In this document: positions 1 through 32,840 of the stretch, piece by piece
How positions within the stretch are numbered: the first letter of the stretch is position 1
How the letters are laid out: each line of letters starts with the position of its first letter
Assembly (NCBI GenBank): GCA_030696455.1
Contig: JAUYSH010000040.1
Coordinates: 1 to 32,840, forward strand
Length of the DNA stretch: 32,840 nt
Direction of reading: 5' to 3'
From: Elusimicrobiota bacterium
GTDB lineage: Bacteria; Elusimicrobiota; Elusimicrobia; UBA1565; UBA9628
Notes under the pieces: model-generated
Seen by the model: the letters and a program-made list of their open reading frames with translations, nothing else
What the model was told of the DNA's origin: nothing
Database searches by the model: none
Made by a program: the position numbers and the translations under genes

Positions 1-35
1 TTCGCGAAGCGAAAACCCTGGCGCCGAAGGCGCCA
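1..35. repeat. two adjacent GAA-loop hairpins
   Basis: Two perfect small hairpins lie at the window edge: 1-13 (5-bp stem) and 19-35 (7-bp stem), each with the triloop GAA closed by a C-G pair. The C(GAA)G loop is known to be unusually stable in DNA. The same architecture recurs inside three genes of this window. They could be part of the terminator of a gene outside the window or copies of a small palindromic repeat. Nothing else is recognisable between 36 and the promoter near 112. Confidence 0.5.
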
Positions 36-70
36 TGCCGTTCAAGGGCCGTTGTTCAAAACCCCATGAA

Positions 71-117
71 CTGGGAGGGCGGAGGGCCTTGCGCAACCCG
101 TCCTCAGACTCTATCCT
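71..117 (+). promoter_or_regulatory. probable promoter of the ClpP-like gene
   Basis: A -10-like TATCCT lies at 112-117 and an AGGAGA ribosome binding site at 129-134, 8 nt before the ATG at 143. A weak version of the window's GC-rich dyad (CTGGGA then GGGCC) ends at 88, 23 nt before the -10. That is the same distance as in the clear examples, but the left half is poor, so membership of the regulon is uncertain. Confidence 0.35.
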
Positions 118-142
118 TAGCGGGTAACAGGAGAACCCGCCC

Positions 143-1606
143 ATGAGCCTCCTCCGACCCGCTCTCGCCGCGCTGCTTCTTTTTTCCTCCATCCCTTTGC
201 CCGCTCAGATGCTCTCCGCGCCCAAGGCCGCCAAGGCCGCGAAGAAGGGGGAGCCGGCCCTTCCCCTCGCGGGCAGCCCCCTGGAACCTCTCGTCGCCGC
301 GGCCGCGCCGCCCGCGGTTCTGTCCGGCGCGACGGCCGCCGCGGCGGCGCCGGCCAACAGCGGTTCGAGCTCCATCCTGCCCGCCATCCCCAGCGCGCCC
401 AGCGAGGACCGCATCGAGCTCGACAAGATCTCGACGCAGAACATGATCAAGCAGCAGGAGTTCCAGCGCAAGGTCCGGGCGCTGACCGAGGAGCGCGACG
501 AGAGCCTGCTGCGCAACGCCGTGCAGGCGGAGAAGCTGCGCGCCGAATTCGCGCCGGTCGAGCACGAGCAGAAGGTTTTGCTGCTCAAGGGTCAGATCGA
601 GGAGGCGAAGTTCCTGCAGGCCGCGGCCGCCCTGCGCCGCGAGCGCGACAAGGCCCGGCTCGAGAACGAGGTCGCGCGCGAGAAGCTCAACGCCGAGCTG
701 ATCAAGGCGGACGCCGAGAAGCTGCGCCGCGACCTCGTCGTCCAGGAGCTCGACTTCCAGGCCCGCAAGCTGCGCCAGGAGTCGGACCTCGCCGACAACA
801 AGACGGTCGCCATCAAGGCCGACCTCGAGCTGCGCGAGAAGAAGGAGGTCTGGAAGAAGCAGGCCAACCGCGAGCCCGACTACGTCAAGGAGCCGTTCAA
901 GGACGGCGTGCTCACCCTCAGCGACCGCCGCATCGCGATCACGGGGCCCATCGTCTACGGCACGGCGGACTACGTGACCGAGCGCATCCATTACTTCAAC
1001 AACAAGTCCGAGGAATTCCCGATCTTCCTCGTGATCGACCGCAGCCCGGGCGGCTCGGTGATGGAGGGCTACCGTATCCTCAAGGCGATGCAGGCCAGCA
1101 AGGCCCCCGTGCACGTCGTGGTGAAGTCCTACGCGGCCAGCATGGCGGCGACCATCGCCACCTTGGCGCCGCGGTCCTACGCCTACCCGAACGCGGTCAT
1201 CCTTCATCATCAGATTTGGAGCGTGACCTTCGGCAACCCGACCCAACAGAAGCAGCAGCTCGACACGCTCAAGGAGTGGGACCGCCGCCTGCGCGAGCCG
1301 ATCGCGCGCAAGATGGGCACGAGCATGGAGAAGTTCACGGCCGAGATGTACAGGCAGAACGTCGACGGCGACTGGGAGGAGTTCGCGGACGCCGCGGTCC
1401 GGCTCAAGTGGATCGACCACGTCGTGCACGAACTGCGCGAGACCGGGATGCTCAAGGAGCCCGAGGCCAAGCTCGGCGACAAGCCCAAGCTCGCCTTCGG
1501 CCTGGCGGAGGAGGCGGACGCGAAGGGCGACCGCTACGTGCGCCTGCCTCGGCTGCAGCACTCCGACGCCTACTTCCTCTACAACCGGGACGGCTACTAC
1601 CGCTAG
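143..1606 (+). CDS. exported ClpP-fold serine protease with coiled coil
   Basis: The 487-residue product starts with a signal peptide (1-22, ending LPAQ), then an Ala/Pro-rich stretch to about residue 88 and a long charged coiled coil (about 92-245). The C-terminal domain has the ClpP/crotonase-like protease layout. SPGG at 301-304 matches the oxyanion strand, S333 in YAASMA is the likely nucleophile, H356 followed by Gln matches the ClpP catalytic His, and D410 is the likely third member. Spacings of 23 and 54 residues are close to those of ClpP. ClpP is normally a cytoplasmic 200-residue protein fed by AAA+ unfoldases; this one should act outside the cytoplasm, so an ATP-driven partner is unlikely. 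The start is set by AGGAGA at 129-134. Its stop overlaps that of the convergent gene. The protease call is well supported; substrate and partners are unknown. Confidence 0.8.
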   Translation: MSLLRPALAALLLFSSIPLPAQMLSAPKAAKAAKKGEPALPLAGSPLEPLVAAAAPPAVLSGATAAAAAPANSGSSSILPAIPSAPSEDRIELDKISTQNMIKQQEFQRKVRALTEERDESLLRNAVQAEKLRAEFAPVEHEQKVLLLKGQIEEAKFLQAAAALRRERDKARLENEVAREKLNAELIKADAEKLRRDLVVQELDFQARKLRQESDLADNKTVAIKADLELREKKEVWKKQANREPDYVKEPFKDGVLTLSDRRIAITGPIVYGTADYVTERIHYFNNKSEEFPIFLVIDRSPGGSVMEGYRILKAMQASKAPVHVVVKSYAASMAATIATLAPRSYAYPNAVILHHQIWSVTFGNPTQQKQQLDTLKEWDRRLREPIARKMGTSMEKFTAEMYRQNVDGDWEEFADAAVRLKWIDHVVHELRETGMLKEPEAKLGDKPKLAFGLAEEADAKGDRYVRLPRLQHSDAYFLYNRDGYYR

Positions 1607-2382
1607 TCGAGGTAGGTGAGCAGGCGCTTGCGCCAGCCGGGCAGCCAGCGGTCCTCGTCGCGCGCGGGCGGGCTGTTGGCCACGCGGCGGGTGAGCGCGG
1701 CATCTGCCGACTTCGCGAAGGCCTCCACGGACGCCTGGCCGGCGGGCGCGTCCGTCATGCCCTCGAGCACCTGAAGCAGGCCCCAGCCTTCGCCGTTGTA
1801 GCGCTCCGCCGGGTTGATCCCCTCGCCCTTGAAGTTCACGTAATCCATGAGCGCGTAAACGCCGTTGGGGACCGAGGCGACGCGGTCGAAGCGGGCCTGC
1901 AGGGCGGGGCGCTCGGAGGCCGGCGCGGCGGCGAGGATCTTTGGCAGGGCCGCCTCGAGGCGGTCGGCCGCGTAGCGGGCCTGGACGCCGACCGTGTCGG
2001 CGAGAAGCGCGCGCAACTCGCTCAGGCGCGGGCCGCGGAAGTCGGCGAAGAAGGCGTCGCGGTCGGGCCAGGGGCAGGGCGGCCGGCCCTGAAGCCAGGC
2101 CGGCAAGGTCCGCCCCGAAGCGGCCAGCGCGTCGAGCAGGCCCGGGAAGCTCTCGGTGAACGGTCCGCGTTCGCCCGCCTTGTACCAGATGAAGTGGCCG
2201 ATGCCCAGCGAGGCGAAGTCCTCGCCCTTGTTCCAATGGGTGAGACCGTCGATCGAGCCGCGGCTCTCGTTATGCCAGATCTTGCGGCCGACGGCCTCGG
2301 CTTCGGCGTCGGTGAGACGGATGCCGGCGTGGGCGCACGACGAGGCGGCGAGCAAAGCGGCGCAGAGGAGGGCCTTGTTCAT
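1603..2382 (-). CDS. exported lysozyme-like conserved protein
   Basis: The 259-residue product has a short signal peptide (1-19, ending AHA). The mature N-terminus carries a conserved-looking block with IWHNE, a GLTHWN-type motif and EDFASLGIGHFIWY. I recall this block in a family of uncharacterised exported proteins from diverse bacteria. The early Glu followed by a Gly/aromatic-rich segment resembles lysozyme or lytic-transglycosylase active sites, so a role in peptidoglycan cleavage is plausible but not shown. A -10 box TAGAAT (minus strand, 2394-2389) ends 6 nt before the ATG, leaving no room for a ribosome binding site, so the mRNA is probably leaderless. The gene converges on the ClpP-like gene with overlapping stop codons. 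Confidence 0.65.
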   Translation of the reverse strand: MNKALLCAALLAASSCAHAGIRLTDAEAEAVGRKIWHNESRGSIDGLTHWNKGEDFASLGIGHFIWYKAGERGPFTESFPGLLDALAASGRTLPAWLQGRPPCPWPDRDAFFADFRGPRLSELRALLADTVGVQARYAADRLEAALPKILAAAPASERPALQARFDRVASVPNGVYALMDYVNFKGEGINPAERYNGEGWGLLQVLEGMTDAPAGQASVEAFAKSADAALTRRVANSPPARDEDRWLPGWRKRLLTYLD

Positions 2383-2408
2383 GAGCCCATTCTAGCACGA
2401 CCGGCGCG

Positions 2409-2732
2409 TCACCGTCCCGGCTTTCCGTGACGCAGCGAGCGGTGGCGGATCCTCTTGACCTTGCGGGCGAAGAAGACGGGCTCGTGCATCGGCGCGCCGC
2501 GGCCCTTGGGCGACGCGTTGACGGCGGCCCCGGCGCGGCCGAGCCTCGGCGGCACGGTCCAGTGTACCTGCGGGGTTCCGAGGACGGCGTCGGGGCGCAG
2601 CCCCGTGCGAAGCTTATGCGGCCGGCGGTTCTCCAAGGTCTGGCGCCGCCGGTGCTTCACGTCGGAGCTGAACGGAAGGCGCCACGTCTGCAGGTTCGCG
2701 AGTCCCTGGGGCCCGGGCTTTTCTTTCTTCAT
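2409..2732 (-). CDS. small basic protein of unknown function
   Basis: The reading frame encodes 107 residues, very rich in Arg, Lys and Pro, with no signal peptide, membrane segment or family I recognise. The main support is a TAGAAT box (2743-2738, minus strand) ending 5 nt before the ATG, the same leaderless arrangement seen for its neighbours. The frame is open on both strands because of the high GC, so the coding call is only moderate. The basic composition would suit nucleic-acid binding, but no motif supports it. Confidence 0.45.
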   Translation of the reverse strand: MKKEKPGPQGLANLQTWRLPFSSDVKHRRRQTLENRRPHKLRTGLRPDAVLGTPQVHWTVPPRLGRAGAAVNASPKGRGAPMHEPVFFARKVKRIRHRSLRHGKPGR

Positions 2733-2782
2733 GGCTCATTCTAGCCCGGGGGGCGTGACGGCCCCGCGAAGGGGAGGTAACG

Positions 2783-3496
2783 CTATTGCGCGGCGCGGGC
2801 GTCGATGCCCTCGTGAAAGCGCCACGCGGCGACGAAGGCCCCGGCCGTGACGACATGCCAAAGGGCGTGGAACTGGAACCAATGGTTGTCCGGCGCGCAG
2901 CCGAGGTCCGTGTGGTCGAGATGCCAGAAGGCGTAGGCGGCGCCCAGCAGAATCAGCATGAGCCAGAAAGACGCGTAGGAGGGGGCGTCGCGTTTGACGA
3001 GCATGAACCTCAGCTCCACGGCGACGAGGGCCAGCACCTGAACGAGGACGAGGGTCTGGATGCCCCAGCCCGCGGCGCGGAAGACGAACAAGGCGGCCAT
3101 GCTCGCCGCGAACAGGGCGCCCCAGAGGCGAAGCGCCCCTTGCCGACCCAGCAGGCCGGCGCGCAGGGCTCCGCGCGCGAGCGCCCAGCCGAGGAGCAGG
3201 AACATCCCGCCGTAGTCGAGGACCTGGCCCGCGAAAGTGTAGGAGGCGTGGAAAACGAAGGAGGTCGCGCCGACGGCGACGGCGACCGGGCCGAGGCCGC
3301 CGGCCGCGAGCAGGTCCCGCTTGGCCGCGCGCTTCCAGATCCAGAATCCCACCGCGACGTAGGCGAGGTTCGACCAGGTGTTGGCCGGGGCCGCGATCCA
3401 CCCCGCGAGGTTGGCCTCGCAATGCTTGATGTCGGGCAAGGCCCATCCGGACCAAAGTGAGCCGGCGGGCGGCGGGGGCACGAGGCGCGGATCCAT
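2783..3496 (-). CDS. ceramidase-family (CREST) membrane hydrolase
   Basis: The 237-residue protein has about seven hydrophobic segments and the polar signature of the alkaline ceramidase/CREST superfamily. C26-E27 are followed by S42 in an N-T-W-S-N segment; S79 and H83 lie in SFVFH; D94 in the next segment; and H210 and H214 in HALWH near the C-terminus. In this family the conserved His and Asp bind zinc and the Ser contributes to amide hydrolysis. The expected reaction is cleavage of an N-acyl sphingoid or similar lipid in the membrane. The length suits the family. The -10 TACAGT (minus strand, 3508-3503) ends 6 nt before the start codon, implying a leaderless mRNA. The gene is divergent from the PrcB-like gene and shares the intergenic GC-rich dyad. 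The exact substrate cannot be read from sequence. Confidence 0.78.
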   Translation of the reverse strand: MDPRLVPPPPAGSLWSGWALPDIKHCEANLAGWIAAPANTWSNLAYVAVGFWIWKRAAKRDLLAAGGLGPVAVAVGATSFVFHASYTFAGQVLDYGGMFLLLGWALARGALRAGLLGRQGALRLWGALFAASMAALFVFRAAGWGIQTLVLVQVLALVAVELRFMLVKRDAPSYASFWLMLILLGAAYAFWHLDHTDLGCAPDNHWFQFHALWHVVTAGAFVAAWRFHEGIDARAAQ

Positions 3497-3502
3497 GCCG
3501 AA

Positions 3503-3552
3503 ACTGTACCGAAACGGGCCCCGGAGCGTCTAGGCCCGGGGGCCCGTTTCGG
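3503..3552 (-). promoter_or_regulatory. ceramidase promoter with inverted repeat and dyad
   Basis: The minus-strand -10 TACAGT is at 3508-3503. Immediately upstream is a perfect 14-bp inverted repeat (3509-3522 and 3539-3552, 16-nt gap). Its right arm overlaps a GGGCC-type dyad at 3533-3545, which sits 24 nt from the -10, the same geometry as in seven other promoters of the window. There is no -35 hexamer. This looks like an activator or repressor site. Confidence 0.5.
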
Positions 3553-3575
3553 CGTGGGCCGCTTGGCGGGCCGTT

Positions 3576-3621
3576 TTGGGCCTCCTTGGCCCAAGGGAAT
3601 AGAGAGAAGCCTTGTTAAGAT
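3576..3621 (+). promoter_or_regulatory. promoter of the PrcB-like gene with GC-rich dyad
   Basis: The -10 TAAGAT is at 3616-3621, 6 nt before the ATG. The dyad TTGGGCCTCCTTGGCCC is at 3576-3592, exactly 23 nt from the -10. There is no recognisable -35 element and no ribosome binding site. Confidence 0.55.
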
Positions 3622-3627
3622 AAAGGC

Positions 3628-4155
3628 ATGAAGAAAACCACTTTCGCCGCGATCGCCGCCCTCCTCCTCTCGGTCTCCGCTTCCGCCCAGGTCATCGGGG
3701 AGTGGAACAAGCTCGAAGGCCAGCGCAGCGGCATCGCCGAGCGCCGCATGGTCGCCGTCAGCGACAGCGCGGCCTGGGAGCAGGTCTGGAAGGAGCACTC
3801 GGCCGACGCTCCCATCCCCGCCGTGGATTTCTCCAAGGAAAGCGTCGTCGCGGTGTTCCTCGGCGAGACGCGGGCCGCCGGCGTGAAGATCGAGATCGTC
3901 GTCCAGAACGACATGATCGACGAGAATCGCCTCAACGTTTTCTACAAGGAGACGCGCTCCGCCTCCAAGGGCTTCTCCGCCCAGGTGATCAGCCGGCCCT
4001 TCGCGATGGTCAAGGTGCGCAAGACCGCGACCGTCTCCTTCGAGGCCAACGGCCGCGTCTCCATCCCGGAGAGCGTCAAGGCCCCGAAGAACCCGCGCGA
4101 CGACTCCAAGGTCCGCGCCCTGCTCGAGACGCTCCCGTCCTTCGACGGCCGCTGA
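3628..4155 (+). CDS. exported PrcB-like protein
   Basis: The 175-residue product has a clear signal peptide (1-20, ending ASA before Q21). The mature part resembles the PrcB C-terminal domain family: a W-x(3)-W pair near residues 50-54, a VDF-x(3)-S-V-V-A-V-F-L-G strand, alternating beta strands and a P-F-A-M-V-K-V motif near the end. In Treponema, PrcB is an accessory lipoprotein of a subtilisin-type protease complex. Here there is no lipobox, so the protein should be soluble outside the inner membrane. Several proteases with the same promoter element follow, including a subtilisin, which makes a role as protease partner or inhibitor attractive, though this is inference. The -10 box only 6 nt upstream points to a leaderless mRNA. 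Confidence 0.65.
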   Translation: MKKTTFAAIAALLLSVSASAQVIGEWNKLEGQRSGIAERRMVAVSDSAAWEQVWKEHSADAPIPAVDFSKESVVAVFLGETRAAGVKIEIVVQNDMIDENRLNVFYKETRSASKGFSAQVISRPFAMVKVRKTATVSFEANGRVSIPESVKAPKNPRDDSKVRALLETLPSFDGR

Positions 4156-4230
4156 GCGTCTAGGCCTGCGGGCCCCGTCGAGGGATAGGTCCAATAACCC
4201 CTCGACAATTCGAGGTTCCGGCCCTATACT
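4154..4230 (+). promoter_or_regulatory. promoter of the MFS/ATP-grasp gene with dyad
   Basis: The -10 TATACT at 4225-4230 ends 6 nt before the GTG start. The dyad TAGGTCCAATAACCCC spans 4186-4201, 23 nt from the -10. An octamer CCGTCGAG begins at 4175, exactly 62 nt before the start codon, as it does before the M28 and M48 genes. An 8-bp inverted repeat (4177-4184 and 4199-4206) surrounds the dyad. The 13-mer at 4154-4166 is identical to 3524-3536. Confidence 0.55.
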
Positions 4231-4236
4231 CCCACT

Positions 4237-7200
4237 GTGAAGCGACCCCTCGCCTTCGCCCTCGCCTTCCTCATTGTCGCCCTGTCCCCGGGCGCGCCCG
4301 CCTACCAGGCGTTCGCGCAGACGGTGGGCCGGACCGGCACGGCGACGGGCTCCGCGGGCGACGCGGCGACCTCGGTCAACTCCGGCGTCGGCAGCGGCGG
4401 GATGTCCGCGCCGCTGTCGCTGCCCGTCCAGACGCTCGGCCTCAACGGGGCCTTGGCGCCGGCCGCCGTGCCGGCCCTGAACGCCGCGGCGGTCCCCTCC
4501 CTGGCGCCCTCGGTCGCCGCCGCCGGCCCCGTCGCCGCGCTCTCTCAAGCGCAGGCCCTGCGGCCCGCCGCCGCCGCGGCCGCGATCCCGGCGGCGGCCA
4601 AGCCTCTTGTCCCCGGCGCGCTTCAGCCCGCCGCTAAGACGGCGAACGCTCCGGGAGGCCTGTCGGCCGCCTCGAAGCAGATCGAATCCCTGTCCCAGAC
4701 CGCGAAGCCGGTGCTCGACGGCGTCAAGCAAGGCGACGCGACCGGAGCCCTCAACAGCGTCTATGAGAACTCGTCCCGGCGCGGCGAGCTCGGCGCCGTG
4801 CGGACCCCGTCGGGCTCCGCGGCCCTTCGCCAGGGGCTGAAGCGCTCGGCGCCCTCGGCCGAGAAGAAAGCCGCCGAGGAGGTTCCGGCGGCCCTGGCGC
4901 CCGTCGCCAAGCCCTCCGTTTGGCAGCGCATCAAATCGACCTTCGACCTCTCCGAGTTCAACAAGAGCGAGAAGTCCTACATCGCCGGCCAGGCCGTCTT
5001 CCTGCTCGCGATCTCGGTGTACCTCGCGTCCTTGCCCCTGCTCGTGAGCGCTTTGACCGGCGACGCGGCGATGACCGGCGTGGCGCGCATGGTCCACTAC
5101 TGGGTGTTCGGCGGCGCGTCCCTGTTCGCGGGGGCGGTCGTCGGCAAGACCCCGATGAAGCGCATCCTCGTCGGCGCCGCCGGCGGCCGGGCCATGCTGT
5201 TCGGCTCGATCGGCGTCCTGGCCCTGATCGGGGGCCTGCCCTGGGCCGCCTTCCTCGTCCTCGTCGGCGTCAACGCGGCGATCGTCGCCCACAACCACCT
5301 CGTCGACATCGACACCGGCGGCGCGGCCAAGATCTTCAAGGGGGCCGACCAGAAGAGCACCGACCGCAAGATCGAGAAGGCCGGCTACGTCTACGACTTC
5401 ATCTACTACGGCATGATGCTGATCGTGCCCGCGATGATCGGCCTGCCGATGGACTGGATCGACGCGCGCTTCGGCCCGGGCATCGGCGCCGGCGCGGGCT
5501 TCGCGGTGTTCGCGGCCCTGATGGGCGTCGTATCCTTCATATACGCCAAGCGCGTGGTCACCATCGGAGACATCGCCTCGGCCCCGTGGGCGGGCTTCAA
5601 GAACTACGTCGGACGCATCCTCGGCGCGTTCAAGACCTTCGGACGCATCCTCATCGACGTGCCGCGCCGCAACTGGGCGACGGCGAAGATCATCCTCCAG
5701 AACAAGGCCATCCTCGCGCGCTCCGCGATGGCGACGACGGAGAACTTCGTCGAGGACGCCCTCTTCGCGGTCGTCCTGCCCACCTTCGCCATCGACATCC
5801 TCAAGGTGGGCGCGTTCGGCAACGGCCTGCTTCTCTCCGCGATCACCGCCGGCGGCCTCGTGGCCTCGATGTTCCTGATGAAGCGCATCCAGGGCCTGCA
5901 GGCCAAGCACGGCACCTACAAGGTCCTGGCCGGCCTGACCGCGGTGGCGGCACTCGCCTTCGTGCCCTCGATCGGGCTGTGGCTCGTGCCCTCGCTGGCG
6001 CTCGCCATCCCCGCGGTGTTCATGATGAAGCTGATGCTGCAGCCGCTGCGCTCGCGCATGCGCGCCTTGCTTCAGGTCGAGATCAAGAACGATCCCAAGG
6101 CCGCGCCGTTCGCCGACGACATCTACAGCCTGATGACCTTCGTCGAGGTGATCGCGGCCGGCGCGGGCGGGCTTGCCTTCGCGTGGCTGTTCCACAACTC
6201 CATGCCCGGCTCGGCGCTCGCGCTGGCGCTCGGCGCGCTGGCGCCGATGAAGATCGTCACGGTCACCTTGTTCGCGCTGGGCTTCGTGTACCTCGGGGGC
6301 CTGCGCTGGGTCAAGCAGCAGCTCAGCAAGCCGACGCATACGGTCCACAAGTCGCCCGAGGGCAACGAGGCGAAGATGCTCGCCCAGCTCGCGGTCAGCC
6401 TGAAGGAAAACGGCCTGCCGGAGCACAAGTCGGCGACGGTCGCCGGCGCGGCGAGCGAGGACCTGCCCACGGTCGTCGTGCTCGCGCCCGCGTCGCGTCA
6501 CAAGATCGCGCTCGCCCGCGAGGGCGGACGCCAGGCCGAGGGGAACTTCCATCTCGTGCTCGACGCCTCCTGGCTGATCCAGGAGACCTATCCCGACGGG
6601 CGCACTGGGCTGCGCGTGAAAAAGGGCGTGGTCTTCGACGAAAACGGCCAGGCGACGGTCGTGGAGTATGAGGTTCCGCGCCGCGTGCGCTACTTCGCGA
6701 ACTACTTCACGCTCGGCGCCAACGACCGCGACGACGGGAACGTGTTCGAGACGAACCTTGACGTGCCTCAGTCGAACTCGCTTCAGCTCGAGAAGGTGGT
6801 CAACGACAAGCTGGGCACGCGCCTGATCCTGGCCGCCGGCGGCGTCGCGGTGCCCGCGACCTTGGCCCTGCTCATGCCGCTGCACCACCTCGCGGACCGG
6901 CCGATGGGCGCCCAGGGCACGGTGCAGGTGGCGGCGATGCCCGCGCCCGGATCCCGCGCGGCCGAGGTCTCCCGGCTCGTCGACGACTACCTGGCGGCGT
7001 TCCAGGGCGCGGAGCTCGTCGTGAAGCCCTCCGGCCCCCAATTCCACTCCGGCCGCGGGGTCAAGTTCTTCAAGAAGTCCGAGCGCGACGCGATCATCGC
7101 GCACGCGTTGGCGCTGGCCGTCGACGCGCAGATGACCGAGGACGGGGCGGTGCTCCTCGACGAGCGCGTCGACTCCGCTCCGCTCGACCGCGGCGGCCGC

Positions 7201-8991
7201 AAGATGGAGACCACGGGCCGCATCCTCGTCGCGCGCGCCCCGTGGGGCGGGGCGGCGACGACGGGCATGTTCGCCCGCGTCGGGCCGTGGGGCAAGCCCA
7301 CGACCGCCGAGGCGGCCGACCCGCGCGACAACGCGACCGTCGAGCCCATGGAGAAGCTCTTCGCCGAATGGAGGAAGGCGGGGCTCATCGACGAGCGCGG
7401 CGCGCGCGAGCTCGAGGCGCTGATGCGCGAGACGGGCGAGAACGCGCTCAAGGCGATCGCCGAGTACGAGAAGTCCTTCGGGCGCAAGGAGGGGGAGCCC
7501 TACCAGGCGCAGAGCGACATGATCGGGCTCGATGTGATGATCGAGAAGCGCGACGGGAAGCTGACGCCCGTGATCATCGAGGTCAACGATCACGACTCGG
7601 GCGGCCAGTACAACCTCGATCAGATGCACCCCGAGCGCTCCGGCGAGCACTCCCGCGAGTGGGTCGCGACGATGCTGCAGCGCGCGCGCCGCGACGCCCT
7701 CAAGGGCAAGCGGCTCGTGATCGTCGGGGCCGGCTACGAGGGCAAGAAGCCGATCTTCGAGCGCGCCCGCGAGCTCGGGGTCGACATCATCCTCATCGAC
7801 AGCGCCAAGAGTTGGGCCAACGACCCGCGCTACATCTCCGAGCTGATCCCGACCGACAACACCAAGCCGGCCGAGGCCCTGACCATCGCCCGCAAGAAGC
7901 TGCAGCGCTCTGTCCGCAAGAACGGCAAGCTCGACGGCATCACCACCTTCTGGGAGGACGACGTGGTCCTCACGGCGGACCTGGCCAAGTCCCTGGGGCT
8001 GCCGTACCACAGCCCCGACGCCGCGCGCACCGCGCGCAGCAAGTTCGAGACGCAGGCCGTCCTGGCCTTGAAGGGCGTGCCCGCCGCGCGCCAGCAGACG
8101 ATCGACAACCTGTCCACGGCCGCCGACGAGAAGGAGCGCGAGGCCATGGTCGCCAAGTTCCGCGAGTCCGCGTCCGAGGTCGGCTTCCCCGCCGTGATCA
8201 AGCCCGTGTCCGGCGCCGCCGCCATCGGCACCGAGAAGGTCTCCTCGCTCGAAGAGGCCGTCGGGGCCTACCGGCGCATCAGCGCGATCATCAACCCGAA
8301 GACGGACCCCATCTTCGCCAACAACTCCGACCTGCTCCTGATGCAGTATCTCGACGGGCACGAGTACGACGTGGACCTGGTCATGGTCGCGGGCAGGCCC
8401 GTGTTCCAGTCCGTGGCGGACAACAAGCCCACCCGCGAGCCGTCCTTCCTCGCCACCGGCTCGCGCCTGCCCAGCACGATGACCTCCCGGCAGCAGAAGG
8501 AGTCCGCGGATCAGGCCATCGCGTCCGCCCAGGCCCTGGGCCTGACGGACGGGGTCGTCCACATGGAGGGGAAGTACACCTCCGAGGGCGCCCGGCTCAT
8601 CGAGGGCAACGCGCGCATGGGCGGCACCTACGTCCACGACTGGGTCAAGACCGTCTGGGGCGTGGACCTCGCCGAAGAGGGTTTCATGGCGGCGGCGCGC
8701 ATCGGCGGGCGGCCTTTCAGGCCCGCGGCCCCGCTCGTCCACCTCGACGGCGACTTCGTCAACTCCGACAAGGCCGGCGTGATCAAGGTCCTCGAGCTGC
8801 CCGAGGAGGCCCGCCGCCTGCCCGGCTTCATCCGCTTCCGCATGGTCAAGAAGGCCGGCGACCGCATCACGACCGACGAGGGCGGCGGCTACACGCGCGT
8901 GGCGATGCTCGAGGTCGGCGGCAAGAACGCCGATGAGGCGAAGCGAAACCTCGAGGCGATCAAAGCCAAGATCCGCTTCGTCGTTGAATAG
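4237..8991 (+). CDS. MFS-like membrane protein fused to tandem ATP-grasp ligase
   Basis: The 1584-residue protein starts at GTG. Residues 1-28 form a signal-like segment (ending FAQ), followed by an Ala/Pro-rich linker to about 225. Residues 247-690 contain about 12 hydrophobic segments in an MFS-like arrangement. The rest resembles two ATP-grasp halves, as in carnosine synthase. Half one (about 745-1150) has K930 in a VVKPSG motif, an HSGRG loop, and E1115 and N1117 in IIEVND. Half two starts with a Rossmann-like strand (VIVGAG, about 1160) and has K1322 in AVIKPVSG, E1376 in the hinge, and E1456 and N1458 in IEGNARMGG. Both halves retain ATP and metal residues. ATP-grasp enzymes of this kind ligate amino acids or peptides. 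The fusion suggests a small peptide made and exported by one polypeptide. Whether the N-terminus is truly exported is unclear, since the ligase needs cytoplasmic ATP. Confidence 0.78.
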   Translation: MKRPLAFALAFLIVALSPGAPAYQAFAQTVGRTGTATGSAGDAATSVNSGVGSGGMSAPLSLPVQTLGLNGALAPAAVPALNAAAVPSLAPSVAAAGPVAALSQAQALRPAAAAAAIPAAAKPLVPGALQPAAKTANAPGGLSAASKQIESLSQTAKPVLDGVKQGDATGALNSVYENSSRRGELGAVRTPSGSAALRQGLKRSAPSAEKKAAEEVPAALAPVAKPSVWQRIKSTFDLSEFNKSEKSYIAGQAVFLLAISVYLASLPLLVSALTGDAAMTGVARMVHYWVFGGASLFAGAVVGKTPMKRILVGAAGGRAMLFGSIGVLALIGGLPWAAFLVLVGVNAAIVAHNHLVDIDTGGAAKIFKGADQKSTDRKIEKAGYVYDFIYYGMMLIVPAMIGLPMDWIDARFGPGIGAGAGFAVFAALMGVVSFIYAKRVVTIGDIASAPWAGFKNYVGRILGAFKTFGRILIDVPRRNWATAKIILQNKAILARSAMATTENFVEDALFAVVLPTFAIDILKVGAFGNGLLLSAITAGGLVASMFLMKRIQGLQAKHGTYKVLAGLTAVAALAFVPSIGLWLVPSLALAIPAVFMMKLMLQPLRSRMRALLQVEIKNDPKAAPFADDIYSLMTFVEVIAAGAGGLAFAWLFHNSMPGSALALALGALAPMKIVTVTLFALGFVYLGGLRWVKQQLSKPTHTVHKSPEGNEAKMLAQLAVSLKENGLPEHKSATVAGAASEDLPTVVVLAPASRHKIALAREGGRQAEGNFHLVLDASWLIQETYPDGRTGLRVKKGVVFDENGQATVVEYEVPRRVRYFANYFTLGANDRDDGNVFETNLDVPQSNSLQLEKVVNDKLGTRLILAAGGVAVPATLALLMPLHHLADRPMGAQGTVQVAAMPAPGSRAAEVSRLVDDYLAAFQGAELVVKPSGPQFHSGRGVKFFKKSERDAIIAHALALAVDAQMTEDGAVLLDERVDSAPLDRGGRKMETTGRILVARAPWGGAATTGMFARVGPWGKPTTAEAADPRDNATVEPMEKLFAEWRKAGLIDERGARELEALMRETGENALKAIAEYEKSFGRKEGEPYQAQSDMIGLDVMIEKRDGKLTPVIIEVNDHDSGGQYNLDQMHPERSGEHSREWVATMLQRARRDALKGKRLVIVGAGYEGKKPIFERARELGVDIILIDSAKSWANDPRYISELIPTDNTKPAEALTIARKKLQRSVRKNGKLDGITTFWEDDVVLTADLAKSLGLPYHSPDAARTARSKFETQAVLALKGVPAARQQTIDNLSTAADEKEREAMVAKFRESASEVGFPAVIKPVSGAAAIGTEKVSSLEEAVGAYRRISAIINPKTDPIFANNSDLLLMQYLDGHEYDVDLVMVAGRPVFQSVADNKPTREPSFLATGSRLPSTMTSRQQKESADQAIASAQALGLTDGVVHMEGKYTSEGARLIEGNARMGGTYVHDWVKTVWGVDLAEEGFMAAARIGGRPFRPAAPLVHLDGDFVNSDKAGVIKVLELPEEARRLPGFIRFRMVKKAGDRITTDEGGGYTRVAMLEVGGKNADEAKRNLEAIKAKIRFVVE

Positions 8992-9027
8992 ATAGGCCTT
9001 CCGCGCCCCTGAGGCCTAGGCCCTTTC

Positions 9028-9083
9028 CCGTCGAGAACTCAGGCCCTTAGGGCCTACGGTCCTTCTCCGGGCGGTGGTAGACT
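9028..9083 (+). promoter_or_regulatory. promoter of the M28 peptidase gene with dyad
   Basis: The -10 TAGACT at 9078-9083 ends 6 nt before the ATG. The near-perfect dyad CAGGCCCTTAGGGCCT at 9040-9055 lies 22 nt from the -10. CCGTCGAG begins at 9028, exactly 62 nt before the start codon. A second palindrome, GGCCTAGGCC, lies at 9013-9022. Confidence 0.55.
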
Positions 9084-9089
9084 CGGGCC

Positions 9090-10358
9090 ATGAACCGAGC
9101 CCTCGCCTCGTTGTTGTCGCTTCTGATCGTTACTCCCGCTTCCTCTCAGGTCATTTCCGTACGCTTACCCGCAGCGGGCGGCGCTCCAACGATCGTTCCC
9201 GCCACGCCCGCCCTCATCGGCGCGCCGTCGATCCCGACCTTGTCGCCTTTATCCTTGACCCCGGCCCTTCTCTCCCCGTCGATCGCCCTGACACCTATTA
9301 ATGCGCTCGTTCCCGCCGCGCTCAATCCGTTGCCGTCGCCGGTCTCAGCCGCGGCCCCCGCCGCGCTCCGCGCGGCAAAAACATTGTCCGGCACTCTCTC
9401 CGCGGCTGCGTCCGAAGGACGCAGCCAAGCTCCGGCCCTCAACGCCGCATTCGATGGCCTCAAAGCCGCGTCCACGCCCGACGCCGTTTCCGTTCCCGCC
9501 GCTCCCGCCCCCGATTCGTTCGTCCTCGAGGCCCGCCGCCGCTTCGCCGCCCTTCGCCGTTCCGAGACGACCGGCCAGGCGCGCCCCGAGGGCGCGATCC
9601 CCAGCGACGAGGACCTGTACGGCCGCATGGACCGACTCCCCTCCACGAACCCCGAGCGCGCGCGATTCATGATCGACCTCTTCAAGCTCGGCGGTGCCAC
9701 CGACGCCGACATCGTCCTCCAGGACGCCGGCCGCGGCCGCAACAACATCATCGTGACGAAGAAGGGCCGCACCGACCGCGTCATCGTCATCGGCGGCCAC
9801 TACGACAAGGTCAGCGTCGGCCTGGGCAAGATCGACAACGGCACGGGGGCCACGATGGTCGCCAACCTGTACCAGGCGATGAACGGCGTCGAGACCGACG
9901 CGACGCTCGTCTTCATCGCCTTCGCCCGCGAGGAGGAAGGCCTGTACGGCTCGCAGACCTACGTGCGCTCCTTGGACAAGACGAAGCGCGCGAAGATCGA
10001 CGCGATGATCAACCTCGACACGCTCGCCGTCGACGGCACATTCTCCTGGAAGAACAACTCCACGCGCGCGCTCCTCGACCGCATGGCGCAGGTCTCCCGC
10101 GAGAGCGGCCACGCGATGAAGGAGGCCTACCTCAACGGCGGCGACGCCGACTCCTCGACCTTCCGCGACGCGGGCATCCCCGCGGTGACGATGTACGGCG
10201 CGTCGCAGGACGTGATCTTCGACGTCATCCATAACGAGAACGACACGATGGCCGCGTTCAGCCTCGCGCACTACAAGAACGCGTACCTGCTCGTTCTCGA
10301 GGCGATCAAGTCGCTCGATCGCGCCCCTCTTGGCCCCGTCGGGCGCAGAGACATTTAG
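9090..10358 (+). CDS. exported M28-family zinc aminopeptidase
   Basis: The 422-residue product has a signal peptide (1-20, ending ASSQ), a low-complexity Ala/Pro/Ser linker to about residue 143, and a complete M28 catalytic domain. Expected zinc ligands and catalytic residues are visible in order: H237 in GGHYD, D249 in KIDNGTGA (bridging Asp), E281-E282 in AREEEGLYGS (general base and zinc ligand), D310 in NLDT, and H381 in IHNEND. M28 enzymes remove N-terminal amino acids or hydrolyse dipeptides, typically outside the cytoplasm. The -10 box is 6 nt from the ATG and there is no Shine-Dalgarno sequence, so the mRNA is probably leaderless. A 10-bp GAA-loop hairpin (9404-9426) lies in the linker coding region. 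The gene might supply or process peptides linked to the ligase upstream, but only the shared promoter motif suggests this. Confidence 0.88.
   Translation: MNRALASLLSLLIVTPASSQVISVRLPAAGGAPTIVPATPALIGAPSIPTLSPLSLTPALLSPSIALTPINALVPAALNPLPSPVSAAAPAALRAAKTLSGTLSAAASEGRSQAPALNAAFDGLKAASTPDAVSVPAAPAPDSFVLEARRRFAALRRSETTGQARPEGAIPSDEDLYGRMDRLPSTNPERARFMIDLFKLGGATDADIVLQDAGRGRNNIIVTKKGRTDRVIVIGGHYDKVSVGLGKIDNGTGATMVANLYQAMNGVETDATLVFIAFAREEEGLYGSQTYVRSLDKTKRAKIDAMINLDTLAVDGTFSWKNNSTRALLDRMAQVSRESGHAMKEAYLNGGDADSSTFRDAGIPAVTMYGASQDVIFDVIHNENDTMAAFSLAHYKNAYLLVLEAIKSLDRAPLGPVGRRDI
9404..9426. repeat. 10-bp perfect GAA-loop hairpin inside the M28 gene
   Basis: The perfect stems are 9404-9413 and 9417-9426 with loop GAA. 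The hairpin lies in the low-complexity linker (about residues 105-113), not in the catalytic domain. See the matching elements at 13035 and 18259. Confidence 0.7.
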
Positions 10359-10389
10359 ACGACCGCGCGGAATCCTGGGCCCAGGAAAA

Positions 10390-10459
10390 GTTGGGACCAA
10401 TGCCCGCGCGATTTCGGGACCTTCGACCCGCCGGTGAAAGACGCGGGCTGTGATACCAT
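10390..10459 (+). promoter_or_regulatory. promoter of the HAD/nuclease operon with doubled dyad
   Basis: Two dyad-like boxes are present: 10390-10404 (gTTGGGACCAATGCC) and 10413-10429 (TTCGGGACCTTCGACCC). Their GGGACC cores are 23 bp apart. The M50-S8 promoter has the same pair at the same 23-bp spacing. A plausible -10 TACCAT at 10454-10459 lies 24 nt past the second box. A 12-bp palindrome (CCTGGGCCCAGG) at 10374-10385 lies just upstream. Transcription from here would give a leader of about 50 nt. Confidence 0.5.
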
Positions 10460-10520
10460 GGCGTCCAGGACGCAAGAGACTCGAACGATGCACGGGGATA
10501 TCGTGAAGAGAGAAATGACG

Positions 10521-12773
10521 ATGAAAGTTCTGTCCATCTTTTGCTGTTCCGTTATCTTGAGCGGGTCTTCCGCGCCGGCTTTCGCGCAGGTGGTGCGCGG
10601 CGGCATCGGCGGCGCGGGCGTTCATGCGCCCGCGGCCGGAGCCCTTACCGGCTCGGCTTCCGCGATCAACCCCGCCCTCAACGGCGGGGTTTCTTCTATA
10701 CAGGGAAGCCTGGCGCCGACCATGGTCGCGCCCTCCGCGGCACTGACGCCCGCCCTGAGCGCCCCGATCGCCCTCGCCCCCGCGAAGGCCGTCGTCGCGG
10801 CGTCGCCCCTGGCGGCCGTGAAGGCCGAGCCCGTCAACGCCCTCGCTTCGGCCCGCACCTTGGCCGCCGCGATCGGCGACGAGAACCTGCCCAAGGGCCC
10901 GGACCAGGCCAAGGAGGCCGCCGACCAGGCTTTCGACGGTGCCTTGAACGGCGGCACCGTCGAAACTCCTTCAGATGCGCCCTTCGCCCACAACGGCGCG
11001 CCGCTCGCCCAGCTCTACCCGCGCGTGGTGTTCGTGCAGGACGTCTTCTCCGGCCCCGCGTCGGAGAAGACCGTCGAGTACGTCAACAAGCTCGTCGACG
11101 CCGGCGTGCACGTGGTGTTCCTGACCTGGCGCCCGCACCGCGGCGCGGACTCGGCCGACTCGGTGCTCATGACGCGCGTCAAGCAGTCGCGCAACAACCC
11201 GGTCATCGTCGTCTCCTACAACGGCGGCAAGGTCTCCCTGCACGGCCGCGCGGCCAACCCCAAGCCGCTCATCGAGAGCGTCGGCGCGTTCCCCGTCGAG
11301 GCCCTCGCCAAGATCAAGAAGCTCGCCAACGTCGTCGAGGCCGTCCCGACCGACGCCGAGGCCTTCTCCGTCACCGTCAAGCTCGTCGAGGGAGTCAAGT
11401 CGCCGTCCCTCAACGCCCAGATCAACGCCCTCAACCGCAAGTTCAAGGCCGCCGGCCTCGACTACAAGGCGGAGGCGCACCCGAACGTCCCCGGCGCGGC
11501 GATCATCCATTCGATGCCCCTGCGTTTTTCCTTGGCGCGGGTCATGCAGGCTCTCGAGACGCAGTTCGCCGGCGAGAACCTGTCCAAGTCGCCCGAGAAG
11601 TTCCTGATCCTGTCGGACTCCGTGAAGTCGCCCCGCTTCTCGACCGCCTTCCCTAAGAACTCCGAGATCCAGGTGGTCCGCGGCGGCGCGGCGATGGAGA
11701 ACGTGCTCGGCGCCGTCCTCGGCGACCGCGCGCTCGGCAGCGTCTCCCTGAAGCTCGGCAAGCTGCGCCAGTACGTCGAGTACTGGGAGCCCTCGCACAG
11801 CCGCGCCCGGAACTACGAGCCCGACGCGGTGGGCGGCAGCGGCGGCGGCGGCTCGATCCGGCGCGCGGGCGGCGATCGCGAGACGAACAAGATGTTCGCG
11901 ATGTACGTCGGCACGATCATGTTCCGCATGATGGCCCAGCTCTACGACGACATCTTCCGCGGCCAGCATCAGCTCGCCAAGCTCACCGTCCTCCAGGCGC
12001 AGCTGCGCTCGATGTGGTACGCGCCCCTCAAGCACGGCGTCTACGTGAACAAGGGCCTGGCCAAGATCATGAGCACCCCGGCCTGGAAGGCGCAGAGCAA
12101 GGGCTACCTCGAGTACGCGAACTCGTACCTTACGAATTTCTATTTCCGAGAATTCGGCGACTACACCCGCGCCGCCCGCAACGTGCAGGAGAACTACGTC
12201 GGCCTCTCGACCGACCGCAAGAGCCTGATCACCCTCGAGTTCGTCTCGGCGGCGACGGGCAAGCTGTACAAGATCCACACCCGCATCCCGCGCGTCATGC
12301 GCCTCGAGATGGCGCAGGGCCTGACGCTCACCGCCTACGCCTACCGCACCGGCAAGGAGACGCCGGACGACGGCGAGGAGTTCCTGGCCCGCGTGCTCGC
12401 CATGGCGATGCTCAAGGGCCACGCCCGCAAGGGGCCCGACGGCAAGTGGCACCACGGCTCGCCCGAGGGCAAGGTCATCGAGAGCCTCAACGTCCAGCTC
12501 GAGTACCGCACCAGCGCGCGCCTGCACATCTTCAAGGCCGAGGACTTCCTGCGCCTCGAGGAGGGCCAGACCGTCAACGGCCCGATCGTCCAGGAGATCA
12601 TCTCCGCCATCGAGCGCGAGGAGGCCGACGCCGAGTACCAGGCCTACTACGCCGAGCAGGAGCAGGAAGCCACGAAGGACGACCTGAAAAAGAATAAGAA
12701 ACCCGCGGCGAAGAAGACGGCCGTGGCGAAGGCGAAGCCGGCGGCGAAGAAGCCCGCCGTGAAGGGGAAGTAA
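10521..12773 (+). CDS. exported HAD-like protein with Lys/Ala-rich tail
   Basis: I choose the ATG at 10521 because it gives a proper signal peptide (1-23, ending AFAQ) and lies 8 nt after GAAGAGAG; upstream starts would bury the signal. The product is 750 residues. After an Ala-rich linker (to about 165) comes a HAD-like Rossmann segment. VVFVQD places D174 at motif I, but the usual second Asp is replaced, and FLTWRP places T202 at motif II. The HAD fold may therefore be catalytically inactive. A Gly/Ser linker at about 438-445 leads to a roughly 270-residue helical domain that I do not recognise. The last 30 residues are repeats of Lys, Ala and Pro, as in histone H1-like tails, suggesting binding to DNA or another polyanion. 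The gene ends 1 nt before the next start, so the two are translationally coupled. Function unknown. Confidence 0.75.
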   Translation: MKVLSIFCCSVILSGSSAPAFAQVVRGGIGGAGVHAPAAGALTGSASAINPALNGGVSSIQGSLAPTMVAPSAALTPALSAPIALAPAKAVVAASPLAAVKAEPVNALASARTLAAAIGDENLPKGPDQAKEAADQAFDGALNGGTVETPSDAPFAHNGAPLAQLYPRVVFVQDVFSGPASEKTVEYVNKLVDAGVHVVFLTWRPHRGADSADSVLMTRVKQSRNNPVIVVSYNGGKVSLHGRAANPKPLIESVGAFPVEALAKIKKLANVVEAVPTDAEAFSVTVKLVEGVKSPSLNAQINALNRKFKAAGLDYKAEAHPNVPGAAIIHSMPLRFSLARVMQALETQFAGENLSKSPEKFLILSDSVKSPRFSTAFPKNSEIQVVRGGAAMENVLGAVLGDRALGSVSLKLGKLRQYVEYWEPSHSRARNYEPDAVGGSGGGGSIRRAGGDRETNKMFAMYVGTIMFRMMAQLYDDIFRGQHQLAKLTVLQAQLRSMWYAPLKHGVYVNKGLAKIMSTPAWKAQSKGYLEYANSYLTNFYFREFGDYTRAARNVQENYVGLSTDRKSLITLEFVSAATGKLYKIHTRIPRVMRLEMAQGLTLTAYAYRTGKETPDDGEEFLARVLAMAMLKGHARKGPDGKWHHGSPEGKVIESLNVQLEYRTSARLHIFKAEDFLRLEEGQTVNGPIVQEIISAIEREEADAEYQAYYAEQEQEATKDDLKKNKKPAAKKTAVAKAKPAAKKPAVKGK
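10931..10965. repeat. 13-bp perfect hairpin inside the HAD-like gene
   Basis: The stems are 10931-10943 and 10953-10965 with a 9-nt loop, in the low-complexity linker at about residues 137-149. A perfect 13-bp stem is unlikely to be maintained by codon choice alone in a neutral linker. Confidence 0.6.
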
Positions 12774-12774
12774 C

Positions 12775-15348
12775 ATGAAGCTCGCGGCCCGTTTGCTCCG
12801 GGTCGTCCTGGCGGCGGCCCTGCTGGCTCCGTCATCGGCGTTCGCGCAGGTGCGCGCCTCCGTCCCGGGCGCCTCGGCGGGGGCTCCGATTGTGGTCCCG
12901 TCGTTCGGCGCGGGTCTCTCCGCTCCGTCCGTGACCGCTCCGCCCTTGAGCGCGCCGTCCTTGTCCTTGCCGCCGGTGCTCTCCGCCCCGGCGCTTGTCC
13001 CGTCCGCCGTCTCGCCCGTGCCGTCCGCCCTGCTCGATTCGCCGAAGGCGAATCGGCCGGTCGCGGCCGCCGCCGCAAAGGCGGCGATGCCCGCCGGCGT
13101 CGTGCCCGCGGCCCAGAAGCCCGTGGACCCCCAGTCCCCGGCGAAGCTGGACGCGCTGACCGCCCTGCGCGATATGCCCGCGACGCTCGAGTCCGCCCCC
13201 GCCGCCGCGGGGCGCTTCGACGGCGCGAAGGTCCGCCCCGCGCTCGAGGAGCCCGTCGAGCCGGAGACCGTCACGAGCGAGATCTCCGACCAGAACGTCC
13301 AGGACGACCTCGCCCTGTGGTTCACGCGCAAGCAGAAGGCCGACATCAAGAAGGACCAGGTCTACACGCTCGTGCGGCCGGTCCTCGGCAACGGCTCGCG
13401 CCGCTACTGGGAGAAGTTCGAGGAGAAGGCGAGCCTCGTCATCAAGGTCGGCGGCCAGGGCATGTTCATGTCCCGCGTGACCTACGCCCGCACGGTGCCG
13501 ATCAACCGCATGACGCTCAAGGATTTCGAGGGCGTCTACACCAAGTCGATGCTCCGCGGCAAGACCATCTACAAGCTCCGCGCCAAGCTCATCGCCGAGC
13601 TCAACGAGCGCAACGACCGCACGATGCGCGGCCAGTCCGGCGTCGTGACCCAGCTCTCCGAGGTCCGCGTCGTGCGCGTGCTGCCCTTCGGCCAGGCGCG
13701 CCTGCTGCCCGAGAACAAGGACGAGGACATTTACGCGCCTGTGGCGCGTAAATCCTATACCCTGCCCGCGGCGATGCAGGGCCTCAACCACATGTCCCCC
13801 AAGGTCGTCTTCCTCGACATGCGCCTCTTCCCGGACGGCGTCCCGTACCCGCTCCTCGAGGACATGACCAAGCTGATGAAGGCCGGCATGTACTTCGCGC
13901 TCCTCTCCGACAAGGCCAACGACGCCCCCGGCTCCGTCGAGGAGCAGCTCACGCGCGGCCTCACGATGAAGCAGAAGGACTCCATCTCCCGCTACAAGAT
14001 GGTCGTCCTGTCCGACGACGGCAACGCGCTGCAGTCCTACGACGGAGCCTTCGCGCGCTACCTGCCGTCCCAGCGCTTCGCCAACCAGGAGGTTGAGCTG
14101 ATGCGCTTCGCGGCCAAGCAGCTCGGCCTCGCCGGCGTGATCGCGTCGCACGGCACGGAGTTCATCGCTTCCATCAAGAAGGGGGGGGACGCCGCCGCGG
14201 CGCGGACCGCCCTGCTCGCTCAGATGAAGACCTTGGGCCTGCCGGTCGGGTCCTGGCAGTCGGTCGTCGCCGAGCGCGACGGCAAGACCTCCGTCGTCGT
14301 CCGCCCTCACCATCTGGCCAGCGCCATCCCGCATCTGCTCGAGTCTCTGCGCGAGCAGGAAGGCCTGTACGTCAACCCGAGCGACATCATGACGATCTCC
14401 CGGGACGAGGCCCTCCTCGCGGCCACCAAGGGCTCCTTCCAGCCGTCCAAGCTCCTGGAGGAGCAGGGCGCGGACCTGGCCGACGCGTCCTTGGCCGCGG
14501 TCCTCGGGCCGTACCGCGAGAATCGCCCCGGCGACCTCGCGGCCTCGGCCTCCAAGATCACGAGCTTCATCTACAACCCCGACCGCGTCGGCGGCGGCTT
14601 CAACGGCGGCAGCATCTACATGATGATGGGCCACGTGATGCACGCGGCGTTCAACTGGGCGGTGTGGAAGTACCGCAACGAGGGAGTGTTCCCCTCGGCC
14701 GAAGACACCGTCGCGGCCGCCGAGAGGATCTGGCTGCATGAGGAGTCCGAGCGCACGGGCAAGAACATCGACCGCCCGGGTGAGAACCTGGCCGGCTTCC
14801 ACGAGGTCATGGTGGGGCGCATGCGCACGATGCACGCGGTGACCGCGGATATCCTGAAGGTCTACCCGATCGCCATCGGCACCGAGCTCTCGAACATGCT
14901 CGTGTTCGACAACTACAAGAAGGGCGTGCCCGACAACCGCGACATCCTGCGCCTGATCTTCGACTTCGTCGTGGCGCGCGAGATGCCCGACGGCACGCTC
15001 GAGGTCGCGGTCGTCGACTTCAAGACCGGCCAGACACCGACCTTGCAGAACCTCGAGAAGGACACCCAGGTCCAGCTCTACGACCTGGCGATCCGCAAGA
15101 TGTGGCCGAAGATCTCGGTCCCGTACGGCGCGCTGGGAGAGCGCCGCCCGGTGTCGGACTACAAGATCCGCTTCATCTACCCGTCGGCGGGCTACCAGCC
15201 CCTGCTCAACGAGTGGAGCCGCATCAAGTTCGAGCGCTTCCTGCGCAACGTGATGAACCGCATCCGCAAGCACAACACCCCGCCGGCCCCGAAGCCCGCG
15301 GCGAAGACGAAGCGCAAGCCCAAGGCGAAGGCCGCGACGAAGAAGTAA
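12775..15348 (+). CDS. exported HAD-like / PD-(D/E)XK nuclease protein
   Basis: The 857-residue product has a signal peptide (1-25, ending AFAQ), a Pro/Ala linker to about 160, an unrecognised alpha/beta domain (about 165-325) and a HAD-like segment (D348 in VVFLDMR, S378 in FALLSD). The C-terminal domain (about 590-835) matches RecB/Cas4-type PD-(D/E)XK nucleases. It has S591-x-S593 with Y600-N-P602, G619 and H623 in MGHVMH, D730, then D748-F-K750-T-G (the D-x-K core) and Q765-x(3)-Y769. The order and spacing are those of this superfamily, so nuclease activity is likely. The tail is Lys/Pro/Ala-rich, as in the upstream gene. A signal peptide on a RecB-like nuclease is unusual and points to extracytoplasmic DNA, or to a signal that is not used. 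The gene starts 1 nt after the previous stop and is followed by a clear terminator. Confidence 0.75.
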   Translation: MKLAARLLRVVLAAALLAPSSAFAQVRASVPGASAGAPIVVPSFGAGLSAPSVTAPPLSAPSLSLPPVLSAPALVPSAVSPVPSALLDSPKANRPVAAAAAKAAMPAGVVPAAQKPVDPQSPAKLDALTALRDMPATLESAPAAAGRFDGAKVRPALEEPVEPETVTSEISDQNVQDDLALWFTRKQKADIKKDQVYTLVRPVLGNGSRRYWEKFEEKASLVIKVGGQGMFMSRVTYARTVPINRMTLKDFEGVYTKSMLRGKTIYKLRAKLIAELNERNDRTMRGQSGVVTQLSEVRVVRVLPFGQARLLPENKDEDIYAPVARKSYTLPAAMQGLNHMSPKVVFLDMRLFPDGVPYPLLEDMTKLMKAGMYFALLSDKANDAPGSVEEQLTRGLTMKQKDSISRYKMVVLSDDGNALQSYDGAFARYLPSQRFANQEVELMRFAAKQLGLAGVIASHGTEFIASIKKGGDAAAARTALLAQMKTLGLPVGSWQSVVAERDGKTSVVVRPHHLASAIPHLLESLREQEGLYVNPSDIMTISRDEALLAATKGSFQPSKLLEEQGADLADASLAAVLGPYRENRPGDLAASASKITSFIYNPDRVGGGFNGGSIYMMMGHVMHAAFNWAVWKYRNEGVFPSAEDTVAAAERIWLHEESERTGKNIDRPGENLAGFHEVMVGRMRTMHAVTADILKVYPIAIGTELSNMLVFDNYKKGVPDNRDILRLIFDFVVAREMPDGTLEVAVVDFKTGQTPTLQNLEKDTQVQLYDLAIRKMWPKISVPYGALGERRPVSDYKIRFIYPSAGYQPLLNEWSRIKFERFLRNVMNRIRKHNTPPAPKPAAKTKRKPKAKAATKK
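13035..13055. repeat. 9-bp perfect GAA-loop hairpin inside the nuclease gene
   Basis: The stems are 13035-13043 and 13047-13055 with loop GAA, encoding DSPKANR in the linker. It is homologous in sequence and reading frame to the hairpin at 18259-18277. One stem pair is T-A here and G-C there. Confidence 0.7.
13729..13753. repeat. 11-bp perfect hairpin inside the nuclease gene
   Basis: The stems are 13729-13739 and 13743-13753 with loop TGT. The stretch is locally AT-richer than its surroundings and lies in the linker before the HAD-like domain (about residues 319-327). Confidence 0.6.
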
Positions 15349-15367
15349 TCATCGGTCCGTAGGTTCG

Positions 15368-15398
15368 AAGCCCCGGCGGAGTCCCCGCCGGGGCTTTT
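15368..15398 (+). terminator. Rho-independent terminator of the HAD/nuclease operon
   Basis: A 12-bp perfect GC-rich stem (15368-15379 and 15385-15396) with a 5-nt loop runs into TTTT, 20 nt after the nuclease stop codon. Confidence 0.88.
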
Positions 15399-15440
15399 AT
15401 TTCGGGTTCGTCCTGGACCGAGTCCTCGCTTCATTTTGAC

Positions 15441-15460
15441 GACTGTTTCCGGAAACAGTC
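15441..15460. repeat. 20-bp perfect palindrome, copy 1
   Basis: GACTGTTTCCGGAAACAGTC is a perfect palindrome between the nuclease terminator and the stress operon. Related copies occur at 25804-25823 (one mismatch in the dyad) and 29748-29766. It could be an operator, a protein-bound chromosomal site or a repeat element. Confidence 0.7.
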
Positions 15461-15555
15461 CCTCCGCTTACGGTCCCGTCAATTTTGATTTACCCGCCCG
15501 CCATCGCCGCGCGGCCTTTGCTCATGCCATCCTTTCCGGCAGCGAGGGAGGTCCC

Positions 15556-15951
15556 ATGAAAACTGCCGCCGCGGTCGCCGCCCTGTCGGCCTTGCTGTGC
15601 GCCGGTCCGGCCTTCGGCCAAATCGCGCCGAGCACGGGCGCGGTCTCGATCGCCCCGAGCACCGGCGCCGCGTTCGGAGGCGTCAGCACGGGCGCGATCC
15701 CCGGCGTCCAGGGAAGCACCGCCCCGATGCAAAATCCGGGGCTGACTCCTCCGGGCCTCACGCCTCCCGGCCCGCCGCCTCCCGGGTTGACGCCGCCGGC
15801 CGGGCCCGCGGGTGCCAGCCGCGACACGAATCCGGCCTCCTCCAACCCCAACCTGCCCCTGCCCGGCACGGCCAACCCGAATCTGAGGGCCGCGCCGATG
15901 GTCCCCAACCCGGCCCCGCCGCCGCCGCCAAGGGGAGACGGGACGCCGTGA
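15556..15951 (+). CDS. small exported Pro-rich protein
   Basis: The start at 15556 gives a signal peptide (1-22, ending AFGQ) and has GAGGGAGG about 5 nt upstream; longer frames have neither. The 131-residue product has a short repeat (APSTGA twice, about residues 24-39) and then Gly-Leu-Thr-Pro-Pro repeats and long Pro runs. No fold is expected; it is likely a flexible envelope protein. It is first in a tight operon with DUF3309, SDR and DUF2383 genes (gap of 16 nt to the next). Confidence 0.65.
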   Translation: MKTAAAVAALSALLCAGPAFGQIAPSTGAVSIAPSTGAAFGGVSTGAIPGVQGSTAPMQNPGLTPPGLTPPGPPPPGLTPPAGPAGASRDTNPASSNPNLPLPGTANPNLRAAPMVPNPAPPPPPRGDGTP

Positions 15952-15967
15952 GATTGAGGAGGAAGCC

Positions 15968-16120
15968 ATGAGAAACTTGTTATTGATACTGCTCATCCTC
16001 GCGCTCGTCGGAGCGCTGCCGACCTGGCCCTACAGCTCGGGCTGGGGCTATGGCCCCAGCGGCGGGCTGGGCCTGGTGGTGCTGCTCATCGTCGTGCTCC
16101 TGCTGATGGGCAGGATTTAG
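15968..16120 (+). CDS. DUF3309 small membrane protein
   Basis: The 50-residue product has two hydrophobic helices around the motif ALPTWPYSSGWGYGPSGGLG. This is the hallmark of the DUF3309 family, whose members are nearly all about 50 residues long. An AGGAGG site precedes the start. Function is unknown; in other bacteria such genes sit beside general stress genes, as here. The following SDR gene starts 8 nt after the stop. Confidence 0.88.
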   Translation: MRNLLLILLILALVGALPTWPYSSGWGYGPSGGLGLVVLLIVVLLLMGRI

Positions 16121-16128
16121 GAGGGCTC

Positions 16129-16998
16129 ATGACCACCGCGACCCGTCCCAAGCCGCCGTTTCCCAGGCAGCACCAGCGCAGGCCAGGCCTCGAGGCGAGG
16201 ATGCGGCCGCGGCCCGAGTACCACGCCGCGGAATACCGGCCCGCCGGCAAGCTCAACGGAAAGAGGGCGCTGATCACCGGCGGCGACTCCGGCATCGGCC
16301 GGGCCGTGGCCGTGCTCTACGCCAAGGAGGGAGCCGACGTCGCTCTCCTTTATCTACGCGAGGAGGAGCGCGACGCGAGGGAGACGCAGGCCGCCGTCGA
16401 TGAGGCGGGACGCAAGGCCGTCTTGATCCCCGGGGACATCCGCAGCCCGGAGTTCTGCCGCCGCGCGGTGGAGCGCGCCGTCCGGGAGCTGGGAGGGCTG
16501 GACATCCTGGTCAACAACGCGGCCTTCCAGTCCGGCAAGGAAGAGCTAGGGGAGATTTCGGAGGACGATTGGGACCGGACGTTCCGGACCAACGTCGGCG
16601 CCGTCTTCTCTCTGACGAAGGCCGCGCTGCCTCACTTGAAGCCCGGATCGTCGATCATCAACACCGGCTCCGTGGTCGGGCTGCGCGGCAGCGAGAAGCT
16701 GCTGGATTACGGCGCGACGAAGGGCGCCCTGCACGCGTTCACCAAGTCCCTCGCGCTGAACCTGTCGGACAAGGGCATCCGGGTCAACTGCGTGGCGCCC
16801 GGCCCGGTGTGGACGCCGCTCAACGTCGCCGATAAATCAAGGGAGAAGGTCGCCCATTTCGGGGAAAAGACCCCGATGGGCCGGCCCGCGCAGCCGGAGG
16901 AGGTCGCGCCCGCCTTCGTCTTCTTCGCGTCCAACGCCGATTCGAGCTACATCAGCGGTGAGATCCTCACCTTGCTGGGAGGGGAGACTTTGCCGTGA
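16129..16998 (+). CDS. short-chain dehydrogenase (YghA-type SDR)
   Basis: The 289-residue product is a classical SDR with the N-terminal extension typical of YghA / general-stress-protein-39 type enzymes (RPEYHAAEYRPAGKLNGKRALITG). Cofactor motif TGGDSGIG is at 50-57, NNAA at 129-132, and catalytic S181, Y194 and K198 are all present. It should be a cytoplasmic NAD(P)-dependent oxidoreductase; the substrate is not predictable. GGAGGG just after the DUF3309 stop is the ribosome binding site. Membership of an operon with DUF3309 and a ferritin-like protein suggests oxidative, osmotic or aldehyde stress. Confidence 0.92.
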   Translation: MTTATRPKPPFPRQHQRRPGLEARMRPRPEYHAAEYRPAGKLNGKRALITGGDSGIGRAVAVLYAKEGADVALLYLREEERDARETQAAVDEAGRKAVLIPGDIRSPEFCRRAVERAVRELGGLDILVNNAAFQSGKEELGEISEDDWDRTFRTNVGAVFSLTKAALPHLKPGSSIINTGSVVGLRGSEKLLDYGATKGALHAFTKSLALNLSDKGIRVNCVAPGPVWTPLNVADKSREKVAHFGEKTPMGRPAQPEEVAPAFVFFASNADSSYISGEILTLLGGETLP

Positions 16999-17021
16999 GA
17001 AACCCGTAACGAGGAGAAATC

Positions 17022-17468
17022 ATGCACGACAAGAAGATCGCGATCAAGAATATGAGCGCTCTCGTCAAAGGCGAGCTGGCGGCGGTCGAGACCTACAAAC
17101 AGGCGCTCGACAAGATCGCCCGGCCCGAGGTCGTCGGCCCGGAGCTGCGCGCCATCGAATCGGACCATGAGGAAGCCCTGACCGTGCTCCAGGAGCATAT
17201 GGCGGAGATGGACGCGGTGGCGCCGGTGGATTCCGGCGCGTGGGGGGAGTGGGCCAAGGCCGTCGAGGGTACCGCGGCGGCGTTCGGGGACAAGGCCGCG
17301 ATCAAGGCGCTGAAGGAGGGGGAGGAGCACGGCGTCAACAGCTACGAGAAGGCCCTTCGCGACCGCGAGCTCGACGACGAGATCCGCCAGATCATCCGCT
17401 CGCAGCTGCTGCCCAAGACCAAGGCGCACATCGCGGTGCTCGACGACCTTCTGGTGAAGGCGGGGTAA
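17022..17468 (+). CDS. DUF2383 ferritin-like four-helix protein
   Basis: The 148-residue product is all-helical and fits the DUF2383 (PA2169-like) family. Candidate metal ligands are E18, E23 with Y25, E46-x-x-H49, E101, H103, Y108-E109 and H136, which resembles a ferritin-like di-metal site. Family members are stress-linked and their role is unproven; metal binding here is inference. AGGAGA precedes the ATG, 23 nt after the SDR stop. It is the last gene of the stress operon, followed by a GC hairpin. Confidence 0.82.
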   Translation: MHDKKIAIKNMSALVKGELAAVETYKQALDKIARPEVVGPELRAIESDHEEALTVLQEHMAEMDAVAPVDSGAWGEWAKAVEGTAAAFGDKAAIKALKEGEEHGVNSYEKALRDRELDDEIRQIIRSQLLPKTKAHIAVLDDLLVKAG

Positions 17469-17483
17469 TAAACACCGATCCCA

Positions 17484-17512
17484 GGCCCGCCCGGTCGTGA
17501 TCCGGGCGGGCC
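17484..17512 (+). terminator. GC-rich hairpin after the stress operon
   Basis: An 11-bp perfect stem (17484-17494 and 17502-17512) with a 7-nt loop lies 15 nt after the DUF2383 stop. No T-run follows, so termination may be weak or Rho-assisted. Confidence 0.55.
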
Positions 17513-17522
17513 GGGTCCCAGG

Positions 17523-17593
17523 GGGCCTAGGTCCCTTGTTGCCCGGGCGGGGGCCCGAGGGCCCAAGCGCCGGCGCGGCGCCCGGGTTATCAT
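17523..17593 (+). promoter_or_regulatory. promoter of the MFS-like gene with dyad
   Basis: The dyad GGGCCCGAGGGCCC at 17551-17564 is 23 nt from a -10 TATCAT at 17588-17593, which is 8 nt from the ATG. GGCCTAGGTCCC lies further upstream at about 17523. There is no -35 or ribosome binding site. Confidence 0.5.
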
Positions 17594-17601
17594 CTCTATA
17601 G

Positions 17602-20010
17602 ATGAAGAACACGCGCCGCGTCCTCGCCGTCTTCCTCGCTTTCCTGACCCTCGCGTTCGCCCCTGGTCTTGTCTCCTATGAGGCCGCCGCGCAGGTCATC
17701 AACGGAGCGGGTTCCGCTCGCGCGGGTGGAGTCCCGGTCGTCCCGACGTACGGCGCGAACGGCGCCGGCATCGCTCCTCTCTCGCCCGCGGCGTCTCTCG
17801 CGCCGGGCCTGGTCGGCGGCCTGTCCGCCCCCGCCTTCAATGCTCCCGCCCCGACGCTCTCTCCCGTTTTCGCTCCCGCCGCCCTGACGCCCGGCGCGGC
17901 CCGCGCCGTCGCCGCGGCCATCCCGTCCTTGCCCGCCTCCGCCGTCGCCGCCCAGGCGTTGGGCCCCTCTCTTACGGCGAATGGAAGGGGCACTTCCTCG
18001 CCTTATGGCTCGGTCGCCGCTCAATCGGAAGCCGCCGCGGCTCCGGCCGCCGACGCGAAGGGTCAGCTCGCGCTCGCGGGCGAGCGCCTCTCCGCCGCCG
18101 CCGACGGCGACAAGACCGGCCTCCTCGATTCGTTCTTCACCGGCGCGCGCGCCATCTACGGCCGCCTGACCGGCGGCAATACTGCCTCCGGCTCGATGGT
18201 GGCGCAGCCTTCCGCATCCGCGGTCGTCAACGAGGTTCCCGCGGCCAAGTCCGTCGTCGAGTCGCCGAAGGCGACTCAGCCGACGCCGGTCGCGCTCGTC
18301 GGCACCGGCCTGCAGCCCGGCGACAAGTTCCTCACCGCCCCGGCCGCCGAGGAGAAGCCGCAGGTTCCCGCGCCCGCCCCCGAGGCCGTCGATCCCGCCG
18401 TCGGCGCCAAGGCCATCAAGTGGATGTACATCCAAGACGCGATCAGCATGTCGGTGTTCATCATGACCTCGATCGCCTACCCGATGATCGTGATCCCCGC
18501 CGTCGGCACCGTGACCTTCGGCGTGCTGATGGCCCTCGGGCCCCTGGCCGCGATCGCGCTCGGACCGCTCTCCGGCATGATCGCGACCCGCTTCGCCCCG
18601 CGCGAGGGCCTGGCCATCCTGTCCGGCCTGCGCGCCTTGCTGACCGTCGCCCTGCCCATCATGGCCTTGACCGGCATGATCAGTTTCTGGCCGCTGCTGC
18701 TCGCCTCGATCGCCAACGGCTGGCAGTTCTCGCTGCTGATGACGAGCCGCAGCGCCTACACGCGCCGCTTCGCGATCACCGACCCCAAGCAGACCCGCAG
18801 CTGGCTGCACATCGGCAACCTGACCACGATCGGCTTCTCGATCTACTTCCTGCTCCAGGTCATGCTCGGCTCGATCGGGCAGATCGGCGGGCTCATCGAC
18901 GCGATGAACCCGATGACCCCTTTCTGGATTTCGGCCGCCGTCAACGTCGGCCTCGTCTTCCTCAACTACTGGAAGATCCCCAAGATCGCCAACATCGTGT
19001 CCAACGCCGCCGGCGCCGTGAAGGCCGCGGCCGAGCCGTTCACGAAGAAGGCCGCCGCTTTTGGGAAAAAGTTCTGGAAAGAAATCGCGCTGTTCTCGGG
19101 CACCATCGCCGTGTACGCCTGGGGTCTTCCCTTCGTCCTGCCGGTGATCGGCACGGGCATCGGCTCGCCGCTGTGGATGGCGGCCGCCCTGCTGTTCTGG
19201 ATCTCCCGCACCGAGACCTTCAAGAAGGTGATGTCGACGCCGAAGATCCGCAACGCTCTGCTCCTGTCCGCCCTGGCGGCCGGCCTGATCTATCCCTTCC
19301 AGAACCTCGCGATGCCGCTGATCGCCGCCTCGCTGGGCGCCAAGGCCCTGATCTTCGGGCAGTTGCTCGGCGCGTTCTTCTTCGGCCAGCTGCTGTCCAA
19401 CGCGAGCATGGCCCGCCTGCCCGAGGTCAAGATCCCGTTCACGAGCAAAACGATCGCCGCCGAGCGCCTCCTGCAGGCCGGCGTGCTGACCCTGGCCGCG
19501 ATCTGGGCCGGGGTGCGCCTGTTCCCGGGCAGCCTGCTCGCCGCCGCCGCCGCGGTCGCGATCGGCGCGGCGATCATCGCCGTGACCTCGCGCCTGACCC
19601 ACCGCGGCTGGATCAAGTTCTACGGCATCGGCCTCATGGCCGCCGTCGGCGTCGCCCTGTCATGGGGATTCTTTCCGGGAATTTTCGCTTCCGTGATGCT
19701 GCTCGGCCTGTTCGTCGGCCCGTTCGTCTCGGCGATCACCTCCTACATCAGCGGCAACTCCGACCCCAAGATGGTCTCGCAGACCTTCGGCGTGAGCAGC
19801 TCGCTGTTCAACGCGCTGACCTCTTTCGGCTACGGGCTGATGGCGGCGAGCACGAAGGCGTACGGCGACCCGGCGTTCCCGAGCGCCCTGACGCCGATCA
19901 TCGCGGTCTACGTCGCCGCGGCGATCCTGTTCTTCTTCGCACCTAGATGGCTGCCCGGCCTGCCCGAGAAGAGCCTGCGCTCTCCCGAGCCTAAAAAGCC
20001 CGCCGCGTAA
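17602..20010 (+). CDS. MFS-like transporter with long N-terminal extension
   Basis: The 802-residue product has a signal-like N-terminus (1-31, ending SYEAAAQ, like the ATP-grasp and M50-S8 proteins) and an Ala/Pro-rich segment to about 270. A membrane domain with roughly 12 hydrophobic segments follows (about 275-790). Charged loops such as RFAPREG after the second segment and the paired six-helix arrangement suit the major facilitator fold. No signature identifies a substrate. It resembles the membrane domains of the ATP-grasp and M48 fusions and may be a stand-alone relative. The -10 lies 8 nt before the ATG, so the mRNA is probably leaderless. The linker carries a GAA-loop hairpin at 18259-18277. 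Confidence 0.72.
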   Translation: MKNTRRVLAVFLAFLTLAFAPGLVSYEAAAQVINGAGSARAGGVPVVPTYGANGAGIAPLSPAASLAPGLVGGLSAPAFNAPAPTLSPVFAPAALTPGAARAVAAAIPSLPASAVAAQALGPSLTANGRGTSSPYGSVAAQSEAAAAPAADAKGQLALAGERLSAAADGDKTGLLDSFFTGARAIYGRLTGGNTASGSMVAQPSASAVVNEVPAAKSVVESPKATQPTPVALVGTGLQPGDKFLTAPAAEEKPQVPAPAPEAVDPAVGAKAIKWMYIQDAISMSVFIMTSIAYPMIVIPAVGTVTFGVLMALGPLAAIALGPLSGMIATRFAPREGLAILSGLRALLTVALPIMALTGMISFWPLLLASIANGWQFSLLMTSRSAYTRRFAITDPKQTRSWLHIGNLTTIGFSIYFLLQVMLGSIGQIGGLIDAMNPMTPFWISAAVNVGLVFLNYWKIPKIANIVSNAAGAVKAAAEPFTKKAAAFGKKFWKEIALFSGTIAVYAWGLPFVLPVIGTGIGSPLWMAAALLFWISRTETFKKVMSTPKIRNALLLSALAAGLIYPFQNLAMPLIAASLGAKALIFGQLLGAFFFGQLLSNASMARLPEVKIPFTSKTIAAERLLQAGVLTLAAIWAGVRLFPGSLLAAAAAVAIGAAIIAVTSRLTHRGWIKFYGIGLMAAVGVALSWGFFPGIFASVMLLGLFVGPFVSAITSYISGNSDPKMVSQTFGVSSSLFNALTSFGYGLMAASTKAYGDPAFPSALTPIIAVYVAAAILFFFAPRWLPGLPEKSLRSPEPKKPAA
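18259..18277. repeat. 8-bp GAA-loop hairpin inside the MFS-like gene
   Basis: The stems are 18259-18266 and 18270-18277 with loop GAA, encoding ESPKAT in the linker. Compared with 13035-13055 the stem differs by a compensatory T-A to G-C change (18261 with 18275). Confidence 0.68.
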
Positions 20011-20014
20011 ACGG

Positions 20015-20020
20015 TATAAT
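20015..20020 (+). promoter_or_regulatory. -10 box of the small-gene pair
   Basis: A perfect TATAAT ends 7 nt before the ATG at 20028 and lies just after the MFS stop codon. There is no ribosome binding site, so the mRNA is probably leaderless. The GC-rich dyad of the other promoters is absent here. Confidence 0.65.
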
Positions 20021-20027
20021 CCGCGGC

Positions 20028-20318
20028 ATGCCCGGCCCCAAGATCGCGTCCATCGACTTCGCGCCGCCCGCGGATTGCGCCTCGGGCGACTGCGACCTCA
20101 CGGTCGCCTTCGAGGGCGGAGGCGGGTCCACCTTCAAGGTCGCGACCTATGACCGCGCCGAGTCCTGGATGGCCGCGTCCAAGCGCGGCGCCTGGTGGTC
20201 CGAGCCCGTCCTGTTCGTCTCGAGCCTCGATCCCGCCACCGTGCGCGCCGCGGTGGAGGCGATGGCCGCGGAGATGGGCGGCTACTGGCTGCGCTACTAC
20301 CACCGGAGGAAGTCGTGA
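20028..20318 (+). CDS. small protein of unknown function
   Basis: The 96-residue product has no signal peptide or membrane segment. It looks like a small alpha/beta protein with an early Cys pair (CASGDC, about residues 17-22), a Gly run, Trp-rich WMAASKRGAWW and a basic C-terminus. I do not recognise the family. The perfect -10 box 7 nt upstream and the 4-nt overlap (GTGA) with the next gene support it as coding and as co-translated with that gene. Confidence 0.62.
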   Translation: MPGPKIASIDFAPPADCASGDCDLTVAFEGGGGSTFKVATYDRAESWMAASKRGAWWSEPVLFVSSLDPATVRAAVEAMAAEMGGYWLRYYHRRKS

Positions 20319-20659
20319 GCCCGGTTTCGAGCCCCGTCGGCCACATCGAGCTCACGCACCTGAGCGATTCCGCGCGCCCCGAGCACGCCAGCGCGGTCAT
20401 CGAGGTCTATCTCAAGGACGGACGGCAGTTCACCTTGCTCGCCGCGACGCCGTCCTGGTTCAAGGACGAGCTGCTGCGGCTCGGGCTGAAGTTCTACTAC
20501 GGCCCCGCCGTGCTGTTCCTCAAGAAGCTCGACCTCGCCTCCGCGCGCAAGGCCGCCAAGGACATGATGGTCGAGAACGAGCAGCTCCTCGTCCGCTACG
20601 ACACGCCCCGCCGGACCCTCCCAGACATACTCGCCGCCTTCCGCGCCGCGCATCCTTAA
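20315..20659 (+). CDS. small protein of unknown function, coupled to previous gene
   Basis: I choose the GTG at 20315: it overlaps the previous stop by 4 nt and has GGAGGA at 20305-20310. Earlier starts in this frame run through the upstream gene. The 114-residue product is soluble-looking: an N-terminal beta-rich half (IELTHL, AVIEVYLKDGRQFTLL) and a helical half (about 45-85) with FKDELLRLGLKFYYGPAVLFLKK. No family is recognised. The coupling suggests that the two small proteins form a complex. Confidence 0.65.
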   Translation: MSPVSSPVGHIELTHLSDSARPEHASAVIEVYLKDGRQFTLLAATPSWFKDELLRLGLKFYYGPAVLFLKKLDLASARKAAKDMMVENEQLLVRYDTPRRTLPDILAAFRAAHP

Positions 20660-20671
20660 GCAGTTCAAATA

Positions 20672-20748
20672 GGTGTCAGGCCTAACGGTAATGACGGTTT
20701 TTGATAAAGGGTCCCGCGAATACTGTCATTACCGTTAGGCCTGACACC
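20672..20748. mobile_element. 77-bp perfect inverted-repeat element (MITE- or REP-like)
   Basis: Two 24-bp arms (20672-20695 and 20725-20748) are perfect reverse complements around a 29-nt, locally AT-richer centre. There is no coding capacity and no T-run. Such elements are typically short non-autonomous repeats mobilised by a transposase elsewhere, or REP sequences. It may also work as a terminator for the small-gene pair. No target duplication is obvious. Confidence 0.55.
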
Positions 20749-20794
20749 ATGATCCGGGGTGCGACCTAGGACCCAGCGTTCCACGGGCCGCTTG

Positions 20795-20850
20795 CCGTCG
20801 AGGGATTGGGCCGTTGGGCCCCTCCCGCCGGCGGGCCCAGTTGATAGTAT
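20795..20850 (+). promoter_or_regulatory. promoter of the M48-MFS gene with dyad
   Basis: The dyad TTGGGCCGTTGGGCCC at 20806-20821 lies 23 nt from the -10 TAGTAT at 20845-20850, which ends 6 nt before the ATG. CCGTCGAG begins at 20795, exactly 62 nt before the start codon, as in the ATP-grasp and M28 promoters. Confidence 0.6.
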
Positions 20851-20856
20851 CCGGCC

Positions 20857-23800
20857 ATGAAACGAATCATCGCGGCGTCCGTCTCCCTTTCGCTCATCCT
20901 CGTCTCGGCGCCGCTTCCCGCGTGGTCCCAGGTCTCCTCCGCGATGACGGGCTCGGCCTCGGGCGTCTCGGGCTCGGCCGCCGGCGCGGCGCGCAACGGC
21001 GCGATCCCGCAGCTCGCGATGCCCGCCCTGAGCTTGACGGCTCCCGCGCTGTCCGGCGCGCTGTCCGCGCCGATGGCCAACAGCCCGGTCCCGGGCGCCA
21101 ACCGGCGCGCCCCGATTTCCGCCGCGTCTCCGGTCGAGCAGCGTCAGGCGCTCGCGATCGCCGTGCCGCTCGCCGCGGAAGCCCCGGCGCCCCTCGCGGC
21201 GGCCACTCCGCAGATTCCCGCCTCCAAATCCGCAGCCTTGAGCCCGGTCACCGCCGATGCGAATAGCCTCGCCGCCGCCCGCCTCGACGTCGCGGAGGCC
21301 GCGGGAGCGATCCAGAGGGGCCCGACGTCCAGCTCGCGCTGGGCCGCCGCGCGCATGATGGACCGCCTGCTCGGCGTCGAGGAAGCCGGCGAGCGCGAGC
21401 CGGTCGTCGAAGGCCTGCCGCCGGCCGGAATTCTGTCCGCGGGGTTGACGCCCGCCTCCGCGTCCGAGCGCTCGGGTCTGGCCTCGGTGCCGTCGCCGCA
21501 GGCTCCGGAGAACGCTCCCGGCCGGTCCAAGCTCGGCGGCGCGCTCAAGACGGTCGCGACCTTCGCCGCCGGCGCCGGCCTGACCATCGGCCTGCAGCTG
21601 GCCGCCGTGGCTCTGTTCCCCGCGATCTTCGGCGTCGTGCCCGTCGCGGCGGTCTGGGCGGTCAGCTCGGGCCTCCTGCTCTTCCCGGTCGCGCTGTACG
21701 CGCGCTACCGCCTCGCCAAACGCGACTCCCCGCGCCTGAACAAGGTCAAGCTGATCCTGGACCTCTCGCTCGGCGCCTTCACCGGCGCCGCCTTGATCGC
21801 CGTCCCGAGCCTCGGCCTCGTCCTCTCGACCGCCGGCGTGCTCACGGCCGCCGCGCCCCTGCTGGCCGTGGCCGGCGGGCGCTGGTTCGGCAGCAACTCT
21901 CTCGCCGACACGGTGCTGACGTGGGCCGTGCTCGGCTTCACGCCGGCCGTGGTCGGGGTCGCCTCCGCGGCGGGGCTCATCGGGCTCGCGCCCATCGTCG
22001 GGCTGATGATGCTGCCCGTGATGACGACGATCGCCTTCTTTCTCGGACGTCTGATCCACTCCGCCGAGACGGGGGCGCCTTTCTCCGTGCCCGGCTCGAT
22101 GCAGAAGATCCGCTTTCCGTCCTTCCAGTGGGTGATGATCGGCGTGGTGTTCGCCCTATTGACGGGCTACTCCGCCGTCTACACGAACGTCGCGTTCGGC
22201 GTGTGGACCTTGCTCGGCGGGCGCTCGGGCAACGCGCTCTCGACCTTCCGCGTGAACTCCGTCTGGACCTTCCTTAAGAAGATCCTGAGCTACATCACGT
22301 TCAACCGCCTCTACTTCGCGCTGTTCGCGTACACCGCCTTCACCGGCTTCGCGAGCCCGCTGACCTTCCTCGTCATCGCCTTCGCGGGCGAGCGGGCCTC
22401 GGTCTGGACGGACAAGCTGCTTGGCCGCATCCTGCCGAAGGCCGCTCCCGCTCCGTCGGCGCGGACGGCGCCGGTGGAAGACCCGAGCAGGCTCGACGAC
22501 GCCCCGCCGAAGTGGCCGGCGTTCCATTATTGGGCCAAGTCGTTCCTGATGCTCGGCTCGATGGCCGGCATCGGCGTGCTTCTCTCCTTCACCGTGTTCG
22601 GCGTCACGAGCCTGCTGACCAACCTCGGCATCGCCGCCGTCCTGGCGTTCGTGCCCTTCTTTTTCGCCAAGAAGATCATCAAGCTCGTCATGAAGGCCAA
22701 GCCCACGACCAAGGAGCAGGATCCCGAGTTCTTCGAGATCATGGAGGGCCTGCGCGACCGGATCAACGCCGGCCGCCGCGCGAAGGGGAAGAAGGAGATC
22801 CCGATGCCCGAGATGGTCATCGACCCGATGGACGCGCCGAACGCCTACGCGACGGGCCGCAGCCCGTTCGCCGCGATGGTGGGCGTGACGCGGGGCATCA
22901 AGGCGATGACGCTCGAGCCCGAGATCGTCCGCGACGGCGTGGTGCGCCTGATCGCCTCGACCGACGCGGGCAGCAAGGAGTTCAAGGTCTTCCGCCGGGC
23001 CATCGCGGGCTCGGTCACCGGCGTGCCCGCCGATGCTAAGCCGTCCGAGGTCGCGTCCTCGGTCCTCAAGGCGGACCGCTCCGAGCTCAAAGCGCTCGGC
23101 GTGCGCATGCTGCGCGGCGTTCTGTCCCACGAATTCTCTCATGTCATGGACCGGCACATGCTGTCGGGCTCCATCGGCGGCGCGATCGCCTCCGGCGTCG
23201 CCTTCGCGTCCTACGGCGTGATGTGGGCCGTCGGCCACGCGAAAGTCATGGTGCAGAAGGCGCTCGGCCTGGCGCCGAAGGAGGCTGCGGAGGATGAGCG
23301 CGCGGCGGGCGTCGAGGGGCCGGGCTCCAAGACGCATGCCGTCGATCCGATCTCGACCGGCGTGATCCTCAAGTCGCTGCCGGCGCTCCTGCGGCTGTTC
23401 GCCGCGCTGTGGGCGCCGGTGGTGCTCCAGGTCCTGCAGATGGCGTCCTCGCGCAACAACGAGGGCATGGCCGACGAGGACGGCGCGCTGCTCAGCGAGG
23501 ATCCGGAATCGCTCGCGCTCGCGCTGGGCCTGCTGACGACGTGGCGGCCGGGGGCGGGGTTCCGTCTGCCGGGCGCGGCGGTCCCGCGCGCGGCGTCCCT
23601 GCAGCACATCATGATCGTCAACCCGCTCGAGCAGCTCGACAACGCGGGCGCGCTGCCCCGGACGTCGGCCTCCGGCGGGCCGACGCGCGCCGACGACCTG
23701 ATCTTCGAGCTGTTCATCACCCATCCCAACACGGGCGTGCGCGTCCGCAAGCTGTGGGACATGTCCGAAGCCATGAGGGGGACTCGTCCCAAGCCGCGTC

Positions 23801-25731
23801 CGCCCGAGGACGGCGGAGGCGGGGGGACGAAAGTCTCTTTCGCTCCGCAGGCCGGCGCCGCCTCCGAGAAAATCGGGGGCGGTCTTCTTCGGGGAGCATG
23901 GGCGAAGCTGAAGGCTTCCCTGCGCGTGCTTCCCGACGAAGGCCGCAACCGGCAGTTCTGGATCTACACCGCGGGCCAGGCGCTCGTCCTGCTCGGCGGC
24001 AACTTCCACTACACGGCCCTGCCCAACCTCGTGGCGCCGGCGAAGGAGGACGCGGCCAAGCTCGGCTACAACCGCGCGATCAATTGGGGCGCGCAGGCCG
24101 GAGCCTCGCTGGCCACCGGCCCGCTCGTCGACCGCACCTCGACGCAGAAGGTCATCATCTGGACCAACCTCGGCCGCTCCGCGCTCATGCTGCTGGTCCC
24201 GGTCCTGTTCTTCTCCGGCTACTTCGGCTTCGCTCTTTTCACCGCCCTCGTCGCGGGCGCCGGCTTCCTCCAGATGGTGGGCATGACGGCGGGCGCGGTG
24301 GCCTTCAACCGCATACTCGCCGGCGACGTCGCCCACTACAACCGCGCCAACGCGGTCTCGACGATCGTGATGAACGTCGTCGGCGTCGTGGGCCCCCTGC
24401 TCGCGGGCGCGTTCATCGCGGCGGTCAGCGCTCACTTCGGCTTGCTCAGCGGAAACGCGATGTCCTACGCGGTGTACGGCGTCCTGCTGCTCGCCGCCGC
24501 GGTCGGCTACGGCCTCTTCCTCAAGCTGCCTCGAGACGAGATGATGGGGGCGCGCCGGGAGCTGTCCGTTCTCCTGAAGCGCGACGGCGTCGGCGGCGCG
24601 GCGTTCCGCGGCGTGACGGCCGGACAGATCGAAGGCCGCCCCGCCATTTCCGTCGAGGTGGACGGCGATCCGTCCCGGGCGGTCGTGCCCGCCGTCTTCG
24701 GCGGCTTCGCGGTCCGGGCCGTCCCGCGGCGCCGCGTGCTCAGCGAGGTCGCCCAGGGCTTCAAGACGATCTGGGCGGACCGCTTCCTGCGCCTGTATCT
24801 GCTCTCGACGACGGTCGCGGTCATGTCGGGCGACGCGCTGCTCTTCGCGGCCCTGCCCCGCTTCATCGCCGACGTGCTGCAGGCCGGGCCGGGGTCCTTC
24901 GGGCTCTTTCTCGCGGCGGCGGCGCTCGGTTCGGGCGCGGGCTCCGGCCTGATGGCCCTCCTGCGCGACCCCGAGCAGATGGCGCTGGCTCCTTCGGCGC
25001 GCGCGTTCCGCGCGCAGCTCGCCGCGCGTGAGCCGGCGCTCGACGAAAAGGCCCTCGACGGCGCGGCGGCCGCGGTGCGCGCGTCGGTCCCGGCGCTTCT
25101 GGCGCGCTACAAAGCCGAATGGGCGAAGGGCGCGCCCGCGGTCGCGGCCGAGCGCTTCGGCGCCGACCTCGTCGCCGAGGCCGCGCGCGCGGCCGGCGCG
25201 GCGCTGGGCCGCTCCGAGCCCGAGGCGCTGGCGCTTCTCGAGGCGACGGGCGCCGCGGGCGACCTGCGCGCCTGGTCCGCCCTGCGCGGGGCGAAGCTCC
25301 TCGCGCGCGCGTACGCCGACGCGACGACCGGCATGAACCGGCTCGAGCGCCAGGGCAAGTGGACCTCCTGGCTGCACGGATTTTCCTGGCTCGCGTACGG
25401 CGCGCTGTTCCTCACGGGCAACCTGCATCTGGCAGTGGGCCTGATGCTCCTGTCGACCTTCCTCGGCGCGCCCGGGGTCGTGGTCTGGACGAGCCTGACG
25501 ACCAAGGTGGTCGCCGGCTCCTATCGCGAAAACCAGGGCAAGATCTACTCGGCGCTGTACTTTTATCAACTGATCTTCGCCATCGTCGGCGTGCTGCTCG
25601 TCGGCTTGATGATGGCCTCCTTGCCCACGATGACCGTGCTGTGGATCACGGGCGCCGTCATGGTCCTGTGCGCGCTGTGCGACTTCATCGCGCCCTCGCT
25701 GATCTTCCCGATCGACCGGAAAAAACGATAA
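20857..25731 (+). CDS. M48-type metalloprotease fused to MFS-like domain
   Basis: The 1624-residue product has a signal peptide (1-25, ending AWSQ), an Ala/Pro/Ser linker to about 215, several membrane segments (about 225-340, 420-525, 550-605) and an M48 zinc protease domain. H758-E-F-S-H762 is the zinc site, and E869 in NEGMADE is the third ligand, 107 residues on as expected for M48. TM segments before the zinc helix recall HtpX/Ste24-type membrane proteases. From about 1032 to the end is an MFS-like 12-segment domain, interrupted by a helical charged loop (about 1385-1505). HtpX-type enzymes degrade misfolded membrane proteins; fusion to a transporter domain is unusual. The active-site side of the membrane is not certain. 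The mRNA is probably leaderless. Confidence 0.8.
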   Translation: MKRIIAASVSLSLILVSAPLPAWSQVSSAMTGSASGVSGSAAGAARNGAIPQLAMPALSLTAPALSGALSAPMANSPVPGANRRAPISAASPVEQRQALAIAVPLAAEAPAPLAAATPQIPASKSAALSPVTADANSLAAARLDVAEAAGAIQRGPTSSSRWAAARMMDRLLGVEEAGEREPVVEGLPPAGILSAGLTPASASERSGLASVPSPQAPENAPGRSKLGGALKTVATFAAGAGLTIGLQLAAVALFPAIFGVVPVAAVWAVSSGLLLFPVALYARYRLAKRDSPRLNKVKLILDLSLGAFTGAALIAVPSLGLVLSTAGVLTAAAPLLAVAGGRWFGSNSLADTVLTWAVLGFTPAVVGVASAAGLIGLAPIVGLMMLPVMTTIAFFLGRLIHSAETGAPFSVPGSMQKIRFPSFQWVMIGVVFALLTGYSAVYTNVAFGVWTLLGGRSGNALSTFRVNSVWTFLKKILSYITFNRLYFALFAYTAFTGFASPLTFLVIAFAGERASVWTDKLLGRILPKAAPAPSARTAPVEDPSRLDDAPPKWPAFHYWAKSFLMLGSMAGIGVLLSFTVFGVTSLLTNLGIAAVLAFVPFFFAKKIIKLVMKAKPTTKEQDPEFFEIMEGLRDRINAGRRAKGKKEIPMPEMVIDPMDAPNAYATGRSPFAAMVGVTRGIKAMTLEPEIVRDGVVRLIASTDAGSKEFKVFRRAIAGSVTGVPADAKPSEVASSVLKADRSELKALGVRMLRGVLSHEFSHVMDRHMLSGSIGGAIASGVAFASYGVMWAVGHAKVMVQKALGLAPKEAAEDERAAGVEGPGSKTHAVDPISTGVILKSLPALLRLFAALWAPVVLQVLQMASSRNNEGMADEDGALLSEDPESLALALGLLTTWRPGAGFRLPGAAVPRAASLQHIMIVNPLEQLDNAGALPRTSASGGPTRADDLIFELFITHPNTGVRVRKLWDMSEAMRGTRPKPRPPEDGGGGGTKVSFAPQAGAASEKIGGGLLRGAWAKLKASLRVLPDEGRNRQFWIYTAGQALVLLGGNFHYTALPNLVAPAKEDAAKLGYNRAINWGAQAGASLATGPLVDRTSTQKVIIWTNLGRSALMLLVPVLFFSGYFGFALFTALVAGAGFLQMVGMTAGAVAFNRILAGDVAHYNRANAVSTIVMNVVGVVGPLLAGAFIAAVSAHFGLLSGNAMSYAVYGVLLLAAAVGYGLFLKLPRDEMMGARRELSVLLKRDGVGGAAFRGVTAGQIEGRPAISVEVDGDPSRAVVPAVFGGFAVRAVPRRRVLSEVAQGFKTIWADRFLRLYLLSTTVAVMSGDALLFAALPRFIADVLQAGPGSFGLFLAAAALGSGAGSGLMALLRDPEQMALAPSARAFRAQLAAREPALDEKALDGAAAAVRASVPALLARYKAEWAKGAPAVAAERFGADLVAEAARAAGAALGRSEPEALALLEATGAAGDLRAWSALRGAKLLARAYADATTGMNRLERQGKWTSWLHGFSWLAYGALFLTGNLHLAVGLMLLSTFLGAPGVVVWTSLTTKVVAGSYRENQGKIYSALYFYQLIFAIVGVLLVGLMMASLPTMTVLWITGAVMVLCALCDFIAPSLIFPIDRKKR

Positions 25732-25803
25732 GGAACTCGCACCGGTGCCTGACCGTGAGGGCACCCCGAAGTTGCGCGCCCCCGACGTGAACTTGGCGTT
25801 CCC

Positions 25804-25823
25804 AACTGTTACCGGAAACAGTC
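25804..25823. repeat. palindrome, copy 2 (one mismatch)
   Basis: AACTGTTACCGGAAACAGTC differs from the 15441 copy at two positions. It lies 73 nt after the M48-MFS stop. Confidence 0.65.
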
Positions 25824-25980
25824 GGCGCTGAGGCGCAATGGCACCGGTGCGACCCGCCCCGGAACCCTGAAAACGCGCGAAATTACCGTCGGAATTCGGC
25901 CTCGCGCTAAAGGACTAATCCGCCGCTGGGCCCTCTGGACGGCCTCAGACCCACCTCAGGAGTCCTATGGCCTCTCGTGC

Positions 25981-26049
25981 GTTGGGACCAATGCCTAGGC
26001 CCTGTTGGGACCTATGACCCGCCTCCGAAATCGATTCGGGCGTTATAAT
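25981..26049 (+). promoter_or_regulatory. promoter of the M50-S8 gene with doubled dyad
   Basis: Boxes gTTGGGACCAATGCC (25981-25995) and TTGGGACCTATGACCC (26005-26020) have GGGACC cores 23 bp apart, as before the HAD/nuclease operon. A perfect TATAAT at 26044-26049 lies 23 nt past the second box. Unlike its relatives this promoter gives a leader of about 20 nt with AGGAGA at 26065-26070. Confidence 0.62.
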
Positions 26050-26077
26050 CCAATCAGGCTCAACAGGAGATACTCAG

Positions 26078-29000
26078 ATGAAGCGCTTTCGCTCCGTAAT
26101 CGCCCTCGCTCTCTCGCTCGCCCTCGTCGTCGTTTCCCCGGGCTCGAGCGCTTATCACGCCGCCGCGCAGACCGTCGGCGCCTCCGTCGGTTCGTCGGCC
26201 TCGGCGGGCGTCTCCGGCGTTTCCGGCGCGAGCCTCGGCCGCGCGTCCGGCGTCTCCTCGATCCCGATGATGTCTCCGTCGGCCCTGACTCTCTCGCCGG
26301 TTCTGTCCGCTCCCTCGATCGTCCCGTCCGCGATGCCCAACGCCGCCGTCGTTTCCGCCGCGCCTGTCGCCGCGAAGACCGCGGCCGCGCCCGTCGCGCT
26401 GAAAGCGCTGACGCCCATCTCCGCAAAGGCGGCGACCGAGCGGTTACGCGAGGGAGTGTCCCTTCCGCACGCCGTTAGAAAGGGACCCGCCGTCTCCTCG
26501 CTGCAGACCGTCGTGTCCGGCGTCGATTCGAAGTCCGCGGAGACGCAGGCCGCCGAGGCCGCCCTCCAGTTCGACGGCGCCTTCGCGAAGAAGAAGGATG
26601 ATTCCAGCAAGGGCATGCCCGATCAGGACACGGACGAGAACGGCAACCCCTCCCGCGACGGCGGCACCGACGAGCTCGGCAACCCGCGCCGCACCGGCGG
26701 CGAGGGCGGGCCCGACGACACCTCCGATCCCGACTACGGCGGACGCGGCGGCAACGACGGGCTCTTCGGCGCGCTGCGCCACGGCCGCCTGAACGCGTTC
26801 GCGGCCGGAGAGAAGGCGAGCGTCTCGCTGCGCGCCGCGAAGAAGGACAGCGGCAAGGGCATGCCCGACTCGGGCGATTCCTACGACGGCACGGGACGCC
26901 CCACGGAGAGAGGCGGGGACATCGACGAGCTCGGCAACCCGCGCCGCACCGGCGGCGAGGGCGGGCCCGACGACCGCTCCGACCCCGACTTCGGCGGCGA
27001 CCGCGGCGGCAACAGCGGGCTTTTCGGCTTGTTCGGCGTCGGCCTGCTCGGCGGCGCCGCGGCGACCGTCGCGGGCCTGTCCCTGGGCTCGCTCGCGATG
27101 TTCCCCATGATCATCCTGTCGCTCGTGCTCCACGAGATCGGCCACGCGCGCATGGCCGACAAGCTCGGCGACCCGACGGCCCGCCTGCAGAACCGCGCCT
27201 CCTTCAATCCCCTGCATTGGAAGACGCACATCGACCCGGTGTGGACCTTGCTCGTCCCCGCGGCGACCTTCCTGTTCGCCGGCTTCATCTTCGGCGGCGC
27301 CCGGCCCGTGCCGGTCGAGCCGCGCTACTTCAAGAATCCGGTCAAGGGCATGGCGCTCGTCGCCCTCGCGGGCCCCGCGGTCAACATGGGCTTGGCCGCC
27401 GCCGGCGCGCTGGCCGTGACCGGCGCCGTGGCCGCGGGCCTCGGCGCGGGCGTCATCGCGACCTTGGGCATGTTCGTGTTCCTGAACGTCCTGCTCGCGG
27501 TTTTCAACATGATCCCGCTGCCGCCGCTCGACGGCAGCCACATCCTCAAGTCCTTCCTCCCTTATCAGGCGCGCAACGCCATCGACGGCGTCATGGAGCG
27601 CCTGGGGCCGATGGGCGTGCTCCTGCCGATCCTGCTGGTGTTCATGGTCGCGGGCGGGGCGATCGTGGGCGCCTCCGCGTTCGTCGCCAAGCTGCTGATC
27701 GGCGGCGTCATGGCCGTGACCGGCGTGCAGACCGCGAGCGCGTTCCTGCCCGCCTTGGCGGCTCTTGGCCTGGCGGTCGGCCAGATCGGCGCGAGCCAGT
27801 CCGCGAGCCGCGCCGCGGCGCAGCAGGCCCCGGCCGGCCCCTCCGTGCCCGGCGCGGCGTCGGGCGGCGCGAACGCCCCCGTCGACCTCATCGTGATGTT
27901 CGGCGAGAAGCGGACCCGCCTCCATGACGCGCACATCACGAACGTGGACGTGAACCTGCCTTCCGGCGTCGAGCAGTACACCCGCCTTCAGCAGGCGATG
28001 CTGGCCCAGCTCGAGACCGCCGGCCTCGACGGGTCCGCCCTCGAGCCTTATAAGGCGACCCCGCTCGCCACGTACGCGCGCATCAACGCCGCGACGATCC
28101 GCGTCGACGGCTCCTCGGCCGCGCAGTTCACGCGGGAGATGGCGGAGCGCGGCTTTTCCGTCTACCCGAACACCGAGCGCAAGATCATCCGCCCCGTTCC
28201 CGTTTCTCCCGAGGACATGGACCCCGGGGCGCGCAGCGCCGTCACGATGGACGAGAACCTCCGGATCGTGAAGGCCGACCTCGTCCAGGCCGAGGCGGAG
28301 AAGATGTGGGGCAAGCCCGTCCTCGGCTTCTGGTCCGGCCTGTGGGCCAAGGTCTTCAAGTCCGAGCCGCCCCAGCCCCGGATCGGCGTCATCGATTCCG
28401 GCGCGGACGTCTCGCACCCCTTGCTGCGGCGCGTCAAGGAGGTCAAGAATATGACCTCCGGAGAGAACGTCGATGACATCGGCCACGGCTCGTGGGTGCA
28501 CTCCACCGTCCTGCACATGGCGCCGTGGTCGCGAGCCACGACGCACTACAAGACCTTCCTGAACGGCGGCGCGACCCTCGACGACATCCTCAAGTCCCTG
28601 ACCCAGGCCGGCAACGACGGCAACCTCGTGATCTCCAACTCCTGGGGCTCCGATGACGGCGACCCGAAGAGCCCGGACTCCCTGCTCGTCAAGAAGTTGG
28701 CCGCCGAAGGCCGCATCATGGTCTTCGCCGCCGGCAACGCCGGCTCGGGCAAGAACACGATCGGCTCCCCCGCGATCGTGACCTACAAGGACGCGGCGAC
28801 CGGCGCGATCCGCGTCGTCTCCGTGGCCGCCGCCGGCCGCGACAAGAAGATCGCCTATTTCTCCTCGCGCGGCCCCGGCTCGCCCACGACCGCGCGCGAT
28901 CCGAACTACAAAGACCACCGCCCCGATCTGACGGCCGTCGGCTATAACATCGAGGGCGCCTGGCCCGCGGCGCTCAACGAGGCCGACCGCGTGGACGGGG

Positions 29001-29245
29001 AGAAGGGGCCGGTGAAGGCCATCTCCGGCACCTCGATGTCCACTCCCGGCGTGGCCGGCGCGATCGCGCTGCTCGCGATGATGTTCGGCGTCACCGAGAT
29101 CGGCCCGAAGCTCGACGCCATCGTCAACGCCGTCATGTCGACTCTGGATAAGACGGGCCAGAGCCCCGACGCGGAAGGCCAGGGCTTCATGAACGTCGAC
29201 GCCGCGTACCGCAAGCTCAAGGAGATTTTTTCAGCGAAGCCGTGA
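26078..29245 (+). CDS. site-2 protease (M50) fused to subtilisin (S8)
   Basis: The 1055-residue product has a signal-like N-terminus (1-31, ending AYHAAAQ), an Ala/Ser-rich linker, and two copies of an Asp/Gly-rich unit 85 residues apart (DELGNPRRTGGEGGPDD at 198-214 and 283-299). A membrane metalloprotease domain follows: H352-E-I-G-H356 in a hydrophobic segment, a FNPLH...HIDP loop, GPAVN, and D485 in PLPPLDG. A propeptide-like beta domain (about 610-730) precedes a subtilisin domain with D773 (VIDSGAD), H803 (GHGSWVH), N887 (AAGN) and S986 (GTSMS). Both proteases have complete catalytic residues. M50 enzymes cut within the membrane and S8 enzymes cut exposed chains, so sequential cleavage by one protein is plausible. 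It has RBS AGGAGA. The PrcB-like protein at 3628 is a candidate partner, since PrcB works with a subtilisin in Treponema. Confidence 0.87.
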   Translation: MKRFRSVIALALSLALVVVSPGSSAYHAAAQTVGASVGSSASAGVSGVSGASLGRASGVSSIPMMSPSALTLSPVLSAPSIVPSAMPNAAVVSAAPVAAKTAAAPVALKALTPISAKAATERLREGVSLPHAVRKGPAVSSLQTVVSGVDSKSAETQAAEAALQFDGAFAKKKDDSSKGMPDQDTDENGNPSRDGGTDELGNPRRTGGEGGPDDTSDPDYGGRGGNDGLFGALRHGRLNAFAAGEKASVSLRAAKKDSGKGMPDSGDSYDGTGRPTERGGDIDELGNPRRTGGEGGPDDRSDPDFGGDRGGNSGLFGLFGVGLLGGAAATVAGLSLGSLAMFPMIILSLVLHEIGHARMADKLGDPTARLQNRASFNPLHWKTHIDPVWTLLVPAATFLFAGFIFGGARPVPVEPRYFKNPVKGMALVALAGPAVNMGLAAAGALAVTGAVAAGLGAGVIATLGMFVFLNVLLAVFNMIPLPPLDGSHILKSFLPYQARNAIDGVMERLGPMGVLLPILLVFMVAGGAIVGASAFVAKLLIGGVMAVTGVQTASAFLPALAALGLAVGQIGASQSASRAAAQQAPAGPSVPGAASGGANAPVDLIVMFGEKRTRLHDAHITNVDVNLPSGVEQYTRLQQAMLAQLETAGLDGSALEPYKATPLATYARINAATIRVDGSSAAQFTREMAERGFSVYPNTERKIIRPVPVSPEDMDPGARSAVTMDENLRIVKADLVQAEAEKMWGKPVLGFWSGLWAKVFKSEPPQPRIGVIDSGADVSHPLLRRVKEVKNMTSGENVDDIGHGSWVHSTVLHMAPWSRATTHYKTFLNGGATLDDILKSLTQAGNDGNLVISNSWGSDDGDPKSPDSLLVKKLAAEGRIMVFAAGNAGSGKNTIGSPAIVTYKDAATGAIRVVSVAAAGRDKKIAYFSSRGPGSPTTARDPNYKDHRPDLTAVGYNIEGAWPAALNEADRVDGEKGPVKAISGTSMSTPGVAGAIALLAMMFGVTEIGPKLDAIVNAVMSTLDKTGQSPDAEGQGFMNVDAAYRKLKEIFSAKP
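26669..26719 (+). repeat. 51-bp exact direct repeat, copy 1
   Basis: This stretch is identical to 26924-26974, 255 bp (85 codons) downstream, inside the M50-S8 gene. The flanking KGMPD...DG...GNP sequence is also repeated less exactly. Identity at synonymous sites suggests a recent duplication or gene conversion. Confidence 0.85.
26924..26974 (+). repeat. 51-bp exact direct repeat, copy 2
   Basis: Second copy of the 26669-26719 unit, encoding DELGNPRRTGGEGGPDD just before the first M50 membrane segment. Confidence 0.85.
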
Positions 29246-29275
29246 AGACGAAGGAGCCCGTCCGACGAGGCTCCG

Positions 29276-29303
29276 GCTCATCTTGCCGCCGGCAAGACTG
29301 AGC
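29276..29303 (+). terminator. hairpin after the M50-S8 gene
   Basis: A 12-bp stem with one bulge (29276-29287 with 29291-29303) and loop GCC lies 30 nt after the stop codon. No real T-run follows. It is a probable terminator. Confidence 0.5.
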
Positions 29304-29358
29304 GCTTGATTCTAAATGCGACCGGCGCCGCAACCATACCGTTACGGAGATTCGTGCC

Positions 29359-29745
29359 ATGACTTCCTCAGCGATGTTCATAGTCGAAGACGACGATCAT
29401 TTTCGCGAGACCTTCATCGACGTCATGTCGTTGAAGGGCATCGAGGTGACCGGCGCGCGCACCGGCGACGAGGCCATCAAGGCCCTGCGCCAGAGCCAGC
29501 CGTCGGTCATCATCATGGACGTCCAGCTGCCCGACGTGCACGGCTTCGACCTGTGCCGCAAGGTCAAGCGACTCGACAACCAGAAGGACACCCCGGTCAT
29601 CTTCGTGTCGGCGTCCACGCAGTACGCCGACCCGCGCGACCGCGTCGAGGGCCTCCTCGCCGGCGCCGAGCAGTTCCTGCCCAAGCCGATCACCGTCGAG
29701 AAGCTGTGGGGCGAGATCGAGCTCGTGCTCGGGAAACATCACTAA
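29359..29745 (+). CDS. stand-alone response regulator receiver domain
   Basis: The 128-residue product is a complete CheY-like receiver with no output domain: acidic pocket E10-D11-D12, phosphoacceptor D54 in IIMDVQLPD, S84 in FVSAS and K109 in LPKP. It should be phosphorylated by a histidine kinase or act as a phosphate shuttle; no kinase is in the window. A GGAG-type site precedes the ATG. It converges on fbaB with a shared terminator. Confidence 0.92.
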   Translation: MTSSAMFIVEDDDHFRETFIDVMSLKGIEVTGARTGDEAIKALRQSQPSVIIMDVQLPDVHGFDLCRKVKRLDNQKDTPVIFVSASTQYADPRDRVEGLLAGAEQFLPKPITVEKLWGEIELVLGKHH

Positions 29746-29747
29746 GG

Positions 29748-29766
29748 GACTGTTTCCGGAAACAGT
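29748..29766. repeat. palindrome, copy 3
   Basis: GACTGTTTCCGGAAACAGT starts 3 nt after the response regulator stop and precedes the shared terminator; the core 18 bp form a perfect palindrome. Confidence 0.7.
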
Positions 29767-29776
29767 TCGCCCAAAA

Positions 29777-29810
29777 GAAGAGCCCGCGGGGGAAACCCCG
29801 CGGGCTCTTC
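29777..29810. terminator. bidirectional terminator between the receiver gene and fbaB
   Basis: A 15-bp perfect stem (29777-29791 and 29796-29810) with loop GAAA has A-rich sequence on one side and T-rich on the other, and lies between convergent genes. Confidence 0.88.
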
Positions 29811-29826
29811 TGTCTGAACGGCCGCT

Positions 29827-30882
29827 TTACGCGATCGTGACCTTCTTGTCGAGGTACACGTCCTGGATCGCGTTGAGGATGCCGACGCCGTCCTTCATCG
29901 GGCGCTGGAAGGCCTTGCGGCCCGAGATGAGGCCCATGCCGCCGGCGCGCTTGTTGATGACGGCCGTCTTCACGGCCTCGACGAGGTCGGATTCGCCCGA
30001 GGACGCCCCGCCCGAGTTGATCAGCCCCGCCCGGCCCATGTAGCAGTTGGCCACCTGCCAGCGGGTCAGGTCGATGGGGTTGTCGGTCGTGAGCTTCTCG
30101 TAGACGAGCTTGTGCGTCTTGCCGAAGCCTTTGATCGCGTTGTAGCCGCCGTTGTTCTCAGGCAATTTTTGTTTGATGATGTCGGCCTGGATGGTGACTC
30201 CCAAATGGTTGGCCTGCCCGGTGAGGTCGGCCGACACGTGGTAGTCCTTCTCGGCGGTCTTGAACGCGTTGTTGCGCACGTAGCACCACAGGATGGTGGC
30301 CATGCCGAGAGAATGCGCGGCCTCGAACGCCTGGGAGACCTCCCAGATCTGGCGGCGGGACTCGGCGGATCCGAAGTACACGGTGGCGCCGACGGCGACG
30401 CAGCCCATGTTGTAGGCCTGCTTCATGCTGCCGTACATCGTCTGGTCGAAGGTGTTCGGGTAGCTGAGCAGCTCGCTGTGGTTGAACTTGAGGATGTAGG
30501 GGATCTTGTGGGCGTACTTGCGCGCGGTCATGCCGAGCACGCCGAGCGTGGAGGCCACGCCGTTGGCGCCGCCCTCGAGGGCGAGCTTGACGATGTTCTC
30601 CGGGTCGAAGTAGACCGGGTTCGGGGCGAAGGAGGCGGCGGCGGAGTGCTCGATGCCCTGGTCGACGGGGAGGATGGACACGTAGCCGGTGCCCGCGAGA
30701 CGGCCGTGGTCGTACAGGCTCTGGAGCGACTTGAGGACCGGGGTGGGCCGGTCGGAGAGGGCGAACAGCCGGTCGACGGAATCCGGGCCGGGGAGGTGGA
30801 TCGTCTCCTTGGGGATGGCGGTGCACTTGTGCTCGAGGAGCTTGGCGTCGGCTCCGAGCAAGGCTTCGATGTTCGTGGTCAT
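29827..30882 (-). CDS. fbaB: class I fructose-bisphosphate aldolase (FbaB type)
   Basis: The start at 30882 gives 351 residues, the length of E. coli FbaB (350), and has AAAGGAGA just upstream; a longer frame to 30954 would cross the -10 box. The sequence follows FbaB closely throughout: [17 protein letters not shown] (about 64-80), [21 protein letters not shown], the ADIIKQK segment (233-239) holding the probable Schiff-base Lys, [14 protein letters not shown] (279-292) and GLISGRKAF (317-325) for phosphate binding. The enzyme reversibly cleaves fructose 1,6-bisphosphate in glycolysis and gluconeogenesis in the cytoplasm without a metal ion. It is a housekeeping gene that stands apart from the exported proteins around it. 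Confidence 0.96.
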
Positions 30883-30919
30883 GGTCAGCGAGTCTCCTTT
30901 GGACTTAAAAACGGTTTCT

Positions 30920-30925
30920 ATTATA
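30920..30925 (-). promoter_or_regulatory. -10 box of fbaB
   Basis: A perfect TATAAT on the minus strand inside an AT run lies 37 nt before the ATG. It supports the 30882 start and a leadered mRNA with a strong ribosome binding site. Confidence 0.65.
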
Positions 30926-31031
30926 TATACGAAAGGGCCCCGAGCGGGGGACAATCACGGTCATATGCAACGATTGAGCCTGTTTTGCTAATGTTGGGCG
31001 ATTCGGCGCCGCATCATAGGAGAACCCCAGC

Positions 31032-32147
31032 GTGAGGAACAACCATTCCGCCGTCGTCGCCGCCGTTCTCGCCGCCTTGCTCGCCCCCCGGACGTCGTCC
31101 GCCGCGGAGGACGGCCATCTGTGGGAGGTGACCTCCCGGATGGAGATGCCCGACATGCCCGCGGGGATGATGGGCGCGATGGGCGGACGCACCGCCACGG
31201 TGTGCCGCGGCGAGGACGAGCGCGAGAACGTCTCCAAGGACAAGGAGATGAAGGACTGCGAGATCTCGGACCTCAAGCAGACGCCCGCGAGCGTGTCGAT
31301 GACCGTGAAGTGCACGGAGGGCCGCTCCGGCAAGATGGAGTTCGCCTACAACAAGGCGCGCACCGAGTATAAAGGGACGATGCGCATGAAGGACCCCGAG
31401 CACGGCGAGATGACGATGAGGCTCACCGGCAAGCGCCTCGGCCCCTGCGACGCGAAGAAGGCGCGCGCGGAGCAGACGGCGAAGGTCGAGAAGATCAAGG
31501 CCCAGGCCGCAGGCGCGCAGGCCGAGTACCAGGAGATGAGCCGCAGGTCCGAGCGCGACCAGCTCAAGGGCTGCGCCAAGGCCGTCGAGAAGATGGACCC
31601 CGACAGCCTCGGCATGTGGGGCCACTGCTATAAGAAGAAGGACGCGGACTGCAAGTCGATGGTGGAGACCTACACCAAGCAGCAGCCCAAGGTCGCCGAG
31701 GAGTGCACGGCGAAGGCCGCGGAGCTCTGCAAGCGCTACCAGGCGGAGGAAGGCTTCCTCAAGGCCGGCCGGACGCACGGAGAGGCCGCGGCGCGCGTGT
31801 GCGGGTTGAACCACGACGACCTGCGCAAGAAGCTGTGCAAGGGCGCGAGCAAGAACGAGTCCTACGAGTTCGTCGGCGCCCAGTGCCCCGACCAGGCGAA
31901 GCCCCTGGCCAAGAAACATTGCGCGGGCCGCAGCTACACGGTGAAGGAAGGCGACCCGCGGCGCGTCGAGAAGAAGTGGTTCAAGTTCTGCAAGGCCGTC
32001 GCCGGCGCCCGCCTCGAGGGCGACGAGGACGGCGAGGCCGCCGAGACGCCGGCTCCCAAGGAAGTGAAGGATAAGGCCAAGGACGAGGCGAAGAAGGCCG
32101 CCAAGGGCGCGGCCGTCGACGCGCTCAAGGGCCTGTTCGGCCGCTAG
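31032..32147 (+). CDS. exported DUF3617-like Cys-rich protein
   Basis: The 371-residue product starts at GTG with AGGAGA 8 nt upstream. A signal peptide (about 1-24, ending SSA) precedes a DUF3617-like domain (about 27-140). That domain begins LWEVTSRMEMPDMPAGM and contains VC, DC, a VKC-x-E segment and a closing GPCD. The second part (about 170-320) has at least ten further Cys, consistent with several disulfides in an oxidising compartment. The tail is Lys/Ala-rich (about 335-365). DUF3617 proteins are exported and uncharacterised. The gene is followed after 17 nt by a D,D-carboxypeptidase gene, so an envelope role is likely. Confidence 0.7.
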   Translation: MRNNHSAVVAAVLAALLAPRTSSAAEDGHLWEVTSRMEMPDMPAGMMGAMGGRTATVCRGEDERENVSKDKEMKDCEISDLKQTPASVSMTVKCTEGRSGKMEFAYNKARTEYKGTMRMKDPEHGEMTMRLTGKRLGPCDAKKARAEQTAKVEKIKAQAAGAQAEYQEMSRRSERDQLKGCAKAVEKMDPDSLGMWGHCYKKKDADCKSMVETYTKQQPKVAEECTAKAAELCKRYQAEEGFLKAGRTHGEAAARVCGLNHDDLRKKLCKGASKNESYEFVGAQCPDQAKPLAKKHCAGRSYTVKEGDPRRVEKKWFKFCKAVAGARLEGDEDGEAAETPAPKEVKDKAKDEAKKAAKGAAVDALKGLFGR

Positions 32148-32164
32148 ACGGGAAGGGCCGCGGC

Positions 32165-32840
32165 ATGGTCACGCTGATGTTGGCGCTCGGCCTGGCCGCG
32201 GCCGTCCCGGCGGCCGCGGCGAGCAACGCTTATCCGAAGGCGGCGGCGGCCTACGTCGTGCTGCGCGACGGCGAGGTCTTGTGGAGCGGCAGCGCCGATA
32301 AACGGCTGCAGCCCGCGAGCCTGGCCAAGATGATGACGGCTTTGCTCGTGATCGAGGAGGGGCGGCTCGACGAGACCGTGACCGTGAGCCGGGGGGCGGC
32401 GCGCGCGACGGGCACGCGCCTGGGCCTGCGCGAAGGCGACCGCCTGACGGCCCGCGACCTCCTGACCGCGTCCATCGTGCGCTCGGCCAACGACGCCTGC
32501 CGCGCGCTCGCGGACGCGCGCGGCGGAACGCAGGAGAAGTTCGTCGCGCGGATGAACGCGCGCGCCGGCCTCATGGGGTTGAAGAACACGCGCTTCGCCA
32601 ACGCCTGCGGCCATGACGCGGACGGGCAGTACTCGACCGCCGCCGACCTCGCGGCGCTGGCCGGCGAAGCGGCGAAAAGGCCGGAGTACCTGAGCGCCGC
32701 GGGGCTCGAGCGCGCGACGGTCAGGACCGAGTCGGGCCGCGAATTCTCCTTCGACAACACCAACGCCCTGATCGGCCGCTACCCCGGCGCGCTCGGCCTC
32801 AAGACCGGGACCACGCCGGGCGCGGGCACCTGCCTGGCCG
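32165..32840 (+). CDS. D-alanyl-D-alanine carboxypeptidase, S11 (partial)
   Basis: The frame is open from the ATG at 32165 to the window end (225 codons), so the C-terminus is missing. A signal peptide (about 1-19, ending AAAA) is followed by all three penicillin-binding motifs of low-molecular-weight PBPs: S52-L-A-K55, S107-A-N109 and K213-T-G-T216. S11 enzymes trim the terminal D-Ala from peptidoglycan stem peptides in the periplasm. GGGAAGGG is the likely ribosome binding site. It probably forms an operon with the upstream DUF3617-like gene. Confidence 0.92.
   Translation, partial: MVTLMLALGLAAAVPAAAASNAYPKAAAAYVVLRDGEVLWSGSADKRLQPASLAKMMTALLVIEEGRLDETVTVSRGAARATGTRLGLREGDRLTARDLLTASIVRSANDACRALADARGGTQEKFVARMNARAGLMGLKNTRFANACGHDADGQYSTAADLAALAGEAAKRPEYLSAAGLERATVRTESGREFSFDNTNALIGRYPGALGLKTGTTPGAGTCLA

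Follow-up and report, generated by a model that had tools for sequence, protein, structure and literature searches.

A conserved fusion of an MFS transporter with two ligase modules in Elusimicrobiota, a candidate synthetase-exporter of small amides

A single polypeptide that joins an MFS transporter domain to two ligase modules is encoded on a 32,840-nucleotide stretch of DNA (hereafter the window), which is a whole contig of a 4.0-Mb Elusimicrobiota MAG. The open reading frame (4237-8991, plus strand) starts with GTG, runs over 1584 amino acids without internal stops and encodes, from the N to the C terminus, a Sec-like leader, an Ala/Pro-rich linker, a 12-helix MFS domain and two ligase modules. 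We give about even chances to the reading that this inner-membrane protein makes an amide in two cytosolic steps and exports it through its own fused MFS domain. The features of the gene and of the genes downstream are as follows.

4202..4230, plus strand: promoter-like element, read from the sequence and kept in G003, JACRDP and G001
4237..4320, plus strand: signal-peptide-like leader, residues 1-28 (VKRPLAFALAFLIVALSPGAPAYQAFAQ), from sequence and identity across relatives
4321..4941, plus strand: Ala/Pro-rich linker of roughly 200 aa, about residues 29-235, from sequence and identity across relatives
4963..6327, plus strand: 12-TM MFS domain, residues 243-697, from TIGR00900, AlphaFold2, Foldseek and loop charges
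6427..7686, plus strand: N-terminal ligase module (N-module), a likely divergent ATP-grasp, about residues 731-1150, from the AlphaFold2 model, motif residues and a weak Pfam match
7693..8988, plus strand: C-terminal L-amino-acid-ligase module (C-module), residues 1153-1584, from Pfam, profile, structure and motif residues
9090..10358, plus strand: M28 peptidase with the same leader type, the next gene downstream, from neighbour comparison
10434..12773, plus strand: 779-aa leader protein without a Pfam match; G004, G005 and JACRDP (divergent, 33%) have a homologue close to the fusion
12775..15348, plus strand: 857-aa leader protein with a PDDEXK_1 nuclease-like domain; G004 and JACRDP encode homologues close to the fusion

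The promoter-like element consists of a -35 box TCGACA (4202-4207), a 17-bp spacer and a -10 box TATACT (4225-4230), the end of which lies 6 nt from the GTG, and TCGACA-N17-TATACT is near-identical in the own genome and the three relatives named above. This position supports the GTG start, suggests that the mRNA would be leaderless and, through the start codon, makes the N-terminal leader a genuine part of the fusion protein. The leader is 96, 79 and 89% identical in G003, G001 and JACRDP, respectively, against 73, 65 and 42% for the linker. That the fusion is a chance open frame was rejected: the long antisense open reading frame (3010-8742) was judged an artefact of the 69% GC content, and the plus frame holds all domain matches and shows purifying selection.

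The 12-segment transporter claimed in the preliminary description was borne out. The domain has a weak match to TIGR00900 (E 1.3e-4), the AlphaFold2 model of residues 225-722 is a 12-TM bundle (pLDDT 74), and the best 50 of 242 Foldseek matches in the PDB (E<=1e-3) were all MFS-type carriers with TM-scores of ~0.6, so that both the 12 helices and the fold of the MFS superfamily are present. Loop charges predict that the N-terminus, the even-numbered MFS loops and the ligase are on the cytosolic side. Among the fusion homologues, dN/dS is 0.16-0.29 for the MFS domain and the unswapped ligase modules.

The C-module is, by the available tests of sequence and model, an L-amino-acid ligase akin to BL00235, BacD and RizA, and its nearest relatives are bacterial L-amino-acid ligases; the label 'carnosine-synthase-like' of the preliminary description is therefore not established. 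Pfam matches above the gathering cut-offs cover ATPgrasp_N (1174-1256), ATP-grasp_4 (1316-1465) and LAL_C2 (1507-1584), and hmmsearch profile matches relate the module to BL00235 (3vot, E 1e-40), BacD (1e-24) and RizA (5e-19). The AlphaFold2 model of the ligase part (pLDDT 86.6, pTM 0.86) superimposes its C-module on 3vot over 385 residues (Z 35.7, rmsd 3.7). K1322, E1444, E1456, N1458 and R1460 are invariant or nearly so in 11 homologues, and the Lys, Glu, Glu-x-Asn and Arg residues line up with those of the solved ligases in profile alignments. The module thus combines the sequence relation, the whole-enzyme fold and the conserved ATP/Mg and substrate residues of this enzyme class.

The N-module is likely a divergent ATP-grasp domain. 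In the same model its strand and helix order is that of the C-module, and K930, D1099, E1115 and N1117 are invariant across 12 N-module homologues, so that a conserved Lys (K930) and a Glu-x-Asn motif (E1115, N1117) are present. Pfam ATPgrasp_ST weakly matches 8 of the 12 homologues (best E 8.6e-5), the window protein itself falling below the cut-off. Neither an hhalign comparison with the C-module nor a PDB profile search gave a significant match to the N-module, for which no closely related sequence has a solved structure; the structure-search matches listed nearly all fall on the C-module, so that the lack of N-module matches among them is uninformative. The earlier claim of two intact ATP-grasp halves is supported for the C-module by Pfam, profile and fold; for the N-module, predicted element order, motifs and sub-threshold Pfam matches make an ATP-grasp likely. 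In the predicted structure, which had been proposed as a check, both modules share one element order, and sequence profiles by themselves do not prove the N-module fold.

The same fusion was found whole, as a single open reading frame, in five other genomes, namely G003 (81% identity), JACRDP (68%), G011 (49%), G013 (48%) and G010 (33%; 2091 aa, with an extra C-terminal domain), as the preliminary description had proposed to search for. The intact fusion is hence present in six genomes from at least two families of the order. In G014 and G001, fragments of the fusion stop at contig edges, and the G014 match contains one in-frame TAG. A single-sequence search with the N-module in 60 genomes across the phylum hit the own genome only and none of the 59 other Elusimicrobiota outside the order, so the fusion family looks restricted to this order. 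That two genes were joined by a local assembly error, a concern because the contig comes from a MAG, was rejected and has a practically negligible probability: the same join recurs in five other assemblies, with contigs of 44-396 kb among them, which excludes chance or misassembly.

Sequence comparison suggests that lineages have swapped ligase modules while keeping the transporter. In pairwise comparisons of G000, G001 and G003, the MFS domain, which is the most conserved module in the clade, is 92-94% and the C-module 88-90% identical; the N-module is 87% identical between G000 and G001 and 64-65% between G003 and both. A two-breakpoint fit places the foreign stretch of G003 at residues 719-1143, the module's own borders. 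The dS of the G003 N-module is 0.57, about twice that of the flanks (0.25 and 0.29), which favours replacement over fast protein change. In JACRDP, identities are 83-87% for the MFS domain, 80% for the N-module and 55% for the C-module, which is nearest to that of G004 (66%), with a break near residue 1168. The dS of this C-module (0.63) does not stand out against that of the N-module (0.57), and its divergence may reflect exchange or, instead, fast evolution. AU tests, in which p-values are a guide because the clades were named after the identities had been seen, rejected the clade G000+G001+G003 in the N-module tree (p 0.002) and gave p 0.015 for the clade of the JACRDP C-module. No source for the exchanged modules was identified. 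Exchange of ligases on a fixed MFS domain would vary the product and leave its export unchanged.

A fusion in the reverse order is present in the same genome, where a 1205-aa frame (L023:4461-8075, C112) encodes a leader, a single L-amino-acid ligase and an MFS domain. It has a relative in G003 (L035), and related open frames of ~1,070-1,090 aa in G001 and G014, known by match and length alone, match it as well. The MFS parts of the forward and reverse fusions are only distantly alike, so that ligase and MFS were apparently joined on two or more occasions. Elsewhere in the genome, L022:4887-7349 encodes a third type of ligase, an L-amino-acid ligase with a D-Ala-D-Ala-ligase-like domain, in which we saw neither MFS nor leader.

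Downstream, the M28 gene adjoins the fusion in JACRDP and G004 and was not found beside it in G003. As a set, the M28, 779-aa and PDDEXK genes lie downstream of the fusion in the window, in G004 and, partly divergent, in JACRDP, but not in G003. No recognised precursor genes were found beside the fusion.

The domain make-up, its conservation, the conserved active-site residues and the exchange pattern are seen in the data; from these we infer what the protein does, on which substrates, in which order of two steps, how it lies in the membrane and in which direction it transports. The MFS domain would span the inner membrane, its two ends facing the cytosol. On that side, the C-module would turn a carboxylate into an acyl phosphate at the expense of ATP and join it to an amine, and the N-module would perform a second ATP-dependent ligation on the same product or supply one of its building blocks. 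The small amide-linked product would pass to the fused MFS domain and be exported, probably by proton antiport. Synthesis coupled to export, as first suggested from the gene alone, gains from the conservation of the fusion and from the second, reverse-order joining of ligase and MFS; it stays an inference because three orthologues have no MFS. If true, a natural synthetase-exporter whose ligases can be exchanged would be a compact route to a range of secreted small amides. It could also yield new metabolites from bacteria that have not been cultured and serve as a model for engineering producer strains.

The domains might instead share a chain without functional coupling, in a fusion-prone lineage that tolerates chance multidomain proteins. 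Such giant proteins do occur here: the window encodes an M48 peptidase-MFS fusion (20857-25731, 1624 aa) and an M50-S8 (subtilase) fusion (26078-29245, 1055 aa), and L039:4321-13866 encodes 3182 aa with BatA-like, TPR, three VWA and DUF58 domains. We nevertheless consider this very improbable, since the fusion persists under purifying selection across deep divergence (48% identity) and a further joining of ligase and MFS, in opposite order, exists. The MFS domain of the M48 fusion is akin to that of the ligase fusion (25%, E 1.6e-8). A weightier, though still unlikely, alternative is that the MFS domain anchors the ligase or imports a substrate such as an amino acid or amine, the ligase acting on a nearby envelope precursor, possibly with a FemAB-like aminoacyltransferase-type domain. 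In G009 the leader passes directly into the ligase without MFS, and in G005 and G012 non-hydrophobic sequence precedes the ligase in frames that both start at contig edges. These three orthologues indicate that the enzyme can do without the transporter, and the MFS domain of G010 belongs to a different subfamily; the transporter is common in the family, yet neither obligatory nor fixed. FemAB family proteins build peptidoglycan bridges, and a FemAB-like protein is a possible partner of the ligase. The extra domain of G010, fused to the ligase, is weakly FemAB-like, and G009 has a homologue as a separate, divergent leader protein adjoining the ligase (loci L027:7971-9101 and L030:4354-6138 for these two genomes); G003 has one ~4.5 kb from the fusion. 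Against this reading, the Pfam match of the FemAB-like domain is weak (E 0.011), the own genome carries the gene on a different contig from the fusion, and the MFS domain is better conserved in the clade than an anchor needs.

The leader raises a further alternative, that it is a working signal peptide and places the ligase outside the cytosol, in the periplasm or an internal membrane-bounded compartment, with ATP there and the MFS domain inverted. The exported N-terminal extension of the preliminary description is real insofar as the leader is real and conserved; its export is at odds with the topology of the MFS domain and with a ligase that needs ATP, for loop charges put the MFS ends and the ligase in the cytosol, whereas the MFS domain would begin on the outside after a working signal peptide. 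Leaders with Ala/Pro-rich linkers cluster in the window (143-1606, 4237-8991, 9090-10358, 10434-12773, 12775-15348, 17602-20010, 20857-25731 and 26078-29245), where they precede peptidases, a nuclease-like domain, MFS fusions and proteins of no recognised kind. In a heuristic scan, 350 kb of regions selected in part for leaders contained 22 leader proteins, and 703 kb picked irrespective of leaders gave 4 candidates, of which at least one is likely false. Passengers include S8, M28, M48, M50 and Clp-like peptidases, as well as Lon, LonB/C-like, MoxR and other AAA ATPases. Besides a canonical leaderless Lon, the own genome encodes a second Lon with a leader (loci L042:2861-5629 and L137 for the pair), a leader or linker is also found on Lon-type frames in G006 (L134) and G003 (L133), and the gene beside L039:4321-13866 encodes a MoxR-type AAA protein with a leader as well. 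Either such leaders do not export, or ATP-dependent enzymes may act outside the cytosol. An extracytosolic ligase would account for a leader that looks like the classical AxA-Q type, begins at a promoter-supported start codon and is better conserved than the linker, for the leader coming first in all three architectures (with MFS, without MFS and reversed), which would put the ligase on the same outer side each time, and for similar leaders on Lon, LonB/C-like, MoxR-like and AAA proteins of the same genome, Lon having a leaderless canonical copy besides. We regard it as quite improbable, as the positive MFS loops indicate the opposite orientation and we know of no precedent for a group of enzymes like this being provided with ATP beyond the cytosol. 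Wider still, and a long shot, is the idea that the lineage exports ATP-dependent enzymes, the ligase included, to an energised extracytoplasmic or internal compartment by means of leaders and Ala/Pro-rich linkers, recombining modules to vary the product made there. Leaders on ATP-dependent enzymes raise a testable question about cell organisation in this order.

Returning to the synthetase-exporter, dipeptide antibiotic pathways are known in which an L-amino-acid ligase works with an MFS exporter. A search mainly of the open literature, with subscription journals little covered, found no papers on an ATP-grasp/MFS fusion or on such a ligase and exporter in one polypeptide, and nothing relevant on Elusimicrobia biosynthesis or signal peptides appeared by title and abstract. 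A carrier and an enzyme do share one open reading frame in some bacteria that fuse the MFS protein LplT to Aas (PMC11416262). LplT-Aas differs in that it handles lysophospholipids and relies on acyltransferase chemistry, which has no relation to ATP-grasp; Aas-type acyltransferase/acyl-ACP synthetase domains are not found in our fusion, where Pfam identifies ATP-grasp and L-amino-acid-ligase domains only. Carnosine synthase has a long N-terminal half ahead of its ATP-grasp domain. This enzyme (CARNS1/ATPGD1), compared here by description only, is likewise an ATP-grasp amide ligase (PMC6920838), but it is eukaryotic and lacks an MFS domain. BL00235 (3VOT), BacD/YwfE (3VMM, 3WNZ) and RizA (4WD3) share the fold, motifs and LAL_C2 domain of the C-module; they are free-standing single ligases, whereas here the ligase follows a leader, an MFS domain and a second ATP-grasp-like module. 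In bacilysin biosynthesis, the L-amino-acid ligase BacD is paired with the MFS exporter BacE, much as ligase and MFS are paired in the fusion. BacD and BacE are encoded by separate genes with one ligase module, in contrast to the single polypeptide with two described here. By analogy, the fusion would work like the BacD/BacE pair made into one protein, a shared product being implied by the fusion itself.

Follow-up and report, generated by a model that had tools for sequence, protein, structure and literature searches.

A predicted RecB/Cas4-type nuclease and its catalytically degenerate paralogue, both with export-like leaders and basic tails, in Elusimicrobiota

RecB/Cas4-type nucleases are known from inside the cell, as enzymes of repair, CRISPR and defence. 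AddAB, AdnAB and RecBCD carry an SF1 helicase in the same protein, and the paired subunits of RecBCD include a degenerate partner; Cas4 holds an Fe-S cluster with four cysteines. The pair of genes described here, P1 and P2, recalls the paired arrangement of RecBCD and lies on a contig of an Elusimicrobiota bacterium (genome of 4.0 Mb in 147 contigs), which was analysed over its complete length of 32,840 nucleotides (the window; Table 1). P2 resembles the nuclease domains of AdnA, AddB and RecB in fold, in an H-E-D-DxK-QxxxY active site and in matching PF12705, but differs from them by the absence of the Fe-S cysteine motif and by the presence of a predicted signal peptide, a pseudo-HAD fusion and a basic tail. 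Unlike AddAB, AdnAB and RecBCD, neither P1 nor P2 has a helicase domain detectable with Pfam, and the models of the two proteins comprise HAD and nuclease parts, to which that of P2 adds a small domain at the N-terminus. Literature searches for secreted RecB or Cas4 nucleases found nothing on point.

The P1 stop codon (12771-12773) and the P2 ATG (12775) are separated by 1 nt, the spacing already given by a prior reading of the DNA made from sequence and open reading frames (hereafter the sequence-only reading). A ribosome-binding-like stretch, GGGGAAG, precedes the P2 ATG and overlaps the 3' end of P1. Candidate starts for P1 are ATG 10521, ATG 10515 and GTG 10503; the exact start is uncertain, and the predicted signal peptide is kept with each. 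Searches of the window for Rfam RNAs and tRNAs returned none; no promoter of the sigma-70 type was found, and the count of terminator-like sequences barely exceeded chance. Phage and plasmid collections contained no match to P2, leaving a mobile-element reading of the pair unsupported. Downstream of P2, a small open reading frame (15436-15951) opens with a signal-like segment and contains repeated motifs of the PGLTPP type.

Table 1. Features of the P1-P2 pair and of its neighbours, in window coordinates
Feature	Position	Strand	Content or basis
MFS-like membrane part + ATP-grasp/L-amino-acid-ligase part, same leader	4237..8991	+	Pfam, synteny
M28 peptidase, same leader	9090..10358	+	Pfam, synteny
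P1, 750 aa	10521..12773	+	predicted signal peptide, linker, pseudo-HAD-IIB, predicted dead PD-(D/E)XK domain, basic tail
P1 predicted signal peptide, to APAFA/Q	10521..10586	+	by eye and home-made score
P1 Ala/Pro/Ser-rich linker	10587..10994	+	
P1 HAD-IIB domain, residues 162-404; motif I D174-x-F, not D-x-D	11004..11732	+	VIA-align
P1 predicted dead PD-(D/E)XK domain, residues 405-704	11733..12632	+	fold comparison, profile alignment with P2
P1 Lys/Ala/Pro tail, last 30 residues	12681..12770	+	
P2, 857 aa	12775..15348	+	predicted signal peptide, linker, probable ASCH-like domain, pseudo-HAD-IIB, predicted nuclease with intact active site, basic tail
P2 predicted signal peptide, to SSAFA/Q	12775..12846	+	home-made score, homologue conservation
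P2 Ala/Pro/Ser-rich linker	12847..13269	+	
P2 probable ASCH-like domain, residues 180-302	13312..13680	+	Foldseek; placed by size and strand order
P2 HAD-IIB domain, residues 339-581; D348 kept	13789..14517	+	VIA-align
P2 PD-(D/E)XK nuclease domain, residues 583-837	14521..15285	+	Pfam PF12705, fold comparison
P2 catalytic codons D748 and K750	15016-15018 and 15022-15024	+	
P2 Lys/Ala/Pro tail	15277..15345	+	
Polytopic MFS-like membrane protein, same leader	17602..20010	+	hydrophobic segments, synteny; no Pfam match
M48 peptidase + MFS, same leader, very large fusion	20857..25731	+	Pfam, synteny
M50 peptidase + subtilase, same leader, very large fusion	26078..29245	+	Pfam, synteny

P2 matches PF12705 (PDDEXK_1) at E 3.8e-6, with 27.5 bits against a curated cut-off of 22, and 16 of 19 P2 homologues do so at a threshold of E 0.1. 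Residues H623, E704, D730, D748, K750, Q765 and Y769, among them the D-x-K and Q-x3-Y motifs, are invariant in all 19 homologues. When the AlphaFold model of P2 (pLDDT 82, built from 19 sequences) was compared with the PDB, 211 residues aligned with AdnA (9np6_A) at Z 16.8 and an rmsd of 3.1, and ACE1 (9iac_B; Z 14.2), AddB (Z 13.9) and Dna2 (Z 12.4) were also matched. PDB sequence searches with the single proteins and with both profiles yielded no credible match. The PD-(D/E)XK core with His, D-x-K and Q-x(3)-Y that the sequence-only reading had assigned to P2 is thus borne out by Pfam and by the predicted fold. On sequence and predicted structure, P2 is placed in the RecB-like PD-(D/E)XK nuclease superfamily, but in neither AddAB nor Cas4. 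It shares a stand-alone nuclease fold with Cas4 and with the Argonaute-associated, Cas4-family ACE1, but differs from both in its length of about 850 aa, its HAD and ASCH-like parts and its probable export. It contains no cysteine and so lacks both the cluster of Cas4 and the C-x2-C-x5-C Fe-S motif. The genome encodes five further PDDEXK_1 proteins, and four of these carry that motif.

P1 is homologous to P2. The profiles of P1 and P2 homologues align over 467 columns (probability 99.5, E 6.9e-23), with D-F-K-T-G of P2 set against A-Y-R-T-G of P1; in G-H-V-M-H, the second His is paired with a Phe. In the AlphaFold model of P1 (pLDDT 81), the C-terminal half is nuclease-like, with Z 11.9 to AdnA (9np6_A) and 11.7 to ACE1 (9iab_B). 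By profile and model, P1 is a P2 paralogue whose nuclease domain has lost its catalytic residues, making the two a predicted live/dead pair. The sole Pfam match of P1, Peptidase_C41 (E 0.036), falls in the signal and linker and was rejected as a product of composition.

HAD-IIB folds were recognized in both proteins at Z of about 12-15.5, with Z 15.5 to 3niw and 4bnd for P1 and Z 14.6 to 4bnd_A for P2 (VIA-align, AlphaFold models). HAD-IIB (Cof-type) phosphatases share this fold and have D-x-D as motif I; in P1 and P2 the Asp nucleophile is kept, but the second Asp is missing from 17/17 P1 homologues and from 13 of 19 P2 homologues, being present in the other six. It is missing from the P2 of the window itself. 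Because of this loss, phosphatase activity of the HAD domains is unlikely. The sequence-only reading had noted degenerate HAD-like segments in both proteins, which agrees with the HAD-IIB folds and broken motifs found here; its description of P1 as a HAD-like protein is correct for that domain but incomplete, as P1 is also the inactivated nuclease paralogue. For P2, Foldseek further returned YqfB (9kyf_A; E 7.8e-4, TMt 0.70) and the ASCH structure 3s9x (E 0.02). The Foldseek table is without domain coordinates, and the YqfB likeness most likely concerns the N-terminal part of P2. Pfam gave no ASCH match in P2 itself; one homologue (L044) has a C-terminal ASCH match at E 9e-4, just below the cut-off. 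An ASCH-like domain in P2, a part not named by the sequence-only reading, is probable.

Both proteins begin with a signal-like sequence ending in AFA before Q, followed by ∼120-140 Ala/Pro/Ser-rich residues, and this N-terminus recurs in homologues whose N-terminus is readable. Signal peptides were scored by a simple home-made rule, not by SignalP, and the signal-like starts agree with the two signal peptides proposed by the sequence-only reading. The Lys/Ala/Pro tails that it described are present as well. At least nine Lys or Arg residues occupy the last 30 positions in 18 of 19 P1 and 14 of 20 P2 homologues. A strict tail criterion selected one of 677 proteins in a same-genus genome and one of 353 in a sample of the present genome, P2 in each case; the 353-protein sample did not include P1. 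Such tails are almost unique to the pair in the proteome. Their likeness to histone H1-like and HC2 proteins is one of Lys/Ala/Pro composition only, and the HC2 profile matched 2 of 17 P1 homologues, with a best E of 0.09.

Cysteine is nearly excluded from the pair, with a total of three cysteines after residue 30 in 39 P1 and P2 homologues. The class of proteins bearing this leader was surveyed in 0.61 Mb sampled from the present genome and in 1.2 Mb of a same-genus genome, G010. In the former, leader-bearing proteins contain 0.2-0.6 Cys per 1000 residues versus about 8 in others (Mann-Whitney P 8e-9). In the G010 sample, the less reliable of the two as its assembly seems frameshifted, the corresponding values are 3.0 and 8.2, and 9 of 16 leader-bearing proteins are Cys-free; the weaker contrast was put down, without proof, to frameshifts and loose scoring. 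A within-family control is provided by Lon, homologues of which contain 0-1 Cys with the leader versus 3-8 in ordinary Lon. Leader-bearing homologues of the polyphosphate kinase PPK2 contain none, and the single distant leaderless match, which reads through stop codons, contains three. Exclusion of cysteine has been described for exported proteins of Gram-positive bacteria in a passage of PMC8425097 that cites Daniels et al. 2010. The conserved leaders, the near-total absence of cysteine and the missing Fe-S motif together lend indirect support to export of P1 and P2.

Relatives of P2 were found in 25 of 38 near genomes (E 1e-10). Across the phylum, 295 genomes were sampled; 25 have a relative, and these 25 belong to the same class. 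The distribution of P1 is nearly equal. P1 and P2 are adjacent wherever the contig stretch examined includes both, and such pairs recur in just one class of the phylum. In the one genome that apparently has P1 only (G005), P1 lies near a contig end; P2 was not found in some same-genus genomes (e.g., G002, G007, and G012). In family f2 (L044, L045, L046, L048, and L049), the P1 gene has roughly double the length, and its single product contains two P1-like units. The order of the surrounding island is kept in the genus: MFS+ATP-grasp, M28, P1, P2, MFS-like, M48+MFS, and M50+subtilase. The ATP-grasp ligase fusion behind a leader (4237-8991) is odd for an exported protein. A digestive role of the island is the simplest reading.

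The same leader was also found on further enzymes elsewhere in the genome. Export-like leaders and no cysteines are exhibited by a Lon protease (L085:2858-5629, minus strand, G000:C132; TIGR00763 over cut-off), by a Clp-type AAA+ ATPase (L085:1-2262, minus strand, G000:C132) and by a PPK2 (L200:10788-12047, plus strand, G000:C11; TIGR03709 over cut-off); an ordinary Lon is encoded as well (G000:C2). Walker B is retained among the Lon homologues, most of which also have the catalytic Ser motif. The first Walker B of the leader-bearing Clp protein reads FIDKIH, a departure from the usual FIDE. Leader-bearing, Cys-free PPK2 homologues occur in several families of the order. The leader is carried too by a haem peroxidase of animal type (L199:4444-8397, plus strand, G000:C9), in which a weak caleosin-like match was noted. 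Since Lon and Clp need ATP, the destination of the leader may not be ordinary periplasm. Either the leader leads somewhere other than an ATP-free periplasm or ATP is present there; a hypothesis is that PPK2 makes it from polyphosphate.

The reading that we favor, with moderate confidence, is that of an exported live/dead nuclease heteromer with a nutritional role. P1 and P2 would be cotranslated, exported by Sec and cleaved after AFA, and P2 would act as a metal-dependent RecB/Cas4-type nuclease in the periplasm or at the cell surface. P1 would be an obligate partner that binds the substrate of P2 or gates access to its active site, in much the way that RecC serves RecB, and both pseudo-HAD domains would serve as structural or interface modules. 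The Lys-rich tails may retain nucleic acid or another polyanion, although a basic low-complexity tail does not prove DNA binding. Alongside the M28, M48, M50, and S8 peptidases of the island, likewise exported on this reading, the pair would most likely digest macromolecules for nutrition. A cytoplasmic or cytoplasm-facing pair, with the N terminus as a membrane anchor or unused signal and a function in DNA repair or defence like that of AddAB or Cas4, would suit the intracellular nature of the nearest folds (AdnA, AddB, ACE1, and Dna2) and the ATP dependence of other leader-bearing proteins. We nevertheless judge it rather improbable, as cysteine is excluded, within the families compared, from the leader-bearing copies alone, the Fe-S motif is lost, neither protein has a helicase domain, and neighbouring genes encode peptidases that share the leader.

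Other readings assign the pair a different task. Delivery onto or into prey or host cells, where the nuclease would degrade their nucleic acid and Lon, Clp, ATP-grasp, and the kinase would use the victim's ATP, is consistent with a leader class in which proteases and a nuclease stand beside ATP-dependent enzymes, and ATP-users with intact Walker motifs are sensible only where ATP exists. The leader nonetheless resembles an ordinary Sec signal, no immunity-type gene was noticed beside the pair, and the number of homologues and a gene order kept over long range point to housekeeping, leaving delivery an unlikely explanation. Processing of incoming DNA in natural transformation, or trimming of extracellular DNA in biofilms, would be compatible with an exported DNA-acting enzyme with basic tails and fits all of the sequence evidence, but no competence gene was recognized among the domains found in the window, and we hold this for quite improbable. 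The substrate of P2 might instead be RNA or modified nucleic acid, with the ASCH-like domain, a member of the PUA superfamily, recognizing modified nucleosides. The fold matches to YqfB and 3s9x and the ASCH match in L044 point in this direction, and the EVE-HNH enzymes outlined in PMC7897488 offer a precedent for EVE/PUA domains in modification-dependent restriction. The ASCH assignment, however, derives from fold comparison and one sub-threshold HMM match; this specificity, which could be combined with export, seems to us doubtful.

A wider proposal, to which we attach a low probability, is that these Elusimicrobiota possess a second, Cys-free set of cytosol-type enzymes outside the cytoplasm, comprising Lon, Clp, ATP-grasp, the nuclease pair and peptidases, each behind a leader of one kind, signal peptide plus linker, for which leader-bearing PPK2 could make ATP from polyphosphate. 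The pair would then belong to the tools of a digestive compartment, extracytoplasmic or delivered, that is supplied with ATP. Activity of exported Lon, Clp, and PPK2, if present, would open to test the rule that restricts ATP-driven proteolysis to the cytoplasm. The within-family contrast in cysteine content offers an easy screen for further cytosolic enzymes relocated outside the cell. For this family, an exported, Fe-S-free RecB/Cas4-type nuclease that has basic tails and is paired with an inactive paralogue would be new in both setting and architecture.

Follow-up and report, generated by a model that had tools for sequence, protein, structure and literature searches.

Can the two proteases of a site-1/site-2 pair be built into a single polypeptide? 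The question is raised by a gene at positions 26078 to 29245 of a 32,840-nucleotide stretch of DNA (hereafter the window), which is contig C137 of the 147-contig, 4.0 Mb MAG of a member of the Elusimicrobiota. On the forward strand, which also carries its two conserved neighbours and the flanking elements described below, this gene encodes both an M50 intramembrane metalloprotease and an S8 subtilisin. In reviewed S2P systems, a separate site-1 protease acts before S2P (PMC10202637). The S1P (MBTPS1)/S2P system of regulated intramembrane proteolysis likewise pairs one subtilisin-type with one M50 protease, but they are separate proteins there and one chain here, where the ordered cutting of a common substrate is hypothetical. 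No M50-S8 fusion is described in the open literature that we searched; the S2P review mentions neither subtilisins nor fusions (PMC10202637), and a survey of prokaryotic serine-protease domains does not mention M50. Each domain clearly belongs to a known family; what we did not find described in that literature is their combination, the propeptide tether between them and the conserved locus in which they lie. Should the two activities cooperate, nature would have provided a joined site-1/site-2 enzyme, and the hand-over of a first-cut product to an intramembrane protease could be followed in one protein by means of two point mutants. Even without cooperation, it represents a conserved protease architecture in a mostly uncultured phylum.

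The gene begins with ATG and runs in a single frame of 1055 amino acids. Its N-terminal leader (26078-26587, residues 1-170), recognized by a profile match, consists of a signal-like stretch ending in AAAQ and an Ala/Pro/Ser-rich linker. Two acidic repeats follow (26606-27022, residues about 178-232 and 260-315), evident in the sequence as copies of the form GMPDxDxDENGNPxRDGGxDELGNPRRTGGEGGPDDxSDPDxGGRGGN. They are also found in orthologues, with more copies in locus L020, and are kept by most of the orthologues that have the S8 domain only; whether they bind calcium or serve as a surface linker is a question that their composition raises. The M50 domain (27023-27742, residues 316-555) was assigned by both Pfam (Peptidase_M50, E 1.6e-11) and fold, and is separated by an Ala/Gly/Pro-rich, low-confidence linker (27743-27883, residues 556-602, pLDDT mostly below 50) from an I9-like subtilisin propeptide (27884-28237, residues 603-720), delineated from the secondary structure of a model and from structural alignment. 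The S8 catalytic domain (28238-29212, residues 721-1045; Peptidase_S8, E 7.6e-27) has a predicted mature start at about residue 721. The features that define the M50 family, namely an HExxH zinc motif and a third-ligand Asp in (N)xxPxPxLDG, with a Pfam score above cut-off, are all present: the translation reads HEIGH at residues 352-356 (H352, E353 and H356), with N477 and D485 in NMIPLPPLDG. The S8 site residues D773, H803, the oxyanion N887 and S986 occur in subtilisin order. The original prediction of two complete proteases in one chain, with E353 and S986 as active-site positions, is thus confirmed on the translation.

Close relatives encode a C-terminal tail of roughly 100 residues after the subtilisin. 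The copy in the window stops early, at residue 1055, and a remnant of the lost tail, RLILNATGA, is encoded at 29303-29329, identified through sequence identity with the tail of L008.

Recurrence of the fusion in Elusimicrobiota

A search of the phylum and a scan of named genomes yielded full-length relatives from its own genus, family and order; those closest to it are MAGs of Elusimicrobia/Elusimicrobiota, or bacteria that group with these. The fusion recurs among them, and 22 full-length fused proteins, all from Elusimicrobiota, could be aligned. Loci in which the gene is cut by a contig end (L065, L078 and L079), and one in which M50 and S8 flank a run of N and are not in the same frame (L074), were left out of the fusion counts, either way. 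The catalytic columns of both sites are invariant in the fused orthologues, in 17 of 17 proteins of one alignment and 22 of 22 of another, at 42-86% identity, which disposes of the possibility that homologues carry one dead site and upholds the claim that both active sites are intact. All fused forms that the genome scan turned up belong to Elusimicrobiota; its patterns were derived from this family, so that unrelated M50-S8 fusions elsewhere could be missed.

That the source is a 147-contig MAG invites the suspicion of a frameshift, a chimeric assembly or a chance reading frame. Against this, the M50-S8 junction lies in one frame in every fused orthologue compared, that is, in the window and 21 other genomes, including the closed chromosome CP096137 (L072), which also encodes the full-length fused form. 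Compared with four relatives, dN/dS is 0.31-0.59 for M50 and 0.21-0.40 for S8; it is clearly below 1 in M50, propeptide and S8, and mostly higher in the leader, the acidic repeats and the linker, residues 556-602 of which are among the least conserved regions. Given the invariant sites, the one-frame junctions, the closed chromosome and these ratios, the fusion is neither a chance frame nor a product of assembly or frameshift, and an artefact is hardly credible. The suspected frameshift at residues 600-730 is not there; the region is the I9-like propeptide. Purifying selection acts on both halves.

Evolutionary distances in M50 and S8 co-vary across the 22 proteins (r 0.88). In a tree, the M50 domains of the fused proteins stand apart from the standalone M50 enzymes of about 215 amino acids found in the phylum, with M50-only forms of the locus on the fused side. 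The co-varying distances and the separation of the M50 domains are consistent with one old fusion, a single origin that the tree does not itself prove.

Membrane part, junction and subtilisin

The M50 part was modelled alone in the second of two AlphaFold models, and its best fold match in the PDB is the S2P of M. jannaschii, 3b4r (Foldseek probability 1.00, E 4e-3, with a low TM-score; the model has a long helix). A sequence search of the PDB with the M50 part also finds 3b4r, and hydropathy places hydrophobic segments on the core motifs. The part is 44% identical, over 176 columns, to a 213-amino acid standalone M50 of Elusimicrobia. With such standalone enzymes and 3b4r it shares the core of HExxH, GPxxN and NxxPxxPLDG; whereas they come without a serine protease, here a leader, acidic repeats, a propeptide and a subtilisin are attached. 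From sequence and model, the M50 half is a membrane-embedded protease of S2P fold, for which cleavage of transmembrane segments is predicted from the family.

On which side of the membrane the subtilisin lies is decisive for a site-1 role, as site-1 proteases act extracytoplasmically. In S2P enzymes the core is oriented such that the chain emerges from the LDG helix on the cytoplasmic side, so that one more crossing would put S8 outside and two more would put it inside. Beyond the core, hydropathy and both AlphaFold models show one long helix (38 to 71 residues), making the count of crossings ambiguous. S8 probably lies outside the cytoplasm, as the leader hints at export, although the same leader also precedes AAA+ proteins.

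The other AlphaFold model, of residues 316-1055 (mean pLDDT 78), orders the chain into a helical M50 core, a linker predicted to be disordered (about 549-597), a small domain (about 602-703) and a subtilisin fold. Directly before the catalytic domain, model residues 287-388 form a beta-alpha-beta-beta-alpha-beta arrangement. Of the solved structures, the one that the model matches best is 3whi, pro-subtilisin E in its unautoprocessed form (Z 36.9, 332 residues), in an alignment that spans model residues 285-730 and thus covers propeptide and enzyme together, and mature subtilisins align from model residue 408, which is residue 723 of the protein. The S8 half itself has a subtilisin fold, matching many subtilisins with Z above 32, and human site-1 protease (S1P/MBTPS1) is among its best matches by sequence and also among those by fold. 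A Pfam I9 sequence search did not recognize the propeptide region, which was detected by fold comparison. Judged by its predicted fold, then, residues 603-720 are an I9-like propeptide at the junction rather than filler. Because the model matches unautoprocessed pro-subtilisin E and mature subtilisins start at about residue 723, S8 is probably made as a zymogen and released by its own cut near residue 721. Such a cut is predicted to detach the mature subtilisin from the M50 part, and the working form may then no longer be a single chain.

Known pro-subtilisins (3whi, Tk-subtilisin and Tk-SP, 3afg) resemble this protein in having an I9-like propeptide before an S8 domain, with Z 32-37 over both; they differ in being secreted and soluble, whereas the propeptide of the present protein is joined to an intramembrane protease. 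The same genome holds an S8 paralogue, on contig C74 (L002), that is 39% identical and also has the leader, a propeptide-like region and an S8 domain with GTSM, but is without an M50 domain.

Neighbours and the relation between the two activities

The gene lies between a fusion of an HtpX-type M48 protease with an MFS transporter (20857-25731), which carries the same leader, and a stand-alone CheY-like receiver (29359-29745; Pfam Response_reg, 7e-24) directly downstream. Homologous frames of the HtpX-MFS protein were found at 14 loci, with a tblastn match at the M50-only locus L031 as well. It lies upstream of fused, S8-only and M50-only versions, and the receiver adjoins all three alike. The two proteases are not always kept together: the locus holds an S8-only version, with the leader retained, in five genomes (G084, G164, G209, G274 and G276) and an M50-only version in two (G257 and G199), and an unfused protease could substitute. 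M50 searches of the S8-only genomes of genus g3 returned no M50 of the fused kind, only weak RseP-like matches, and those of g7 gave just the ordinary standalone enzyme; S8 searches of the M50-only genomes found no S8 orthologue. Another family of the same order has fused forms too, so the S8-only and M50-only versions are more simply read as having lost one half. The existence of S8-only and M50-only versions means that the halves are separable and that neither needs the other in cis.

A promoter-like element, TTGGGACCTATGACCC, of the palindromic type GGGnCCTAGGnCCC, lies at 26005-26049, with TATAAT about 24 bases further on. It is conserved before most orthologues, both fused and S8-only, and a variant precedes the M50-only L031. 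As a marker of a regulon the pattern was dropped, as its strict form has one exact match in its own genome and its relaxed form 16 matches against four for a reversed control, a modest excess.

We tentatively favour, with a probability of about 0.45, a joined but separable double protease that acts on a common set of membrane proteins. This reading builds on the domain order, the intact and conserved sites, the predicted fold of the propeptide and the conserved locus. In essence, a membrane-anchored, site-2-type M50 protease would come after the signal-like leader and the long acidic linker, and its last membrane helix would lead through a flexible linker to a folded I9-like propeptide blocking the attached subtilisin. 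As other pro-subtilisins do, the subtilisin would most likely cut just behind its propeptide, near residue 721, and the M50-propeptide part would stay in the membrane, able to hold or to release the mature enzyme. Both sites could then act on one pool of membrane or envelope proteins: exposed parts would be trimmed by the subtilisin and membrane stubs cleared by the M50 site, presumably in that order. The double protease would form one arm of an envelope-proteolysis locus together with HtpX-MFS and the CheY-like receiver, to which a role is assigned only provisionally. That both activities are under selection, and usually together, argues for a shared job; that self-cleavage would part the halves, and that each half persists alone, argues against an obligate one-chain machine. 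The proposal of a self-contained site-1/site-2 machine accordingly survives in part. Two complete and conserved domains do recur in one chain, which keeps it plausible, but the separation of the halves in five plus two genomes speaks against it. Its strictest form, a single-chain cascade of site-1 and site-2 cuts on one substrate, tuned by the receiver, is a subset of the double-protease reading and seems to us unlikely.

Two other explanations differ in what they make of the junction. The halves may simply be made together, cleave themselves apart and act independently, the fusion providing equal dosage and delivery to the membrane. A propeptide at the junction predicts just such a cleavage, the locus persists in S8-only and M50-only versions, and in this genome the leader also heads other joined proteins that are usually separate; a polyprotein of this kind is a possibility to be taken seriously, if a somewhat doubtful one, as both active sites have stayed together in 22 fused genomes over a large divergence and a pure anchor would need no intact HExxH and LDG motifs. 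Alternatively, the active subtilisin might release or activate the M50 site in the chain that carries it, or in a partner, with no common substrate. There is a parallel in Bacillus, where secreted serine proteases relieve the inhibition of SpoIVFB, and both the direct linkage through propeptide and flexible linker and the receiver beside all versions, suggestive of a controlled switch, would suit it. The M50-only genomes, however, lack an S8 orthologue to do the switching, and a general rather than targeted look at the proteins identified in the window revealed no SpoIVFA- or BofA-like inhibitor, leaving such cis-regulation rather improbable.

The shared leader and other fused proteins

The leader of the double protease is common to at least 22 ORFs of the genome, mostly encoding large proteins; a profile built from nine of the proteins found at least 15 further ORFs in the genome, nearly all long. 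Its general form is a signal-like stretch ending at about AQ, followed by PxLSPxxLSLxPxLSxPxxAPxA. Within the window it begins the ORFs at 143, 4237, 9090, 10434, 12775, 17602, 20857 and 26078, and elsewhere it is found at L090 and L147-L159. It is frequent in this order and hardly occurs in the remainder of the class, as far as sampled. Its cargo is rich in proteostasis factors and includes HtrA, CtpA, Rce1-like, PspA, LonB-type AAA+, MoxR, ClpB and ATP-grasp proteins. Because several of these are ATP-dependent or normally cytosolic, the leader is no simple proof of export, and would be either a non-classical export signal or the mark of a hitherto unknown compartment.

This lineage repeatedly builds giant fused proteostasis proteins behind the shared leader, HtpX-MFS, M50-ClpB and Bat proteins among them, and so frequent a habit weakens the argument that what is fused must serve one pathway. 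A 2461-residue frame on contig C144 (L089, 42-7424) joins the leader to M50 and a two-domain ClpB/ClpC-type AAA+ unfoldase, which is complete (AAA_2, 9e-64; ClpB_D2-small, 1e-17). M50 and AAA+ matches also share a long frame in ten more genomes (G112, G126, G160, G181, G189, G210, G223, G239, G256 and G277), and joining a membrane protease to an unfoldase of its own would be an FtsH-like design. On contig C29, a frame of 3182 residues (L090, 322-9867) contains the leader, DUF58, three VWA domains and TPR repeats, as in the proteins of Bat operons, with a leader-bearing MoxR (L157) just downstream. The leader frame of 2714 residues on contig C69 (L152, 465-8606) combines an S8 subtilase with HEAT repeats, a GH77 glucanotransferase and a GDE_C amylo-alpha-1,6-glucosidase. 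Within the window, the frame at 4237-8991 carries the leader, an MFS-like membrane region and an ATP-grasp domain of the L-amino-acid-ligase type, and its product is possibly a joined dipeptide synthase and exporter. Palindromes resembling GGGnCCTAGGnCCC lie upstream of several leader genes, at 26005-26049, 17522, 20761 and 10391, and the window holds 36 such elements with up to two mismatches, against 17 expected.
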